From positions 1,612,001 to 1,676,000 of the forward strand of contig PHDC01000001.1 of NCBI GenBank assembly GCA_002842515.1: a DNA stretch of 64,000 bases, given 5' to 3'. This DNA is from Bacteroidetes bacterium HGW-Bacteroidetes-5 (GTDB lineage Bacteria > Bacteroidota > Bacteroidia > Bacteroidales > UBA932). Position 1 is the stretch's first letter, and the number at the start of each line of letters is the position of its first letter. The notes beneath the pieces are model-generated. The model worked only from the letters and a program-made list of their open reading frames with translations, ran no database searches and was not told the origin of the DNA. Positions 1 to 64,000 of this stretch are shown here, one piece after another. A program made the position numbers and the translations under genes.

Positions 1-1023
1 TACCACCTGCTCTTTAGGTAGCTCCTCTACTACCCTGCCGTTAAACCCTTTGGTAGTTTTTGCAGCAAAAAGTGAGTTTATTATTGCCTCTTCTGTGGCT
101 TCAATGGTTGCCAAAAAGATTGAAGAGATTGAATGGTTGTGAATCTCTATTGGATTATAGAGCTTTGTAGTCTCATCTATGAGATTCTCCTTGGCAACAG
201 AGATCGCTATCACATAGTCTCCACTCCCGTTTGATGCAATTCCTCCGGTTTTTGCCAGGCCCATCATAGCTCTTTTTGCTATCCTCTCAAGATTTCGCGA
301 GGTAACCGGCGCATCGGTTACAACTACAATCATACAAGAGCCGTCTGCATATTTATCTACATCCCGCTTAAAGTCGTATTTGCCGAGTAATCTCCCAACC
401 TGAACACCAGCTATCTCGAGAACTCCTCCAAAATTTGTCTGCACTAACACTCCAACAGTATAGCCTCCGAGAGATTCCGGAAGAACTCTGGAAGAGGTTC
501 CTATTCCTCCCTTAAAGCCAAAACAGATTGTACCTGTTCCGGCGCCTACTCCCCCCTCCTCTACAGGGCCGGAAGTTGCATTTGCAATGGCATCCAGAAC
601 ATCCTCCTGTTTAATAGCTCTCGCTCTGATGTTGTTGAGACCTCCATCGTTGGTCTCCCCAACTACACCATTTACAGATCCGATTCCGGAGGAGCCCTCC
701 TGAGCTAAAGTGTAGGTTATCAAGGCTTCCAGTGCGGGTGCTACACTTAGTGTGTTCGTGAGAATAATAGGAGTCTCTATGTTTCCAAGCTCTTTAACCT
801 GCGTGTACCCTGCAAGCTTCCCGAAGCCATTTCCGACATAGATTGCAGCGGGAGTTTTAAGTTTAAACAGATTAGCTTCGTGAGGTATTATTGCAGTTAC
901 GCCTGTTCTTATATCCTCTCCGTTAATAATGGTTTTATGGCCAACCTTTATACCAGCAACATCTGTGATTGCGTTATTCTTCCCCGGTTTAAAAATACCT
1001 GTTTCTACTCCGTAATCCCTCAT
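1..1023 (-). CDS. P1-family (DmpA-like) aminopeptidase, partial at window start
   Basis: Reading leftwards from Met at 1023 the frame stays open to the window edge (341 codons), so the C-terminus lies outside. The N-terminal motif NAITDVAGIKVGH, the Gly-rich centre (GVGAGTGT) and NGSGDY near the end are typical of the DmpA/P1 family. These are Ntn hydrolases that cleave themselves before a Ser and then act as aminopeptidases or D-esterases; the Ser in NGSGDY is the likely nucleophile. The start is uncertain. An ATG at 1112 begins a signal peptide (MKYNSLTYVC) in a different frame from the body, while the body frame upstream of 1023 also reads as a hydrophobic segment ending in LSAQ but has no ATG. 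A 2-bp insertion in the CT-rich stretch near 1080 would explain both, making this an exported protein broken by a frameshift. Otherwise a cytoplasmic form starts at 1023. Confidence 0.8.
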   Translation of the reverse strand, partial: MRDYGVETGIFKPGKNNAITDVAGIKVGHKTIINGEDIRTGVTAIIPHEANLFKLKTPAAIYVGNGFGKLAGYTQVKELGNIETPIILTNTLSVAPALEALITYTLAQEGSSGIGSVNGVVGETNDGGLNNIRARAIKQEDVLDAIANATSGPVEEGGVGAGTGTICFGFKGGIGTSSRVLPESLGGYTVGVLVQTNFGGVLEIAGVQVGRLLGKYDFKRDVDKYADGSCMIVVVTDAPVTSRNLERIAKRAMMGLAKTGGIASNGSGDYVIAISVAKENLIDETTKLYNPIEIHNHSISSIFLATIEATEEAIINSLFAAKTTKGFNGRVVEELPKEQVV

Positions 1024-1158
1024 TCTGGTCTGAGCAGATAGTGGGTTAATCTCAAAGATCTGAGCAGCAAAAAACAGGAGACAGACATAGGTTAAAGAGT
1101 TGTATTTCATATTAATCAATATATTAAAATTCTCTATCTTGATGATGGATGTAAAAAA

Positions 1159-1959
1159 CTATTGCTTACAGTAGAGGATAAAATCTACTATTTTGTCAAA
1201 ACACAACTGGGTCTCCTCCTCAAAGCCTATATGTCCGGAGTTTTCCAGTATCAGATAGTGAGGCTCTTTAAGGCTCTCCAGGAAGGTTAATGCTGCCTGG
1301 ATAGGTATGTAGTTGTCATACTTTCCAAAGATATAAAGAACGGGTGTTTTAGTCATTTTCAGGAACTCTGTATTATCTACCCTCTGCATCATTCCCTCAA
1401 CAACGGCAACTACTCCCTCCGGTTCGTGAATCTCTGCAATCTCAATGATCTCAAAAATCTTCTCCTCCTTTAAGCTAACATTCTGTTTTGCAAACATTTT
1501 TGGAACGGAGAGTTTCGCAATATTTAGAAGTTTGTTCTGTCTAATTAACATAATCTCCCTTTTTCTCTCCTCAATTTTTTCCGGAGAGTCTGCAAATGGA
1601 GATGAGTGCATCATAATAAGAGCACTAAACCTATCTGGATATTTTTTTATAGCCTCTAGTGCAACATAACCACCCATAGAGTGTCCCAAAATAAAGGCCT
1701 TTTCTATTTTGAGGTTATCCAGCAGAGCATTTACTACATCTCCACAAAACTCCATTGTGTTTACCTCTTTTGAACCAGAGAGCCCGTGTCCCGGGATATC
1801 AATAGATATTACCCTCATTTTCTTGGATAATAGAGAGGTAAAGTTCTCCCATATATAGAGTGTCTCCAAATATCCGTGAAGCAGAACAATGCAGCTCTCC
1901 CCCTCTTTGCTATCTGAAATGTGAATGGGCAAACCGTTAATTGTTGAGAAATATTCCAT
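1159..1959 (-). CDS. alpha/beta hydrolase
   Basis: This 266-residue protein has a complete alpha/beta-hydrolase plan. LLHGYLE near residue 27 supplies the oxyanion loop, GHSMGG near residue 93 carries the nucleophile Ser, a late strand (YIFGKYDNYIP) supplies the Asp, and ENSGHIGFEE supplies the His. There is no signal peptide, so it is probably cytoplasmic. The length and the cap between the nucleophile and the Asp resemble small esterases and haloperoxidase-like or BioH-like enzymes. The substrate cannot be told. It stands alone between the DmpA-type gene and a divergent lipoprotein gene. Confidence 0.85.
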   Translation of the reverse strand: MEYFSTINGLPIHISDSKEGESCIVLLHGYLETLYIWENFTSLLSKKMRVISIDIPGHGLSGSKEVNTMEFCGDVVNALLDNLKIEKAFILGHSMGGYVALEAIKKYPDRFSALIMMHSSPFADSPEKIEERKREIMLIRQNKLLNIAKLSVPKMFAKQNVSLKEEKIFEIIEIAEIHEPEGVVAVVEGMMQRVDNTEFLKMTKTPVLYIFGKYDNYIPIQAALTFLESLKEPHYLILENSGHIGFEEETQLCFDKIVDFILYCKQ

Positions 1960-1975
1960 TGTGCTATATTTTGTA

Positions 1976-1983
1976 CAAATCTA
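1976..1983 (-). promoter_or_regulatory. -7 promoter element for the hydrolase at 1159-1959
   Basis: On the minus strand this reads TAGATTTG, matching the Bacteroidota -7 consensus TAnnTTTG, 16 bp upstream of the ATG. No clear -33 TTG was found. Confidence 0.45.
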
Positions 1984-2005
1984 ATAGATTTAAAGGTAAT
2001 TTTTA

Positions 2006-2013
2006 TACTTTTG
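2006..2013 (+). promoter_or_regulatory. -7 promoter element for the lipoprotein at 2064
   Basis: TACTTTTG matches TAnnTTTG and lies 50 bp before the ATG, which allows a short 5' leader. Confidence 0.45.
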
Positions 2014-2063
2014 TCTCACCTAAACAAGACTATCCGTTTTGTAATCCTTAAAAAAAATTTACG

Positions 2064-2588
2064 ATGAAAATTAACAAAGTTATCTCTCTCTTCTCTGTAC
2101 TGCTGCTTGCAATCTCTATCTCAAGCTGTAACAAAGAGTTACAACCGATTGTGCTTACAGGCACCTGGGAGCTAGATACTGCTGCTGTTATTGTGAGAAT
2201 TGTTTATAGCCCTGTAGTTGCAAACGAGTTCCCTGAGACTGTAAAGTTTCTTGCTGCCAACATAAATAAAATTAAACAGGAGCTTATGAAGCCTCAAAGC
2301 ATTGTCTTTAAGGTCCCTAACCTCACAGAGTTCAACTACAACGATGTTCCGCTACCAATACACGGGACATATGTCCAGGAAAACGCCTATTTTGCCATTA
2401 CCAATCCACTCTTTCCTGCCGGAATCAGTGGAGCATCAGATAATTTAAGGCTAGAACTTTACTACGACAGAGACTATCTTATGATGATTCTCTACACCTT
2501 CCTTACAGATCAGGATGATTCACCCTCTACTTACGATCGCCTCATAGAGACATTTCACGGCGTGGGCTCCTATAAGAAAGTAAACTAA
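2064..2588 (+). CDS. hypothetical lipoprotein
   Basis: The protein has 174 residues. Residues 1-21 form a lipoprotein signal peptide with a lipobox ending in SISSC, giving a lipidated Cys22 followed by NKE. The mature part opens with TGTWEL, common at the start of small lipocalin-like or calycin-like barrel lipoproteins in Bacteroidota, but no named family is recognised. It is a single gene facing the minus-strand frdB. A 20-bp tandem duplication spans its stop codon. Confidence 0.7.
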   Translation: MKINKVISLFSVLLLAISISSCNKELQPIVLTGTWELDTAAVIVRIVYSPVVANEFPETVKFLAANINKIKQELMKPQSIVFKVPNLTEFNYNDVPLPIHGTYVQENAYFAITNPLFPAGISGASDNLRLELYYDRDYLMMILYTFLTDQDDSPSTYDRLIETFHGVGSYKKVN

Positions 2589-2611
2589 CCTCGAAGAAAG
2601 TAAACTAACCT
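2574..2611. repeat. 20-bp-period tandem duplication across a stop codon
   Basis: AAGAAAGTAAACTAACCT occurs at 2574-2591 and again at 2594-2611. The first copy contains the last codons and stop of the lipoprotein gene, so the duplication repeats the stop codon in the 3' end. It looks like a simple replication-slippage duplication. Confidence 0.85.
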
Positions 2612-2639
2612 GGAGGTTTATTCTATTTAGTTAAAATAA

Positions 2640-3419
2640 TTAGTCTTTAATTTTTGCAAGCAGAAACTCTCGGTTCATACGAGCGATGTGTGATACTGAG
2701 ATGCTTTTCGGGCACTCCATTTCACACGCTCTTGTATTTGTGCAGGCGCCAAAGCCCAGTTCATCCATCTTTGCAACCATTGCCTTCACTCTTCGTGCAG
2801 CCTCTACCCTACCCTGAGGAAGCAGAGCCAAAGAGCTAACCCTTGCCGAAACAAAGAGCATTGCAGATCCGTTTTTGCAAGTTGCAATACAGGCGCCACA
2901 CCCCACGCAGGCTGCAGCATCCATACTCTCCTCTGCATAATCTCTTGGAATTGGTATTGTATTGGCGTCGGGAACTCCTCCGGTATTTACCGATACATAT
3001 CCACCCGCTTGAAGAATTTTATCCAGAGCGTTTCTGTCTACAATGAGATCTTTAATTACAGGCATCCCGGCAGAGCGCCAAGGTTCAATTGTAATCGTTT
3101 GACCATCTTTGAATTTACGCATATGAAGCTGGCAGGTTGTAATCTCATTATCCGGACCGTGAGCCCTACCGTTTATGTATAGTGAACACATCCCGCAAAT
3201 TCCCTCCCTGCAATCGTGGTCAAAAGTTACCGGCCCATCACTTTTACACCCCTTCTCTACAGCAACGCTATCGATACCTTTACGGGTTAACTGATCGTTT
3301 AGAATATCCAACATCTCCAGAAAAGAGGTATCCGGCGAGATATCTTTTATCTGATATGTATGGAAAGAGCCCTTCTCCTTTGCGCTTTTCTGACGCCAAA
3401 CTTTTAGTGTAAAGTCCAT
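2640..3419 (-). CDS. frdB: fumarate reductase/succinate dehydrogenase iron-sulfur subunit
   Basis: This 259-residue subunit carries electrons between the membrane quinone site and the flavoprotein. Cys70, 75, 78 and 96 (CREGICGMC ... C) form the plant-type [2Fe-2S] site. Cys171, 174, 177 and 181 ([11 protein letters not shown]) and Cys226, 232 and 236 ([11 protein letters not shown]) bind the two C-terminal clusters. It is the second gene of a minus-strand pair, 13 bp after the flavoprotein. Sequence alone does not decide the direction of the reaction; fumarate respiration is usual in anaerobic members of the phylum. No cytochrome b subunit gene is next to the pair. Confidence 0.95.
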
Positions 3420-3432
3420 ATCTAATCAATGA

Positions 3433-5379
3433 TTAATCTTTGTAATTTCTTGTGGCTATCTTCACAAATTCATATTTAAGAGGCTCTTTATGAACAACAT
3501 TACCTGCCTCTTTGCCTGCATACTCCCAGCATCCGACATACATAAAGTTCTGGTCATCCCTTTTGGTTTCACCATCCTCTGTCTGCATCTCTTCACGGAA
3601 GTGACCTCCGCAGGACTCTTTTCTTAAAAGCGCATCCATAGCCATTAACTCTCCCAGCTCCAGAAAATCTGCTACCCTTGTGGCCTTCTCAAGCTCCTGA
3701 TTTAGCTCCCGGTTCTCTCCCGGAATATATAGGTTTTTCCAAAACTCATCCTTGAGAGCCTTTATCTCTGTGATTGCTTTTTCAAGACCCTTTTCATTTC
3801 GTGCCATTCCAACATAGTCCCACATTATGTGACCTAGTTTTTTATGGAAGTAATCTACGCTCTCTCCTCCTTTTATTGATAGAAGTCTCTCTATTTTATC
3901 TTTTATGGCTCTCTCAGCCTCTTCAAAAGCAGGGTGGTTAACATCTGTTTTTGGTGCCTGAATCTTTCCGGCCAGAGAGTCTCCTATTGTATAAGGTAGG
4001 ATAAAATATCCATCGGCAAGCCCCTGCATAAGAGCAGATGCACCAAGCCTGTTACCTCCGTGATCGCTAAAATTTGCCTCACCTATTGCATAAAGACCCG
4101 GTATTGTCGTTTGCAGATTGTAGTCTACCCAAAGACCACCCATTGTATAGTGAATTGCCGGGTAGATCATCATCGGCTCCTGGTAAGGGTTGACATCTGT
4201 TATCTTCTCATACATCTGAAACAGATTTCCATACCTCTCTTCAATCACCTTTTTACCCAATCTCTCTATGGAAGTTTTGAAATCCAGAAAGACAGCCAGC
4301 CCGGTCTCGTTAACACCATATCCTGCGTCACATCTCTCTTTTGCAGCCCTGGATGCCACATCCCTTGGAACTAAGTTACCGAAAGCAGGGTATCTTCTCT
4401 CCAGATAATAATCTCTATCCTCCTCCGCTATTTGAGATGCCAATATTTTTTTCTCCCGCAGCTTCTCAACATCCTCTTTTCTCTTTGGAACCCAAATCCT
4501 TCCGTCATTACGGAGTGATTCGCTCATAAGAGTGAGTTTAGACTGCTGCTCTCCGTGAACCGGAATACAGGTTGGGTGAATTTGAGCAAATGATGGATTC
4601 CCAAAGAAGGCTCCTTTTTTATAACATTGCCAGATAGATGATGCATTGCTATTCATTGCATTAGTGGAGAGAAAGAAGACATTTCCATAACCACCTGTAG
4701 CAATGACAACTGCGTGTGCACCGTAACGCTCAATCTCTCCGGTAACAAGATTTCTAACAATTATTCCCCTGGCCTCACCATCAATCAGTACTACATCCAA
4801 CATCTCCCTTCTGGTGAACGACTGTACACTTCCCAGATTTATCTGACGATTTAATGCCCCGTATGCTCCCAAAAGTAGCTGTTGACCGGTCTGGCCTCTT
4901 GCATAAAATGTTCTGCTTACCTGAGAGCCGCCAAACGAGCGATTGTCAAGCAACCCCCCGTACTCTCTCGCAAACGGAACCCCCTGTGCAACACACTGAT
5001 CTATAATAAGGTTACTCACCTCTGCAAGACGGTAGACATTTCCCTCCCGGCTTCTGTAGTCGCCCCCCTTTATTGTGTCGTAGAAGAGACGATGGACAGA
5101 GTCGTTATCATTTGGGTAGTTTTTAGCAGCATTTATCCCCCCCTGAGCAGCAATTGAGTGAGCTCTCCTTGGTGAGTCGCTTATACAAAAAACCTTAACA
5201 TTGTAGCCCAATTCACCCAGTGCAGCAGCAGCCGAAGCCCCTCCCAAACCTGTTCCTACCACAATAATATCAAGTTTTCTTTTATTAGCCGGGCTAACCA
5301 CTCGAATCTGACTCTTATGCCTGGTCCACTTCTCGGACAAAGGGCCCTCAGGAATCTTAGAATTAAGTTTTTCGGACAT
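3433..5379 (-). CDS. frdA: fumarate reductase/succinate dehydrogenase flavoprotein subunit
   Basis: The 648-residue flavoprotein catalyses fumarate/succinate interconversion on the inner face of the cytoplasmic membrane. GTGLGG at 42-47 begins the FAD Rossmann fold. His74 in [10 protein letters not shown] is the expected site of covalent FAD attachment. [10 protein letters not shown] and [13 protein letters not shown] carry substrate-binding His and Arg residues. The length matches the long Bacteroidota form that usually works with a single five-helix cytochrome b, but the 110 bp upstream is followed by an opposite-strand GH20 gene, so that partner must be encoded elsewhere. Confidence 0.95.
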
Positions 5380-5401
5380 TTTTTAACATTTTTTGAGAGC
5401 T

Positions 5402-5409
5402 CAAAATTA
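5402..5409 (-). promoter_or_regulatory. -7 promoter element for frdAB
   Basis: On the minus strand this reads TAATTTTG, matching TAnnTTTG, 22 bp upstream of the frdA ATG. Confidence 0.5.
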
Positions 5410-5484
5410 CCTATTTTAAGTCAGATTCCAAACTACAGAACTCCTTTTGCTTTTTTATTATCTTTGTCATATGAGATAATACTC

Positions 5485-5492
5485 TATATTTG
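5485..5492 (+). promoter_or_regulatory. -7 promoter element for the GH20 gene
   Basis: TATATTTG matches TAnnTTTG and lies 39 bp before the ATG at 5532. A second match, TATCTTTG, lies at 5459-5466. A TTG inside the element (5490) opens the longer reading frame and so cannot be the real start if this promoter is used. Confidence 0.55.
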
Positions 5493-5531
5493 AAACATAC
5501 AATATTACTATTTGATATAAAAAAGACGGCT

Positions 5532-7754
5532 ATGAAAAGATTATTGAGTCTAATATTTGCAACATCTTTAGCTCTCTCGGCCGCTGCCCAGGTTTCGGTT
5601 ATTCCAAAACCAAACAAGGTAGAGACAGGGGAGGGGAGGTTTAAATTTGACAATAACACAACTCTATTCTCAAACGAAAAGAGCCCCTCTAACTTAGAGT
5701 ATCTTAAAGCTCTTCTTGTACCTGCTACCGGGTTTACTTTTAATACAGCAAAAGAGAAGCCTGCAGATAATTACATTATTCTGGATCTATCAGAACAGTA
5801 TGGTATAGATACCGGCAAAGAGAGCGGATTGCCAAAAGAGGGGTATATTCTGGATATATCTGTCAAAGGAATTACAATAAAAGCAGCAGATGGTGCCGGT
5901 ATATTCTACGGTATTCAATCACTCCTCCAACTTATGCCTGCCGTTGTCTACTCCGGAAGAGCCTCCGGTCACGAAGATTGGAGTGTTGCTGCCGTAAGAA
6001 TAGAGGACAGCCCCCGGTTTGGTTACAGAGGGATGATGCTGGATGTCTCCCGCACTTTTTTTGACGCGGCCACCGTAAAAAAATATATAGATTGGATGGC
6101 CTATCACAAGATCAATAAATTTCACTGGCACCTCACCGACGACAATGGCTGGAGAGTAGAGATAAAAAAATATCCTCTGCTAACAAGCAAAGGTGCGTGG
6201 AGAGGTCCCGGAGAGGTTCTCTCTGCAGCGTTCGGTTCCGGTAAAACCAGATACGGCGGTTTCTATACACAGGAGCAGATAAAGGATATCGTTGCCTATG
6301 CAGCAAAGCGACACATTGAGGTTATTCCGGAGATAGACCTTCCGGGACACAGCAAGGCTGTTACCGCATCCTACCCGAATGTTGCCTGTGACGGAAATGA
6401 TACAGGATTGAGCGTACAGGGTGTGGGGCAGAATGTCTGGTGCGTAGGGAAAGAGGCCAACTTCCATATGCTTGAGAATATAATAAAAGAGATGGTTAAG
6501 CTCTTCCCTTCCAAGAATTTTCATATTGGTGGAGATGAGGTAAACTACACCTCCTGGGATAACTGCCCTCATTGCCAGGATCTGATGAAAAAAGAGGGGA
6601 TGAAGGAGCACGATGAGCTTCTTAACTACTTTGTTCGCAGAATGGAGGCAATTTTAGAGAAACAGGGTAAGGATATGTCCGGGTGGGATGAGATTCTGGA
6701 GGGTGGTAAACTCAATCCAAATAGCCGTGTATATGCCTGGAGAAGTATCGCCAAAGGTATCGAATCTGTTACCAAAGGACAGCCCACCATAATGATGCCG
6801 GGGGAGTACTGCTATTTTGATATGAAGCAATCGCAAAACGACAGGGGTCATAACTGGGCCGGAATTGTAACTCTTGAGAAGAGCTACTCACTGGACCCTA
6901 TAGGTACAGCAAAGCTAAGCAACGAACAGGCCGGTCTCATTGTAGGGGTTCAGGGAGCGCTCTGGACAGAGCTTCTGGGATGGCCTCCAAGGTTTATAGA
7001 TTATCAAACATATCCACGCCTTGCTGCAATTGCAGAGGTTGGATGGACAAACCCGGAGCTTAAGGAGTGGAGTGAATTCAATAACAGAATGGTCTCTTCT
7101 CACTTTGAGAGGATGTACCAGATGGGTATAGCATTTAGGGTTCCACCTCCGGTAGTAAAGTTTGAGGAGGGTGCTGTTAAAGTTCATCTTCCATATCCTT
7201 GGGCTGTAGTAAGATACACAACAGATGAGTCCAATCCTACAATACACTCTCCTGTATACAGAGGAGAGATTATTACCGATAAAGCACAAAAATTTAGATT
7301 TGCAACATTCTACAAAGATGAGCTTATAAGCTTGGTTGTAAAACCGGAAAATGCAGATTATAAATATCTGAAACCGGTTACTACCATAATAACATCAATG
7401 GCAGAGAATCCAAAATTCCCTGTAAAAAACCTGGTCGACTATAAATTTGAGACATACTTTAGGAGCGAAAAACAAATTGTTGCAGGAGATTACATTATAT
7501 ACCTGTTTGAAGAGCCTGTAAAAACTAAAAGGGTAACCATCGAGACCGGAATTCCAAACATCTCCTTTTACGGTATAACAGAGGGATATGCAGAGTATAG
7601 TTACGACGGAACTAATTATATCAGGGGTGGCGATTTTATTAGAGGTAAGGTTGTTATATATCCACAAAAGGCGGTAAAAGCGATAAGATTGGTTGCGAGC
7701 GACACAAACGACGGCCACATACTCTCGCTGCAGGATCTTAGAATCGAAGAGTAG
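5532..7754 (+). CDS. secreted GH20 beta-N-acetylhexosaminidase
   Basis: This 740-residue exo-glycosidase removes terminal GlcNAc or GalNAc from glycans. The ATG at 5532 was chosen because a clear signal peptide begins there (MKRLLSLIFATSLALSAAAQ) and the upstream TTG lies in the promoter. The order is an N-terminal GH20b domain (about 20-150), a TIM barrel with the catalytic pair Asp335-Glu336 in GGDEVNYTSW, then a C-terminal region (from about residue 620) resembling an F5/8-type carbohydrate-binding beta-sandwich. It probably acts in the periplasm or on the outer membrane, on host or cell-wall glycans. It is monocistronic, followed by a terminator. Confidence 0.93.
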   Translation: MKRLLSLIFATSLALSAAAQVSVIPKPNKVETGEGRFKFDNNTTLFSNEKSPSNLEYLKALLVPATGFTFNTAKEKPADNYIILDLSEQYGIDTGKESGLPKEGYILDISVKGITIKAADGAGIFYGIQSLLQLMPAVVYSGRASGHEDWSVAAVRIEDSPRFGYRGMMLDVSRTFFDAATVKKYIDWMAYHKINKFHWHLTDDNGWRVEIKKYPLLTSKGAWRGPGEVLSAAFGSGKTRYGGFYTQEQIKDIVAYAAKRHIEVIPEIDLPGHSKAVTASYPNVACDGNDTGLSVQGVGQNVWCVGKEANFHMLENIIKEMVKLFPSKNFHIGGDEVNYTSWDNCPHCQDLMKKEGMKEHDELLNYFVRRMEAILEKQGKDMSGWDEILEGGKLNPNSRVYAWRSIAKGIESVTKGQPTIMMPGEYCYFDMKQSQNDRGHNWAGIVTLEKSYSLDPIGTAKLSNEQAGLIVGVQGALWTELLGWPPRFIDYQTYPRLAAIAEVGWTNPELKEWSEFNNRMVSSHFERMYQMGIAFRVPPPVVKFEEGAVKVHLPYPWAVVRYTTDESNPTIHSPVYRGEIITDKAQKFRFATFYKDELISLVVKPENADYKYLKPVTTIITSMAENPKFPVKNLVDYKFETYFRSEKQIVAGDYIIYLFEEPVKTKRVTIETGIPNISFYGITEGYAEYSYDGTNYIRGGDFIRGKVVIYPQKAVKAIRLVASDTNDGHILSLQDLRIEE

Positions 7755-7763
7755 AAAAGATTG

Positions 7764-7797
7764 GTTGTCGCCCACTTAGGACGGCAACTATTTTTTT
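7764..7797 (+). terminator. rho-independent terminator after the GH20 gene
   Basis: GTTGTCG (7764-7770) pairs with CGGCAAC (7782-7788), with one G-U pair and an 11-nt loop, and is followed by TATTTTTTT. It lies between convergent genes and reaches the stop codon of the minus-strand C45-like gene. Confidence 0.7.
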
Positions 7798-9011
7798 ACG
7801 GAGAGGGAGAGATAGGCCCCGGTAATAGCTTCGTCTACATCTGCATAAAGATCCTGAAGCTCTTTCTGGTTTATACCCTCTCTTCTCCATCGTTCTATTG
7901 GCTCGCGGAAAAGAGATTCGATATAACTTTCTGTTCCGGAGAGTTCTTGCATATATCCGGTGCGGCTACTATTGTAGATAAGGTTGAAATTCATATATTT
8001 TGAACCATTACCCCTCTTTATTGAGAATGTTTTATGTTTTAGTGCAACTGCTTTATCGCACGCAAAAGCATTTTCGCTACTCTTTGATTTCATAACCACC
8101 ATAGGTTGTTTCTCCTCTGCTTTCACCCATAGTGGTATAGCAACACCGGCAGCGGGGTAACCAAGTATTGTCCACATAATTGACATCTCTGGATTTTCAC
8201 CCGGTTTTACCCCCTGAATAGCTACAGATGCAGTTGAAGATTTTCTTGGAATATAGTCCTGATCTACAACCCATCCTCCATTTCTCTCCGGTGAGTGCTC
8301 CGGCTTAAGGAGGTCTATCCCTTGAAGTGAGTGGTAATATGAGCGAGAGAGGTTATTAAAGATCCAGTGAGGTGTAATTGAACACAATGGAGATGCTTTC
8401 GAGAAAATTTCTGTTGCTGTCTGATGCCTGATATAGCCCATACCCTCATTAAAACGGCCTGTATATGAGAAGTTAGTATAAATAAGATATCCTTGTGGAG
8501 CGTTCTTCTGGTCATTCGCATCTACCTTTACAAATCTAGTATTGTTTGTCTCGTAATATGCTGCTCCTCCCTCGGCGTCTATAACTCCGAAATTGGCCTC
8601 TACCCTCATAGGACGGGGAAGTTTATTGAGAAACTCCTCGAAATCCGAAAGATTTTTACAAACAGCAAGAGCTTTATACATTAACTCTCCCTCCATATCC
8701 ATATCCTTAATGTCATCATCTTTAAGGTTATAGGAGGCAGTATTCATTATTGAAAAGCCGGCACTGTTTGTTCCAATCCACACAACCCCACCTTTATCCG
8801 GGCTGTTTACCAGTGCAAGGAAGTTATATCGCTCCCCTTTGAAGTACTCTATCCTGTTGTTCTCTTCGCCGGTATCTCTGTGCTTCCAGAGAATTGGTCT
8901 TCCGTCGGCAGTTATCTTACCTGTTATTATTGCAGATGTGCAACTTAAAAGATGGTTATAGAAAAAAACCGATATAAATGTTACAAGTATTGTAATGTAT
9001 AATCTTTTCAT
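7788..9011 (-). CDS. C45-like linear amide C-N hydrolase (Ntn hydrolase)
   Basis: The 407-residue protein starts with a hydrophobic export segment directly followed by Cys24 in LLSCTSAI. In the acyl-CoA:6-aminopenicillanate acyltransferase/C45 group the N-terminal Cys exposed by cleavage is the nucleophile. GRPILWKHRDTG just after it is the family's conserved segment, and NTNSAGFSIMNT-like residues near 85-95 line the site. These enzymes hydrolyse amide bonds of small acyl amides, with bile-salt hydrolase as a distant relative. The substrate here is unknown. The gene stands alone with no operon partner. Confidence 0.75.
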   Translation of the reverse strand: MKRLYITILVTFISVFFYNHLLSCTSAIITGKITADGRPILWKHRDTGEENNRIEYFKGERYNFLALVNSPDKGGVVWIGTNSAGFSIMNTASYNLKDDDIKDMDMEGELMYKALAVCKNLSDFEEFLNKLPRPMRVEANFGVIDAEGGAAYYETNNTRFVKVDANDQKNAPQGYLIYTNFSYTGRFNEGMGYIRHQTATEIFSKASPLCSITPHWIFNNLSRSYYHSLQGIDLLKPEHSPERNGGWVVDQDYIPRKSSTASVAIQGVKPGENPEMSIMWTILGYPAAGVAIPLWVKAEEKQPMVVMKSKSSENAFACDKAVALKHKTFSIKRGNGSKYMNFNLIYNSSRTGYMQELSGTESYIESLFREPIERWRREGINQKELQDLYADVDEAITGAYLSLSVKK

Positions 9012-9077
9012 TTTAAAATATTTAAATATGCTTATCGTTTAAAATTACGTAATTAAATGCAAATTACAAGAAAACTG

Positions 9078-10097
9078 TTAGAAGATAGTTGGACCGGAAA
9101 TATTCTCTTTTATAATTCCAAGATGTTTGTAGGCCAACTCTGTTACCTCTCTTCCCCTTGGCGTTCTCTGTATAAAACCCTCTTTTATGAGAAATGGTTC
9201 GTAAACCTCCTCGATAGTTCCAATATCTTCACTTACCGCAGTTGCAATTGTTGCCACACCTACGGGGCCTCCTTTAAATTTATGAATTATTGTAGATAGA
9301 ATCTTATTATCCATAGAGTCCAGCCCTCGTTTGTCGATATTGAGAGCATCAAGTGCATAAAGAGTTATATTCAAATCAATTACGCCTGTTCCCTTAACTT
9401 GGGCAAAATCTCTTACCCGTCTCAGAAGAGAATTTGCAATCCTGGGTGTACCCCTGCTTCTTCTGGAGATCTCCATCGCTGCATTATCTTCAATCGGGAT
9501 ATTTAGAATTGCAGAGCTTCTTTTGATAATCTCTAAAAGTACAGATGAGTCGTAATACTCAAGATGTGACTGAATTCCGAAGCGTGCCCTAAGAGGAGAG
9601 GTAAGAAGACCGCTACGCGTTGTGGCTCCAACCAGAGTAAACGGATTTAACGAAATCTGTACAGACCTTGCTCCCGGTCCCTTATCTATCATCAAATCTA
9701 TGGTAAAATCCTCCATTGCAGAGTAGAGATACTCCTCAACAACCGGGGAGAGACGGTGAATCTCGTCAATAAAGAGAACATCTCCCTTCTCCAAACCTGT
9801 TAACAAACCTGCCAGATCGCCCGGTTTATCCAGAACCGGACCGGATGTAATTTTTAAGTCAACCCCAAGTTCATTTGCAACTATGTGAGCAAGAGTTGTT
9901 TTACCTAACCCAGGAGGCCCGTGAAAAAGAACGTGGTCCAAAGCTTCTCCTCTCATCATAGCAGCCTTGACAAAGATTTTAAGATTTTCGATAATCTTAT
10001 CCTGTCCCGAGAATTCAGAAAAATCTCTTGGCCGGATTTGTCCCTCAAAATCTCTATCTTTATTCTCCCTCTCTTGTCTGGGATCGAAATTAACCAT
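9078..10097 (-). CDS. ruvB: Holliday junction branch-migration ATPase RuvB
   Basis: The 339-residue AAA+ motor drives branch migration with RuvA. The N-terminus ([11 protein letters not shown]) is the family signature. Walker A is GPPGLGKT at about 60-67, Walker B is LFIDEIHRL, sensor 1 is GATTRSGLL, and the arginine-finger region is PLRARFGI. The C-terminal winged helix ([16 protein letters not shown]) binds DNA. Length is standard. ruvA is not adjacent. Confidence 0.97.
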
Positions 10098-10121
10098 AGT
10101 TTTTAACAGTTATAATATTTA

Positions 10122-10129
10122 CAAATATA
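10122..10129 (-). promoter_or_regulatory. -7 promoter element for ruvB
   Basis: On the minus strand this reads TATATTTG, matching TAnnTTTG, 24 bp upstream of the ruvB ATG. Confidence 0.45.
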
Positions 10130-10488
10130 TTCTAAATTTTAATACTTTATTTTCTTTTTATTATGGTTTGTTCATATGTTTATAAGTAAAGATATTAACC
10201 GAATTCTATAATTATTAACAGCTATTAACAACTTTTTCCACAATTTAATAGTTAACTAAAAATCTAAAAAAGAAGTTATTATAAATAATTAACCAAGTTT
10301 ATTAACCTCTGTTGATAAAGTTAGCGTTGAGTAATTAACATTGGCCGCTTGTTGATAATTGTTCGATATCTTGGTGAAAAAATGGGTCAGAAAAATTTGG
10401 ATAAACCGAAGCAATATTCATATAATAAAATCCACAATATTTAAAAAAATAATTATCAATATTTATTAACAGAAAGTGGTTAATAACC

Positions 10489-10496
10489 TATCTTTG
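10489..10496 (+). promoter_or_regulatory. -7 promoter element for mfd
   Basis: TATCTTTG is a perfect TAnnTTTG match ending 10 bp before the mfd ATG, so the mRNA leader would be only a few bases long. Confidence 0.6.
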
Positions 10497-10506
10497 CATC
10501 CAAATT

Positions 10507-13500
10507 ATGAGTCATACAATTTCAGAAGATAGATTTATCCGCCAGGAGCCTGTTAAAGAGCTTGTTAGTTGGGCAGAGAATAGTGCAGAGAGGTGTGTTG
10601 TAATAGAGGGTCTCTACTCATCGGCAAAAGCGTTTGCAATTTCGGCAGCAGCAGTTAAAGGTATACATTTAATTCTCCTTAACAACAGGGAGGATGCTGT
10701 ATATTGTAGTGGAGATCTATATAAACTCATTGATAAAGAGAGAGTTTTCTTCTTTCCGCCATCAAAAAATTATTCTCACAAGAGCATTAATAAAGATTCT
10801 TCTCATCAAGTACAGAGAACAGCAGCAATAAATGCGGTAAAAGAGTATACAGAGGGCAACTCAAAGTTTAAAAGTATTGTTTTAGTCGGTTACCCACACT
10901 CGATTACAGAGCTGGTGATTAACAAAAAAGCACTCAACTCAAGTATTCTGAAGATATCGCGGGGAGACACCCTCTCACACGATTTTGTGCGAGAGACTCT
11001 GCTTGCCTACTCATTTGAAAGGGTAGATTTTGTATCTGAGCCGGGGCAGTTTGCTTTAAGGGGAGGTTTGATAGATCTATTCTCCTACTCAGATAACAGA
11101 CCCTGGAGGCTTGACTTCTTTGGAGATACGGTAGAGAAGATTAAGGTCTTTGATATTGATAGCCAACGCTCACTGGAGGAGAGAGAGAGCGTAGAGATCT
11201 TTCCGGACATATACGAAACGCCTCAAATAGAGCAGGAGAGCATCTTCTCTTTTGCACAGGGAAAAGCTACATTGTGGATAACAGATGAGCAGTATTTTAG
11301 ATCACAAATAAAGCTCATTGAGGAGCATAAAAGAGAGGACGAGATATTATTCGGTTCAAAAGAGTTGAACACTATTTTTGATAGCCATAAAAAGGCTCTC
11401 TTTGCACCGGTCTCAAGAGAGTTTGAAAAGGAGAAGAGAGTACTGTTTCACACTACCCCTCAGCCGGTTTTCAACAAGAATTTTGAACTGTTGGCTAAGG
11501 ATATCTCACAAAAGATATCACAGGGGTATGAGGTCTCTATCCTTAGTGAAAATCCTAACCAGACCGAAAGGATAAGCTCAATTTTTTCATCCCTAGAGGG
11601 AGTGGGACACACCCATTTTGATGCAGAGAAGATATCTATTCACGAAGGGTTTATTGACCATAATGCAAAAATATGCCTCTATACAGACCACCAGATCTTT
11701 GAGCGATACCACAGAGTTAAACCACACAGGACCGTAGAGAAGAGTGAGCGACTTACCATTAACGAGATAAACTCTTTTGAGATAGGGGACTACATTGTCC
11801 ATATAGATCACGGGGTGGGGCAGTTCGGAGGGTTAGTCAAGACACAAACAGCAGGAAGACAGCAGGAGGCAGTCAAACTTATCTATAAAGATGGGGATGT
11901 AATCTTTGTATCCATACACGGCCTTCACAGGATAGCCCGGTATAAATCCAAGGATTCTCAACCCCCTAAAATTTACAAACTTGGCACAGGTGCCTGGCAA
12001 AAACTCAAGACACAAACTAAATCTAAGGTCAAGGATATTGCCAGAGACCTTATAGAGCTCTATTCAAAAAGAAGAGATGCAAGAGGCTTTGCCTTCTCCG
12101 GAGACACATTTATGCAGAACGAACTGGAGGCATCGTTTATTTATGAGGATACACCGGACCAGATTAAGGCGACCAGCGCAATCAAAGAGGATATGGAGAT
12201 GGAGTTCCCGATGGACAGACTGGTTTGCGGAGATGTCGGATTCGGGAAGACAGAGCTTGCAATTCGCGCCGCATTTAAAGCTGTGGCCGACAGTAAACAG
12301 GTGGCAGTTCTTGTGCCGACAACAATTCTTGCTCTGCAGCACTATAAGACATTCACAGCCAGGTTAAAAGATTTTCCCTGCAATGTATCATATATTAGTC
12401 GTCTCAAAACTGCCGGCGAGATTAAAGAGACATCGGAATCTATTGAGAGCGGAAAAACAGATATTATAATAGGAACTCACAGGCTGCTTAACAAGGAGAT
12501 TAAATTCAAAGATCTTGGACTCCTTATTATAGATGAAGAGCAAAAATTTGGAGTATCTGCCAAAGAGCGTCTCAGGCAACTAAAGCTGAATGTAGATACT
12601 CTCACCCTTACTGCAACACCTATCCCCAGAACCCTTCAGTTTTCCCTGCTGGGAGCCCGCGACCTCTCAATCATTAACACCCCCCCGCCAAACAGACTGC
12701 CTGTCCAGACAGAGGTGATAGATTTTAACGAAGAGATAATAAGGGATGCAATCAATTATGAGATGGAGCGCGGTGGCCAGGTATTCTTTGTGCACAACAG
12801 GGTTGAGGATATTCGCTCGGTAGAGGAGATTGTAAGAAGATTGTGCCCAAATGTGAAGAGCTGTATAGGGCACGGAAAGATGGAGCCGGCAAAACTTGAG
12901 AAAACGGTTCTCGATTTTATGATGGGAGATTACGATGTGATGATTGCCACAACCATTGTTGAGAACGGAATAGATATACCAAATGCCAACACAATAATAA
13001 TTAATCAGGCGCAGAATTTTGGGTTGAGTGACCTGCACCAGTTAAGAGGCAGGGTAGGGAGGTCTAATGTGAAGGCATTCTGTTACCTGATAATACCATC
13101 TGTCTCATCCCTCACAGACGAGGCCAGGAGAAGAATACGGGCAATAGAGACCTTCTCCGACCTGGGGAGTGGGTTCAATATAGCGATGCAGGACCTGGAC
13201 ATAAGGGGAGCAGGTAATATGCTGGGGGCAGAGCAGAGCGGGTTTATAGCAGAGATGGGATTTGAAACCTACCAGCGTATTTTGGCAGAGGCCTTTACAG
13301 AGATAAGGGAAGAGAGAGAGCTTGCCGGCACTAATGAGAGTAAAGATGAAGAGGGTGGGGGTGCAGGCAGATTCAGAGCAGGGGTAAAGAGAGAGGAGAT
13401 TATATATATAAACGACTGCTCTATAGATACCGATCTGGAGATTCTTATACCGGACAGCTATATAAATATTACCGCAGAGAAGATAAGGCTATATAAAGAG

Positions 13501-13860
13501 TTGGATGCGATCAAAGATGCAAAGGAGCTTCAAAAGTTTACAGATGAGATGCAGGACAGATTTGGCCCGCTGCCCGAGGAGGCGAGACAGCTCACCTTTA
13601 TTGTGAAATTAAGATGGCTCGCCATTGAGTTGGGCTTCGAAAAGATAATCCTGAAAAACGGAATCCTTATCGCATATTTTGTAAGTAACCAACTCTCCGG
13701 GTACTATTCGTCGGCTAAATTTGCCTCAATTTTACAGTTCCTTCAAAAACAGCACAAGAGGTTCAGGGTGAAAGAGCAGAAAGAGAAGCTATATATAACG
13801 GTAGATAATGTGTTGAGCGTAGAGCAGGCCTACAATATATTTTTAGAGATGAAGTTGTAA
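10507..13860 (+). CDS. mfd: transcription-repair coupling factor Mfd
   Basis: The 1117-residue translocase removes RNA polymerase stalled at DNA damage and recruits UvrA. The order is a UvrB-like N-terminal region (1-about 330), the RNA-polymerase-interacting domain (near IGDYIVHIDHGVGQF, about 420-490), the helicase core with Walker A GDVGFGKTE near 576 and the DEEQ box (LLIIDEEQKFG), and the second RecA domain ending in HQLRGRVGRS. The C-terminal TRCF domain closes the protein. The length matches the family. The start follows a strong -7 element. Confidence 0.97.
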   Translation: MSHTISEDRFIRQEPVKELVSWAENSAERCVVIEGLYSSAKAFAISAAAVKGIHLILLNNREDAVYCSGDLYKLIDKERVFFFPPSKNYSHKSINKDSSHQVQRTAAINAVKEYTEGNSKFKSIVLVGYPHSITELVINKKALNSSILKISRGDTLSHDFVRETLLAYSFERVDFVSEPGQFALRGGLIDLFSYSDNRPWRLDFFGDTVEKIKVFDIDSQRSLEERESVEIFPDIYETPQIEQESIFSFAQGKATLWITDEQYFRSQIKLIEEHKREDEILFGSKELNTIFDSHKKALFAPVSREFEKEKRVLFHTTPQPVFNKNFELLAKDISQKISQGYEVSILSENPNQTERISSIFSSLEGVGHTHFDAEKISIHEGFIDHNAKICLYTDHQIFERYHRVKPHRTVEKSERLTINEINSFEIGDYIVHIDHGVGQFGGLVKTQTAGRQQEAVKLIYKDGDVIFVSIHGLHRIARYKSKDSQPPKIYKLGTGAWQKLKTQTKSKVKDIARDLIELYSKRRDARGFAFSGDTFMQNELEASFIYEDTPDQIKATSAIKEDMEMEFPMDRLVCGDVGFGKTELAIRAAFKAVADSKQVAVLVPTTILALQHYKTFTARLKDFPCNVSYISRLKTAGEIKETSESIESGKTDIIIGTHRLLNKEIKFKDLGLLIIDEEQKFGVSAKERLRQLKLNVDTLTLTATPIPRTLQFSLLGARDLSIINTPPPNRLPVQTEVIDFNEEIIRDAINYEMERGGQVFFVHNRVEDIRSVEEIVRRLCPNVKSCIGHGKMEPAKLEKTVLDFMMGDYDVMIATTIVENGIDIPNANTIIINQAQNFGLSDLHQLRGRVGRSNVKAFCYLIIPSVSSLTDEARRRIRAIETFSDLGSGFNIAMQDLDIRGAGNMLGAEQSGFIAEMGFETYQRILAEAFTEIREERELAGTNESKDEEGGGAGRFRAGVKREEIIYINDCSIDTDLEILIPDSYINITAEKIRLYKELDAIKDAKELQKFTDEMQDRFGPLPEEARQLTFIVKLRWLAIELGFEKIILKNGILIAYFVSNQLSGYYSSAKFASILQFLQKQHKRFRVKEQKEKLYITVDNVLSVEQAYNIFLEMKL

Positions 13861-13867
13861 TTTTTTT

Positions 13868-13875
13868 TATCTTTG
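13868..13875 (+). promoter_or_regulatory. -7 promoter element for coaX
   Basis: TATCTTTG lies 7 bp before the GTG at 13882. It overlaps the TTG (13873) that opens the longer reading frame, which argues for GTG as the start and for a nearly leaderless mRNA. Read-through from mfd is also possible. Confidence 0.55.
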
Positions 13876-13881
13876 CCGATT

Positions 13882-14607
13882 GTGATAAATCTGTTGATAG
13901 ATATAGGCAATAGTTCCGTAAAAGCCTCTTATGCCAAAGGGGGTTTACTTGAGGAGATTATACGGTATGACGGAGAGGATGTTTACGGGTTTATAGCCAA
14001 TCTTGCAATGAGAAGAGAGATTGATGTTATTGCGATATCGACTGTAAGGAGAGAAGGTGCTCTTTTTTTTAAGGAGCTGGAGAGCGAATGTAATAAATTG
14101 ATAGTGGTAGACAGTTCAATGGAGCTACCTGTTATCAACAGATACAAAAGCCCCGAAACCCTTGGAAGTGACAGGATTTTATCTGCAATTGCAGCTGGGC
14201 ATATCTTCCCGGAGAGAGATGTTATGATCTTTGATTTCGGTACTGCCCTTACAATTGATTTTGTTTCAGGAAAAGGAGAATATTTAGGGGGAAATATTTC
14301 ACTTGGATTAAGAGGCAGATTTAGAGCTTTAAATGATTATACTCAGCGACTTCCGCTATTGGGCAACCCGTCGGAAATTGCTGATGTGGGTAGTACGACA
14401 AAAGAGGCGATTGAGTCGGGAGTTGTTTTAGGTCTGATTTTTGAAGTTAGTGGTTATATTAAAGAGTATCCGAACCATATTTATATTTTTACAGGCGGAG
14501 ATGCTATTTATTTTGCAGAAAAATTGAAAAGTTCGATATTTGTAGTTTACAATTTAGTATTGATGGGTTTAGCCCGCGTAGCAGAGAATTATGCGAAATC
14601 GGAATAA
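13882..14607 (+). CDS. coaX: type III pantothenate kinase
   Basis: The enzyme phosphorylates pantothenate, the first step of CoA synthesis, and is insensitive to CoA feedback. From the GTG at 13882 it has 241 residues. LLIDIGNSSVKAS is the phosphate-1 motif of the ASKHA fold, PETLGSDRI the pantothenate-contacting motif, and FDFGTALTIDFV the phosphate-2 motif with the catalytic Asp. GGNISLGLRGR and FTGGDA follow. It overlaps the next gene by 17 bp, as in the conserved Bacteroidota cluster. Confidence 0.94.
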   Translation: MINLLIDIGNSSVKASYAKGGLLEEIIRYDGEDVYGFIANLAMRREIDVIAISTVRREGALFFKELESECNKLIVVDSSMELPVINRYKSPETLGSDRILSAIAAGHIFPERDVMIFDFGTALTIDFVSGKGEYLGGNISLGLRGRFRALNDYTQRLPLLGNPSEIADVGSTTKEAIESGVVLGLIFEVSGYIKEYPNHIYIFTGGDAIYFAEKLKSSIFVVYNLVLMGLARVAENYAKSE

Positions 14608-15895
14608 TATTAGGATCATTGCAGCAACGGCAGCAATTTTTTTCACAGGAGCTTTTGCCTCTGCACAGAGTACCGATGCATTGGGTACATTTACCCCATA
14701 CTCCGTATTTGGCGTAGGAGATATTAACAGGGCCGGAACAGCCTTTAACAAAGCTATGGGGGGTACGGGCATAGGTATAAGAGACAATCGTCTCATAAAC
14801 ATACTTAATCCCGCTGCCTATTCGGAGAGAGACACTCTCTCTTTTATGATGGATTTCGGAATGGATCAGAAAAATCTGTTTATTTCCGGACAGTCAACAA
14901 AATCTGCATATAATGTATTCAATATGCACCATATGGTAATGAGCTTTCCTCTTTTCAAAAAATCTGCCTTTGCATTTGGGGTGACTCCATATAGCAGTGT
15001 AGGTTATAAATTTGAAGAGGCAGAGAGCGATCCTGCCACTATAACAGAGTTGGGCGATATACGATATCAAAGATTCGGTACAGGCGGAATAAACAGAGCT
15101 TTCCTGGGAGCTTCAATAGGCGTATTTAAAAACTTCTCAATTGGAGCAGATGGGGTCTACTATTTTGGGACAATCGATCGCAACTCAAATATAATCTTTA
15201 CTACAAACCAGAGTTACAGAAGCATAAGCACAGGAATGGACTATGTTGTGAGCTCTCTCTCTGCCAAGCTGGGGATGCAGTACAAGATGGATTTTGCAGA
15301 GGATGTTAATTTTACAATGGGGGCAACCTGGCTTGCAGGGTCAAAACTCTCCGGAGATCTTACAAAGTTTGCATATGCAACAAATGCAAGCGGACTTAAG
15401 GATACAATTTACCATAATGTAGAGGAGAATACCCATATGGAGATTCCATCGGAATTGGGAGTGGGATTCTCTTTAAGGAAAAAAGATAAATGGATGGTTG
15501 CCCTGGACTACACAAGACAAGATTGGAGCAAGGTGCAGTTCTCAGAGACACCCGGAGTGAGCTTCTCTCCCTCTGTTAGCAACTCTATCAAACTTGGTTT
15601 TGAGTTTATACCAAATAGATACGATATCAGATACTACTCAAAAAGAGTGACATACAGAGGTGGGGCCTACTACGAAAACACATATATGAAGGTTGCAGAT
15701 AAGCAGATTAGTGCAATGGGAATAACATTGGGAGCAACTCTGCCAATCTTTAGACTTTATAACGGAGTTGGGCTGTCTCTGGATATGGGACAACGCGGGT
15801 CGCTTAAAAACAACATTATTCGTGAAAGATATGTGATGTTTAACATAAGCGTTTCACTCCACGACATATGGTTTATTAAATACAGATACGATTAA
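14591..15895 (+). CDS. outer-membrane beta-barrel protein
   Basis: The 434-residue protein has a cleavable signal peptide (ending AFASAQ near 25). The mature part starts with a glycine-rich segment (SVFGVGDINRAGTAFNKAMGGTGIG) seen in FadL/PorV-like barrels of Bacteroidota, followed by many amphipathic strands and the C-terminal strand FIKYRYD. It lies in the conserved run coaX - OMP - TPR - lptC, whose members deal with envelope assembly, but its own function is not established. Confidence 0.75.
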   Translation: MRNRNNIRIIAATAAIFFTGAFASAQSTDALGTFTPYSVFGVGDINRAGTAFNKAMGGTGIGIRDNRLINILNPAAYSERDTLSFMMDFGMDQKNLFISGQSTKSAYNVFNMHHMVMSFPLFKKSAFAFGVTPYSSVGYKFEEAESDPATITELGDIRYQRFGTGGINRAFLGASIGVFKNFSIGADGVYYFGTIDRNSNIIFTTNQSYRSISTGMDYVVSSLSAKLGMQYKMDFAEDVNFTMGATWLAGSKLSGDLTKFAYATNASGLKDTIYHNVEENTHMEIPSELGVGFSLRKKDKWMVALDYTRQDWSKVQFSETPGVSFSPSVSNSIKLGFEFIPNRYDIRYYSKRVTYRGGAYYENTYMKVADKQISAMGITLGATLPIFRLYNGVGLSLDMGQRGSLKNNIIRERYVMFNISVSLHDIWFIKYRYD

Positions 15896-15924
15896 TTACC
15901 GGTAATATAATAATTTCTAAGATC

Positions 15925-17241
15925 ATGAAAAAAGTGCGCATTTTACTAATTTCTACCATTCTTTCGTTGGTTGCAACTCTTGGTTATGCCCAAGGTGCTC
16001 TTGCAGGTGCCAGCGAAGAGTGTAAATTGAATCTGTCATTTTACAACGACTGGATGAAACAGGATAACTATGCCGAGGCAGCTCCGCTTTGGAGAGAGGC
16101 GTTCCGTCTTTGTCCTCCGGGGGTTAGACAGGGGCTTTACCAGGACGGACAGAAGCTTTTCAAATATTTCATAGAGAAGAATAAAGATAATCCGAAGGTA
16201 AAAAATGCTTTAATTGACTCTCTATTGATGATGTACGACCTGAGAATACAATACTTTCCCGGAAGTGCAAAATCGGCATCAGAGTTTAAGGTTTATGATA
16301 TGGATCACTATTTGACACAGAGTGATGAGAAGATCTTCTCTGCCATAGAGAAGGCGATGGAGTTGGGAGGAGACCAGACTGAGCCATCAATTCTGGTACT
16401 AGCTATGCAAAAGGTAAGCAGCCTTTATGCAGCAAAAAAAGTTACAACAGAGAAGGTGTTGGAGACATACACTCGCATCGAAAAGATGATCGATGCTCAG
16501 GTTGCGGCTAAACACCAGGATGCAGATGCGGCGAAGAAGGATATCGACAACCTTTTTGCAACCAGCGGTGTAGCAAGCTGTGCAAACATTGTAGAACTTT
16601 TCACTCCAAGATTTGAGGCGAATCCGAATGATAAAGCTTTGGTGACTACAATCGTGAAACTACTTAGCGACCTGGAGTGTACAAATGAAGAACTCTTCTT
16701 AAAGACAGTACAGGCTCTTCACAAAATGGAGCCTAACTATCAATCTGCATACTACCTCTATAAACTATGTAGTGCAAAAGGTGATCACCCAACTGCCATA
16801 AAGATGCTGCAGGAGGCTATTGACAGCGATGCAACTCCGGACGAACAGGATGCATCTCTGCTCCTTGAACTCTCTGACTACTACATGCGTAAGATGGAGA
16901 ATATAGGTAAAGCTGCCGAAGCGGCAAAGCAGGCTATTCAAAAGAGCCCGACTGTTGCCGGAAAAGCAAACCTTATTATCGGTCTTGTTTGGGGCTCGCT
17001 CAGATGCACCGGAAACGAGATTGAAGTAAGGGCTAAATACTGGGTTGCCGTAGATTATCTTATAAGAGCAAGAAATGCAGATCCATCAATTGCAGAAGAG
17101 GCCTCCAGGTACATCTCCACTTACAGCCAATACTTCCCTGCACAAGAGGAGGCGTTTATGTACAATATAATTGACGGCTCTTCATACACAGTTAACTGCA
17201 ACGGAATGAGTGCTGTAACAACAGTAAGAACCCGCAAATAA
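15925..17241 (+). CDS. secreted tetratricopeptide-repeat protein
   Basis: This 438-residue protein has a signal peptide (cleavage after GYAQ near 23) and helical repeats. The first (SFYNDWMKQDNYAEAAPLW) is near 40-60 and several lie at 260-350 (ALHKMEPNYQSAYYLYKL, then PTAIKMLQEAI). Such repeats bind other proteins. It is conserved next to the preceding OMP and lptC and is presumably periplasmic or bound to the outer membrane. No catalytic motif is seen. Confidence 0.75.
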   Translation: MKKVRILLISTILSLVATLGYAQGALAGASEECKLNLSFYNDWMKQDNYAEAAPLWREAFRLCPPGVRQGLYQDGQKLFKYFIEKNKDNPKVKNALIDSLLMMYDLRIQYFPGSAKSASEFKVYDMDHYLTQSDEKIFSAIEKAMELGGDQTEPSILVLAMQKVSSLYAAKKVTTEKVLETYTRIEKMIDAQVAAKHQDADAAKKDIDNLFATSGVASCANIVELFTPRFEANPNDKALVTTIVKLLSDLECTNEELFLKTVQALHKMEPNYQSAYYLYKLCSAKGDHPTAIKMLQEAIDSDATPDEQDASLLLELSDYYMRKMENIGKAAEAAKQAIQKSPTVAGKANLIIGLVWGSLRCTGNEIEVRAKYWVAVDYLIRARNADPSIAEEASRYISTYSQYFPAQEEAFMYNIIDGSSYTVNCNGMSAVTTVRTRK

Positions 17242-17245
17242 CAAT

Positions 17246-17884
17246 ATGAAGTCCGGCTCTTTTCATAGAGTAAAGAATATGGTAGCAGTCACTCTTGTGG
17301 TTGCTACCGCTCTTTTATCTTGTAAAGATGATATCCCTCTCTCCGATATTGCCTCAACAGAGGAGCTCCCCACTCAAAAGATCGAAAATATGACGGTTGT
17401 GCAGTACAGAAAAGGGATAACCGCCTATATCGTAGATGCTCCGTTAATGGAGAGATATACAGATAATCAGGCTCCGTATGATGTGTTTCCATCCGGAATC
17501 GTAATGAAGGGATACACTCCCGAAGGGCTGCTAGAAACCAGAATCAGGGCAAACTACGCCAAGCACGTGAAAAAACCGGACGAGGAGATTTGGGAGGCTC
17601 ACGGGAATGTAGTAATAAACAACTATATAAACGGAGATAGAATTGAGACAGATACCCTCTTTTGGAACAGACTCTCCAAAAGAATCTACACTCACTCCTG
17701 GGTAAAGATTACAACCCTAGATCTTTTTATGCAGGGTTATGGAATGGAGTCAGATGAGATGGCCAGAAACGCAGTCATTCAGAATCCATTTGACAGCTAT
17801 GCAATCGTAAGGAGAGATTCCACAGAAATTCCATATATTGATACTGCCAATTTTATCGGGCCGCTTTTACCGCAATTAAAGTAG
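17246..17884 (+). CDS. lptC: LPS export protein LptC, lipoprotein form
   Basis: The 212-residue protein carries a lipoprotein signal with Cys26 (ALLSC) in place of the usual membrane anchor. The rest is the LptC/OstA-type beta-jellyroll: FPSGIVMKGYTPEGLLE, then an ANYA segment, HGNVVINNY, and GDRIETDTLFWN, the repeating strand pattern of the Lpt slide. It passes lipopolysaccharide from LptBFG to LptA in the periplasm. It lies 4 bp after the TPR gene and 15 bp before the CBS-domain gene. Confidence 0.85.
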   Translation: MKSGSFHRVKNMVAVTLVVATALLSCKDDIPLSDIASTEELPTQKIENMTVVQYRKGITAYIVDAPLMERYTDNQAPYDVFPSGIVMKGYTPEGLLETRIRANYAKHVKKPDEEIWEAHGNVVINNYINGDRIETDTLFWNRLSKRIYTHSWVKITTLDLFMQGYGMESDEMARNAVIQNPFDSYAIVRRDSTEIPYIDTANFIGPLLPQLK

Positions 17885-17899
17885 AGAATTTTAACAAAT

Positions 17900-19018
17900 A
17901 TGTTGATTCAAATAGTCATATCTTCGGTTTCACTAATCTTACTGGCACTATTTACAGCCATTGAGAGGGCATTGGGCTCTTTCAACAAACTTCGTTATGA
18001 GGTAGATAAGAAGCAGGAGAAGAGTTATGCATTAGTTACTGAGGAGCTGCTTGAGAGGGAGGGGGAGCTGATAAGTTCGCTGAAGGTGGCTACAGATATC
18101 TTTCTAATAATATTCGGCGTATCATTTGCTTTTATCTTTGATAATATTCTATGGGGAGTACCGCTTGCTTTTGTTGCAGTACTTCTGCTCGCAAAGGTCT
18201 TGCCTATGGCTGTGGCCACAGTTAACGCACATTTCATAATAGAGCACTTCATCTTCTTTGCAAAGGGGGTACTTACACTACTGTCGCCATTTATAAAGAG
18301 AGAGATTCAGAATCATATTCCGGAAAGAGAGGAGTCTAACGAGATGGTTATTTTTCAAAATGTACTCAACTTCTCGGAGGTCAAGGTTAAAGAGTGTATG
18401 ATTCCCCGGACCGAAATCTGCGCAATCTGTGAAAGTGCATCTGTGGAAGATCTCTTAACTCTTTTTGCAGATTCAAAATACTCCAGAATAATTGTTTACA
18501 GAGAGAGTATAGATAAGATAACCGGCTATGTTCACTCCAAGGATCTCTTTTCCGGAGGAAAACCAATAAAGGATATTATCCGGAAGATTGATTTTTTTTC
18601 GGAGGAGATGGGGGCTCAAAAACTGCTTACCATACTCATCAAGAATAAACGCTCAATTGCAGTTGTCAATGATGAGTACGGAGGAACAGCAGGGATTGTT
18701 ACTCTGGAGGATCTAATTGAGGAGATTTTTGGGGAGATATCGGACGAGCTGGATAAAGAAGATTTAGTGGAAAAGGTAATATCAGACAAAGAATTCATCT
18801 TCTCTGCCCGGCTTGAAATCAAATATCTGAATAAAACCTACGATCTTGACATACCTGAGAATGAAGATTATGAAACACTGGGTGGCTTCATAACCTATTT
18901 TCACGAAAATATTCCTTCTCAGGGTGAGACCCTATTATACAGAAATCTGGAGTTTACTATTCTTAAAACAAGCACTAACAGGCTGGAGAGTGTGGTTCTT
19001 CGAATTGTTGAGCAATAG
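17900..19018 (+). CDS. CNNM/CorC-type CBS-domain membrane protein (GldE-like)
   Basis: This 372-residue protein has an N-terminal membrane region (about 1-130) shorter than the full DUF21 domain. A CBS pair follows (MIPRTEICAI near 170; IAVVNDEYGGTAGIVTLEDLIEEIFGEI near 255-285), then a CorC_HlyC C-terminal domain (YETLGGFITYF). Relatives transport divalent cations, and in gliding Bacteroidota the GldE branch supports lipoprotein GldD. No gliding genes are seen here, so a cation-transport or envelope role is all that can be inferred. Confidence 0.8.
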   Translation: MLIQIVISSVSLILLALFTAIERALGSFNKLRYEVDKKQEKSYALVTEELLEREGELISSLKVATDIFLIIFGVSFAFIFDNILWGVPLAFVAVLLLAKVLPMAVATVNAHFIIEHFIFFAKGVLTLLSPFIKREIQNHIPEREESNEMVIFQNVLNFSEVKVKECMIPRTEICAICESASVEDLLTLFADSKYSRIIVYRESIDKITGYVHSKDLFSGGKPIKDIIRKIDFFSEEMGAQKLLTILIKNKRSIAVVNDEYGGTAGIVTLEDLIEEIFGEISDELDKEDLVEKVISDKEFIFSARLEIKYLNKTYDLDIPENEDYETLGGFITYFHENIPSQGETLLYRNLEFTILKTSTNRLESVVLRIVEQ

Positions 19019-19041
19019 ACAAATCATTAATAAAAAATTAC

Positions 19042-19049
19042 TATCTTCG
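19042..19049 (+). promoter_or_regulatory. -7 promoter element for the PpiD-like gene
   Basis: TATCTTCG is one mismatch from TAnnTTTG, 37 bp before the ATG at 19087. Confidence 0.4.
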
Positions 19050-19086
19050 CGCCTTACAAGAAAATAACCTATTAAAAAAAAATAAA

Positions 19087-21186
19087 ATGGCAGTTCTCGA
19101 GAAGATCCGCGTTAAAATGGGTGTCTTTATCACCGTAATTATCGGTGTGGCACTTCTTTCATTTATTGTTGACGCAGACACACTACAGTCGGCTGTATCC
19201 ATGGTCTCATCCAGATACAATGTTGGAGAGATGAATGGTAAGGCCATATCTTATCAAGATTTTCAGAAAAGGGTAGACTACTTTACCCGGATAAACCAAC
19301 TAATGACAGGTTCGGCAGCTCTTGACGAAAAGGGTTCCGAAATGGTCAACCAAAGTGCGTGGCAGGATCTGCTGAGCGACAATGTTCTTATCCCGACTAT
19401 AGAGGAGGCAGGCATTGCAGTTGGAGAGGAGGAGCTTTTTGATCTAAGCCAGGGTTCATCTATTTCACAGGTTCTCTCTCGTGAGAGGGGCTTTTTGGGA
19501 GCAGACGGGCAGTTTGACAGAAACCTTCTCATTCAGTTTATCAAATCAATTCCACAGGACAACACCGGTGATCTTGCAACATACTGGGAGTATCTTGAGA
19601 AGAATATGATAGTAGACCAGATGGTGAACAAATATGTTACTCTTCTTTCCAAGAGTAATTTTCAGAATCCTGTTCAACTGAGAAGAGTAATTGAGGATAA
19701 CAACATCACCTCGGATGTCTCTTTTATTATCCAGCCTTACGGCTTTGCCGATGACACAACAATCCTGGTCTCTAAGAAAGAGGCTAAAGATTACTATGCA
19801 AAATACAAACATAACCTTGAGCAACCTGCCGGGAGAGATTTAGAGTATGTAGTGTTTGAGGTGGTTCCATCGGCTGTGGATATCAGCGCAGCAGAGAGCG
19901 AAATTGAGAAACTTGTGGAGGAGTTCTCTACAACTACTAACCTGAGAGGATTTCTTGTAAGAAACTCAGATAAACCTCTGGATCTAAATTATTATAAAGC
20001 AGGTGAACTTGCCGCCAAATCTCCGGTTCTGGACAGCTTCGCATTTAAAGCAAAGATTGGAGAGGTACTTGCGCCTTACAAGGAGGGAGATATCTTCCGT
20101 ACGGCAAGAGTTATATCTGCAAAACAACTTCCGGACTCAGTTTTTGTAAATCATATTCTTCTTCCAAATCAGGACAAAGCGGTTGCAAAGAGATCTGCAG
20201 ACAGCCTAATCCAGCTTATTGAGAAGGGTGCAGATTTCTCACAGATAGCTGCAGCAAACTCACTGGACAAAAACCCGAATGTAACACCGGGCGAACTGGG
20301 ATGGCTAACACAAGCAACTCTTATTCCCGGCTTTGACACCTGTTTTGTTTCACCGGTTAACAAACTGATCACAGTTGAGACAAACTACGGTCTTCATATC
20401 CTTAAGGTATCTCAAAAGACAAAACCTGTTACAAAGGTACAGGTAGCTGTTCTTGAGAAGGCGGCCGTTGCCAGCAAAGAGACCTTCCAGAGCTTCTACT
20501 CTAAGGCAAACGATTTAGCTTCCAAGTCTGACGGTAAGATTGAAAAGTTCAATGAGCTTACTGCTCAAATGAATCTCTATCCACTGCAGGCGAATAATAT
20601 TGCAGAGGGGGCAAAGAGTATCTCCAACTACAACAATGCAAGAGAGATAACCAGATGGGCTTATGAGGCAGAGGTTGGAAATGTATCTCAGATAATATCT
20701 ATTGACAACAAATATTTCTTTGTCGTTGCACTCACAGCCATCAGAGAGAAGGGTATTCCTCCTTTTGAGATGATAGAGAAAGAGATTGCAACCACAATCA
20801 GGAGAGAGAAGTCGTGGGAGAAGGCTCTTGCTAAAGTTAAAGAGCAGGTTTCCGGCCTTTCATCTCTTGATGCTATGGCAGAGAAACTTGGAACAACAGT
20901 GAGCAAACAGACCGGAGTCTCTTTTGGTGCTCCCGGTTCACAAAGCTTTGACCCGAAATTCATCGGCTTCGTTGCCGGTGCTCAGCCAAACACCCTTGTA
21001 GGCCCGGTTGCGGGTAATGTGGGAGTTTACATCTTCCAGGTAGATTCAAGAGAGACAGGAGCATTCTTCACAGAGGACGATGCAAAAACTGCAGGGCTGC
21101 AAGCTTTCAGCTACCAAATCCAAATGATACCATCAATTCTGGAGAAGAAAGCAAAGGTACAAGATAACAGAGCGAAGTTTTTTTAA
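19087..21186 (+). CDS. PpiD/SurA-like periplasmic peptidyl-prolyl isomerase
   Basis: The 699-residue chaperone-isomerase has one membrane anchor near the N-terminus (VFITVIIGVALLSFIV, 13-28) and then a SurA_N-type segment (NGKAISYQDFQKRV). A parvulin domain lies near 350-445 (VNHILLP ... GELGWLTQATLIPGFD ... YGLHILKV). A less conserved parvulin-like stretch follows near 470-600. It helps folding of outer-membrane proteins emerging from the Sec machinery. It ends the conserved envelope cluster and is followed by a strong terminator. Confidence 0.9.
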   Translation: MAVLEKIRVKMGVFITVIIGVALLSFIVDADTLQSAVSMVSSRYNVGEMNGKAISYQDFQKRVDYFTRINQLMTGSAALDEKGSEMVNQSAWQDLLSDNVLIPTIEEAGIAVGEEELFDLSQGSSISQVLSRERGFLGADGQFDRNLLIQFIKSIPQDNTGDLATYWEYLEKNMIVDQMVNKYVTLLSKSNFQNPVQLRRVIEDNNITSDVSFIIQPYGFADDTTILVSKKEAKDYYAKYKHNLEQPAGRDLEYVVFEVVPSAVDISAAESEIEKLVEEFSTTTNLRGFLVRNSDKPLDLNYYKAGELAAKSPVLDSFAFKAKIGEVLAPYKEGDIFRTARVISAKQLPDSVFVNHILLPNQDKAVAKRSADSLIQLIEKGADFSQIAAANSLDKNPNVTPGELGWLTQATLIPGFDTCFVSPVNKLITVETNYGLHILKVSQKTKPVTKVQVAVLEKAAVASKETFQSFYSKANDLASKSDGKIEKFNELTAQMNLYPLQANNIAEGAKSISNYNNAREITRWAYEAEVGNVSQIISIDNKYFFVVALTAIREKGIPPFEMIEKEIATTIRREKSWEKALAKVKEQVSGLSSLDAMAEKLGTTVSKQTGVSFGAPGSQSFDPKFIGFVAGAQPNTLVGPVAGNVGVYIFQVDSRETGAFFTEDDAKTAGLQAFSYQIQMIPSILEKKAKVQDNRAKFF

Positions 21187-21232
21187 CCTTGCCAAGCATC
21201 GTGGGGTTTCGTTGATTTTCAGCGATTTAAAT

Positions 21233-21264
21233 AAAAAGGCTGTCTAAATTAGGCAGCCTTTTTT
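21233..21264 (+). terminator. rho-independent terminator after the PpiD-like gene
   Basis: AAAAAGGCTG (21233-21242) pairs with CAGCCTTTTT (21254-21263) around an 11-nt loop, with a T-run at the 3' side. The A-run on the 5' arm makes it usable in both directions, serving the convergent ychF as well. The remaining bases up to 21408 show nothing recognisable. Confidence 0.9.
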
Positions 21265-21408
21265 ATGTATAGTCGGTATTTTTGCGTTGAAAGCCCTCTG
21301 GCAGCAACGCAGTTTTTTCAAACGCTTTTTTCTTTGTGTTTTTCAGGGCCTCCGGAACGCCTCCCTACGGTCGTTGAACGGTCCTCGGCCTTATTCTGGA
21401 GGGGATAT

Positions 21409-22512
21409 TTAAACATTAAACCGGAAGTGCATTATGTCGCCATCCTGGACTACATACTCTTTTCCCTCTACGGCCATCTTTCCGGCCTCTTTGCAGGCGG
21501 CTTCGGTTCCATATTTTACATAGTCGCTGTATTTGATAACCTCTGCACGAATAAAACCCTTCTCGAAGTCTGTGTGAATCACTCCTGCGGCCTGTGGTGC
21601 CTTAAACCCTCTTGGATAGGTCCACGCTCTCACCTCCTGGATGCCGGCCGTAAAATAGGTCTCCAGGTTGAGCAGAGAGTAGGCAGATCTTATAAGGCGG
21701 GCAACACCGGATGAGTTGAGGCCGATTTCGTTCAAAAACATCTCCCGCTCCTCGAAGGTGTCCAGCTCTGCAATCTCTGACTCTATCTTGGCTGCCACAA
21801 CCAGCAACTCGGCATCTTCCTCTTTGATTGCCTCGCGAACCCGGTCTACATAGGCATTGCCATCTTTGGCCGAGGCCTCGTCTACATTGCACACATACAG
21901 AACAGGTTTGTTGGTGAGAAGAAACAACTCTTTGGACATCTTTGCATCCTCGGCATTTTCGAAGACAACGGTTCTGGCAGATTTCCCCTGAACCAAAGCC
22001 TCTTTGAACCTAACCAGGATATCGTACATCCGTTTGGCATTTTTATCGCCACCGGTTTGTGCCATCTTCTGAACCTTGTTTATACGACTCTCAACAGTGT
22101 CAAGGTCCTTTATCTGCAGCTCTGTGTCAATAATCTCCTTATCCCTTACAGGGTTGATGTTTCCATCTACGTGCACAATATTGTCATCGTCAAAACAGCG
22201 CAGCACGTGAATTATTGCATCTGTCTCACGAATGTTTGCAAGAAATTGATTACCAAGACCTTCTCCCTTGCTGGCCCCCTTTACTAACCCCGCGATATCT
22301 ACAATCTCTACAGTTGCAGGAACAACCCGATGGGGTTTAACCAGCTTCTCCAGAACCTGAAGCCTTTCGTCCGGAACAACAGTTGAACCTATATTGGGTT
22401 CTATTGTACAAAAAGGGAAGTTTGCAGATTGAGCCTTACCCGAACTGATGCAATTAAAAAGAGTCGATTTGCCTACGTTGGGAAGTCCAACTATTCCACA
22501 TTGAAGTGCCAT
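21409..22512 (-). CDS. ychF: redox-regulated ATPase YchF
   Basis: This 367-residue Obg-related P-loop protein prefers ATP to GTP and binds ribosomes. G1 is GLPNVGKST at 8-16, a conserved NFPFCTIEPN segment follows near 31-40, and G3 is DIAGLVKGASKGEGLGN. The G4-like CNVDEAS occupies the place of NKxD, consistent with ATP use. The C-terminal TGS domain begins around residue 280 (FTAGIQEVRAWTYPRG) and ends DGDIMHFRFNV. Standard length, single gene. Confidence 0.96.
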   Translation of the reverse strand: MALQCGIVGLPNVGKSTLFNCISSGKAQSANFPFCTIEPNIGSTVVPDERLQVLEKLVKPHRVVPATVEIVDIAGLVKGASKGEGLGNQFLANIRETDAIIHVLRCFDDDNIVHVDGNINPVRDKEIIDTELQIKDLDTVESRINKVQKMAQTGGDKNAKRMYDILVRFKEALVQGKSARTVVFENAEDAKMSKELFLLTNKPVLYVCNVDEASAKDGNAYVDRVREAIKEEDAELLVVAAKIESEIAELDTFEEREMFLNEIGLNSSGVARLIRSAYSLLNLETYFTAGIQEVRAWTYPRGFKAPQAAGVIHTDFEKGFIRAEVIKYSDYVKYGTEAACKEAGKMAVEGKEYVVQDGDIMHFRFNV

Positions 22513-22560
22513 TACCTTATTTATTACTTAAAATTATAAACTACTGCTTTTTTGAGGGTG

Positions 22561-22568
22561 CGAAATTA
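22561..22568 (-). promoter_or_regulatory. -7 promoter element for ychF
   Basis: On the minus strand this reads TAATTTCG, one mismatch from TAnnTTTG, 48 bp upstream of the ychF ATG. Confidence 0.35.
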
Positions 22569-22661
22569 GCAAAAAAAGGGGGATAAATCTAAATTCAGAT
22601 AATATATGCTTAGGATCAGATATTTATGCTTCCGGAAAATTTCTTTTTGCTCTATTATTTT

Positions 22662-22669
22662 TAAGTTTG
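22662..22669 (+). promoter_or_regulatory. -7 promoter element for the EEP nuclease gene
   Basis: TAAGTTTG matches TAnnTTTG, 27 bp before the ATG at 22697. Confidence 0.4.
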
Positions 22670-22696
22670 TAAAGCATTTAATGGCGACTCTCCCCA

Positions 22697-23764
22697 ATGG
22701 TAAGAATTGCATTTATAATCTGTATTACATTTTATGTGTATATGGTGAATAGCCGGGCTCAGGGTATCTCGCCGGTTGCCGGTAGAGATTATGTGGTCGT
22801 TTTTTGGAATGTGGAAAACTTTTTTGACACCAGGTTTGATCCCGGCAAGGAGGATGGAACCTTTATCCCCACAGGTGAGAAGCGTTGGACCCGGAGCCGG
22901 TTTATCGATAAACGAAACGGGATTGCAAAAACAATTATTGACATAGAGTCATTCCCGGCTCTCATTGGGCTGGCAGAGATTGAGAACAGGTATGTCCTTA
23001 ACCAGTTGATATATGAGACCCCGCTGGCGATGGGTGGGTATGCAATTGTTCACCGTGACTCCCCGGACAGGCGTGGGATAGATGTGGCGCTACTCTATTG
23101 CCGGAGTCAGTTTAGGCCGCTCAAAAACAGCTTTATCCGGGTTAATGTCGCAGACTCTACTCCAAGAGACTCTGCAACTGCCTATGTCACCAGAGAGATT
23201 CTATATAGTAAAGGGGTGTTACACGATCTGGATACGCTGCATATCTTTGTAAACCACTGGCCCTCAAAATTTGGAGGGGAGGATGCCTCCGCTCCATACA
23301 GGGAGGCGGCTGCAGATGCGCTGGCCGGGGTGTGTGACTCAATTCTTGCAAAGAGCAGCCGGGCAAATATTTTGGTGATGGGGGACTTTAATGATACGCC
23401 CGATTCCGAGGTTATTAAAAATTTTGAGCAGAGGTGCAGGTTGCGGGTTCTGAGAAACTACAGGCAAATTGATGGCAGATTGTTCACAAAGAGAGCTGCA
23501 AAGGTTATAAACACAGGAACCATTAAATATAAGGGGGTGTGGGAGCAGATAGATATGTTTATGGTGTCGGAGAACCTTTTGGATAGCAGGGAGCCCATCT
23601 CTACCGGGGATGAGTATTTTAGCCTCTTCTCCCCAACCTATCTTCTGGAGAGGGACAGGGCATATACCGGGTTCAAACCCAAAAGAGGCTATATCGGACC
23701 CAGGTATAACGGGGGTGTGAGTGACCATCTACCTGTAATTCTTAAGATTAAGAGAAATTGGTGA
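22697..23764 (+). CDS. secreted endonuclease/exonuclease/phosphatase-family protein
   Basis: The 355-residue protein has an export signal (residues 1-22) and the four-layer EEP fold of Mg-dependent phosphodiesterases. VFWNVENFFDT near 33-43 carries the metal-binding Asn, LIGLAEIEN the metal-binding Glu, FVNHWPSK the catalytic His, MGDFNDTPDS the Asp-Asn pair, and GVSDHLPVI the C-terminal Asp-His. Being exported, it may degrade extracellular DNA or other phosphodiesters. It lies 40 bp before rsmA, which has its own promoter. Confidence 0.85.
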   Translation: MVRIAFIICITFYVYMVNSRAQGISPVAGRDYVVVFWNVENFFDTRFDPGKEDGTFIPTGEKRWTRSRFIDKRNGIAKTIIDIESFPALIGLAEIENRYVLNQLIYETPLAMGGYAIVHRDSPDRRGIDVALLYCRSQFRPLKNSFIRVNVADSTPRDSATAYVTREILYSKGVLHDLDTLHIFVNHWPSKFGGEDASAPYREAAADALAGVCDSILAKSSRANILVMGDFNDTPDSEVIKNFEQRCRLRVLRNYRQIDGRLFTKRAAKVINTGTIKYKGVWEQIDMFMVSENLLDSREPISTGDEYFSLFSPTYLLERDRAYTGFKPKRGYIGPRYNGGVSDHLPVILKIKRNW

Positions 23765-23792
23765 CCATCTGCAGGCATACTTTTAATTTTCC

Positions 23793-23800
23793 TATCTTTG
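23793..23800 (+). promoter_or_regulatory. -7 promoter element for rsmA
   Basis: TATCTTTG ends 4 bp before the rsmA ATG. Transcription would begin at or within a base or two of the start codon, giving a leaderless mRNA. Confidence 0.6.
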
Positions 23801-23804
23801 CGAT

Positions 23805-24608
23805 ATGTATGTAAGAGCGAAAAAAGCACTTGGTCAACACTTTTTGAAAGACCAAAAAATTGCCGCACGAATTGTAGATGCGCTCCAGATTCCCGAGGAG
23901 AGTTTAGCAGGTGGCACTAATGTAATTGAGGTTGGGCCGGGAACGGGTGTGCTCACGCAATATCTTGTTAATAACCCCAAAATAAATCTGGTTTTGGCAG
24001 AGATAGACAGCGAGTCTGTAGAGTTTCTTAAGATTCACTATCCCAACCTTGGAGAGACACTTATCGAGGGGGATTTTCTAAAGATGGATCTGGCAAAGAT
24101 CTTTACCGGCGATTTTATGGTAATAGGTAACTTCCCGTACAACATATCTTCTCAGATATTCTTCAAGGTGCTCGAATACCGCGAGAGGGTTCCACAGGTG
24201 GTGGGGATGTTACAGAAAGAGGTGGCAGAGCGGCTTGCTTCTCCTCCGGGAAACAAGAGTTACGGAATACTCTCTGTGCTTTTGCAGGCGTGGTACGATA
24301 TTGAGTACCTCTTTACCGTTGACGAAAATTCATTTACACCTCCACCAAAGGTAAAATCTGCAGTCATAAGGATAAAGAGAAACTTAAGGACGTCACTGGG
24401 TTGCGATGAGGTGTTGTTTAAAAGTGTAATTAAGACAACTTTCAACCAAAGGAGAAAGACCATAAGAAACTCAATTAAACCCATTGCGGGTGGAGTGATT
24501 CTCCCGGATGATATACTAATGACAAAGAGACCGGAGCAACTTTCGGTTGAGCAGTTTGTAGAGCTTACAAATCTGTTGGAGAGCTGTTTGCGACAACCTC
24601 TTACTTAG
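23805..24608 (+). CDS. rsmA: 16S rRNA dimethyladenosine transferase
   Basis: This 267-residue SAM-dependent methyltransferase dimethylates the two adjacent adenines near the 3' end of 16S rRNA. KKALGQHFLKD at 5-15 is the family N-terminus. VIEVGPGTGVLT is the SAM-binding motif I, LIEGDFLKMD follows, and NFPYNISSQIFFK is the NLPY-type catalytic motif IV. FTPPPKVKSAVI and FNQRRKTIRNS lie in the C-terminal RNA-binding part. It overlaps the convergent permease gene by 8 bp. Confidence 0.96.
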   Translation: MYVRAKKALGQHFLKDQKIAARIVDALQIPEESLAGGTNVIEVGPGTGVLTQYLVNNPKINLVLAEIDSESVEFLKIHYPNLGETLIEGDFLKMDLAKIFTGDFMVIGNFPYNISSQIFFKVLEYRERVPQVVGMLQKEVAERLASPPGNKSYGILSVLLQAWYDIEYLFTVDENSFTPPPKVKSAVIRIKRNLRTSLGCDEVLFKSVIKTTFNQRRKTIRNSIKPIAGGVILPDDILMTKRPEQLSVEQFVELTNLLESCLRQPLT

Positions 24609-25872
24609 AGTTGATTGCCTCAACAGGGTTGAGGTTGGCTGCTGTATATGCAGGAACAAACCCTGCAACAATACCTATAACAGAAGAGATAACCAATCCG
24701 CGAATCACATTGTAGGCGGTAAGTTGCATCGGGAAGGATTCGTTGCTGCCAATTGCAGCCACAACAAGAAAGACCATAAATATCCCTATTGCACCCCCGA
24801 CAACTGCAAGAGCCGCTGCCTCTGCAAGGAACTGGGTGAGGATTGTATATTTTTTTGCCCCCAATGCTTTTTGAATTCCAATTAGGTTTGTTCTCTCTTT
24901 AACAGAGACGAACATTATATTCGCGATTCCGAAACCACCTATTAGTATTGAGAACCCACCGATAATCCAGCCTGCAAGCGAGATTCCGGCAAAGATCTCT
25001 TTGGTGGAGTTAAGCAGAAATGTCATTTCGTTCAGGGCAAAGTTATCTTTCTGTTTTGGTTTTAGCCTTCTCACAGAGCGAAGTAACTGCCTCATCTCCT
25101 GAATAAACTCATCACGGCTAACGCCGTCCAGAGGTTTTAGACAGATCATAGCATCGGACCTCTTTACATTAAAGAGATTTGAGGCAAAACTGTATGGGAC
25201 AAGTATTGAGTTGTCGGTATCGAAGATGTTCACTATGCTCTCTCCCGCCTTCTTCATAACACCGATAACCCGGGCATTGCTGTTGCCCACCTTTATTACC
25301 TTATTAATAGGCTCTTCTCCGGCAAAGATTATATCTGCAACCGAGTGACCTAAAATAACAACGGGCACTGCAGATTGTGTCTCATAAATTGAGAAGTAGC
25401 GGCCAATCTCAATATCTACATTTGCAACCATATTCCACTCAAAAGTGGGTGCAGTAACAAAACCCCCGTTAAATGAGTTTCTGCGGTACTTTACATTCAT
25501 TCCGGTGAATGTTACAAATGCTATGGCGTCAAGAGTTTTGGAGTTAGTTTTTAAGAATGTGTACTCCTCATATTTTGGGAGAGGCCTGGTGCGAAACTCC
25601 CACCACCTGTACTCCTGGCCATCTTCCGGAGCAAATGGAAACTGCTGAACATAGACAGTGGTTGACCCAAAGCTGTTTAGGCCGCTCTCTACATTTGATC
25701 TAAGGGCATCAATAGCTGTAAATACCGTAACTATGGAGAAAATCCCAATTGAAACGCCAAAGAGAGAGAGAAAGGTGCGGAACTTATCCCCCTTAAGTGA
25801 CCCAAATGCAAAGATGATACTCTCTGCCATAAGCTTGGATACCATCGTAACTCTTCTGTAAAATTTAATCAT
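24601..25872 (-). CDS. MacB/FtsX-type ABC transporter permease
   Basis: The 423-residue permease has a first membrane helix (FLSLFGVSIGIFSIVTVFTAI, about 34-54), a large periplasmic MacB_PCD domain (about 55-290), and three C-terminal helices of the FtsX domain. The last ends GFVPAYTAANLNPVEAINSK, the classical MacB-type tail. It works in mechanotransmission or export with an ATPase, and no ATPase gene lies beside it. It follows mutS by 9 bp on the same strand and is probably cotranscribed. Confidence 0.9.
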   Translation of the reverse strand: MIKFYRRVTMVSKLMAESIIFAFGSLKGDKFRTFLSLFGVSIGIFSIVTVFTAIDALRSNVESGLNSFGSTTVYVQQFPFAPEDGQEYRWWEFRTRPLPKYEEYTFLKTNSKTLDAIAFVTFTGMNVKYRRNSFNGGFVTAPTFEWNMVANVDIEIGRYFSIYETQSAVPVVILGHSVADIIFAGEEPINKVIKVGNSNARVIGVMKKAGESIVNIFDTDNSILVPYSFASNLFNVKRSDAMICLKPLDGVSRDEFIQEMRQLLRSVRRLKPKQKDNFALNEMTFLLNSTKEIFAGISLAGWIIGGFSILIGGFGIANIMFVSVKERTNLIGIQKALGAKKYTILTQFLAEAAALAVVGGAIGIFMVFLVVAAIGSNESFPMQLTAYNVIRGLVISSVIGIVAGFVPAYTAANLNPVEAINSK

Positions 25873-25881
25873 CTGCCCTCC

Positions 25882-28497
25882 TTAAAGACCGAGTCTCTTT
25901 TTTAAATTTCTTAATTTGTCGAAGGCGTCCAGCGGAGAGAGAGAGTTGATGTCCATCTCCCGCAGTTCGTCCCGTATTGATATCAGAAGAGGGTCTTCCA
26001 ATTGGAAGAACGACAGCTGCATTGCATCTTCGTTATCTGAAACCCTCCGTTTTGTTCCACCTTTTTTCCCACTGCTCTCGAGCTGTTTAAGCACTCTCTC
26101 TGCTTTGGTTACAACATCCTTGGGCATTCCTGCCATTCTTGCAACGTGTATCCCAAAACTGTGAGCAACACCACCCCTGCACAATTTTCGCAGAAAGATA
26201 ACTCTTTTTTCTACCTCTTTCACAGATATGTGCCAGTTTTTTACACGGGCGAACTTATCCTCCAGATCATTAAGCTCGTGATAGTGTGTTGCGAAGAGGG
26301 TTTTTGCCCTATGTTCCGGGTGTTCGTGCAGGTACTCTACAATAGCCCAGGCTATTGACATTCCGTCATAGGTGCTGGTTCCGCGACCAATCTCATCCAG
26401 CAGCACTAGGGAGCGAGATGAGAGATTGTGTAGAATTGTGGCGGTCTCCAGCATCTCCACCATAAAAGTGGACTCCCCCTTTGTGATGTTGTCGGAGGCT
26501 CCCACCCGGGTGAAGATCTTGTCTATGATTCCGATGTTTGCCGCTTTAGCGGGAACAAACGACCCTATTTGGGCCATAAGTACAATAAGAGCAGTCTGGC
26601 GGAGCAGAGCGCTTTTACCGGCCATATTTGGGCCTGTTAAAATTATAATCTGCTGGTTTTCGTTGTCCAGAGTGAGGTCATTGGCAATATACTCCTCCCC
26701 TGCAGGCATAAGAGCCTCAATAACAGGGTGTCTCCCCTCGATTATCTCCAGAGTTGTGCCAAGGTTGAGCATTGGACGGCAATATTTTCTCTCCTGAGCC
26801 AAGTGTGCAAAGCCTGCAAGGCAGTCCAGCGTAGAGAGTTCAAATGCGTTTTTTTGAATTATGGGGATGTTTTTCTGGATTGCAGATACAATTTCGTTAA
26901 AGAGCAGCTGCTCCAGAATGAGCATCTTCTCCTCCGCTCCAAGAATCTTCTCTTCGTACTCCTTGAGCTCCTCTGTAATGTATCTCTCTGCACTAACCAG
27001 TGTCTGTTTGCGGATCCAGTCTGTAGGAACCTTATCTTTATGAGTGTTGCGCACCTCCAGATAGTACCCGAACACATTGTTGAAACTTATCTTTAACGAG
27101 CTGATTCCGGTTCTCTCGCTCTCCCGCCGCTGTATATCGTTTAGAATATCTTTGCCGTGGCGGGCGATATTGCGCAGAGTGTCCAGCTCTTCATTTACTC
27201 CTGTCGCAATAACATCTCCTTTGCCGATCATTCCGGCAGGATCTGCAAGCATCTCCCTGCCAAGTTTTTCCAACAGGGTGGCACAACAATCCAATTGCGC
27301 AGCAAGGGCGGTAAGCTCTACAGATCCGGAGTTTGTGCAGAGCTCTTTGATTGGGGCGACCTGTTCGAGCCCTCTTTTGAGCATAGTCACCTCGCGTGGG
27401 GAGATTCTGCCTGCTGCAGCTTTTGAGACAACCCTCTCCAGGTCGCCCACATCGTGCAGATATGCCCGAAGCTGCTCTTTGATGGAAACACTCTCATCTG
27501 CATTAAAGAGGTGCTCCACAATATTAAGGCGGATATTTAGCTCGTTTATATTCTTAAGCGGCATTGCCAGCCAGTTCCGCAGGGTTCTGGCCCCCATTGG
27601 GGTAGAGCACCTGTCTATGGTTTTGATGAGGGATGCTGCACCCTCCTGATATCCGCCAAAGACCTCCAGGTTGCGAAAGGTGAATTTATCTATCCACACA
27701 TACTCCCCTTCGTCTATACGGGAGATGGAGCAGAGATGCCCCAGCCCTTCGTGGCGGGTGAGCTCCAGGTAGAAGAGGATTGCTCCGGCGGCGGTTATTG
27801 CCAGGGGCATATTCTCTATTCCAAACCCTTTGAGAGATGGGATACCAAAATGGGTTTTAAGCTTCTCCAGGGCCGCCTCCGGGACAAATGCCCACTCATC
27901 CATTGTTGAGACAAAGTAGTCGTTCCCGAACTTCTCCTCAAAACCCTTTCGGTATGAGCGCTCTATAAGGACCTCCTTTGGAGACATACTTGCAAGCAGC
28001 AGCTCTATGTAGGCATAGGAGCCGGATGCCACGTGAAAAGAGCCGGTAGATATGTCCAGAAATGCTATCCCTGCCTGCTCTTTCTGGAAATAGAGCGAAC
28101 AGAGGTAGTTGTTCTCTTTGTTGGAGAGGAGCTGGTCGTTATATGCAACCCCGGGGGTAACCAACTCTGTTATTCCGCGCTTTACAATCTTCTTGGTCAG
28201 CTTGGGATCTTCCAGTTGGTCGCAGATTGCCACCTTATATCCTGCCCTTACCAATTTAGGCAGATAGCTGTCTATAGAGTGGTGGGGAAACCCGGCAAGC
28301 TCTACATATGAGGCTGCTCCGTTTGCCCTGCGGGTAAGTACAATTCCCAAAACTTTAGAGGCGATTATTGCATCCTGTGAAAATGTCTCATAAAAGTCCC
28401 CGACACGAAAGAGCAGGATGGCCTCCGGATGCTTCGCCTTAATGGCGAAGTACTGCCTCATAAGTGGTGTGTCGGCTATTTTATTATCTATGTTCAT
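25882..28497 (-). CDS. mutS: DNA mismatch repair protein MutS
   Basis: From the ATG at 28497 the protein has 871 residues. The mismatch-binding motif FRVGDFYETF is near 35, where the Phe stacks on the mispair. Connector, lever and clamp domains follow, then the ATPase with Walker A TGPNMAGKSA near 620, Walker B (LVLLDEIGRGTS) and the conserved FATHYHEL. The longer frame opens with a TTG at 28515 that lies next to the -7 element, so the ATG is preferred. mutL is not adjacent. Confidence 0.96.
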   Translation of the reverse strand: MNIDNKIADTPLMRQYFAIKAKHPEAILLFRVGDFYETFSQDAIIASKVLGIVLTRRANGAASYVELAGFPHHSIDSYLPKLVRAGYKVAICDQLEDPKLTKKIVKRGITELVTPGVAYNDQLLSNKENNYLCSLYFQKEQAGIAFLDISTGSFHVASGSYAYIELLLASMSPKEVLIERSYRKGFEEKFGNDYFVSTMDEWAFVPEAALEKLKTHFGIPSLKGFGIENMPLAITAAGAILFYLELTRHEGLGHLCSISRIDEGEYVWIDKFTFRNLEVFGGYQEGAASLIKTIDRCSTPMGARTLRNWLAMPLKNINELNIRLNIVEHLFNADESVSIKEQLRAYLHDVGDLERVVSKAAAGRISPREVTMLKRGLEQVAPIKELCTNSGSVELTALAAQLDCCATLLEKLGREMLADPAGMIGKGDVIATGVNEELDTLRNIARHGKDILNDIQRRESERTGISSLKISFNNVFGYYLEVRNTHKDKVPTDWIRKQTLVSAERYITEELKEYEEKILGAEEKMLILEQLLFNEIVSAIQKNIPIIQKNAFELSTLDCLAGFAHLAQERKYCRPMLNLGTTLEIIEGRHPVIEALMPAGEEYIANDLTLDNENQQIIILTGPNMAGKSALLRQTALIVLMAQIGSFVPAKAANIGIIDKIFTRVGASDNITKGESTFMVEMLETATILHNLSSRSLVLLDEIGRGTSTYDGMSIAWAIVEYLHEHPEHRAKTLFATHYHELNDLEDKFARVKNWHISVKEVEKRVIFLRKLCRGGVAHSFGIHVARMAGMPKDVVTKAERVLKQLESSGKKGGTKRRVSDNEDAMQLSFFQLEDPLLISIRDELREMDINSLSPLDAFDKLRNLKKRLGL

Positions 28498-28502
28498 CCC
28501 CA

Positions 28503-28510
28503 CAAAAATA
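28503..28510 (-). promoter_or_regulatory. -7 promoter element for mutS
   Basis: On the minus strand this reads TATTTTTG, matching TAnnTTTG, only 5 bp before the ATG at 28497, again suggesting a leaderless mRNA. Confidence 0.5.
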
Positions 28511-28525
28511 GTCAAATATGTTGGA

Positions 28526-28554
28526 TTGATTAATAATCTGTAATGCTATCTTTG
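28526..28554 (+). promoter_or_regulatory. -33/-7 promoter for the kinase-regulator pair
   Basis: A -33 TTG (28526-28528) and -7 TATCTTTG (28547-28554) are separated by 18 bp, close to the Bacteroidota spacing. The ATG is at 28570. This promoter lacks the direct repeats found before the three downstream operons. Confidence 0.6.
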
Positions 28555-28569
28555 TATTGAATTTTTACA

Positions 28570-29643
28570 ATGATAAAAGCACTTTATAACAAGCACCAAT
28601 ATTTTTTCAATATTTTTGCTGTTCTGGCATTGCTGGTAATTACCAGGTTGCTGGATGGGTTTGCCTGGTATCCTCCACATCCGGATAAAACAAAAACCTT
28701 ACTACTTGAACATCTATTTCAATTCATCTCCTTTTTCCCATTTATTTTCTTGATAATATACACTTACGGGTTGGCATTAAAAAAGAGATCAAAAACAGTT
28801 ATATATTCTCTTATAATATTTTATGCTGTTTTCGCCCCTCTCTTTGTACTTTGCTTTAGTACCTGGCTGGAGATAACTTTATTAAGAGCCAAAACACAAC
28901 CTGTTACACTTAAACTTATTGAACAGTTCACTCCGGGAGCAGGTATGGTTATCCTGTTTTTAAGTGCAACATACTTCCTTACATACCTTAAGATTCAATC
29001 TGCAAGTCAAAGAGAGGCGGCTCATAATGCAGAGTCATTGATCAAAGACGTACAAATTAAGATGTTTCGCTATCAGATAAACCCTCATTTTCTATTTAAT
29101 GTTTTAAACTCTATCTATACCTTAATAGATGAAAATACAGAGAAGGCGAAAAAACTTGTACTTGATATGTCGGATTATTACAGATATACCCTTACTAAAC
29201 AAAAAGAGTGTGTCTCTATCGAAAGCGAGATAGAGTCTATCGTTAAATATCTTGAAATTCAAAAAACAAGATTCGAAGAGAAGTTTCAATATGAGATATC
29301 TGTTGACGAAGCAGTAAGGCCGCTTTTAATACCCTCGTTTATTATTCACCTTCTCATAGAAAACGCAATAAAGTATGGCACAAAGACTACTAAACAAAAA
29401 TTATTGGTCAATCTTTCAGTTAAACTTGTCAAAAAGGACCTTTTTATAAGAGTCTCAAATACGGGTAAACTACTTGAATTACCCACCAATAATGAAAAGA
29501 ACACAGAGGGGACAAGTAATGGAATAGATAATTTAAAAAACAGACTGGCCCTATATTTTGGAGACAACTACTCATTTTCGCTTGAAGAGGTGGACGAATG
29601 GGTTTTTGCAACAATAGAGATCAATAACATCATCACCCAATGA
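28570..29643 (+). CDS. LytS/YehU-type sensor histidine kinase
   Basis: This 357-residue kinase has about four membrane helices in residues 10-140 with almost no periplasmic loop, so it probably senses a signal in or at the membrane. The His_kinase domain starts with FRYQINPHFLFNVLNSIY, with phosphoacceptor His173. FIIHLLIENAIKYG is the N box and NGIDNLKNRLALYFG the G box of the ATPase. Its stop overlaps the start of the LytTR regulator by 4 bp, so the two form one two-component system. Confidence 0.93.
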   Translation: MIKALYNKHQYFFNIFAVLALLVITRLLDGFAWYPPHPDKTKTLLLEHLFQFISFFPFIFLIIYTYGLALKKRSKTVIYSLIIFYAVFAPLFVLCFSTWLEITLLRAKTQPVTLKLIEQFTPGAGMVILFLSATYFLTYLKIQSASQREAAHNAESLIKDVQIKMFRYQINPHFLFNVLNSIYTLIDENTEKAKKLVLDMSDYYRYTLTKQKECVSIESEIESIVKYLEIQKTRFEEKFQYEISVDEAVRPLLIPSFIIHLLIENAIKYGTKTTKQKLLVNLSVKLVKKDLFIRVSNTGKLLELPTNNEKNTEGTSNGIDNLKNRLALYFGDNYSFSLEEVDEWVFATIEINNIITQ

Positions 29644-30371
29644 CACCTATAAAAGCTATCATCGTAGATGACGAAAGACTTGCCAGGGTTAGCCTCAGGA
29701 GGTTGCTGGAACCTTACCCGGAAATTGAGATAGTGGGAGAGGCAGATTCGTGTAAAAGCGCCATTGATTTGATTGATACCAATAAACCCAATTTGGTTTT
29801 TCTGGATATCCAGTTGAGCGGAGAGACCGGGTTTGATCTATTGGAATCAATTGACAAATCAATTAAAATATTTTTTGTTACAGCATTTGACGACTTTGCT
29901 ATTCGCGCCTTTGAGGTTAATGCCATCGATTACCTGCTAAAACCGGTTAGTCCACAGCGTCTAAAAGTCTCTCTGGATAGGTTGATAAACAGAGAAGATG
30001 TTCAGAAAAACGTAGCAAACAGTTATGAATATTCCGACAGTATCTATGTGCGGATAAGTAATTATGCTTCCAGATTCATAAAAATCGGCACGATAACACT
30101 TATTGAACCGGTGGGAAATTACTCCAAAATCTTTACCACCGACGGCAAAAATTGTTTGGTACTAAAAACATTAAAACAGTGGCAGGAAGAGCTGCCCGGT
30201 AATTATTTTGTAAGGATTCACCGCTCTTGCATTATAAATATTGAACACGTAGACCGCATAGAAATAGATTCAAAAACTCAACACCGGGTTTTTTTGAAAA
30301 ACATACCAAAACCGCTTGATGTTAGCCGTAGGTATGCGAAAAAACTAAAATCCACTCATCATATTATTTGA
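29640..30371 (+). CDS. LytTR-family response regulator
   Basis: The 243-residue regulator has a receiver domain with acidic pocket DDE near 10-12, phosphoacceptor Asp56 in VFLDIQLSG and Lys in YLLKPVS near 107. A LytTR DNA-binding domain follows (about 140-240: TLIEPVGNYSKIFT; FVRIHRSCIINIEHVDRIE). LytTR proteins bind pairs of about 9-bp direct repeats two helical turns apart. Just such a pair overlaps the 3' end of this gene, before the operon at 30429, and the same arrangement occurs before 35095 and 36708. Confidence 0.94.
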   Translation: MTPIKAIIVDDERLARVSLRRLLEPYPEIEIVGEADSCKSAIDLIDTNKPNLVFLDIQLSGETGFDLLESIDKSIKIFFVTAFDDFAIRAFEVNAIDYLLKPVSPQRLKVSLDRLINREDVQKNVANSYEYSDSIYVRISNYASRFIKIGTITLIEPVGNYSKIFTTDGKNCLVLKTLKQWQEELPGNYFVRIHRSCIINIEHVDRIEIDSKTQHRVFLKNIPKPLDVSRRYAKKLKSTHHII

Positions 30372-30420
30372 CCACTAGTCATATTTCTCATTGATTTTGA
30401 ATTTCTCACTATTTTCTTTG
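30351..30420 (+). promoter_or_regulatory. putative LytTR-regulated promoter 1
   Basis: Direct repeats TCCACTCATCATATTA (30351-30366) and ACCACTAGTCATATTT (30371-30386) start 20 bp apart. A -33 TTG lies at 30391-30393 and, 19 bp on, a weak -7 TTTCTTTG at 30413-30420, which has T where the consensus has A. The first repeat overlaps the stop region of the response-regulator gene. The operon starts at 30429. Confidence 0.7.
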
Positions 30421-30428
30421 AGAAAAAA

Positions 30429-30692
30429 ATGGAAATTAATTTAAAAAGTGTATTTACAACAGGATTGGTTGCCGGGTTAGTAATCAGTCTTAGTGCAATT
30501 AGTATGGTTCCCGTTGTCGGGAATGAAATGGATGTGGTTCTTGCAATTCGGGGACTTCCTCCATTAAGCAATCTGGCATATGGTTTTATGCCTGTTAAAC
30601 TAACCGTTATAGGAACCATCTGGGGCTTGGGAGAATTGTTACTGGCCGGTATTGTCGGGTCAAGATTGTATAAGGAGAAAAAAATAGCGTGA
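30429..30692 (+). CDS. small hydrophobic membrane protein
   Basis: This 87-residue protein has two predicted membrane helices (about 9-28 and 57-80) joined by a short loop with RGLPPLSN, and a basic C-terminus (RLYKEKKIA). No family is recognised. It is the first gene of an operon with a medium-chain reductase (7-bp gap) and a CPBP protease, directly behind the LytTR promoter, so it may be a membrane component of the regulated response. Confidence 0.6.
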   Translation: MEINLKSVFTTGLVAGLVISLSAISMVPVVGNEMDVVLAIRGLPPLSNLAYGFMPVKLTVIGTIWGLGELLLAGIVGSRLYKEKKIA

Positions 30693-30699
30693 GAAACAA

Positions 30700-31632
30700 A
30701 TGAAAGCAATTGTCTGTACTAAATACGGCCCTCCCGAGGTTCTTAAAATTAAAAATGTAGCAAAGCCCATTCCAAAGGATGATGAAGTACTCATTAAAAT
30801 TTATGCTACAGAAGTGACCAATAGTGATATCTTTGTCAGGAGTTCTCAGGTATCCATCAAATTTTGGATCCCTTTTCGGCTTATGGTGGGTTTGTTAAAA
30901 CCAAAAAAATCAATAATTGGATTGGTGCTTGCAGGAGAGATTGTGTCAGCAGGAAAAGAGATAACGCGATTTAAGGTAGGTGACCAGGTTTATGGACTTA
31001 CCGGTTTTGGTTTTGGGGCATATGCAGAGTATAAATGTATGAAGGAGACAGACTCGACCTATGGGTGCCTGGCTTTAAAACCAACAAATTTAACATCTGA
31101 AGAGGCTACAGTTGCAGCTTACGGAGGACTTCTGGCATTTCAGTTTATTGAAAAAGGGAATATTCAACCTAAGCAAAATGTGCTTATTTATGGAGCTTCG
31201 GGGACAACAGGGACAACTGCAATCCAATATGCCAAATACTTGGGAGCAAATGTTACTGGAGTATGCAGCACAGCAAACCTGGAGATGGTAAAAACTCTCG
31301 GTGCCGATACTGTAATTGATTACACTAAAGAAGAGAATTTAGCCCCGGGAGTCAAATTTGATTTCATACTTGATGCTGTTGGTAAAAGAAAAACTTCAAA
31401 ACTGAAAAGTGCTTGTAAAAAAGCTCTAGCACCCGGAGGAAAATATGCATCAATCGATGATAGCGCTCTGTTGTTAGACTCTAAGCGTCTTGAGTTAATA
31501 AAAGTGTTGGCAGAAGCCGGACATATAAAGCCGATTGTTGACAGATGCTATCAGTTTGAAGAGATTGTTGAGGCTCACAGATATGTTGGTCTCGGACACA
31601 AAAGGGGTGGTGTAGTAATTAAAATATTATAA
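30700..31632 (+). CDS. NAD(P)-dependent medium-chain reductase, paralogue 1
   Basis: The 310-residue protein belongs to the zinc-independent quinone-oxidoreductase side of the MDR superfamily. A GroES-like N-terminal half (KAIVCTKYGPPEVLKI ... VGDQVYGLTGFGFGAYAEY) is followed by a Rossmann domain (GASGTTGTTAIQYAKYLGA; GADTVIDYTKEE). No structural or catalytic zinc cysteines are seen. It probably reduces quinones or enones with NAD(P)H. Two paralogues lie at 35572 and 39966. This copy is the shortest. Confidence 0.88.
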   Translation: MKAIVCTKYGPPEVLKIKNVAKPIPKDDEVLIKIYATEVTNSDIFVRSSQVSIKFWIPFRLMVGLLKPKKSIIGLVLAGEIVSAGKEITRFKVGDQVYGLTGFGFGAYAEYKCMKETDSTYGCLALKPTNLTSEEATVAAYGGLLAFQFIEKGNIQPKQNVLIYGASGTTGTTAIQYAKYLGANVTGVCSTANLEMVKTLGADTVIDYTKEENLAPGVKFDFILDAVGKRKTSKLKSACKKALAPGGKYASIDDSALLLDSKRLELIKVLAEAGHIKPIVDRCYQFEEIVEAHRYVGLGHKRGGVVIKIL

Positions 31633-31643
31633 GGGAGATTTTT

Positions 31644-32450
31644 ATGGAAAGTAATGCTCGGTTTCCTTACCGTTTTTTCGTCATAACATTTATATGGTCG
31701 TGGATAATCTGGACTCCTCTCATCCTTGGCAACTTCGGAATCATCCCTGTCTCAGATAAATTAATGTCAATCTTGAAAATGCCAGTATTAATGCTCGGAG
31801 TTTTCGGGCCACTTGCTGGTGCACTTTTTACTTTATACAAAGAAAAAGGCAAAGGTTCTTCAAGAAAATACCTACGAAGGTTTTTTGATTTCAATTTAGG
31901 TTGGAGAACTTATGTTTTTCCCATAATAATATTTGGTGGCAGTACATTTATTGCTTGGTTTTCCCCGGAACTGTTTGGCGAAAAAAGATTGTCAATGTTA
32001 CTGCCCTCAATATGGGTCTTTATTCCTTGTTTATTATTCATGATTATTTTAGGTGGAGGTCAGGAGGAGTTTGGCTGGCGAGGATATGCTCTTCCGATTC
32101 TTGAAAGTAAATTTGGACTATGGTTTGCAAACATTATTTTAGGGATTATCTGGGCTTTCTGGCATTTACCTTTATGGTTCATAGCAGGGACAAGTCAGAC
32201 ATATATGAATTTCGGAGGTTTTATACTCCTGATGGTTGGATACTCCTTCATTTTATCGTGGCTCCTAAAAATCTCAGGCAACAGACCGTTTTCTGGACTT
32301 TATGTTCACGGGCTATTTAATGCCTTAATCTCTCTTATGCCAACCTTTATTATGCAAAAAAATGTACCACAAACCCGTTTTTGGATATGGGCAATTCTGA
32401 CATTATTAATTGGTATTTCGATTACCATATTGCGTAAAAGAAATCGATAA
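31644..32450 (+). CDS. CPBP-family intramembrane metalloprotease
   Basis: This 268-residue membrane protein has about eight helices. The CPBP (Abi/CAAX protease-like) motifs are GGGQEEFGWRGYALP near 136-150 (EExxxR), FWHLPLWF near 172-179 (HxxxW) and a later GLYVHGLFNA that supplies a metal-ligand His. Members cleave within membranes and some process peptides or provide immunity to them. It lies 11 bp after the reductase and closes this operon. Confidence 0.88.
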   Translation: MESNARFPYRFFVITFIWSWIIWTPLILGNFGIIPVSDKLMSILKMPVLMLGVFGPLAGALFTLYKEKGKGSSRKYLRRFFDFNLGWRTYVFPIIIFGGSTFIAWFSPELFGEKRLSMLLPSIWVFIPCLLFMIILGGGQEEFGWRGYALPILESKFGLWFANIILGIIWAFWHLPLWFIAGTSQTYMNFGGFILLMVGYSFILSWLLKISGNRPFSGLYVHGLFNALISLMPTFIMQKNVPQTRFWIWAILTLLIGISITILRKRNR

Positions 32451-32483
32451 AACATTCTATAAGTCATAATTAAAGAACAAATT

Positions 32484-32646
32484 ATGATAGTTACTAAAAA
32501 GAGTAATTAGGTTATAATAACATTAGTTGTTTTAATCACTGCCAAAAATGGTTTATTTGCACAACAAAAAAAAGTTATTATCTAAAAGTTTTAAGGACGA
32601 TATTGAAAAAGTTGAAGCTGCATATTTGGAAAGTATCTCACATTAG
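32484..32646 (+). pseudogene. decayed N-terminal gene fragment
   Basis: An ATG at 32484 begins MIVTKKSN, then an in-frame TAG, then VIITLVVLITAKNGLFAQQK, which has the look of a signal peptide with its cleavage site. A shift of frame near 32580 gives KSFKDDIEKVEAAYLESISH before a stop at 32644. Taken together this resembles the start of an exported protein inactivated by a stop, a frameshift and truncation. No family can be named, and a chance resemblance is possible. Confidence 0.35.
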
Positions 32647-33759
32647 CAATTCGGAAGTCTTAAAGATTGAATTCAAACCTTCAGGTATCTTCTTTTTAAA
32701 CGGCCAGTCCAGGTAATTCAGATCGTGATTGTGTCCCTCAAAAAAGAAACATTTTAGATTTGACTTATTGGCTTGCCTGAATCTGGATTGAATATCGTAT
32801 ACTCCTTCGACAGGAGCATTACCATCTTCAATTCCATGAAATATAAAAGTCGGAATATCAATTCTTAACAATCTTGTTTTATTGGCTTCAAGCTTAAAAT
32901 GCTCCTTAAGCCACCTGCTGCTTACTCTGAAATAATTTTTCCATATCCAGGCATCACTGTCTGAATCAATCATTTTTAATAAGTATTCAAAATATGGAGC
33001 AGCCCTAGAACCAAAGTCACGGTAATCAAGAACACTGTCTTTTACTATGTCGAGCGATTCAAACGAAGCATTCCCCAGCACTCTGGTTCTGCCCAGTACG
33101 GCAATTGAGTCAGATGATTCATACTCATTTTTACTAATCATATTGTCCTTGTTCAAATCAAAGTATTTTCGAAGGTTAATAATAGACGCTTTTCCTGAGT
33201 ATTGCCATTTTATTATATCAAACAAGTTGTCGTTAGCATACCCAAATAGCAGTAGTGCATCAATTTTTTCAACTTTCCTGTCTGCAACTATTGACGCAAT
33301 TATTGTTCCCTCACTACAACCCAGCAAAGCTATTTTAGCGTTTACGAATCGCTTGTCATTCCTTAAAGTTGAAATTATTGCTTCAATATCCTCTGCTTCC
33401 GTTATGGGAAGATATTTAGAGTATTTTACGGAATCAATTTTATCATAATAAGGAGGAGTATCTCCAATTTCTACCCCTCTTCTGTTATAGGAAAAAAATC
33501 CAATTCCTCTTTTGTTAAATTCGTCGGCAAACAGATCAAAATAGCTAAATTCGGTATTTCCAATTTTTCTTTTATTAAGATAGGTATTCGGGCCTGTACC
33601 ATGCACGAAAACAACCAGTAATGGGACTTTATTCCCCTGAGGAAGTTTCAGTTGTCCTGCTATGCTTTCCCCATCGGACAACCGTACTTTCACAATTTCT
33701 TCTCCAAACGCGCAGATACTTAAGTTAATAACAATCAATAATATTAAAATATTTTTCAT
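32638..33759 (-). CDS. secreted alpha/beta hydrolase with an EF-hand pair
   Basis: The 373-residue protein has a signal peptide (1-19). It has an alpha/beta-hydrolase core with oxyanion loop VHGTGPNTY near 53, nucleophile Ser149 in GCSEG, an acidic residue in GIEDGNAP and catalytic His in GHNHDLNYLDW. Residues 201-212 (DLNKDNMISKNE) form a perfect 12-residue EF-hand calcium loop. Residues 227-238 form a second, poorer loop with Val at position 3 and Asp at 12. The pair sits in the cap region. It is the last gene of a minus-strand operon behind an ECF sigma factor and a membrane protein. Confidence 0.8.
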   Translation of the reverse strand: MKNILILLIVINLSICAFGEEIVKVRLSDGESIAGQLKLPQGNKVPLLVVFVHGTGPNTYLNKRKIGNTEFSYFDLFADEFNKRGIGFFSYNRRGVEIGDTPPYYDKIDSVKYSKYLPITEAEDIEAIISTLRNDKRFVNAKIALLGCSEGTIIASIVADRKVEKIDALLLFGYANDNLFDIIKWQYSGKASIINLRKYFDLNKDNMISKNEYESSDSIAVLGRTRVLGNASFESLDIVKDSVLDYRDFGSRAAPYFEYLLKMIDSDSDAWIWKNYFRVSSRWLKEHFKLEANKTRLLRIDIPTFIFHGIEDGNAPVEGVYDIQSRFRQANKSNLKCFFFEGHNHDLNYLDWPFKKKIPEGLNSIFKTSELLM

Positions 33760-34382
33760 ATAGATTCGCTATTAAAAGTTAGTTGAGTGTGCAACTCTCT
33801 CAAAAACTCAAGATTTTTTATCTGATACTTACGGATTTTATTAATTGCATAGTATGAAACGAATAAGCCTACCAGGAACCCTACAATCAGACCAATTATT
33901 GATTCTTCACTCTTCATTACTTCAACAAACGGTTTATATTCATAATAAACGTGGATTGATATATTTATCATCACTAAAAGGATTGGAATTATTACAATAT
34001 ATAATTTGCTGTATTTACCCAATAACCATTTTGACAACAAATTGATTCTTTGTTCCAACCAATCCTTTAATGACAAGTTGCATTGATTACGATTCAATTT
34101 ATTCAATGAAAATAGAGAAATAATTAAAGCTGAGAATGTTATAAGAATGAGTATAGAATTATTAATCAGATAGAAAATGTCATCTTGCCTGTTAAGAGCT
34201 GTCACGATCAAAAAGACAATCAAACCAAAACTCACAATAATATCTATACTAAGAATAAAGAAAAATTTATTAATTGTTTTCCTGATTTTGTTATCTAATA
34301 ATTGATTCAGTTGCCCGGTTGTTTTTAGATCAATTTCGGAATCAATATTTTTCCATATTTTTTGCAATTCATTATTTTCCAT
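33756..34382 (-). CDS. membrane protein, putative anti-sigma factor
   Basis: The protein has 208 residues: an N-terminal cytoplasmic part (about 1-38, ELQKIWKNIDSEID) and four membrane helices (about 40-65, 70-95, 125-145 and 160-180). It overlaps the ECF sigma gene by 11 bp and the hydrolase gene by 4 bp. The position right behind an ECF sigma factor and the short cytoplasmic head before membrane helices suggest it holds the sigma factor at the membrane. No zinc-binding anti-sigma motif (HxxxCxxC) is present, so this role rests on context. Confidence 0.55.
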   Translation of the reverse strand: MENNELQKIWKNIDSEIDLKTTGQLNQLLDNKIRKTINKFFFILSIDIIVSFGLIVFLIVTALNRQDDIFYLINNSILILITFSALIISLFSLNKLNRNQCNLSLKDWLEQRINLLSKWLLGKYSKLYIVIIPILLVMINISIHVYYEYKPFVEVMKSEESIIGLIVGFLVGLFVSYYAINKIRKYQIKNLEFLRELHTQLTFNSESI

Positions 34383-34875
34383 AGTTGAGGGGATTTAAAT
34401 TTTGTTTCAGGAGTTCTTTAGCTCTATTAATTCGTACACCTACATTGGATTTGGATATACCAATTATTTGGGCAATTTCATCATAACTCTTCTCTTCAAG
34501 GTATAAAAGCATTATCGGTTTGTCAATTTCATTAAGATTGTAAATCGCTCCCAATAGCATCTTACTTACTTCACTTAAGGATAGTTCTTCAATTATATCA
34601 ATCTTGTCAAAAGATTCGGGGAGATTTTCTCGGTACTCAATTCGTGACTCTTTCTTCAATTTCGAAATTGAAGTATTAATAGATACAGCATAGATCCACG
34701 AGCCTATACTACTCTTATTCTTTAAACCCGGGAATGATTTCCAAAGTTGATAAATGATCTCTTGAAAATTATCCTCTCTGTCAGAAGCATTTTTGAAGTA
34801 GATAAGGTTTACCTTATGCAGTATGCCTTGATAATTTGATAATATTTCCAGAAAATCGTCCTTAATTGACTTCAT
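34372..34875 (-). CDS. ECF-family RNA polymerase sigma factor
   Basis: This 167-residue protein consists of the two ECF sigma regions. Region 2 includes REDNFQEIIYQLWKSFPGLK and IGSWIYAVSINTSISKLK (about 32-77). Region 4 has the helix-turn-helix YLEEKSYDEIAQIIGISKSNVGVRINRAKELLKQ (about 126-159). It heads an operon with the membrane protein and the EF-hand hydrolase, the likely output of its regulation. Confidence 0.92.
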   Translation of the reverse strand: MKSIKDDFLEILSNYQGILHKVNLIYFKNASDREDNFQEIIYQLWKSFPGLKNKSSIGSWIYAVSINTSISKLKKESRIEYRENLPESFDKIDIIEELSLSEVSKMLLGAIYNLNEIDKPIMLLYLEEKSYDEIAQIIGISKSNVGVRINRAKELLKQNLNPLNYGK

Positions 34876-34898
34876 ATTAAAATTCTTTACTTATAAAG

Positions 34899-34923
34899 TA
34901 TCACGGAATGAAGATTTATTACA
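34899..34923 (-). promoter_or_regulatory. possible autoregulated ECF promoter
   Basis: On the minus strand TGTAATAA (34923-34916) and CCGTGATA (34906-34899) have the form of ECF -35 (GTAA) and -10 (CGT) elements at about the usual spacing, 24 bp upstream of the sigma gene. No good TAnnTTTG element is present, which fits self-activation. Confidence 0.35.
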
Positions 34924-34994
34924 AAATAACTGAAAAAATATTTTGAAATGTATACAAACGAATTGGATCTGTAAAAATGGTTTCTAAAAATAGC

Positions 34995-35064
34995 ACCAGT
35001 TATCATATTATTTGACCGCTAGTCATATTTTTCATTGAGTTTATCTGCAGGGATATTTCCTTTG
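34995..35064 (+). promoter_or_regulatory. putative LytTR-regulated promoter 2
   Basis: Direct repeats ACCAGTTATCATATTA (34995-35010) and ACCGCTAGTCATATTT (35015-35030) start 20 bp apart. A -33 TTG lies at 35035-35037 and a weak -7 TTCCTTTG at 35057-35064. All spacings equal those of promoter 1. The lipoprotein gene starts at 35095. Confidence 0.7.
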
Positions 35065-35094
35065 GGCAATTAAAAAATAAAAGCGAAATAATTT

Positions 35095-35559
35095 ATGACA
35101 TCTAAAACAAAATTTTTAAGACAAATCTTAATAACAGTAGCTGTAATAGCCTTTTTTTCAAGCTGCAGCACAATTAATCGCAGTATGAGAGAGCCCGATA
35201 CAAGGGTTAATCTAAGAATGAGCGATTTCTCACTATCAAACCAAGTAACAGCAACAGTAACATCAGTAAAGGTTTTTGGCATCGACTGGGCCAGACTTTT
35301 TAAGAAAAAAACAGGGGTGGTTGATGGTAGTAGCTCTTCCACAATCAATCTGGTATGTATTCCTGTAATTGGAAATATAGTATCAGACAGGACTGCAAAT
35401 TATTCTCTCTATGAGTTGATGAGTGATAGTCCCGGGTACGATGTGGTCTTTTACCCTCAATATGAAACAAAAATTTTAAGACCGGTACTAGGCATCGGCT
35501 TCTTTTCTAAGATTACGACAGTTAAGACAACAGCCAGACTTGGGAAAATGAATAATTAA
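35095..35559 (+). CDS. hypothetical lipoprotein
   Basis: The protein has 154 residues with a lipoprotein signal and lipobox AFFSSC near 19-24. The mature part has a conserved-looking segment (NLRMSDFSLSNQVTATVTSVKVFGIDWARLF) and ends in beta-rich sequence with a tyrosine- and proline-rich stretch (YDVVFYPQYETK). Similar short lipoproteins are common in Bacteroidota but have no assigned function. It is followed 12 bp later by reductase paralogue 2. Confidence 0.65.
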   Translation: MTSKTKFLRQILITVAVIAFFSSCSTINRSMREPDTRVNLRMSDFSLSNQVTATVTSVKVFGIDWARLFKKKTGVVDGSSSSTINLVCIPVIGNIVSDRTANYSLYELMSDSPGYDVVFYPQYETKILRPVLGIGFFSKITTVKTTARLGKMNN

Positions 35560-35571
35560 AAGGGGGATCAT

Positions 35572-36585
35572 ATGAAAGCAATTGTTTTTACAGAATATGG
35601 TGCACCAGAGGTCCTGAAACTCAAAGAGGTTCCAAAACCAAAGCCAAAGGATAATGAAATCCTTATAAAGGTCTACGCAACGCCATTAAATTTTGGAGAT
35701 ACACTTGTACGAAAATTCAACTCCATTACCCCTAAAAAATTCCATATGCCGTTCATATTCTGGTTTTTAGGAAAGCTCTATTTTGGTTTCAAAAAACCTA
35801 AAATAGAGATATTAGGGAGTGAATTTTCCGGGAAAGTTGAATCTATCGGTAAAAATGTAAAGAGGTTTATAGCAGGAGATCAGGTCTTCGGATATCGTGG
35901 CCCACGTATGGGTGCTTATGCAGAGTACCTGTGTATGAACGAAAATGACGTTGTTGCTCATAAACCAACCAATATGTCATATGAACAGGCAGCCGCTATA
36001 CCATATGGTGCAATTATGGCGTTAGGTTCTATCAGAAAAGCAAATCTGAAAGCTAAACAGAGCGTTTTAGTCAACGGAGCTTCCGGCGGCATAGGTCCTA
36101 TTGTGGTGCAACTTGCAAAAAAACATTTTGATGCAATTGTAACCGGAGTTTGCGGGACACCTAGAATACCGTATGTTATCTCTATGGGTGCAGATAAGGT
36201 AATCGATTACACTAAAGAGGATTTTAGTAAAAACGGAGAGACCTATGACTATATTTTTGATATTCTTGGGAAATGTTCAATTGAAATGTGCAAACGCTCA
36301 CTTAAGAAAAACGGGAGCTGCCTTTATGTAAGTTTTAAGATGAAGCAGGTTTTTCAAATGTTATGGAGATCAATAGCCGGAAATAAGAAAATAGTCTGTG
36401 TAATGGTTAATGAAAACACAAAAGATTTGATTTTCATTAAAGAGCTTATAGAGGCGGGTAAGATTAAATCAATAGTAGACAGATGCTATAGATTAGAGGA
36501 GGCTGCCGAAGCACACAGATATTTTGAAAGCGGGAACAAGCAAGGCAGTGTTGTATTAACGTTATATGATGAGCATAATATTTAA
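35572..36585 (+). CDS. NAD(P)-dependent medium-chain reductase, paralogue 2
   Basis: The 337-residue MDR enzyme has a GroES-like half (KAIVFTEYGAPEVLKLKEV; AGDQVFGYRGPRMGAYAEYLCM) and a Rossmann half (VNGASGGIGPIVVQLAKKHFDA; GADKVIDYTKEDF). It lacks zinc-binding cysteines and matches its paralogues at 30700 and 39966 throughout, including the closing KSIVDRCYRLEEAAEAHRYFESG. It probably reduces carbonyl or quinone compounds with NAD(P)H. It closes the second LytTR-promoter operon. Confidence 0.9.
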   Translation: MKAIVFTEYGAPEVLKLKEVPKPKPKDNEILIKVYATPLNFGDTLVRKFNSITPKKFHMPFIFWFLGKLYFGFKKPKIEILGSEFSGKVESIGKNVKRFIAGDQVFGYRGPRMGAYAEYLCMNENDVVAHKPTNMSYEQAAAIPYGAIMALGSIRKANLKAKQSVLVNGASGGIGPIVVQLAKKHFDAIVTGVCGTPRIPYVISMGADKVIDYTKEDFSKNGETYDYIFDILGKCSIEMCKRSLKKNGSCLYVSFKMKQVFQMLWRSIAGNKKIVCVMVNENTKDLIFIKELIEAGKIKSIVDRCYRLEEAAEAHRYFESGNKQGSVVLTLYDEHNI

Positions 36586-36613
36586 TAGCACTATTTTACA
36601 ATAAAGGAAGCTA

Positions 36614-36683
36614 ACCACTTATCACATTATGTGACCACTAATCACAATTATAGTTTATTTTATTGACTCTGGTACTTTCTTTG
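36614..36683 (+). promoter_or_regulatory. putative LytTR-regulated promoter 3
   Basis: Direct repeats ACCACTTATCACATTA (36614-36629) and ACCACTAATCACAATT (36634-36649) start 20 bp apart. A weak -7 TTTCTTTG lies at 36676-36683, at the same distance as in promoters 1 and 2; the -33 position reads TTT instead of TTG. The four-gene operon starts at 36708. Confidence 0.7.
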
Positions 36684-36707
36684 AAGCAAATAGAGATATT
36701 TTAAAAA

Positions 36708-37550
36708 ATGAAACAAGTAAAACTAACACCCAAAAAGGCATTTATGAAATGCGGAACCTGCAGCAGTGCTATGTTCCATTTGCTTAATCAGGAGTTTGAC
36801 AACCTGAGTGAGACAGAGGAAAAAGCGTGTGACCTTTTAGCAGGAGGGGTAGCACAAAAGGGGCATCAGTGCGGGATGCTTTGGGGTGCCTCTCTGGCTG
36901 TTGGAGTAGAATCACTCAAAAGACACAGTGACAAAAACCATGCAATTGCATCTTCAATAACAGCGTCACAATACATAGTAGAATCTTTTGAAAAGAGAAC
37001 CAAAACAGTTAATTGCAGGGATATTTCAGGAATTGATTGGGAAAACAAACTGGATTTTGCCCTCTATATGGCAAAAACTATTCTGCAGGGATTTGTATAC
37101 AGTCCTTGTTTCAAACTTATTGACAAGTGGACTCCGGAAGCCATTCAGGCAGCTAACAAAGGGTTTGCAGGTAAAAAGATATACAGCAAAAATTGTATAA
37201 GCTGTGCATCCGAGGTTGTAAAAAAAATGGGGGCAAGTGAGCAAGAGAGTATTATAGTTTCGGGTTTTGCAGGAGGAATTGGCCTGAGCGGAAATGGTTG
37301 CGGGGCTTTAAGTGCAGCAATATGGTATAAAATGTTAGACTGGGAGAAAAAGAATACCGGGAAAAACCCTGCCTTTTTTAATAATCAGGATGTAAAGAGT
37401 TTATTAAGGTCATTTTATATCCAGACTGACTCCGAAATGTTGTGCAGGAAGATTTGCGGGAAACAATTTGAATCAATTGACGAACACTCGGATTATATTC
37501 GAAGCGGTGGTTGTAAAAACATAATTGAAGCACTGGCAAATTCACGATGA
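36708..37550 (+). CDS. tandem C-GCAxxG-C-C redox-type protein
   Basis: This 280-residue protein looks like a duplication of the C_GCAxxG_C_C family, whose members are usually about half as long and are thought to bind a metal or act in redox chemistry. The first unit has Cys15 and Cys18, Cys55 in QCGMLWGAS, Cys103 and Cys134. The second has Cys163 and Cys166, Cys198 in GCGALSAA, then Cys246, Cys250 and Cys269. There is no export signal. It overlaps the cysteine desulfurase gene by 4 bp (ATGA), so the two are translationally coupled. A role in handling sulfur or a metal-sulfur cofactor is inferred. Confidence 0.75.
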   Translation: MKQVKLTPKKAFMKCGTCSSAMFHLLNQEFDNLSETEEKACDLLAGGVAQKGHQCGMLWGASLAVGVESLKRHSDKNHAIASSITASQYIVESFEKRTKTVNCRDISGIDWENKLDFALYMAKTILQGFVYSPCFKLIDKWTPEAIQAANKGFAGKKIYSKNCISCASEVVKKMGASEQESIIVSGFAGGIGLSGNGCGALSAAIWYKMLDWEKKNTGKNPAFFNNQDVKSLLRSFYIQTDSEMLCRKICGKQFESIDEHSDYIRSGGCKNIIEALANSR

Positions 37551-38698
37551 AAAGATTTCTTTATAAGCGGCAGGTCTATCTTGACAATAATGCCACAACA
37601 TACGTTAGCAAACGTGTGCAGAGAATTATGATGCGGGTATTAAAATATTATTGGGGCAATCCATCATCGGGTTATCACATTGGTAAAATGTCGGCACAAA
37701 TTATTGAGAAGGCCCGCGGGCAAGTTGCAGATGCCGTTCGTGCCCATTCACACGAGATATATTTTACAGGATGTGCCACTGAATCTAACAACGCTGTCTT
37801 AAAAACATTAACTAATCACTTCTATCCTCAAAAGAAGAAAATCATCTCTACTCCCGTTGAACACCCTTCTATAATGAACACATTAGAATATCTACAAACT
37901 CAAGGAGTTGTGGTTCAATATTGTCCTGTAGACAGATATGGGTTTATTTCCATTAAAGAGTTAGAGACTCTTATAGATGAAGAGACCTTTTTAATATGCT
38001 GTATGTTTGCAAATAATGAGATTGGAACTATTCAAAATATCAAAGAAGTATCTGCACTCGCAAAATCTCAGAATGTTCTTGTATTATGTGATTGTGTTCA
38101 GGCATTAGGAAAGGTGCCGGTTGATGTGAAGGATTTGGGGGTAGATTATGCAACATTCTCTGCTCATAAGCTCTATGGACCAAAGGGAGTTGGAGCATTA
38201 TATGCAAAGATAAGCAGCCCCCTTGAGCCATTCATCCACGGCGGACATCAGGAAGAGGGAATGCGTGCGGGCACAGAATCGGTTCATAATATTGCAGGTT
38301 TTGGCGTGGCTTGTAAGGATGTTAAAAACCTTATAGCCTATTCCGAAAAAACAAGACTACTAAAAGAACAATTTATAAAACGACTGAAAGTCATCAAACC
38401 CGATATAATAATCAACTCTCCAACAGACAATTGTTTGCCAAATACAGTCAGTATTACTTTCCCGAATATCAACAGCAAAGAACTTATGATGATGTTAGAT
38501 TATAACGGCATTGCCGTATCATCCGGTTCTGCGTGCAGCAGTCAATTAAACAAACCGTCCCACGTTTTAAAAGCTATTGGATTATCCGATAAAGAAGCAA
38601 CAGAAACTCTTCGAATCAGTTTCGGTAAAGAGACATCGGAAAGAGATATCAGATATACTATAAAAGTGATAGATAATTACTTGAAAAACAGCAGATGA
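37547..38698 (+). CDS. cysteine desulfurase (IscS/NifS-like)
   Basis: The 383-residue PLP enzyme takes sulfur from cysteine and holds it as a persulfide. It starts with the family signature YLDNNATT (11-18). His106 in VEHPS stacks on PLP, Lys208 in FSAHKLYGPKG binds it, and Cys330 in SSGSACSSQ on the mobile loop is the persulfide carrier. No IscU, SufU or other scaffold gene is near. Instead it sits between the tandem C-GCAxxG-C-C gene and a TPR gene with 4-bp overlaps on both sides, suggesting a dedicated sulfur donor rather than the housekeeping enzyme. Confidence 0.93.
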   Translation: MKRFLYKRQVYLDNNATTYVSKRVQRIMMRVLKYYWGNPSSGYHIGKMSAQIIEKARGQVADAVRAHSHEIYFTGCATESNNAVLKTLTNHFYPQKKKIISTPVEHPSIMNTLEYLQTQGVVVQYCPVDRYGFISIKELETLIDEETFLICCMFANNEIGTIQNIKEVSALAKSQNVLVLCDCVQALGKVPVDVKDLGVDYATFSAHKLYGPKGVGALYAKISSPLEPFIHGGHQEEGMRAGTESVHNIAGFGVACKDVKNLIAYSEKTRLLKEQFIKRLKVIKPDIIINSPTDNCLPNTVSITFPNINSKELMMMLDYNGIAVSSGSACSSQLNKPSHVLKAIGLSDKEATETLRISFGKETSERDIRYTIKVIDNYLKNSR

Positions 38699-39969
38699 AA
38701 CAGCCGATAGTAATATTGCTTTTTGTCCTTTTGACATTACAAGCTTACGGACAAAACCCGACATTAAAAGAACAGGCTCTGGATAAGTTCAAAAAAGAAC
38801 ATTACTCAGAAGCAATTCTCTTATTGGAACAAGCGGCAAAAGAGACCCCGAAGGATGCGGAAATTTTTTACTATTTGGGATGGTTCAACCATTACAGGGC
38901 ATACGATAGTCGACCATTGAGCGGATACAGCTTTTCATATTCCGAACAAATTTTCAAATATTTGGACAAAGCCCTTGAACTCAAGCCCGATTATGGCGAT
39001 GCAAAGTACTTTTACGGTGCGGAATGTAGCGGAAACGCCTTTATTGCAATGCAGAATAATGATGCGGAGAAGTTAAGGTATTTCTATAAATTGGCCAATG
39101 ACAAAGGTGCATATCCGGCCTGGCTAAAAGAGTTCGGGCGAAATTTCCTGAAAAGTTGCGATGCTAACGCAATTTTATTTACAGGCGGAAATGCCGACTT
39201 TGATGTTTGTCTTTATTTACAATTACACGAAAACGTGAGAACAGATATTACCCTCGTGCCCATTGGAAACATTGACCGGCCCTGGTATGTGAAATTCATT
39301 AAAACCGGATTAGATGGTACAATTAAAAAAGTTGATCTAAACCTCACAGACCAGCAGATAATGGATATACACCCTTTTAAGTGGGACACTACAATGGTTT
39401 CAATCAAATTATCCTCAGAGGACAAAAAGCAATTTGGGTTATCAGATAACTATCTGTTTCAATGGCAGGTTGAACCTGACCTGTTTTCTGAAAGGATGCA
39501 CTCAAAAATTGAAAGCGAAAAAGCAAAAAAGCGCGCATACCTAAGCCCACAAAGGGCCATACTTTTACAGATAGTTGAGGATAATTTTTCTCACAGACCA
39601 ATTTATTTCTCAAACTTTTGCTCCCCAACACTTTTTGGGGGACTGAATTCATTTTTTCAAAACTGTGGGCTGGTTTCACGCCTAACGCCTGTTTTGACAA
39701 AGGACACCGAATTTGCATTCAATTATTCAAAAATGGATGAATTACTTCAAGAACAGAATGTTGTAAATTTTAAAACATTAATAAATAGCAGTATGCCTCG
39801 CATTTCCGGCGTTATTGTATCTGGTTATTACAACACTTTGCTTAATTTATCTGAAAAATTCGACAAGACTAATGACCTAAAAGGTAAAAATTACCTGAAA
39901 CTGCTATTTGAAAAGCACTTAAAGATAGGATATGACACAGAATTTGAGAATGAAATCCAAAAAAAATGA
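38695..39969 (+). CDS. secreted TPR protein with a DUF2723-like C-terminal domain
   Basis: This 424-residue protein has a signal peptide (cleavage near YGQ, 21) and TPR-like helices at about 25-120 (DKFKKEHYSEAILLLEQAAKE; KYLDKALELKPDYGDAKYFY). The rest contains AILFTGGNADFDVCLYLQ, TLVPIGNIDRPWYV and RPIYFSNFCSP ... CGLVSRLTPV. These resemble the soluble tail of large DUF2723 membrane proteins of Bacteroidota, but the membrane part is missing. It would lie in the periplasm while its operon neighbours are cytoplasmic. Overlaps of 4 bp at both ends couple it to them. Confidence 0.65.
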   Translation: MKQPIVILLFVLLTLQAYGQNPTLKEQALDKFKKEHYSEAILLLEQAAKETPKDAEIFYYLGWFNHYRAYDSRPLSGYSFSYSEQIFKYLDKALELKPDYGDAKYFYGAECSGNAFIAMQNNDAEKLRYFYKLANDKGAYPAWLKEFGRNFLKSCDANAILFTGGNADFDVCLYLQLHENVRTDITLVPIGNIDRPWYVKFIKTGLDGTIKKVDLNLTDQQIMDIHPFKWDTTMVSIKLSSEDKKQFGLSDNYLFQWQVEPDLFSERMHSKIESEKAKKRAYLSPQRAILLQIVEDNFSHRPIYFSNFCSPTLFGGLNSFFQNCGLVSRLTPVLTKDTEFAFNYSKMDELLQEQNVVNFKTLINSSMPRISGVIVSGYYNTLLNLSEKFDKTNDLKGKNYLKLLFEKHLKIGYDTEFENEIQKK

Positions 39970-40961
39970 AAGCAATTGTACACACAAAATATGGACCTCC
40001 TGACGAACTACAGCTTAAAGAGGTACAAAAACCAGTTCCCAAGGAGAATGAAGTGTTGATAAAAATACACGCGACAACAGTAACAACTACGGACTGCAAC
40101 GCTCGTAACTTCACATTTGTCCCTAAATCATTTATGTTTTTCGCACGACTAGTGTTTGGTTTCAAAAAACCCAAAATAAATATTCTAGGAATTGATTTGG
40201 CAGGAGAAATTGAAGCTGTAGGCAAAGATGTAAAGCTATTTAAGAAGGGTGACCAGGTTTTTGGATCACCCGGAACCAAATTCGGTGCCCACGCAGAGTA
40301 TGTTTGTGTTCCCGAAGATGGTGCACTGGCTATAAAACCGGCTAGTATGTCCTGGGAGGAGGCTGCCGCTATTTCATTAGCGGGAAATACTGCACTGTTT
40401 TTTATTAGAGATTTGGCAAAAATTCAAACCGGACAAAAAATACTTATCCACGGCGCTTCCGGGGCAATCGGAACCTATGCCGTTCAACTTGCTAAATACT
40501 ATGGTGCAGAAGTTACAGGAGTCTGTAGTGCCACTAATGTAGAAATGGTTAAATCTTTAGGCGCCGATAAGGTAATTGATTATACCAAAGAGGATTTTAC
40601 CAAAACCGATGAGAGATATGATTTTGTTTTTGATGTGGTAGGCAAGACTACATTCTTACAATGCAAGGGCATATTAAAACAAAAGGGAATTTATCTTGAA
40701 AACAACCTTGAACTAAAGGATATTCTAATAATGATGTGGAGATCATTAGTTGGAGGTAAAAAAATTAAGGGAGGGGTATCAATTGAGCGTGCAGAAAACC
40801 TGAATTTCTTTATTGAACTTATAGAATCCGGAAAGTTAAAACCGGTTATTGATAGAACATTTCCACTCGAAAAGAGCGCAGAAGCTTTTCGATATGTCGA
40901 GTTAGGACATAAAAAGGGGAATGTAATCATTATAAACCAGTCATTTAATTGTAACTTTTAA
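39966..40961 (+). CDS. NAD(P)-dependent medium-chain reductase, paralogue 3
   Basis: The 331-residue MDR enzyme has the same plan as the copies at 30700 and 35572: KAIVHTKYGPPDELQLKEV at the start, KGDQVFGSPGTKFGAHAEYV, the Rossmann motif HGASGAIGTYAVQLAKYYGA and GADKVIDYTKEDF. It is the last gene of the third operon with a LytTR-type promoter and overlaps the TPR gene by 4 bp. Each of the three operons thus holds one such reductase. Confidence 0.9.
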   Translation: MKAIVHTKYGPPDELQLKEVQKPVPKENEVLIKIHATTVTTTDCNARNFTFVPKSFMFFARLVFGFKKPKINILGIDLAGEIEAVGKDVKLFKKGDQVFGSPGTKFGAHAEYVCVPEDGALAIKPASMSWEEAAAISLAGNTALFFIRDLAKIQTGQKILIHGASGAIGTYAVQLAKYYGAEVTGVCSATNVEMVKSLGADKVIDYTKEDFTKTDERYDFVFDVVGKTTFLQCKGILKQKGIYLENNLELKDILIMMWRSLVGGKKIKGGVSIERAENLNFFIELIESGKLKPVIDRTFPLEKSAEAFRYVELGHKKGNVIIINQSFNCNF

Positions 40962-40976
40962 AAACAAATAATGAGG

Positions 40977-41213
40977 ATGAAAAAGATTACAGTATTATTA
41001 TTTTTGGTGTTTTTCAACATCTCTCTCTTCGGCAAAGAATTTGTTAAAATCGCAACACCTACTAATGCGGATAAAAAAATGTCGGAGAATACTGCTAATG
41101 ATAAGTTAGCCGATCTATATGCAATGACAGAGAAATACAAATTGGCTGTTGAAAAATTTAATTCTTCTATGTCAAAAATACGCGAATCAAAATACAAGCG
41201 CCCGGTTAGCTAA
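40977..41213 (+). CDS. small secreted protein
   Basis: From the ATG at 40977 (an ATG six bases earlier is also possible) this is a 78-residue protein with a signal peptide (KKITVLLFLVFFNISLFG) and a short charged helix-forming mature part (KLADLYAMTEKYKLAVEKFNSSM). No family is recognised. It follows reductase 3 by 15 bp and precedes a lipoprotein hydrolase by 8 bp, so it may belong to the same transcript. Confidence 0.55.
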   Translation: MKKITVLLFLVFFNISLFGKEFVKIATPTNADKKMSENTANDKLADLYAMTEKYKLAVEKFNSSMSKIRESKYKRPVS

Positions 41214-41221
41214 AGTCTAAT

Positions 41222-42151
41222 ATGATAAAAGGTGCGCTGTTGTTGCTCACGCTTATATTAACCTCGTGCAGCGGAATGAAAAACAGAGAGAGAGTTCTCC
41301 CCAAAGAGGGTGAAGAGGGCTGCTTTGTTGCAGTGAGAGATGGCCTTAAAATATTTGTTTATGAGTATGTTCCAGGGAGTAATTTTTTAAATACAATTTA
41401 TAATATTTCCGGAATTACAGGCATAAACCATAAAGCAGAAAGAGACATTGTTGAAAAGTTAAGTAACAACCAAAATCGGGTGGTTGTGATACATCCGCGT
41501 GGCACAGGATACTCCGAGGGAACAAGAGGAGACGGCAAGAGTTTGTCAGATTTTGTAGCGGATTATGTTGAAATTATAACGAGTGATAAATACAGCAATG
41601 ACAACACCAGAAAAGTAATTCTATACGGACACAGTATGTCATCTGCAATAGCCATTATGGTAGGTAATGAGCTCCCAAAAGTTGACGGCCTTATTCTGGT
41701 AAACCCACCATATAAGCTAAAATCGGCCAAAGGAATGTCCCCGGGTCTCGTTGATTATCTCAAATACATTGGCTACTATATTTTTGCACCTCGAGTACCA
41801 ATTGTGAATATGGCAGGAGAACCATCTATGATAGAAGATGAGTCTGACAGAAGGGAATCAGAAGAGAGGAACAGCGACCCGCTTTTAGTCAAGTACTTTA
41901 GTATTCACTATATGTCCGAATCCAAAAAAGTAATGGATTCGATGGTTAAAAATGCACAGCAGGCAGATTTCCCATTGTTGCTGTTATATGGTGAAAATGA
42001 TAAGATTGTAGACAAAGCAGGATGTGATGAAATCTTTTCTGCCTGGAAAAACCAAAACAAAAAATTCGAAATCATAAACGGGGGGTCACACGGAAAGTCA
42101 ACTGTAGTAATGGGGATGGAAAGTATTTTAAAATGGGTAGAGAACTTATAA
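41222..42151 (+). CDS. alpha/beta hydrolase lipoprotein
   Basis: The 309-residue protein has a lipoprotein signal with Cys16 (LILTSC). The alpha/beta-hydrolase core has nucleophile motif YGHSMSSAIA, preceded by VIHPRGTGYSEG, an Asp in YGENDKIVD and His in NGGSHGKSTV. It resembles monoacylglycerol-lipase-like enzymes that act on lipids or small esters and would be anchored in the envelope. It is probably the last gene of the run started at 36708, but has no clear regulatory tie. Confidence 0.8.
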   Translation: MIKGALLLLTLILTSCSGMKNRERVLPKEGEEGCFVAVRDGLKIFVYEYVPGSNFLNTIYNISGITGINHKAERDIVEKLSNNQNRVVVIHPRGTGYSEGTRGDGKSLSDFVADYVEIITSDKYSNDNTRKVILYGHSMSSAIAIMVGNELPKVDGLILVNPPYKLKSAKGMSPGLVDYLKYIGYYIFAPRVPIVNMAGEPSMIEDESDRRESEERNSDPLLVKYFSIHYMSESKKVMDSMVKNAQQADFPLLLLYGENDKIVDKAGCDEIFSAWKNQNKKFEIINGGSHGKSTVVMGMESILKWVENL

Positions 42152-42189
42152 ACAACTCTCCTTGCTATAAGATTTCCGGCAAAATTCAC

Positions 42190-42197
42190 TATTTTTG
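42190..42197 (+). promoter_or_regulatory. -7 promoter element for the serine hydrolase
   Basis: TATTTTTG matches TAnnTTTG, 79 bp before the ATG at 42277. No convincing -33 element was found at the normal distance. Confidence 0.35.
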
Positions 42198-42276
42198 TGG
42201 TTAACCCCGGAATTGCTTGATATCAAAGAAATGCAATAACCATTATGTACGAAACTCCATTTAAAACCAACCTATT

Positions 42277-43464
42277 ATGAAAAACAGATTTAACATCCGA
42301 CAGATTTTGTCGTTAATCCTGGCCATAACTATGTTTTCGGCCTGTAGTCAAACTAAAGAGGAGAGGGCTCAGGAGCAGATGGGGATAATCTTAGACAGTA
42401 CCAAAGCGGTTGGCCTTGCCGTTGCTGTGGTTAAGGATGGAGAGATAATTTACAGTGCTACCTTCGGTAAAAAGAGTATAGAGGAGGGATCTCCAATTGC
42501 TCAGGATGACATCTTTCGGATAGCTTCAATATCTAAGTCATTCACAACAACTGCGCTTATGACCCTGGTGGAGAGGGAGAAACTTGCCCTGGATATGGAT
42601 GTAAGTGACCTCATCGGGTTCCGGGTAAGAAATCCGAAGTTCTCGGATGTGGTAATTACATTGAAGATGTTGTTGTCGCATTCATCAAGTCTTAACGATA
42701 CTCAGGGATATTTTCGTCTGGACTACCTCAATCCGGCAACCAATCCGGATTTTGCGAAGTGTTATAATGACTACCAGCCGGGCTCAAAATATGAGTACTG
42801 TAACTTGGGATTCAACACAATAGGTGCCATTGTAGAGAAATATGCAGGTGTTAGATTTGACAACTATGTTGTTGAGGCTCTTTTAAAACCACTTGGTCTA
42901 TATGCAAACTTTAACCCTGACTCACTGGATGCGGCTAAGTTTGTTCCCCTTTACAGCTACGAACCAATCGACACACTTGAGGGGTCGGAGAGGATCTTCA
43001 AACATCAGCCGATGGCATATGTGAGCAGGGCAAAAGAGATTGACTCTGCCTATGTAATGGGTTACAGCACCCCTCTCTTTTCGCCAACAGGTGGAATGAA
43101 GATATCTGCATACGACTTAGCCCGCTATATGTTAATGCATATGAACTATGGAGAGGTGCCTGCTACCGGAGTCAGGATTATTTCAGAAGAGAGTGCCAAA
43201 ATGATGCAGGCCCCTGTTATTGAGACCGGGACCGGCGAGTTTTATTGCCTTGCTTTGAGGACAAGTGAAAATCTTATCCCGGGAGAGAAGATGGTTGGCC
43301 ACACAGGCTCTGCTTACGGTCTTTACAGCGCAATGTTTTTTGAACCACAGAAGAGATTCGGCATCGTAATGATGACAAACGGCTACTCCCCAAAATATAA
43401 AGATGGTTTTACCACAATTCAGGGAGATGTTACAAGGGCGCTTTACGAGATTTTCATCAAATAA
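42277..43464 (+). CDS. beta-lactamase-fold serine hydrolase, lipoprotein
   Basis: The 395-residue protein has a lipoprotein signal with Cys23 (FSACSQ) and the class C beta-lactamase/penicillin-binding-protein fold. Ser84-x-x-Lys87 (SISK) is the nucleophile motif, Tyr174-Cys-Asn176 the YxN motif, and GHTGSAYG supplies the third box. Such proteins are often D-amino-acid peptidases or esterases rather than true beta-lactamases. It is followed by a glycosyltransferase 23 bp later. Confidence 0.88.
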   Translation: MKNRFNIRQILSLILAITMFSACSQTKEERAQEQMGIILDSTKAVGLAVAVVKDGEIIYSATFGKKSIEEGSPIAQDDIFRIASISKSFTTTALMTLVEREKLALDMDVSDLIGFRVRNPKFSDVVITLKMLLSHSSSLNDTQGYFRLDYLNPATNPDFAKCYNDYQPGSKYEYCNLGFNTIGAIVEKYAGVRFDNYVVEALLKPLGLYANFNPDSLDAAKFVPLYSYEPIDTLEGSERIFKHQPMAYVSRAKEIDSAYVMGYSTPLFSPTGGMKISAYDLARYMLMHMNYGEVPATGVRIISEESAKMMQAPVIETGTGEFYCLALRTSENLIPGEKMVGHTGSAYGLYSAMFFEPQKRFGIVMMTNGYSPKYKDGFTTIQGDVTRALYEIFIK

Positions 43465-43487
43465 ATAGAGGTTAGAAAAATTATCCG

Positions 43488-44795
43488 GTGAAGAGAGTTC
43501 TCATTATTACCTATTACTGGCCACCGGCCGGGGGGTCAGGAGTTCAGCGCTGGCTTAAGTTTGTTAAATACCTGCGGGAGTTTGGCTACGAGCCGGTTGT
43601 ATATACCCCGTTCAACCCGGAGTTTATGGCTGTAGACAAAACTCTTCTAAGCGAGATCCCCTCCGGAGTAGAGGTAATCAAGAGAGAGATTACCGAGCCA
43701 TACTCTATCTACAAACTCTTGACCGGGAAGAAGGAGAGCGGAGTCAAACCTGGGTTTATAAAAAGCGGTAACGGCAAATCAAAATTTTCAGAGAGAGCCT
43801 CGCTCTTTATTAGAAGTAACCTCTTTATTCCGGATCCAAAAATGTTATGGATCTCACCATCTGCACGCTTTTTAGTTAAACATCTAAAGGAGAGTTCTGT
43901 AGATGTAATTGTAAGCACTGGGCCGCCACACTCGATGCACCTTATTGCAAAGAGGGTCTCTAAAGCAACCGGAATCCCCTGGCTGGCAGATTTTCGCGAC
44001 CCGTGGACAAAGATGTACAACTTCAAATACCTGGGCTGCACAAAACCGGTAGAGGCCCTACATAAAAAGCTGGAGAGAGGGGTAATAAGGTGTGCAGATG
44101 CTGTTGTTACCGTAACCAACACAATTGCCGCAGAGCTTCAGGAGCTAAACCCAAAAAGGAGAGTAGAGGTAATTACAAACGGTTACGACAGTGCAGACTT
44201 TCCTCAGATGGATGTTGTTTCACAGGAGAGGTTCACCATAACCTATACAGGTCTCTTTGTGAGGACACAAAACCCGACTGTTTTATGGAGGATTCTTGGT
44301 GAGAGAGTCGGGGCCGGTACAACCGGCTTTGCAGAGAGCCTGCAAATTCGTCTTGTCGGCCACATAGATAGCTCTGTTCTGGAGGATATTTCAAAATACA
44401 AACTGGAGCCATATTTGGTTAAGATGGATTATATGCCTCATAACGAGGTGATAAAACTACAGAGAGAAGCAACCGTTTTACTTCTCTCCTCCGGGCGGGA
44501 ACCGGAGTCCGGGGGAATAATGACCGGAAAGTTTTTTGAGTACCTGGCAGCGGGGAGGCCAATCTTAGGATTCGGGCCAAAAGGGGGAGATATGGATATT
44601 GCGCTGGAGGAGAGCAGGGCGGGAGAGATGTTCGACTACGAAAATTATGACGGAGTTGCTAAGTGGATTGACGCTCAGTATGCCCTTTATACAATTGGGG
44701 CAGCCCCTGTGATGGAGGGAGATATTTCAAAATACTCCAGAAGAGAGCTCACAAAAAAGATGGCAGCAGTGTTGGATGAGATCTGCAAAAAGTGA
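43488..44795 (+). CDS. GT4-type glycosyltransferase
   Basis: This 435-residue protein begins at a GTG. Its N-terminal half opens with VLIITYYWPPAGGSGVQRW, typical of GT-B family 4 enzymes with a glycine-rich acceptor loop. The C-terminal half has YTGLFVRTQNP and the sugar-nucleotide motif SGREPESGGIMTGKFFEYLAAGRPIL with the conserved Glu residues. It probably adds a sugar to a cell-surface glycan on the cytoplasmic side. The next gene (YfhO) starts 27 bp later, so the pair may work on envelope glycans. Confidence 0.9.
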   Translation: MKRVLIITYYWPPAGGSGVQRWLKFVKYLREFGYEPVVYTPFNPEFMAVDKTLLSEIPSGVEVIKREITEPYSIYKLLTGKKESGVKPGFIKSGNGKSKFSERASLFIRSNLFIPDPKMLWISPSARFLVKHLKESSVDVIVSTGPPHSMHLIAKRVSKATGIPWLADFRDPWTKMYNFKYLGCTKPVEALHKKLERGVIRCADAVVTVTNTIAAELQELNPKRRVEVITNGYDSADFPQMDVVSQERFTITYTGLFVRTQNPTVLWRILGERVGAGTTGFAESLQIRLVGHIDSSVLEDISKYKLEPYLVKMDYMPHNEVIKLQREATVLLLSSGREPESGGIMTGKFFEYLAAGRPILGFGPKGGDMDIALEESRAGEMFDYENYDGVAKWIDAQYALYTIGAAPVMEGDISKYSRRELTKKMAAVLDEICKK

Positions 44796-44822
44796 ATAAA
44801 TGAGTGATTAAAAATATTGAAT

Positions 44823-47333
44823 ATGATAAATTATAAAAAGTATCTGCCTTATGTAATAGCAGTGTTCTCTTTTGCAGCAGCTGCCTATCTCTTTACACCT
44901 CAGGTTCTTCAGAAAAAGGTGGTAAATCAGAGCGACATAGCCTCCTGGAGAGGTATGGCAAACGAGATAATCACATACAATGAGAAAAATCCGGACAAAG
45001 AGCCGGCTCTCTGGACAAACTCTATGTTCTCGGGAATGCCGGCAACCTCAATTTCGGTTATTTATGAAGGTGACTATACCGATTATATCTACAAACTTAT
45101 TCATAAGCTCTCCGGATCCAGGCCTCCAAGCTATCTTTTGATTTCAATGATAGGGGCGTTTCTCCTCTTCCTTGCTTTTGGGGTAAGTGTTCCGCTTTCG
45201 GCAATAGGGGCTCTGGCTCTTACATTCTGCTCATACAACCTGCAAATTATTCAGGTAGGGCACAACTCTAAAATGGTTGCAATTGCTTTTATGCCGTGGG
45301 TGCTGGCTGCTGTGGTCTTTGCATACAGAAGCAAGAGCTTTAGAGGAGCTCTCGCCGGCGCACTCTTTTTTGCATTTGCCCTTAGTTTTCAGATAAAGGC
45401 AAATCACCCGCAGATAACATACTATCTGGCTATAATGGTGTTGGGATTTGGTTTTGCGGAGCTTTACAACTCAATAAAAGAGAGATACTTTCCCGCTTTT
45501 TTTAAACGCTCCCTTATTCTGCTTGCAGCCGGGTTGCTGGGGATAGCTGCCAACATAAATCACCTGTGGCCCACTTACGAGTACTCTAAATTTACAATGA
45601 GAGGGGGTTCGGAGTTGGCTGTAGAGGAGGGAAAAGAGCAAAAAGGGCTGGATATTGCCTATGCTACAAGCTGGTCTTACAGCCCGGGCGAGATGCCAAA
45701 CCTTATGATTCCAAACTTTAACGGAGGAGCCTCCGGTGGAGAGCTTTCGCAAAACTCTCAAACATACAAGGCTCTCAAAGATGCGGGATACGCAGGTGCA
45801 GAGCAGGCTATAAAGCAGATGCCGCTTTACTGGGGTCCGCAGCCCTTTACTGCAGGGCCAATGTATATGGGGGCAATCTCTGTTTTTATATTTATTCTTG
45901 GACTTATCCTGTTGAGAGGTGCCGTAAAGTGGTGGATTGCAGTTGTCTCGCTAATTGCTATATTTCTCTCGTGGGGCTCTAATATGCTCTTCTTCACAGA
46001 GTTCTTTTTCAAGTATATTCCAATGTATAGCAAGTTCCGGACTGTCTCAATGGTTCTTGTAGTTTTGCAGATTACCATTCCTCTGCTTGGATGGCTCACA
46101 TTGTCGAAATTGCTGGAAGAGAGTGGGGAGAGAGGCGAAAAAATTAAGGAGGATAGAGTTAAAAGGGGAGTCTTAATTGCCCTGGCTTTAACAGCAGGTT
46201 TCTCTCTCATTTTTGCGTTAATTCCATCTCTGGCCGGGACATTTGTCTCGATGGCAGATGCTCAGATGCCGGATGTTCTAAAACAGACTCTTGTAAACGA
46301 CAGGATGTCGCTATTGCGTGCAGATGCTTTGCGCTCCCTTATCTTCATACTTCTTGGTGCCGCTGCAATCTGGTTTACATATACGGGAAAACTTAAGAAG
46401 AATCTCTTTTACGGAGTTCTGGCGCTTCTCATTTTTGCCGATTTGTGGGTTGTTGGTAAAAGATATCTGAACGACTCTCATTTTGTAAAGAGCAGAGAAT
46501 TTGAAAACCAGTACGCTCTGAGGCCTGTAGACAAGATGATTCTGGAAGACAGGGATCCTAACTACAGGGTGCTCGACCTGAGCATCAACACATTCAACGA
46601 TGCACACGTAAGTTATCACCATAAAACGATAGGCGGCTATAGCCCTGTGAAGATGCAGCGATATCAGGATCTGATAGATCGCCACATCTCTGCAGAGATG
46701 CAGCAGATTGCAGCAGATATCTCCGGCAGCAAAACCATAGAGGAGGCTCAGGAGAAAATTGGTAACTACCCTGTTCTTAATATGCTCAACACCCGCTATA
46801 TTGTGCTGGGGGCAGAGAATGCTCCGGTTGTTAATAGCGGTGCATTTGGAAACGGTTGGTTTGTAAACAGGGTTATAGGTGTAAACTCTACAACTGAGGA
46901 GATAGCTTCTCTTAGTAAGATTGAGAACTCATTGACTGCAGTTATTCACAATGAATTTTCCGCAGATTTACAAGGAGCTTCACAAGACTCACTCCAGGCA
47001 TCAGAAGCAATTGTTTTAACCGAATACTCCCCTAACAAACTTGAATACAAAGCATCTTCAAACCAGAACAGAGTAGCCATCTTTAGCGAGATATACTACC
47101 CTGCCGGCTGGAAAGCCTATATTGACGGACGTGAGGTTAAGATACTTCGGGCAAACTACACACTCCGGGCTTTGAACATCCCTGCCGGAGAGCACATAGT
47201 GATATTTGAGTTTAAACCCGAATCCTTTGCAAAAGGAGAGTTCTGGTCGCGCATAACATCCGGAGTCCTTTTGATACTCTCACTTGCCGCAATTATTATT
47301 GCTGTTTATAAAAGAAGAAAGCTGAGCAGCTAA
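44823..47333 (+). CDS. YfhO-family polytopic membrane protein
   Basis: From the ATG at 44823 (a TTG at 44817 opens the longer frame) this is an 836-residue protein with about twelve membrane helices, a large extracytoplasmic domain near 550-780 and one last helix. IASWRGMANEIITYNEKNPDKEPALWTNSMFSGMPA-type sequence near 40-75 is characteristic of Bacteroidota YfhO proteins. YfhO relatives in Firmicutes glycosylate lipoteichoic acid, and the GT-C-like plan suggests a lipid-linked sugar transferase. The exact substrate is unknown. Confidence 0.88.
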   Translation: MINYKKYLPYVIAVFSFAAAAYLFTPQVLQKKVVNQSDIASWRGMANEIITYNEKNPDKEPALWTNSMFSGMPATSISVIYEGDYTDYIYKLIHKLSGSRPPSYLLISMIGAFLLFLAFGVSVPLSAIGALALTFCSYNLQIIQVGHNSKMVAIAFMPWVLAAVVFAYRSKSFRGALAGALFFAFALSFQIKANHPQITYYLAIMVLGFGFAELYNSIKERYFPAFFKRSLILLAAGLLGIAANINHLWPTYEYSKFTMRGGSELAVEEGKEQKGLDIAYATSWSYSPGEMPNLMIPNFNGGASGGELSQNSQTYKALKDAGYAGAEQAIKQMPLYWGPQPFTAGPMYMGAISVFIFILGLILLRGAVKWWIAVVSLIAIFLSWGSNMLFFTEFFFKYIPMYSKFRTVSMVLVVLQITIPLLGWLTLSKLLEESGERGEKIKEDRVKRGVLIALALTAGFSLIFALIPSLAGTFVSMADAQMPDVLKQTLVNDRMSLLRADALRSLIFILLGAAAIWFTYTGKLKKNLFYGVLALLIFADLWVVGKRYLNDSHFVKSREFENQYALRPVDKMILEDRDPNYRVLDLSINTFNDAHVSYHHKTIGGYSPVKMQRYQDLIDRHISAEMQQIAADISGSKTIEEAQEKIGNYPVLNMLNTRYIVLGAENAPVVNSGAFGNGWFVNRVIGVNSTTEEIASLSKIENSLTAVIHNEFSADLQGASQDSLQASEAIVLTEYSPNKLEYKASSNQNRVAIFSEIYYPAGWKAYIDGREVKILRANYTLRALNIPAGEHIVIFEFKPESFAKGEFWSRITSGVLLILSLAAIIIAVYKRRKLSS

Positions 47334-47348
47334 TTTTTATGACAACTC

Positions 47349-47378
47349 TTGCTAATTATTGAATAATAGCTACCTTCG
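47349..47378 (+). promoter_or_regulatory. -33/-7 promoter for the gene at 47406
   Basis: TTG at 47349-47351 and TACCTTCG at 47371-47378 (one mismatch from TAnnTTTG) are separated by 19 bp, the standard Bacteroidota spacing. Confidence 0.5.
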
Positions 47379-47405
47379 AACCCTCAAATGGAAAGGGGAT
47401 ATAAA

Positions 47406-47810
47406 ATGAAAATTGGAAGAGTGGTATTCATTGGCGTGGTTACAATGCTGTCTGTTGTAATTGTAGGAGCCTTTCCTGAAATCTCATTTGAATCGGAAAA
47501 GCAAAATCCACAATCCTCAGCTCTTCATTCTCAATTTTCATACACACTCTCAGAAGCCACCCCTATTTTGGCTGTAGTTCCTGAGAATATTTCAGGAGGT
47601 ATCTCGCTTTTAAACTTTGTGAGACTATCTTCGTCGTTGTCCTCTATTAATTTTAAATCGGAAAAAACAGTGCTCTTTTCATTTTTCCGAGAGAAGCTTT
47701 TAGAGAAAAAGTATATTAGCGCACCCGTTCAAGATGGAAAGGGAAAAGTATTTGCTTTTATTTACAGTAAGAGCTACTTCGTCTATAAGCTTAGAGAGAT
47801 AATCGTTTAG
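47406..47810 (+). CDS. small exported hypothetical protein
   Basis: The ATG at 47406 (six codons after another at 47388) was chosen because it starts a membrane or signal segment (MKIGRVVFIGVVTMLSVVIVGAF) and follows a purine-rich GGAAAGGGG. The 134-residue product has no recognised domain. Its C-terminus is basic and aromatic (FAFIYSKSYFVYKLREIIV). It has its own promoter and no operon partner. Confidence 0.45.
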   Translation: MKIGRVVFIGVVTMLSVVIVGAFPEISFESEKQNPQSSALHSQFSYTLSEATPILAVVPENISGGISLLNFVRLSSSLSSINFKSEKTVLFSFFREKLLEKKYISAPVQDGKGKVFAFIYSKSYFVYKLREIIV

Positions 47811-47920
47811 CACTCTTTTTAGAAAAAAAGTGACTCTGTATCCGAAAAAGATATAGGGTAATTTTGATTTAAACTCAGTTAATAATAACTGACATCATTC
47901 AAAAACTAAAAAGAGTATAT

Positions 47921-48376
47921 ATGGAAAAGATTATAAAAAAAGTTAATATTAAAATAGTTGTACTTTCTCTCATAATAGCGTCAGGTTCTGTTATTGCGTT
48001 TATCTCTTCGGATTATTCTACCGGAATATTATTGCTTTTATTGGCCATAACACTGGTTGCATTTAAAATAAAACACGAGGTGTATAGCCCAACAGGAAGT
48101 CCTGTAAAAAGAGTATCATATTACTATGATAAAGATAGCCTGGCTATTTTTGAAAATATTTTGAGAGGGGAGATTGATGAGGATAGTTTAATTATCTACT
48201 TCAACGATAATGGTAGTGGTCGTATGGATCTAATTATAACCAAAGACGAAGAGTTTGCCGTTGCCAAGTTGCTAAAATTTGTACCTTATAAGTATGAAGA
48301 TGCTACAGATTTTATTGAGTTCTCGGGAGAGAGAGCAAAAAGGTTGGCAAAGTACCTGAAGAAATGTAAGAGATAG
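47921..48376 (+). CDS. small membrane protein of unknown function
   Basis: The 151-residue protein has two membrane helices close together (about 11-30 and 33-48) and then a cytoplasmic domain of about 95 residues (SPTGSPVKRVSYYYDKDS ... DLIITKDEEFAVAKLLKFVPYKYEDATDFIEF) ending in a basic tail. No family is named. It stands alone between a promoterless 110-bp gap and the terminator before the pigment operon. Confidence 0.55.
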   Translation: MEKIIKKVNIKIVVLSLIIASGSVIAFISSDYSTGILLLLLAITLVAFKIKHEVYSPTGSPVKRVSYYYDKDSLAIFENILRGEIDEDSLIIYFNDNGSGRMDLIITKDEEFAVAKLLKFVPYKYEDATDFIEFSGERAKRLAKYLKKCKR

Positions 48377-48397
48377 AGATATAACAGATTTTTGAAG

Positions 48398-48450
48398 AGC
48401 CCTGGAGAGACTTACGGTGTTTACTAAGTGTTGCCAGGGCTAATTTTTTT
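48398..48450 (+). terminator. rho-independent terminator overlapping the pigment-operon promoter
   Basis: AGCCCTGG (48398-48405) pairs with CCAGGGCT (48434-48441), with an inner ACTTA/TAAGT stem, followed by AATTTTTTT. Its 3' arm and T-run form the spacer of the promoter at 48431-48459, so the end of one transcript and the start of the next share the same bases. Confidence 0.75.
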
Positions 48451-48459
48451 CTATCTTTG
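48431..48459 (+). promoter_or_regulatory. -33/-7 promoter of the pigment operon
   Basis: TTG at 48431-48433 and TATCTTTG at 48452-48459 are 18 bp apart. This is the only good promoter seen for the plus-strand run from 48484 to the window end. The TTG at 48457 that opens the longer lyase frame lies in the -7 element. Confidence 0.6.
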
Positions 48460-48483
48460 TTAGTTGGTTGTAAAATTTTAGTT

Positions 48484-50040
48484 GTGATAGTATTAGGTCA
48501 AGAATTATCTTATAAAGATATAGCTTCTATAGTTTTGGATGCAGAGAGAGTCTCTATTGACAAATCTGTCGAACAAAGGGTTGATGAGTGTTATAAATTT
48601 CTCGAGACCTTCTCAAAGAAGAAGGTTATCTATGGAATAAATACCGGATTTGGGCCAATGGCTCAATATCGTGTTGAGGACGAGCAACTCAAGGCTCTTC
48701 AGTACAATATTATCCGCTCTCACGCTTGTGGAGCAGGAGAGCCACTGGCAGGCATTTATGTTAGGGCTGCTATGCTTGCAAGGCTTTCAAACTTTCTAAA
48801 GGGGAAGTCGGGGGTAAACAGTGAACTTTGTAATCTTCTTGTCGCTTTTCTTAATAATGACATCTATCCTCTTATTCCAGAGCACGGGGGAGTAGGAGCT
48901 AGTGGAGACCTGGTTCAGATGGCTCATATAGGGCTTACACTTATTGGAGAGGGAGAGGTGTTTTATAACGGGGAGTTGAGAGAGACCAAAGAGGTGTTTA
49001 AAGAGTGCGGTTTAAAACCACTCAATATTTATATAAGAGAGGGACTTGCAATTGCAAATGGAACAAGTGTTATGGCCGGAATTGCAGCTGTGAATATTCA
49101 TTACTCTCAACAACTCATTAAGTGGGCTACTCTGGCATCTGCAATTATGAACGAGATTGCCTCGTCTTATGACGACTTTGTCTCTGAACCGCTTATGGAG
49201 AGCAGACCTCATAATGGGCAGCTTTTTATAGCTGCTCAAATGAGAAAGATATTCTCCACATCTTCCAGGTTAAAGAAGAGAGAGTCGGATCTTTATAACG
49301 GATCGAATAATAAAAAGGTTTTTGACGGAAAGGTTCAGGGATACTACTCCCTAAGGTGTGTTCCTCAGATTCTTGGACCGGTGTATGATACTCTCTTAAA
49401 TGCAAAAGATGTTGTAGAGAGGGAGTTTAACAGTGTGTGTGACAACCCGGTTGTTGACCCGGATACACAAAATATTTACCACGGAGGTAATTTTCACGGA
49501 GATTATATCAGCTTTGAGATGGACAAACTAAAAATTGCAATTACAAAGCTTACTATGTTAACCGAGAGGCAGCTTAACTATCTGTTTCACGATAAAATAA
49601 ACGGAATTCTTCCCCCATTTGTGAATCTTGGAGTGCTAGGGCTAAATTACGGACTTCAGGCAGCACAGTTCACTGCAACATCTACCACAGCAGAGTCTCA
49701 AACACTCTCAAACCCTGTTTATGTTCACTCCATCCCAAACAATAACGACAATCAGGATATTGTGAGTATGGGTACAAACTCTGCACTTATGGCAGCCAAA
49801 GTAATTGAGAATGGATATCAGGTTATGGCTATTCACTATATGGCGCTTTTACAGGCGATAGATTATCTGGGCATAGAGAGAGAGCTATCACACGAGAGCA
49901 GAGAGGCCTACTTTGCCATAAGAGAATTTTTTCCGAAATTTACCGACGATACACCAAAATACAGAGAGATTAAAACCATTGTTAAGTTTTTGAAAGAAAG
50001 CTCTTTAAACGAACAAAGCAATAACCGGAAAAACATCTAA
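48484..50040 (+). CDS. tyrosine ammonia-lyase (aromatic amino acid lyase)
   Basis: The enzyme removes ammonia from an aromatic amino acid, here probably tyrosine to give p-coumarate, the aryl starter of a flexirubin-type polyene. The GTG at 48484 gives 518 residues. Ala139-Ser140-Gly141 in GGVGASGDLVQ cyclises to the MIO cofactor. VIYGINTGFGPMAQYR, IIRSHACGAGEPL, YHGGNFHGDYIS and SIPNNNDNQDIVSMGTNSA are the segments shared with lyases of Flavobacterium flexirubin clusters. The Ser-His pair in RSHA also occurs in histidine lyases, but context and the other segments favour tyrosine. Confidence 0.88.
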   Translation: MIVLGQELSYKDIASIVLDAERVSIDKSVEQRVDECYKFLETFSKKKVIYGINTGFGPMAQYRVEDEQLKALQYNIIRSHACGAGEPLAGIYVRAAMLARLSNFLKGKSGVNSELCNLLVAFLNNDIYPLIPEHGGVGASGDLVQMAHIGLTLIGEGEVFYNGELRETKEVFKECGLKPLNIYIREGLAIANGTSVMAGIAAVNIHYSQQLIKWATLASAIMNEIASSYDDFVSEPLMESRPHNGQLFIAAQMRKIFSTSSRLKKRESDLYNGSNNKKVFDGKVQGYYSLRCVPQILGPVYDTLLNAKDVVEREFNSVCDNPVVDPDTQNIYHGGNFHGDYISFEMDKLKIAITKLTMLTERQLNYLFHDKINGILPPFVNLGVLGLNYGLQAAQFTATSTTAESQTLSNPVYVHSIPNNNDNQDIVSMGTNSALMAAKVIENGYQVMAIHYMALLQAIDYLGIERELSHESREAYFAIREFFPKFTDDTPKYREIKTIVKFLKESSLNEQSNNRKNI

Positions 50041-50042
50041 TA

Positions 50043-50771
50043 ATGAAATATGCTTTAGTTACCGGTGCAGGAAGAGGTATAGGAAGAGCAGTTGCTTTAA
50101 AGCTCTCTTCTATGGGTTATCACACTCTTATAAACTATGTCTCTAATAATGCTGCCGCTCAAGAGTGCGCAAAATTAATTTCTGAATCGGGAGGGGAATC
50201 TACATTGATTAAGTTTGATGTTTCGGACAGAGAGCAGGCCGAAGCGGCATTAAAGAGCTGGAGCGAGGCAAACCCCGGAGAGTATATTGAGGTATTGGTA
50301 AATAATGCAGGTATTCGCAAAGATAACCTTATGTTATGGATGGACGAGAGTGAGTGGCACAGTGTAATAGGGACAAATCTCAACGGGATGTTCTATGTGA
50401 CCAGGCCCCTTTTAAAGGATATGCTTGTAAAGCGATTTGGCCGGATAATAAATATTGTATCTCTTTCCGGAATAAAGGGCCTTCCGGGGCAAACAAATTA
50501 CTCTGCGGCCAAGGGGGGGGTCATCGCAGCAACAAAAGCTCTTGCGCAGGAGGTTGCAAAGAAGGGGATTACAGTAAATGCTGTTGCGCCAGGGTTTATC
50601 GTGAGCGATATGACAAGTGACCTGGATGAGTCTGTGCTAAAAAAAATGATACCGATGGAGAGATTCGGGAGACCGGAGGAGGTTGCTGCAGTTGTTGCTT
50701 TCCTCGCATCAAAAGAGGCATCTTATATCACAGGGGAGGTTATCTCTGTAAACGGAGGACTTTATACATAA
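50043..50771 (+). CDS. 3-oxoacyl-ACP reductase (FabG-like)
   Basis: This 242-residue short-chain dehydrogenase reduces the beta-keto group during polyene extension using NADPH. TGAGRGIGRA (7-16) binds the cofactor. NNAGIRKDNL, the catalytic Ser in VSLSGIKGLPGQ and Tyr-x-x-x-Lys (YSAAKGG) complete the SDR tetrad. It starts 2 bp after the lyase stop. A cluster-specific FabG is normal in aryl polyene operons. Confidence 0.92.
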   Translation: MKYALVTGAGRGIGRAVALKLSSMGYHTLINYVSNNAAAQECAKLISESGGESTLIKFDVSDREQAEAALKSWSEANPGEYIEVLVNNAGIRKDNLMLWMDESEWHSVIGTNLNGMFYVTRPLLKDMLVKRFGRIINIVSLSGIKGLPGQTNYSAAKGGVIAATKALAQEVAKKGITVNAVAPGFIVSDMTSDLDESVLKKMIPMERFGRPEEVAAVVAFLASKEASYITGEVISVNGGLYT

Positions 50772-50896
50772 TAGATGCAGAGGCGCAAAAAATGCGTGAT
50801 AGACTATAATTTTCTGGACAGCATTAGTTGTTTTTCACATATATTGGCAGGAAGATATTAACAGGATGAGAGTATTAAAAAAGAAAAAAGTTTAAT

Positions 50897-51388
50897 ATGG
50901 GAGTATCTCAGAAAGCCATTGTCAGCAGAGAGGAGATTTTCAAATTAATTCCTCAGAGAGCACCGTTTGTTTTTGTGGATTGTTACTACGGAGAGGTAGA
51001 CGGAGCATATGTTACCGGCTTTACTCCTGTAGCCGGAACTCTGTTTACAGAGCCTGTTGAGGGAGTCTGTTGCGCCCACAGGGGAGCAAATGAGGAGCTG
51101 AGTGTTTGTCTCACAGAACCGGGAGTGATCGAGAATATGGCTCAATCAGCCGCAGTTGTAAAGGGATATCAGTTTGTGAGCAGGGGTGAGAGTATCCCTG
51201 TTGGTTTTATAGGTGCTGTATCTAAGTTTGAGATAACAGAGTTTCCTGTTGCAGGAGAAGAGATTAGAACTCACATAAGGAATCTGGGAGAGTTTGGGGA
51301 TATATCTCTTATAGAGGCGGTACTATTCTGCGGACAGAGGAGGGCTGCCTCTGCCGAGCTCAAGATTTTTTTACAAAAAGTAGTTTAA
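50897..51388 (+). CDS. hotdog-fold dehydratase-like protein
   Basis: The 163-residue protein starts like a FabZ/FabA dehydratase (IFKLIPQRAPFVFVD, near 14-28) and keeps the helix segment ENMAQSAAVVKGY with its acidic residue. The usual catalytic HFPxxPVxPG motif is replaced by FTEPVEGVCCAHRGANEELSVCLTEPGV, so the His is absent from its normal place. It may be a non-classical dehydratase or a structural partner for the hotdog protein at 56358, which keeps the motif. It follows a 125-bp gap after fabG in which nothing else was recognised. Confidence 0.7.
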   Translation: MGVSQKAIVSREEIFKLIPQRAPFVFVDCYYGEVDGAYVTGFTPVAGTLFTEPVEGVCCAHRGANEELSVCLTEPGVIENMAQSAAVVKGYQFVSRGESIPVGFIGAVSKFEITEFPVAGEEIRTHIRNLGEFGDISLIEAVLFCGQRRAASAELKIFLQKVV

Positions 51389-51399
51389 TTATTATCCAT

Positions 51400-51846
51400 A
51401 TGAGAAAGAGAAGAGGGTTAAACGAGGCGGCACTTGTGCATAGGGAGAGTGTAAAGGTTAGATTCTCCGAGGTGGACTCAATGAATATTGTCTGGCACGG
51501 AAATTATGTCAAGTTTTTTGAAGATGGCAGAGAGGCTTTTGGGAAAAAATTTGGAATAGGGTATCTGGACATCTACGGAGCCGGTTACACAGCCCCTATT
51601 GTAGATCTTCACATTAGTTATATAAAGTCACTTACATACGGAGAGAGTGCTATTGTTGAGACGAAGTATATTTTTTTACCGGCTGCAAAAATTCGTTTCG
51701 AATATGATATATATAGAGAGAGCGACAATACACTTGTTGCCACAGGTTACTCTCTTCAGGTTTTTCTCAATCTTGATGGTGAGCTTGAGTGGAATAATCC
51801 GGAGTTTTATACAGAATGGCAGAGAAGATGGAAACTGATAAAGTAA
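51400..51846 (+). CDS. 4HBT-type acyl thioesterase
   Basis: This 148-residue hotdog protein has VRFSEVDSMNIVWHGNYVKFFEDGREAF near 20-47, the typical YbgC/4-hydroxybenzoyl-CoA thioesterase start with the catalytic Asp (VDSM, replacing the commoner TD) and HGNYxxFFE. It probably releases or edits acyl chains from CoA or ACP in polyene or resorcinol synthesis. It lies 11 bp after the dehydratase-like gene and just before the ketosynthase. Confidence 0.88.
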   Translation: MRKRRGLNEAALVHRESVKVRFSEVDSMNIVWHGNYVKFFEDGREAFGKKFGIGYLDIYGAGYTAPIVDLHISYIKSLTYGESAIVETKYIFLPAAKIRFEYDIYRESDNTLVATGYSLQVFLNLDGELEWNNPEFYTEWQRRWKLIK

Positions 51847-51851
51847 GAAAA

Positions 51852-53576
51852 ATGGTTTATGTAGTTGCAGACTCCATATACTCACCACTGGGGTTCTCAA
51901 CAAAGGAGAATATGAGGCGGGTATCAGAAAACAGATCTGCAATAGAGACAGTAGAAGATCCCGAGATATATTCCATTCCCTTTAATGGAGCACGAGTAGT
52001 AAAGGATGCTCATATAATCAAGGAGTTATCCGCTTCATTTACAACTCTTGAGAGGAGAATTCTTTTTGCAATTGAGGATGCTGCTATGAATTGCAATGCC
52101 TCACTTGATACTCTGGCAAAAGAGAATACACGAATAGTTTATGCCACAACAAAGGCAAATATATCACTTATAAAAGATAGTGTGGCTGATTTACCTGCTG
52201 AGCTATTTCCGGGAGAGTCGGCAGAGCGCATTAACACATACCTCGGGTTAAAGAGAGCCCCACTGGTTATCTCAAATGCCTGTATATCCGGTATAAATGC
52301 ACTAATTACAGCTTCGCGTCTGATTGAACGCTCAGATTGTGACAATGTTATAGTGATTGGAGCCGATGAGATGACAAGGTTTGTTGTAAGTGGTTTTGAG
52401 GCTTTTCACTCAATCAGCCCTACCATCTGCAGACCTTATGACGCATCCAGAGATGGTCTCTCCCTGGGAGAGGCGGTTGGTGTTGTTATACTATCACACA
52501 AAAGAGAGTATGCAAAAGATAGCGATCCTGTAATAGTTGAAGGGGGAGCAGTAACAAATGATGCAAATCACCTCTCGGCACCCTCCCGCACAGGTGACGG
52601 GCTTGGAACGGCAATGATTAAAGCTCTTGAGAAGTGCTCATTATGCCCTTCTCAGGTAGATTTTATTAATGCTCACGGAACATCTACAAGCTATAATGAC
52701 GAGATGGAGTCAAAGGCAATACACTGGGCATCACTTGGTAATATCCCTGTCCAGAGCCTTAAACCATATTGGGGACATACATTAGGGGCATCCGGAGTGG
52801 TTGAGTCTGTTGCCTCTTTCTGGCAGATGAAAAACTCGCTGCTTCTAGGAACTAAGGGTTACCGGGAGTCCGGAGTTTCAATGGAGATAAATGTTAGAGC
52901 AGAAGATACTCCAATGAAATTGAACCGGTGCCTCAAGAGTGCATCCGGGTTTGGCGGATGTAACGCGGCAATCATATTTGCCAGGGAGTCTGCCGCAATC
53001 GGGGGGGTGTCTCATAAGGGGAGTGCAAAAAAAGAGCCTGCATATGAGTGGCAAGAGTTATCTCGCTTTATTTTAAAGGGAGAGGGTGACTTTGACAGTA
53101 TGATACGGGAGAAATATAAAGAGCTTGAGATGAAAGATATAAAGTTCTTCAAAATGGATAATCTCTCAAAGGCTGGTGTAATAGCAACAGCCTCTTTATT
53201 AAGGAATTCAGACATTGATGAGAACAGGAATCCATTTGATTACGGATTCTTTATAGCAAACAGCTCCTCCTCGCTCGATACCGATATTCGTCACCAGAAT
53301 GAGATATTAACAAAAGGGGACACAAATGTGAGTCCTGCAATTTTTGTGTACACTCTGCCCAATATACTTATGGGAGAGTCTGCAATTCGGGTTAAGTTCC
53401 AGGGGGAGAATACTTTTTTTGTTACAACCCCGCAGAGAAAAGATGAGATAATGGAAGAGCTTATGCTACTAGCCAAAGAGAGTACTCTTAAGGTGGCAGT
53501 AATTGGGTGGTGCGACTTTTATGAAGGGAGATACGATATAGATCTTAAGCTCTGCAAGAGAGAAAAATATGAATAG
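51852..53576 (+). CDS. beta-ketoacyl synthase with a C-terminal half-ketosynthase extension
   Basis: The ATG at 51852 gives 574 residues; an ATG at 51816 would overlap the thioesterase by 31 bp. The first 390 residues form a ketosynthase with Cys144 (NACISG), His275 (NAHGTSTSYNDE) and His309 (YWGHTLGASG), all needed for decarboxylative condensation. The remaining 185 residues contain YGFFIANSSSSLDTDI, VSPAIFVYTLPNILMGESAIR and VAVIGWCDF. This follows the order of the N-terminal half of a ketosynthase (compare the partial protein at 54771) but has no active-site Cys. It therefore looks like a ketosynthase fused to a chain-length-factor-like half. Confidence 0.82.
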   Translation: MVYVVADSIYSPLGFSTKENMRRVSENRSAIETVEDPEIYSIPFNGARVVKDAHIIKELSASFTTLERRILFAIEDAAMNCNASLDTLAKENTRIVYATTKANISLIKDSVADLPAELFPGESAERINTYLGLKRAPLVISNACISGINALITASRLIERSDCDNVIVIGADEMTRFVVSGFEAFHSISPTICRPYDASRDGLSLGEAVGVVILSHKREYAKDSDPVIVEGGAVTNDANHLSAPSRTGDGLGTAMIKALEKCSLCPSQVDFINAHGTSTSYNDEMESKAIHWASLGNIPVQSLKPYWGHTLGASGVVESVASFWQMKNSLLLGTKGYRESGVSMEINVRAEDTPMKLNRCLKSASGFGGCNAAIIFARESAAIGGVSHKGSAKKEPAYEWQELSRFILKGEGDFDSMIREKYKELEMKDIKFFKMDNLSKAGVIATASLLRNSDIDENRNPFDYGFFIANSSSSLDTDIRHQNEILTKGDTNVSPAIFVYTLPNILMGESAIRVKFQGENTFFVTTPQRKDEIMEELMLLAKESTLKVAVIGWCDFYEGRYDIDLKLCKREKYE

Positions 53577-54774
53577 GGAAGTTTATGTAGGCGGCCTTGG
53601 GGCCATAACGGCAATGGGTGTAGGTAAAGCAGCGCAGCTAAACGGTCTTATCGCCGGAGAGACAGCTCTTGGCCCTCTTACCCTCTTTGATACCAGTCAC
53701 GATGTTATTGTAGGTGAGGTGAAATACTCCAACCGGGAGCTTGCGGTTATGGCCGGACTCAATCGGGAGATTGAGTACTCAAGAACAACTCTGCTGGGTC
53801 TTCTCGCTGCTGCAGAGGCGTTGGAAGATTCCGGCGTAAACATAAAGGGACTTAGAGTTGGGTTTATATCTGCAACATCAGTAGGGGGAATGGATATAAG
53901 TGAGAACTTTTACAGACATTACAATAAAGACAAAAACAGAGGAAGACTCAGACAGCTTGTTGGACACGATTGCGGCGCATCAACTCAATTTATTGCAGAG
54001 AGGCTTAGAACAGGAAGTTTTGTAACCACAATCAATACAGCTTGCTCATCTGCCAACAATGCAATAATGATGGGGGCAAGGATGATTAAGGCGGGGCTTT
54101 TGGATGCCGTAATTGCAGGGGGTACAGACTCTTTATGTCGTTTTACCATTAATGGTTTCTCCTCTTTGGGCATTCTGGACCGGGAGCAATGCCGGCCCTT
54201 TGATGCAACCAGGAGCGGGCTAAATCTTGGAGAGGGTGCAGGCTATCTCTTTCTTCACTCTGCCCGGGTTAAAACCCACCGTCAATACTGCACTGTGGCA
54301 GGATATGCAAATGCAAACGACGCTTTTCATCAGACAGCATCCTCTGCAGATGGCGCAGGATCTTATCTTGCAATGAGTGGTGCGTTGAATATGAGCGGAC
54401 TCAGAGTTAAGGATATAGGCTATATAAATGTTCATGGGACAGGGACTCCCAATAACGATGCATCTGAGGGGGTTGCGATGAACAGACTTTTTGCCGGAAA
54501 TACTCCTCCGTTCAGCTCAACAAAAGGCTTTACCGGACATACACTCGGAGCTGCAGGGGGAGTAGAGTCTCTCTTTGCTATTCTTAGTTTAACACAAGGG
54601 TACCTTTGGCCAAATTTAAATTTTAGAGAAAGTATTTGTGAGGTTCCGGGTATGGTTCCGATTACTAAAACCACAAAAAAAGAGGGGATAACGAGTGTTC
54701 TTACAAACTCCTTTGGCTTCGGGGGAAACTGCTCTTCAATAATATTCAAACAGGATAAAATTGGCCAATTATGA
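53569..54774 (+). CDS. beta-ketoacyl-ACP synthase II-type enzyme
   Basis: The 401-residue condensing enzyme has an intact triad: Cys159 in NTACSSANNA, His289 in NVHGTGTPNND and His324 in FTGHTLGAAGG. The closing NSFGFGGNCSSIIF is the family C-terminus. It extends the aryl polyene chain with malonyl-ACP. It overlaps the preceding gene by 8 bp and the next by 4 bp, so production is coupled, fitting a ketosynthase/chain-length-factor complex. Confidence 0.93.
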   Translation: MNREVYVGGLGAITAMGVGKAAQLNGLIAGETALGPLTLFDTSHDVIVGEVKYSNRELAVMAGLNREIEYSRTTLLGLLAAAEALEDSGVNIKGLRVGFISATSVGGMDISENFYRHYNKDKNRGRLRQLVGHDCGASTQFIAERLRTGSFVTTINTACSSANNAIMMGARMIKAGLLDAVIAGGTDSLCRFTINGFSSLGILDREQCRPFDATRSGLNLGEGAGYLFLHSARVKTHRQYCTVAGYANANDAFHQTASSADGAGSYLAMSGALNMSGLRVKDIGYINVHGTGTPNNDASEGVAMNRLFAGNTPPFSSTKGFTGHTLGAAGGVESLFAILSLTQGYLWPNLNFRESICEVPGMVPITKTTKKEGITSVLTNSFGFGGNCSSIIFKQDKIGQL

Positions 54775-55691
54775 CAGGCATAAATCTCTATATTAACGGT
54801 ATGGCCACAATCAATTTTTGTGGAACAGCTCAGGAGAGGGCCTTGCAGCCGGAGCCGGACTATAAGCTATATATTCCTGATGCCGGAATGAGAAGAAGGA
54901 TGAGTCGTGTTATTAAGATGGGAATTTCTTCTGCACTTATGGCGCTGGAGAGCTCCGGAAGTAATAACATAGACGCAATTGTAACCGGAACCGGCTGGGG
55001 TTGTCTTGCAGATACAGAGAAATTTCTCATCTCTATTTTAGATAACAACGAGAGGATGCTAAACCCGGCATCCTTTATCCAGAGCACCTCCAACACAATT
55101 GGAGCTCAAATTGCACTGATTTTGAGTGATAATCACTACAACAACACTTTTGTACACGGTGGAGGCTCTTTCGAAGCTGCAATTACCGATGCCTATCTGC
55201 TTGCAATGGAGGGCAAAGAGCGAATCCTTGCCGGAGGTTTTGACGAACTCACACCCACTAAAGAGAACTTATTCAACCGAATGGGTGTATGGAGAAAACA
55301 TATCAAAGGAGAGGGCTCTTCCTTTTTTGTTCTCTCTCCTTTTGAGGAAGAGAGATCTGTAGGAAAGATTGTGGCTTTGGATGCTGCCGGGGGCAATGTT
55401 TCCAATAACGAGATTATTGAAAGGAGCAAGGAGTTGCTGGAGAGCCGGGGGACCTCATTTAGAGGAGTTAAAGCCGCTCTTTGCGGAAGAGAATCTTTGT
55501 GCAGCTATTTTTCAGATATGAAGATTGAGACAGAGTATTTTAAAGCATCCTGCGGAGAGTATCCCACCTCTTCTGCCTATGGACTTTGGAGAGGACTGAG
55601 TTTACTGACAAATGCAAAGAGGGGAGATAAGGTGCTTATAATAAACAGCTACCTTAACGAGGCATCCTCTATAATGATAATCGAAAAGTAG
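54771..55691 (+). CDS. ketosynthase-like protein without catalytic residues (chain-length-factor type)
   Basis: This 306-residue protein follows the thiolase fold of a ketosynthase (Ketoacyl-synt_2 type) but lacks the nucleophile. At the active-site position it reads VHGGGSFEAAITD, and no HGT motif is seen. Recognisable pieces are DAIVTGTGWGCLADTEKF, NPASFIQSTSNTIGAQIAL and ILAGGFDEL. Such partners form dimers with an active ketosynthase and fix chain length; the likely partner is the enzyme encoded immediately upstream. The gene overlaps it by 4 bp. Confidence 0.8.
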   Translation: MTGINLYINGMATINFCGTAQERALQPEPDYKLYIPDAGMRRRMSRVIKMGISSALMALESSGSNNIDAIVTGTGWGCLADTEKFLISILDNNERMLNPASFIQSTSNTIGAQIALILSDNHYNNTFVHGGGSFEAAITDAYLLAMEGKERILAGGFDELTPTKENLFNRMGVWRKHIKGEGSSFFVLSPFEEERSVGKIVALDAAGGNVSNNEIIERSKELLESRGTSFRGVKAALCGRESLCSYFSDMKIETEYFKASCGEYPTSSAYGLWRGLSLLTNAKRGDKVLIINSYLNEASSIMIIEK

Positions 55692-55783
55692 CAGGTAAAA
55701 TATAGATTTTGATATTATTACTACTCATATTAGCTGCGGTGATTACAGCAAAGGTACTATCTGCCGGGTCTCTCAACATAGGG

Positions 55784-56380
55784 ATGAGATGTTCTGTGTT
55801 GATTAACTTTATAGTAGGCGTAATGTTTGTGAGCAGTTGCTCTCCCGCAGTTAAGGGCGGTGTAAAATACCCTGAGCCTCATTTAGGAGTGGGAGAGAAA
55901 ATCATACTATATGATACTGTACCCTCTCTTAACACATTTGATTTTGTTTTGTCACATATGGGGAGAGATTTATCGGGAGTATTGATAATAAAAGTCTCGG
56001 AATCAAACCACAAGAGGATAGTGATGACCTCTCTCTATGGTATGACTCTGCTGGACTTTGAACTTACAGCGGGGGGTACTCTAAAACTTAACTACTCTAT
56101 AGAACAACTTAACCGAAAGCGGATATTAGATCTGTTAAGAAGAGATTTTGAAACGCTCTTTAACCCGGATAAAACCAAAGGGGTTAAATTTCTTTACGGA
56201 GCCGGTTTAACCATTGAAGCCCTTACTACTGGCCGAGGAATAACTGCGCTGGTAATGAGATTTAACAACTTAAAGGATGGCTTCCCGAGCCAGATAATTA
56301 TGGACCATCCAAGACTTAAGCTCTCCTTAAAATTTGAAAAAACAAACTATACCTCAAATGAATCAGACGGATCTCTATAA
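55784..56380 (+). CDS. DUF3261-like lipoprotein of the pigment cluster
   Basis: The ATG at 55784 was chosen because it starts a lipoprotein signal (MRCSVLINFIVGVMFVSSC, Cys19); a TTG at 55709 would add 25 residues of unneeded hydrophobic sequence. The 198-residue product is beta-rich (VLIIKVSESNHKRIVMTSLYGMTLLDFEL) and resembles the DUF3261/LolB-like lipoproteins of aryl polyene clusters. Together with the LolA-like protein at 58073 it probably helps bring the product or a lipoprotein to the outer membrane. Confidence 0.7.
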   Translation: MRCSVLINFIVGVMFVSSCSPAVKGGVKYPEPHLGVGEKIILYDTVPSLNTFDFVLSHMGRDLSGVLIIKVSESNHKRIVMTSLYGMTLLDFELTAGGTLKLNYSIEQLNRKRILDLLRRDFETLFNPDKTKGVKFLYGAGLTIEALTTGRGITALVMRFNNLKDGFPSQIIMDHPRLKLSLKFEKTNYTSNESDGSL

Positions 56381-56726
56381 AATCCAGCCCACCGGAACAG
56401 ATGCGAATGGCAGCGCACTCTTTGAGATCTCTATTAACAGAGATTGTGAGATTTTTCGCGGCCACTTCCCCGGACAACCTGTTCTTCCAGGTGTCTGCTC
56501 AATAGAGATTGTCAGAGAGTCTCTCTCTATTATGATGGGTAGAGATGTTCATCTGTGCAGAATTTCGCAGTGTAAATTTACAGGGATGGTAAACCCGATG
56601 CAAGAGACTATTTTAAATGCAACAATTTTGTTAAGGAGCAGTAAGTCACAAGGGGAGAGTGAAGTGGTGGCAGAGGTTCTTTGCAGGGGAAGATCCGTTC
56701 TTAAACTAAAGGGGGTAATTTTTTAA
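56358..56726 (+). CDS. 3-hydroxyacyl-ACP dehydratase (FabZ-like)
   Basis: The ATG at 56358 gives 122 residues and overlaps the lipoprotein gene by 23 bp; an ATG at 56334 is possible. RGHFPGQPVLPGVCSIEIV carries the catalytic His and the Glu of FabZ-type hotdog dehydratases, and CKFTGMVNPMQ is the following strand-turn. It dehydrates the 3-hydroxyacyl intermediates to build the conjugated double bonds. It retains the residues that the protein at 50897 lacks. Confidence 0.85.
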   Translation: MNQTDLYKIQPTGTDANGSALFEISINRDCEIFRGHFPGQPVLPGVCSIEIVRESLSIMMGRDVHLCRISQCKFTGMVNPMQETILNATILLRSSKSQGESEVVAEVLCRGRSVLKLKGVIF

Positions 56727-56757
56727 AATTGCTTAGAAAGTTAAAATCTATAAAGAG

Positions 56758-58062
56758 ATGAAAAGAGATCCCTTGATTCAATTTAAAAGCAGGGAAGAGA
56801 TTGGACGCTTCCAGGATGAGTCACTCAAAGAGAGCCTTACATATATCTCCGGCAACTCTCCCTATTATAAAAGGTTGTTTAGAGAGGCTGGAATCGATAT
56901 AAACTCCATAAAAGGGGTTGAAGATCTGGCAAAGATTCCTACCACCTGTAAGCAAGATCTTCAGATACATAACAGCGATTTTTTGTGCGTGCCAAAGGAG
57001 ATGATAAGGGACTTTGTAACTACATCCGGAACACTCGGTGATCCTGTAAATTTTATGCTCACAGAGAATGACCTTCAGAGACTTGCATACAACGAAAAGA
57101 TATCTTTCTCTACAGCAGGGTGTTCTCGGGGGGATGTTATTCAACTAATGACCACTATAGATAAAAGGTTTATGGCAGGTCTTGCCTATTTTTTGGGAGC
57201 AAGGGAGCTTGGGGCAGGTATAATAAGGGTAGGCAACGGGATTCCGGAACTCCAATGGAGCTCTATCAAGAGTAACTCTCCATCTGCTTGTATTGTAGTA
57301 CCCTCTTTTTTGATTAAATTGGCTGAGTTTGCAGAGAAAAACGGAATAGATTACAGCTCCTCTTCTTTAAAGAGGGCAATCTGTATCGGAGAGCCACTAA
57401 GGGAGGTAGATTTTTCAGAAAACACTCTCACAAAGAAGATTAAGCAAAAATGGCCAAATATTTCACTTCACTCAACCTATGCCTCTACCGAAATGCAGAG
57501 CTCCTTTACAGAGTGTGAATATCTCTGCGGGGCGCACCATCAAAGTGATCTTGTTGTTATAGAGATACTTGACGAAAACGAAAACAGGGTTGCAGAGGGG
57601 GAGACAGGAGAGCTTGTAATCACAACTCTGGGTGTTGAGGGTATGCCGCTTGTGAGATTTAAAACAGGAGATATCTGTATGGCCTTTTACGAGCAGTGCA
57701 GATGCGGGCGTAACAGTACCCGTTTAAGCCCTATAGTTGGCAGAAAGGGACAGATGATAAAATATAAGGGAACAACTCTTTATCCATCTGCACTTTATGA
57801 TATTCTTGACAATATAGAGGGTGTGATTAATTATCAGGTACAGATCTATACAAACTCAATAGGCACAGATGGTATTCTTATAAAGATTGGGGCAGTTAAC
57901 CCTTCGCTTTCCTTTGAGAAGGTGATCACAGAGCATTTTCGTGCCAGAATAAGGGTTGCTCCGGAGATCAGGTTTGAGCCGGTAGAGCTGCTCTCCAAAG
58001 CAATTCAGCCGGAGGTGAGCAGAAAGCCTCTTAAGTTTATAGATATGCGTGAATCGGGTTAA
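56758..58062 (+). CDS. PaaK-like acyl-CoA/ACP ligase
   Basis: The 434-residue adenylate-forming enzyme resembles phenylacetate-CoA ligase. TTSGTLGDPVNFM near 89-101 is the ATP-binding loop, STYASTEMQSSF the aromatic-adenylate motif, and ITTLGVEGMPLVRFKTGDIC the hinge Asp region. IVGRKGQMIKYKGTTLYP opens the C-terminal lid. In this operon it most likely activates the coumarate made by the ammonia-lyase as an AMP ester for transfer to CoA or an acyl carrier protein. Confidence 0.88.
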   Translation: MKRDPLIQFKSREEIGRFQDESLKESLTYISGNSPYYKRLFREAGIDINSIKGVEDLAKIPTTCKQDLQIHNSDFLCVPKEMIRDFVTTSGTLGDPVNFMLTENDLQRLAYNEKISFSTAGCSRGDVIQLMTTIDKRFMAGLAYFLGARELGAGIIRVGNGIPELQWSSIKSNSPSACIVVPSFLIKLAEFAEKNGIDYSSSSLKRAICIGEPLREVDFSENTLTKKIKQKWPNISLHSTYASTEMQSSFTECEYLCGAHHQSDLVVIEILDENENRVAEGETGELVITTLGVEGMPLVRFKTGDICMAFYEQCRCGRNSTRLSPIVGRKGQMIKYKGTTLYPSALYDILDNIEGVINYQVQIYTNSIGTDGILIKIGAVNPSLSFEKVITEHFRARIRVAPEIRFEPVELLSKAIQPEVSRKPLKFIDMRESG

Positions 58063-58072
58063 ATTTTAAAAA

Positions 58073-58690
58073 ATGAATAAGTTTTTAACTATATATCTCT
58101 CTCTTTTACTCCCGTTTGGGTTTATCTACGGCTCCTCACCGGAGAAGGAGTTTTTCCTGGCGCTGGCAGAGCACTCAAAGAGCGTATCGACAGTTTCGGG
58201 AAACTTTGTTCAGAAAAAATTTATTACAATTCTCAACGACAGTGTGGAGTCAAAGGGCCTTTTCTATTACAAGAGAGCGGGTAATATGAGGTTTGACTAC
58301 ACCTCTCCAAAAGAGATGTCAATAGTAATCACCCCTTTGAGACTCTACATAGTATCTGCAGGTAAAACCAACACCTTTTCGCTTGAGTCACAAAAGGGGC
58401 TCTCAGATCTTGCTGCCGTTATGGAGGCCTGTATTGGTGGAAATATCAAGTCAATTCCTGCCGGATATAGTGTATCATACTCTTTCAGGGAAAAAAGACA
58501 CAGGCTGGAGATAACTCCAAACAGAGTTAACACCCAATCTCCTTACTTAAAAATTGAGATGGTCATTAATCCGTCAAATTTCTCACTGGAGCAACTGACA
58601 CTTTTGGAGAGGAGTAAAGATTACACTATCTACAGATTCTCCGGAGCAATCGTCAATCCCTCTGTTTCACTTTCAATGTTTCAGTTATGA
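58073..58690 (+). CDS. LolA-like outer-membrane lipoprotein carrier
   Basis: This 205-residue protein has a signal peptide (1-20) and the LolA half-barrel. SVSTVSGNFVQKKFITILNDSVESKGLFYYKRAGNMRFDY-type sequence at 36-78 is the classical LolA opening. Periplasmic LolA carries acylated molecules across the periplasm. Copies in aryl polyene clusters are thought to move the hydrophobic pigment or its partner proteins. It overlaps darA by 4 bp. Confidence 0.85.
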   Translation: MNKFLTIYLSLLLPFGFIYGSSPEKEFFLALAEHSKSVSTVSGNFVQKKFITILNDSVESKGLFYYKRAGNMRFDYTSPKEMSIVITPLRLYIVSAGKTNTFSLESQKGLSDLAAVMEACIGGNIKSIPAGYSVSYSFREKRHRLEITPNRVNTQSPYLKIEMVINPSNFSLEQLTLLERSKDYTIYRFSGAIVNPSVSLSMFQL

Positions 58691-59619
58691 CAACAAACGA
58701 TACCAAAACCCCTCATATTGTAGTTTTTCACTACTCTCAAACAGGACAACTAACCTCCATTCTTAACTCTCTTACAAAGCCTCTTGAGGTTATGGGATGC
58801 AGAGTAACCTATAAAAATATTGTTCCGAAGATCCCTTTTAGATTTCCCTGGAGTGAGCAGGATTTTTATGAATCCTTTCCTGAGTCAAGGCTTGAGATAC
58901 ACTCAGAAACAGAGCCGATAGATTATTCGGATGTTAAGGATGCAGATCTGGTTATTCTGGGCTATCAACCCTGGTTTCTTGCTCCCTCAATACCCTTCTC
59001 ATCTTTTTTAGGTGAGAGTAGTACCGGGAGCTACCTTTCCGGAAAAAGGGTGCTCACAGTAATTGGTTCAAGGAATATGTGGGTATCTGCTCACATTAGT
59101 GTTGGAGAGAGGCTTCGGAAATATGGATGCAATTGGGTCGGGAATATTGCACTGGAAGACAGACATAATAACCTAATAGGTGTACTTACAGTTTTTCGCT
59201 GGCTTATAAAGGGAGAGAAGGGTGCTTCTCGTTTTCTTCCTCCGGCAGGAGTTTCCGATGCAGATATTTTAAGTGTAGCAGATATAGCTCCAAGTATATA
59301 TGAGGCAATAACCGGTGGTAACTGGAGTTTAATACAGGGAGAGATTGTGGAGAGGGGTTTGGTTCAGTTTCACCCCGGGCTCTATTTTGTGGAGATTAAC
59401 GGGAATCGTCTTTGGGGAAAGTGGGCTAAGTTTGTAATTAAAAAAGGGGGGTACAGAGATCCGCGCAGAGCCTTTCGTCTTAAGTTGTTTAAATACTATC
59501 TCAATACTGTAATCTTTGCCGTATCTCCATTTGGTTCGCTCTTTTTCCTGCTCACATACCCATTAAGAGTTGCCGGACTAAGGAAAATTGGCCAAAAAAT
59601 CCTATTTTTACAGAGTTAA
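58687..59619 (+). CDS. darA: dialkylresorcinol condensing enzyme DarA
   Basis: The 310-residue protein begins with a flavodoxin-like segment (HIVVFHYSQTGQLTSILNSL, then VVILGYQPWFLAPSIP-type sequence near 95-110). It contains the DarA-family pieces FRFPWSEQDFYESFPE and GSRNMWVSAH. Its C-terminus is hydrophobic (about 275-300), suggesting contact with the membrane. With DarB it builds the dialkylresorcinol ring from two fatty-acid-derived thioesters. It directly precedes darB, as in known clusters. Confidence 0.88.
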   Translation: MTTNDTKTPHIVVFHYSQTGQLTSILNSLTKPLEVMGCRVTYKNIVPKIPFRFPWSEQDFYESFPESRLEIHSETEPIDYSDVKDADLVILGYQPWFLAPSIPFSSFLGESSTGSYLSGKRVLTVIGSRNMWVSAHISVGERLRKYGCNWVGNIALEDRHNNLIGVLTVFRWLIKGEKGASRFLPPAGVSDADILSVADIAPSIYEAITGGNWSLIQGEIVERGLVQFHPGLYFVEINGNRLWGKWAKFVIKKGGYRDPRRAFRLKLFKYYLNTVIFAVSPFGSLFFLLTYPLRVAGLRKIGQKILFLQS

Positions 59620-59629
59620 TAATTGAGAT

Positions 59630-60781
59630 ATGGATTCTGTATATATAACTAAAACTGCCTCTTTTTTGCCAAACGAACCTGTAGAGAGTGCACATATTGA
59701 GGAGTATCTGGGGATGGTGGGGGGTAAGCCCTCTAAAGCACAAAATCTCATATTAAGAAATAATCAAATTAAGACTCGTTATTATGCCCTTGACAAAGAG
59801 CAACGTGTGACGCACTCTTCGTTTGATATGGCTAAGCTTGCCATAGAAAAGCTCTTTGACCAGAATCTAAATGCAGATACAATTGAGCTTCTTGCTGCCG
59901 GGACTGCATCGCAGGAGATGATTATGCCCTCTCACGGGGTGCAGATTCACGGAGAGATGGGTGGCAACAAAAATACCGAGGTTGTCTCTTTTGCAGGATC
60001 GTGCTGCAGTGGTATCCACGCTCTCAAATATGCTTCAATGGCAATTGCTTCAGGAGATAAATCTAATGCAGTAGCTGTTGCTTCCGAGAGATTATCTGCC
60101 TGGATGATGGGCTCCTTTTTTAATGAGGAGTTTGAGAATCTCAAGCGTCTGGAGCAGGACCCAATGATTGCTTTTGAGAAGGATTTTTTGCGCTTTATGC
60201 TCTCGGATGGTGCATCTGCCCTCCTTTTAAAGAACACTCCCGCAGAGTCGGGACTCTCTCTAAAGGTTGAGTGGATTGAACTCACCTCATACGCCAATAC
60301 AATGCCAACCTGTATGTATGCAGGTGCAGATTATAACAGTGATGGAGAGCTCCAGGGATGGTGTGGTTTTCAGGAGAGGGACTGGACAGGGCGATCTCTG
60401 TTTGCTTTAAAACAGAATACGAAGTTGCTGGGAGAGAATATTATCAAACTTGGTGGTCGCTTCCTGATGGAGGTGGTACAAAAGAGGGCGCTAAAACAGG
60501 AGGATATAGATTGGTTTCTTCCGCACCTCTCTTCAATGTATTTCCGTTCAAAAATTTTTCAGGAGCTCGACTCTCTTGGCTTTACAATTCCGCAGGAGAG
60601 GTGGTTTGTCAATCTTCCTGCAGTTGGTAACATCGCCGCCGCATCTGCCTTTATAATGATTGATGAGCTCTTTAGGAGTGGCCGACTAAAAAAGGGAGAG
60701 AGGATTCTGGTGATGGTTCCCGAGAGTGCAAGATTTTCATATGCTTTTGTTTACCTAACTGTTTGCGATAATGAAGGTTAA
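59630..60781 (+). CDS. darB: ketosynthase III DarB
   Basis: This 383-residue KAS III-type enzyme condenses two beta-ketoacyl-type thioesters in dialkylresorcinol synthesis. The active site is in FAGSCCSGIHAL, with Cys126 (aligned with the C-x-G of FabH) preceded by a second Cys125. His in DWFLPHLSSMY and Asn in PAVGNIAAAS complete the triad. It lies 10 bp after darA and overlaps the next gene by 11 bp. Confidence 0.9.
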   Translation: MDSVYITKTASFLPNEPVESAHIEEYLGMVGGKPSKAQNLILRNNQIKTRYYALDKEQRVTHSSFDMAKLAIEKLFDQNLNADTIELLAAGTASQEMIMPSHGVQIHGEMGGNKNTEVVSFAGSCCSGIHALKYASMAIASGDKSNAVAVASERLSAWMMGSFFNEEFENLKRLEQDPMIAFEKDFLRFMLSDGASALLLKNTPAESGLSLKVEWIELTSYANTMPTCMYAGADYNSDGELQGWCGFQERDWTGRSLFALKQNTKLLGENIIKLGGRFLMEVVQKRALKQEDIDWFLPHLSSMYFRSKIFQELDSLGFTIPQERWFVNLPAVGNIAAASAFIMIDELFRSGRLKKGERILVMVPESARFSYAFVYLTVCDNEG

Positions 60782-61169
60782 TGAAGTTCCTCAGGATGGC
60801 AGGATATTAGAGAGTTCCGGGGTTCGGGATCTCTGTTATGCTACAGATGAAAATGGAGACTATAAACAGGTTATCAGTGTTGGTTGGGATGCTAAGATTG
60901 TGGCTCTGGATTTTACCTGGGAATCAATCTATCAGGAGTGCGAAGAGATAAAAAAGGAGGTTCTCTCCGGAGATAAGAGTCCTCTGGCCTATCATCTTCA
61001 CCGTCTTGTGATGACACCTGAGATTTTGTCGGACTATAGTGGATTCTCTAAGAGAGAGATTAAAAGATGGTGCAGGGCAAAGCACTTTAATAAATTGTCC
61101 GGAGAGCAGCTTAGCCGGTTGGCTTCTGCTCTTAGAATCAGTGTTGAACAACTTACCTCTTTAGATTAA
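60771..61169 (+). CDS. unknown protein with an XRE-like helix-turn-helix end
   Basis: The 132-residue protein has an N-terminal half of unknown type (VNEVPQDGRILESSGVRDLCYA ... YKQVISVGWDAKIVALDFTW). Its C-terminal half (about 80-130) reads SDYSGFSKREIKRWCRAKHF and LSGEQLSRLASALRISVEQL. That is the pattern of an XRE helix-turn-helix, with the G-x-S turn, an E/R-W recognition part and the LA-x-AL-x-(V/I)-S-x-x-x-L end. It may be a local regulator, or a scaffold protein using the fold. The gene overlaps darB by 11 bp. Confidence 0.55.
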   Translation: MKVNEVPQDGRILESSGVRDLCYATDENGDYKQVISVGWDAKIVALDFTWESIYQECEEIKKEVLSGDKSPLAYHLHRLVMTPEILSDYSGFSKREIKRWCRAKHFNKLSGEQLSRLASALRISVEQLTSLD

Positions 61170-61170
61170 T

Positions 61171-62178
61171 ATGCAGCTGGACTTTATTCACAAACCATCC
61201 GGTCATTGCGAGAATGGTGTTGTAAGCAATCTTTTACGTTATTATGGAGTTGAGATGAGTGAGGCTATGGTTTTTGGACTGGGCTCAGGTCTCTTCTTTG
61301 CCCATATGCCATTTATTCGTCTTCACGGTATGGCTGTCACCTCTTTTCGTCCCCTTCCCGGGGATATCTTTTCCAGAGTTCTTTCTCTTTTGAATATTAA
61401 AATTAAGCGATATAAATTTCGCGACAGAGATAGATCTATGCGTGTTTTGGACTCCCTGCTCGAGAGGGGTATTCCGGTGGGTATGCTTGTTGGTGTTTAC
61501 CATCTGCCATACTTTCCAAGGGAGTACAGATTCCATTTTAACGCCCATAATATCTGCGTTACGGGAAAGGAGGGAGATGTTTATACGGTCTCAGATCCTG
61601 TTGTTGTAGATAAGTGCACTCTAACTTACGATGAGCTTAAAGTTGTAAGGTTTGCAAGCGGGACCTACCCGCCAAAAGGGAGGATGTATCATATTGCAGA
61701 TGTAAGCTCTAAGAGAGGGGTTACGAAGGATGCAATTCGCAGGGCAATATTAAAGAATTGCAACAGTATGCTTAATATTCCGATTCCTATGTTCGGGGTA
61801 AAGGGCATTAGGTTTCTTGCCGGAAGAATGCGTAAATGGGAGAGGAGAATGGGCTCCAAAAGGGCGGCGCTCAACCTTGCTCAAATAATACGGATGAACG
61901 AAGAGATTGGAACAGGTGGTGCGGGTTTCCGGTTTATTTATGCCGCTTTTCTACAGGAGGCAGCTGTTTTGATGAATAACCCGCGGCTACGGGAACTATC
62001 TGCCCAAATGACCACTGCCGGAGATATGTGGCGGGAGTTCTCCTACAATGCAGCCCGTTTAATCAAAAAACGGGATGTCGAACCACTCACCTACGACCAG
62101 TTAGCAGACAAGCTAATAGCGATTTCTCAAAAAGAGGAGGCTATCTTTAGGGAACTTGCAAACATATGCAGATTATAA
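61171..62178 (+). CDS. BtrH-like acyltransferase/cysteine-peptidase-fold protein
   Basis: This 335-residue protein has a BtrH N-terminal domain. HCENGVVSNLLRYYGV puts Cys13 in the nucleophile position, and HFNAHNICVTGKEGDVYTVSDP near 127-148 supplies the His and Asp of a papain-like triad. A helical C-terminal domain follows. BtrH of butirosin synthesis moves an acyl group from an acyl carrier protein onto the antibiotic. By analogy this protein could join the ACP-bound aryl polyene to the dialkylresorcinol hydroxyl, but that is inference. It starts 1 bp after the previous gene. Confidence 0.75.
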   Translation: MQLDFIHKPSGHCENGVVSNLLRYYGVEMSEAMVFGLGSGLFFAHMPFIRLHGMAVTSFRPLPGDIFSRVLSLLNIKIKRYKFRDRDRSMRVLDSLLERGIPVGMLVGVYHLPYFPREYRFHFNAHNICVTGKEGDVYTVSDPVVVDKCTLTYDELKVVRFASGTYPPKGRMYHIADVSSKRGVTKDAIRRAILKNCNSMLNIPIPMFGVKGIRFLAGRMRKWERRMGSKRAALNLAQIIRMNEEIGTGGAGFRFIYAAFLQEAAVLMNNPRLRELSAQMTTAGDMWREFSYNAARLIKKRDVEPLTYDQLADKLIAISQKEEAIFRELANICRL

Positions 62179-62189
62179 AAAATGATATA

Positions 62190-62957
62190 ATGTCCGAAGA
62201 TCCAATCTATGTTATAGATATTGAGGGGCTGGTAAAGAGATATAAGGGCAGGGTCAACCCGACTCTTAATGCTCTCTCTTTAAAGGTAGAGAGGGGATCT
62301 CTTTTTGGTTTGGTTGCTCCAAATGGGGCCGGCAAATCTACAACCATAGAGATTATGTGCGGCTTAAAGAGTTTTGACAGCGGGAGTGTGAAAATCAATG
62401 GACTTTCTGTAAAAGACTCATTATCTGTAATTAAAACCATAATTGGATTAGTTCCGCAGGATATCGCTCTTTTTCCCTCTCTCACAGGAAGAGAGAATCT
62501 TCGGGTTATAGGGGGAATTTACGGGATTGACTCAGTAGAGCTTAAACCTCGTATTGAGGAGCTGCTTGCTCAGTTTGGACTGACCAATAGTGCAGATAAG
62601 CCTGTTAACGAATTCTCCGGGGGGATGAAGAGGCGCATTAACCTGATTGCAGGGCTGATTCACCGTCCACAAATTCTTATTCTGGATGAGCCCACGGTTG
62701 GGGTTGATGCCCAGTCGAGAAATCTTATTCTGGAGGAGCTTGTAAAGATCAACAGAGGGGGAACGACGGTTATGTTTATATCTCACTACCTGGAGGAGGC
62801 GGAGACAATTTGTGACAGAGTTGCTTTGATGGATGGGGGAAAGATTGTCCTGGAGGGCAACCCTGCTGAGCTCACAAAGCAACATCCGGATTGTAAAAAT
62901 CTTGAATCCCTATATTTTAAGCTCACGGGAAAACAGATGAGGGATACCTATGAGTAG
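62190..62957 (+). CDS. ABC transporter ATP-binding protein
   Basis: From the ATG at 62190 (an ATG at 62166 overlaps the BtrH-like gene) it has 255 residues. Walker A is APNGAGKST, the signature is NEFSGGMKRR, Walker B is ILILDEPTVGVD and the switch is ISHYLEEAE. It belongs to the DrrA/ABC-2 group. It is coupled to the permease gene, which overlaps it by 8 bp. Position at the end of the pigment genes suggests export of the flexirubin-type product or an intermediate. Confidence 0.92.
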   Translation: MSEDPIYVIDIEGLVKRYKGRVNPTLNALSLKVERGSLFGLVAPNGAGKSTTIEIMCGLKSFDSGSVKINGLSVKDSLSVIKTIIGLVPQDIALFPSLTGRENLRVIGGIYGIDSVELKPRIEELLAQFGLTNSADKPVNEFSGGMKRRINLIAGLIHRPQILILDEPTVGVDAQSRNLILEELVKINRGGTTVMFISHYLEEAETICDRVALMDGGKIVLEGNPAELTKQHPDCKNLESLYFKLTGKQMRDTYE

Positions 62958-64000
62958 GGATATGAGTAGTTTTAAAGAGGTAATAAAGAGTAATATTTCA
63001 GGAGTGAATACTTTTTTTGCAGGCATAAGGAGAGTTTTTTTTGGCAGAATGAGGTACCTTCTGCTGAAGGATTTTATTATGCTCAGGAGGGATATCGGGG
63101 GGATTATTCTGATGTTTGTGATGCCCATAGTTCTGGTTGTTCTTATGGCTAATCTTCAGGAGAGTACCTTTAATGTTGTTAAGGGTGTAAAGATTCCACT
63201 GTTTCTGGTTAATAACGATGTTGATGAGCTGGGTTCTGCTATCGAGAGAGAGATTGAGAGTTCCGGCGTTTTTGAGATTACCAGGGGAGAAGGGAGTTCG
63301 GTTTCAGAGATGGAGATGAAAATATCTGCAAGTGAATATCTGCTTGGAATATTCATTCCGAAGGGGGCTACACAAAAAATAAAGGGGAATGTTCAGCGTT
63401 ATGTTTTGAGTGCCTTCAATGGTATAGAAAAGGCACCTTTAAAAGAGGATGTCAAACTTACGATTGTGGTTGACCCGACAGCTAACGGTTCGTTTTACGC
63501 TCTTATTATGAGCACAATACATGAGAAAGCGCAAAAAGTGCAATTTGCCTTTATTATGAAAGAGATAACTTCTCAGGTTAACGATATCTCTCCGGTTGTA
63601 ATTTCGGCAGATAATTTCTCCGGAGAGCAGTTTACGGTTGACGCAAAGTTTGCTATTCCACAAGAGAGCAATATTGTGCCCAATGCAGTACAGCATAACA
63701 TACCTGCGTGGAGTCTTTTTGCAATATTCTTTATTGTTGTATCTCTTGCCTCAAATATCATCAAAGAGAGAGAGGGCGGTAGTTTTACCCGTCTTTTAAC
63801 AATGCCCTGCACATATACAGAGTACCTTTTAAGTAAGGCCATTATATATCTGGTAGTTGCTTTGTTGCAATTTGCAATTATGCTGCTTATAGGGTTCTAC
63901 CTCATTCCATATATAGGGCTACCGGCTCTCGAACCGGGGCACTCCCTCTTCGCGCTTATCTTTATGGCTCTCTCTGCCGCAGTAGCAGCAATAGGATACG
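62950..64000 (+). CDS. ABC-2 type transporter permease, partial at window end
   Basis: The frame runs open from the ATG at 62950 to the window edge (350 codons), so the C-terminus is missing. A first membrane helix (GGIILMFVMPIVLVVLMANL, about 53-72) is followed by a large extracytoplasmic domain and then several helices (LFAIFFIVVSLASNII; VVALLQFAIMLLIGFYLIPY). KEREGGSFTRLLTMPCTYTEYLLSK is the ABC-2 cytoplasmic motif. It pairs with the ATPase encoded just upstream. Confidence 0.9.
   Translation, partial: MSRDMSSFKEVIKSNISGVNTFFAGIRRVFFGRMRYLLLKDFIMLRRDIGGIILMFVMPIVLVVLMANLQESTFNVVKGVKIPLFLVNNDVDELGSAIEREIESSGVFEITRGEGSSVSEMEMKISASEYLLGIFIPKGATQKIKGNVQRYVLSAFNGIEKAPLKEDVKLTIVVDPTANGSFYALIMSTIHEKAQKVQFAFIMKEITSQVNDISPVVISADNFSGEQFTVDAKFAIPQESNIVPNAVQHNIPAWSLFAIFFIVVSLASNIIKEREGGSFTRLLTMPCTYTEYLLSKAIIYLVVALLQFAIMLLIGFYLIPYIGLPALEPGHSLFALIFMALSAAVAAIGY

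Follow-up and report, generated by a model that had tools for sequence, protein, structure and literature searches.

A LytTR two-component system in a Bacteroidales genome and three neighbouring operons that it probably activates through paired direct repeats

Three promoters that follow the genes of a histidine kinase and a LytTR response regulator each have a pair of similar direct repeats in front of them, which raises the question of whether this regulator reads the repeats and what it does there. The locus lies in a window of 64,000 nucleotides, the whole stretch that we analysed (C1:1612001-1676000 of the 2.8-Mb genome G000, which comes in 5 contigs). In our reading, the regulator very probably switches on the three neighbouring operons through the paired repeats.

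The kinase gene (28570-29643, + strand) encodes 357 amino acids, with PF06580 as the sole domain by Pfam (1.7e-26). It adjoins the gene of the 29640 regulator, our proposed activator (29640-30371, + strand; 243 amino acids). This protein carries a receiver domain (PF00072, Response_reg, 1.9e-21) followed by a LytTR domain (PF04397, 2.1e-22), each above its cut-off, and the two genes together have the make-up of a LytTR two-component system. The top NCBIfam model for the regulator was BtsR (NF008677), but its 159 bits do not reach the curated threshold of 246. Since the protein is nearest to BtsR yet under the family cut-off, we filed 28570/29640 as a LytTR two-component system with a putative local regulon, and not as BtsR.

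The initial annotation had described two direct repeats, with starts 20 bp apart, before three operons. Pattern scans and the sequence itself confirmed this in all three cases, each on the + strand: site 1 at 30351-30366 and 30371-30386, site 2 at 34995-35010 and 35015-35030, and site 3 at 36614-36629 and 36634-36649. Site 1 indeed overlaps the end of the LytTR gene. The repeats are real, though conservation is best described as a core of about 11 bp (ACCRCTNRTCA) with an AT-rich tail, in place of the 16 bp first given. The proposed fit to the LytTR pattern was borne out by a half-site that matches published BtsR and BrsR sites. As expected of LytTR repeats, direct repeats of about 9 bp, some two helical turns apart, stand upstream of the putative target promoters, with a period of 20 in 3/3. 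The half-site ACCRCTYA is that of BtsR, but the period of 20 instead of 21 in the three window sites departs from a BtsR site.

We scanned the window for places with at least 10/15 matches per copy and obtained the three + strand places plus a weaker one, overlapping site 2, on the - strand; from 11/15 upwards, the three sites alone remained. The pair pattern built from the sites matched the window 3 times and none of 100 shuffles. In the genome-wide search that had been proposed as a check, the pair was not frequent: a looser pattern (up to 3 mismatches) matched exactly the three window sites in the whole genome and nothing in the reversed control. A site model, described below, likewise had 3 matches in this genome at E up to 0.1, all in the locus. 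The threshold scan, the shuffles and the reversed control led us to reject a chance origin of the pairs.

The primary promoters of Bacteroidota have the consensus TTG, about 19 bp and TAnnTTTG. By site alignment and sequence, promoter 1 (30391-30420, + strand) consists of TTG at 30391-30393, 19 bp and the octamer TTTCTTTG at 30413-30420, and promoter 2 (35035-35064, + strand) of TTG at 35035-35037, 19 bp and TTCCTTTG at 35057-35064. In promoter 3 (36654-36683, + strand), TTT replaces TTG at 36654-36656, again 19 bp before the octamer, which is TTTCTTTG at 36676-36683. Set against this consensus, sites 1 and 2 read TTG-19-TTnCTTTG and site 3 has the TTT. The -7 elements are thus off consensus, as first described. 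The distance from the T of the second TCA (30379, 35023, 36642) to the G that ends the -7 element (30420, 35064, 36683) is 41 bp in 3/3, also as stated before. A sigma-70 scan, which does not cover this promoter type, gave no more matches than shuffles did.

We propose the following sequence of events. The kinase 28570 would phosphorylate the 29640 regulator, which would then occupy both ACCRCTNRTCA repeats as a pair; these repeats, with starts 20 bp apart, lie on roughly one face of the helix. From a position that ends 8-9 bp before the -33 element, the bound pair would recruit RNA polymerase of the Bacteroidota type, and the three promoters with their off-consensus -7 elements (TTnCTTTG) would turn on the three neighbouring operons together. 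The regulator might instead bind these sites to repress, or merely to shape the DNA. This is quite improbable, as the repeat pair covers neither the -33 nor the -7 element. The second letter of the -7 element is T, and among the 27 TNnnTTTG matches up to 120 bp upstream of the 56 mechanical open reading frames of the window this letter was A in 14 and T in 6. Moreover, PMC6193735 describes HdrR of S. mutans as an activator whose repeats stand 8 bp before a -35 element, and the window pair, 8-9 bp before -33, sits where such activators bind.

The three operons, with extents judged from gene spacing, all lie on the + strand. Operon 1 (30429-32450) encodes an 87-aa protein that is hydrophobic by eye (30429), a zinc-type ADH/PIG3-like oxidoreductase (30700) and an Rce1-like membrane protease (31644). 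Operon 2 (35095-36585) encodes a 154-aa protein, lipoprotein-like by eye (35095), and a second zinc-type ADH/PIG3-like oxidoreductase (35572). Operon 3 (36708-42151), whose genes overlap or lie at most 10 bp apart, encodes a C_GCAxxG_C_C protein, a class-V aminotransferase (NifS-like), a 424-aa protein with TPR matches under the cut-off, a PIG3-like oxidoreductase, an 80-aa protein and an alpha/beta hydrolase. With quinone-reductase-like oxidoreductases, hydrolases and a C_GCAxxG protein among the putative targets, the system might serve a redox or electrophile response.

Each of the three operons holds one of three paralogous oxidoreductases, and over a run of 47 bp, sites 1 and 2 share 89% of their bases (site 3, 79%). 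One could therefore see the promoters as recent duplicates, copied along with the oxidoreductase operons, whose common spacing reflects descent and no bound regulator. We consider this highly improbable as the explanation of the geometry: the ungapped likeness of sites 1 and 2 stops after 47 bp, the first genes of the three operons share no Pfam family, and the same elements with the same spacing recur in other families before other genes. Part of the likeness between sites 1 and 2 may still come from duplication, because of the 89% over 47 bp and the paralogous oxidoreductases in both operons.

Activation by 29640 predicts that sites and regulator occur together, and we looked at this in relatives. 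The full set of sites was present in 3/25 genomes of the genus (G000, G016 and G008), which have the regulator at 99-100% identity, and the C_GCAxxG gene behind site 3 is confined to the same three genomes as the regulator. G008 and G016 retain site 1 in front of other first genes; these encode a 284-aa protein and an S41 peptidase, neither of which stands behind site 1 in the window. In G017, a further genome, a single site precedes a short-chain dehydrogenase (SDR) gene, likewise with the period of 20 and the 41 bp. The best regulator match in G017 is 36% identical, so that this genome has a site and no close regulator, which counts against the linkage. Since the contig ends about 4.6 kb from this site, loss and an assembly gap are indistinguishable here.

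For the order, we used 393 genomes sampled from a larger group. A genus pattern derived from the sites of G000 and G017, with the distance to TTTG fixed, matched 5/393 genomes (G000, G163, G264, G393 and G125), the control none. With our own genome omitted, 3/4 matches fell among the 5 genomes with a regulator of at least 250 bits (P = 4.0e-6). We also built the site model, a sequence model from 15 aligned sites, and searched with stricter filters, scoring 12 candidates per genome. It reached at least 27.8 bits in 5/393 genomes: G000 (3 sites), G163 (1), G393 (3), G264 (3) and G343 (2). All other listed matches had at most 22.4 bits; some match at E up to 0.1 occurred in 111/393 genomes, and beyond the five strong ones we took these as noise. 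G000, G163, G393 and G264 supplied sites to the model, so their matches are not independent, while that of G343 is.

The six best regulators among the 393 genomes (at least 250 bits) are those of G000, G264, G343, G163, G266 and G393. Strong sites were found in 5/6 of these genomes and in 0/387 others (Fisher P 7.9e-11; the five include our own genome, and all but one of them fed the model). In the remaining one, G266, the best regulator is immediately followed by a pair below the reach of the model; its period is 20, and TTTG lies at 41. Among the genomes with the best regulators, the repeats are thus kept together with the kinase and the regulator, a check that the initial annotation had put forward. 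In G000, G264, G343, G163 and G393, one site lies at or directly behind the regulator gene, and G343 has a second pair before the kinase gene. G393 repeats the layout of the window, with kinase, regulator, site and genes, plus two more sites each before genes, and its locus holds homologues of the oxidoreductases, the hydrolases and the sigma-factor operon of the window. G125, which the genus pattern matched, has 22.4 bits and a regulator only 37% alike; we left it as unsure, and it counts against the linkage.

These observations bear on which LytTR protein would bind the sites. G000 has eight LytTR proteins, 7 besides 29640, and LytTR half-sites are alike across families (PMC6193735). The sites could thus belong to one of the other seven, with their closeness to 29640 incidental, and the G017 site kept without a close regulator fits such a reading. 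We regard it as unlikely, since strong sites track the 29640-type regulator across the order, one of them standing at or behind its gene in the five genomes named above, and the 3.3-kb loci round the 7 other LytTR genes (L002-L008) held no site-model match up to E = 1. The 29640 regulator would then be the binder. The region before the window's own kinase operon had no repeat pair in the pair scan or in the sequence 28441-28575, where TATCTTTG is present. This absence counts against our reading, and because of it the usual autoregulation is not seen in the window.

We also counted half-site pairs (at least 16/18 matches, periods 12 to 32) around regulator genes. In 32 order loci, 11/16 pairs had period 20 (9 loci, with the sites that supplied the model included); these counts leave out G393:C94 (49%) and second copies in G232 and G132. 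No period-20 pair was within reach of the regulator in 23/32 loci, which counts against a general linkage, and among these L187 and L188 are two of the seven order loci at 50% identity or more.

Eight order sites were held out, as they had been found by half-sites alone and stood outside the model (three, L182 and L183 twice, are also model matches). TTTG was at 41 in 6/8 of them, ATTG in 1 and TTTA in 1, compared with TTTG in 8/640 elsewhere; TTTG at 14, the -33 place, was found in 4. In the -7 octamer, 15/15 aligned sites have T as the second base and some held-out ones have A, therefore the off-consensus -7 is limited to part of the group. The phylum loci are less strict at the -7 place: TTTG stood at 41 in 1/15, several others had TTTA- or ATTG-like steps at 39-41, and the rest no such step. 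Among 10 relatives of at least 230 bits, 4 loci combined period 20 with TTTG at 41, and neighbouring distances at period 20 also gave 4, therefore that test backs the period and not the distance.

We rejected the pair as a general property of LytTR genes: the combination of period 20 and TTTG at 41 occurred in 1 locus among the 111 relatives that scored 120-230 bits, and 65/391 cells hold more. Repeats of any 14-mer in 80 distant loci showed no peak at 20 (6, against 23 at 21). A repeat search up to 200 bp behind 16 regulator genes gave period 20 as the best in 5, two of which beat shuffles (L182 and L195, with 0 and 1 of 50 as good). The sites of G343, G266 and G393 were not outstanding in this search, which ran without the half-site. 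Different half-sites that appeared in L194 and L196 were dropped, as by themselves they fell short of significance, with 44 and 5 of 50 shuffles scoring as well.

In the phylum, 16/395 genomes, again sampled from a larger group, had the regulator at E up to 1e-55, our own included. The 18 other phylum loci (L217-L234, several of them near-copies from one genus) held 17 half-site pairs, of which 16 had period 20 and the last had 21. Period-20 pairs flank the kinase and regulator genes in 10/18 of these loci, directly behind the regulator and/or before the kinase; the other 8/18 have none, and this counts against us, as does their absence from all 27 loci L012-L038. In an all-species scan of 80 more distant loci, 12/50 pairs had period 20, compared with 2 in a Markov control, and three of the 12 are the G016 sites. 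Few of these distant LytTR loci carry such pairs, which again counts against a general rule.

A tree of the best 100 different of 169 regulators carried the label of a period-20 pair in 24/100 rows. The label changed 8 times, compared with 21.7 in shuffles (0/500 as low); the tree is quick, with many open forks and near-copies, and so shows clustering only. The clade of the window's regulator has 10 rows (3 near-copies), 9 of them with a period-20 pair, and its pairs all have period 20 bar one extra copy at 21 in G163. Searches within three families, again at E up to 1e-55, gave the regulator for 2/12, 2/9 and 1/6 genomes, which suggests a patchy inheritance. As a separate observation, L075 (53%), the only row of this clade under the pair threshold, shows by eye a weak pair and TAGTTTTG at 41, which we left uncounted.

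It is possible, and we offer it as a tentative view, that kinase, regulator and the promoter directly behind the regulator gene form a portable switch that moves between Bacteroidota families. Operons that come to lie behind this promoter, or copy it, would join the regulon. The switch would be recognisable by its 20-bp period, where BtsR and BrsR combine this half-site with 21, and, within the order, by the fixed 41 bp to the -7 element. If the three operons are targets as proposed, the locus would give a Bacteroidota two-component system a small, apparently complete and testable regulon, and the site model would tie a group of LytTR regulators to their targets. By titles and the starts of abstracts, the open-licence literature yielded no mapped two-component LytTR regulon of Bacteroidota.

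Known systems resemble this one in part. The LytTR Regulatory Systems (LRS; HdrRM, BrsRM and Bacteroides LRS-like operons) have repeat pairs just upstream of the promoter, as in the window, according to PMC6193735. They have no kinase or receiver, and their regulator is paired with a membrane inhibitor or is itself membrane-spanning, whereas the window encodes a PF06580 kinase and a receiver domain and thus does not belong with them. In the same source, the Bacteroides LRS-like repeats stand upstream of a TATCTTTG element; they read TCCGGTATTCA/ACCGGAAATCA, are separated from each other and from the promoter by 11 bp each, and differ from those of the window. A gap of 11 bp, or period 20 for 9-bp repeats, is a minority there among published LytTR sites. 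YpdA/YpdB of E. coli also has a LytTR response regulator that acts on a tandem site pair, at PyhjX, but the YpdB repeats GGCATTTCAT, as given in PMC4847170, have a half-site unlike the window's.

BtsS/BtsR (YehU/YehT) of E. coli, whose regulator gave the best NCBIfam match, is also a histidine kinase with a LytTR regulator. The half-sites ACCGCTTA and ACCACTCA of PyjiY fit the window half-site, while the BtsR period, counted from the oligonucleotide in table 1 of PMC4847170, is 21 and that of the window sites 20. Pyruvate is the signal of BtsS, and BtsR turns on the gene of a pyruvate transporter, whereas the window targets would be oxidoreductases and hydrolases. The BrsR site of S. mutans, ACCACTTAT-12 bp-ACCGCTTAT in PMC6193735, likewise combines the half-site of the window with a period of 21. 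That one half-site occurs with period 20 here and with 21 in BtsR and BrsR bears on how LytTR dimers set their spacing.

At the regulator locus of the genus genome G008 (L050, contig C130), an insertion of about 1.5 kb (10569-12134) separates the LytTR regulator gene from site 1. It carries an AAA_14/DUF4143 ATPase gene on the minus strand (10677-11891), and a 22-bp stretch of site 1 is duplicated at its flanks. Despite the insertion, the regulator frame is intact and one complete copy of site 1 also remains.

The first gene of operon 1 (30429-30692) encodes a protein of 87 aa in the window and its counterpart in G008 and G016, the second such genus genome, one of 141 aa. Judged by eye, the window protein is missing an in-frame internal segment relative to the longer form. 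Between operons 1 and 2 lies a reverse-strand run (32638-34875) encoding a sigma-70 family factor, a 208-aa protein and an alpha/beta hydrolase, and homologues of this run are contained in the locus of the order genome G393.

In other families (loci L068, L211, L212 and L071), the genes downstream of the sites encode proteins with PD40 or He_PIG domains, and some of those in L068, L211 and L212 additionally carry a Por_Secre_tail domain (type IX secretion).

In the order genome G163 (L215, contig C120), a paralogous regulator (53%) is followed by three consecutive half-sites with periods of 21 and 20, and a TTTG stands at 41 when counted from the last of them. Outside Bacteroidota, a Verrucomicrobia MAG (L096) has a LytTR gene of 44% identity with period-20 half-site pairs upstream and directly downstream.
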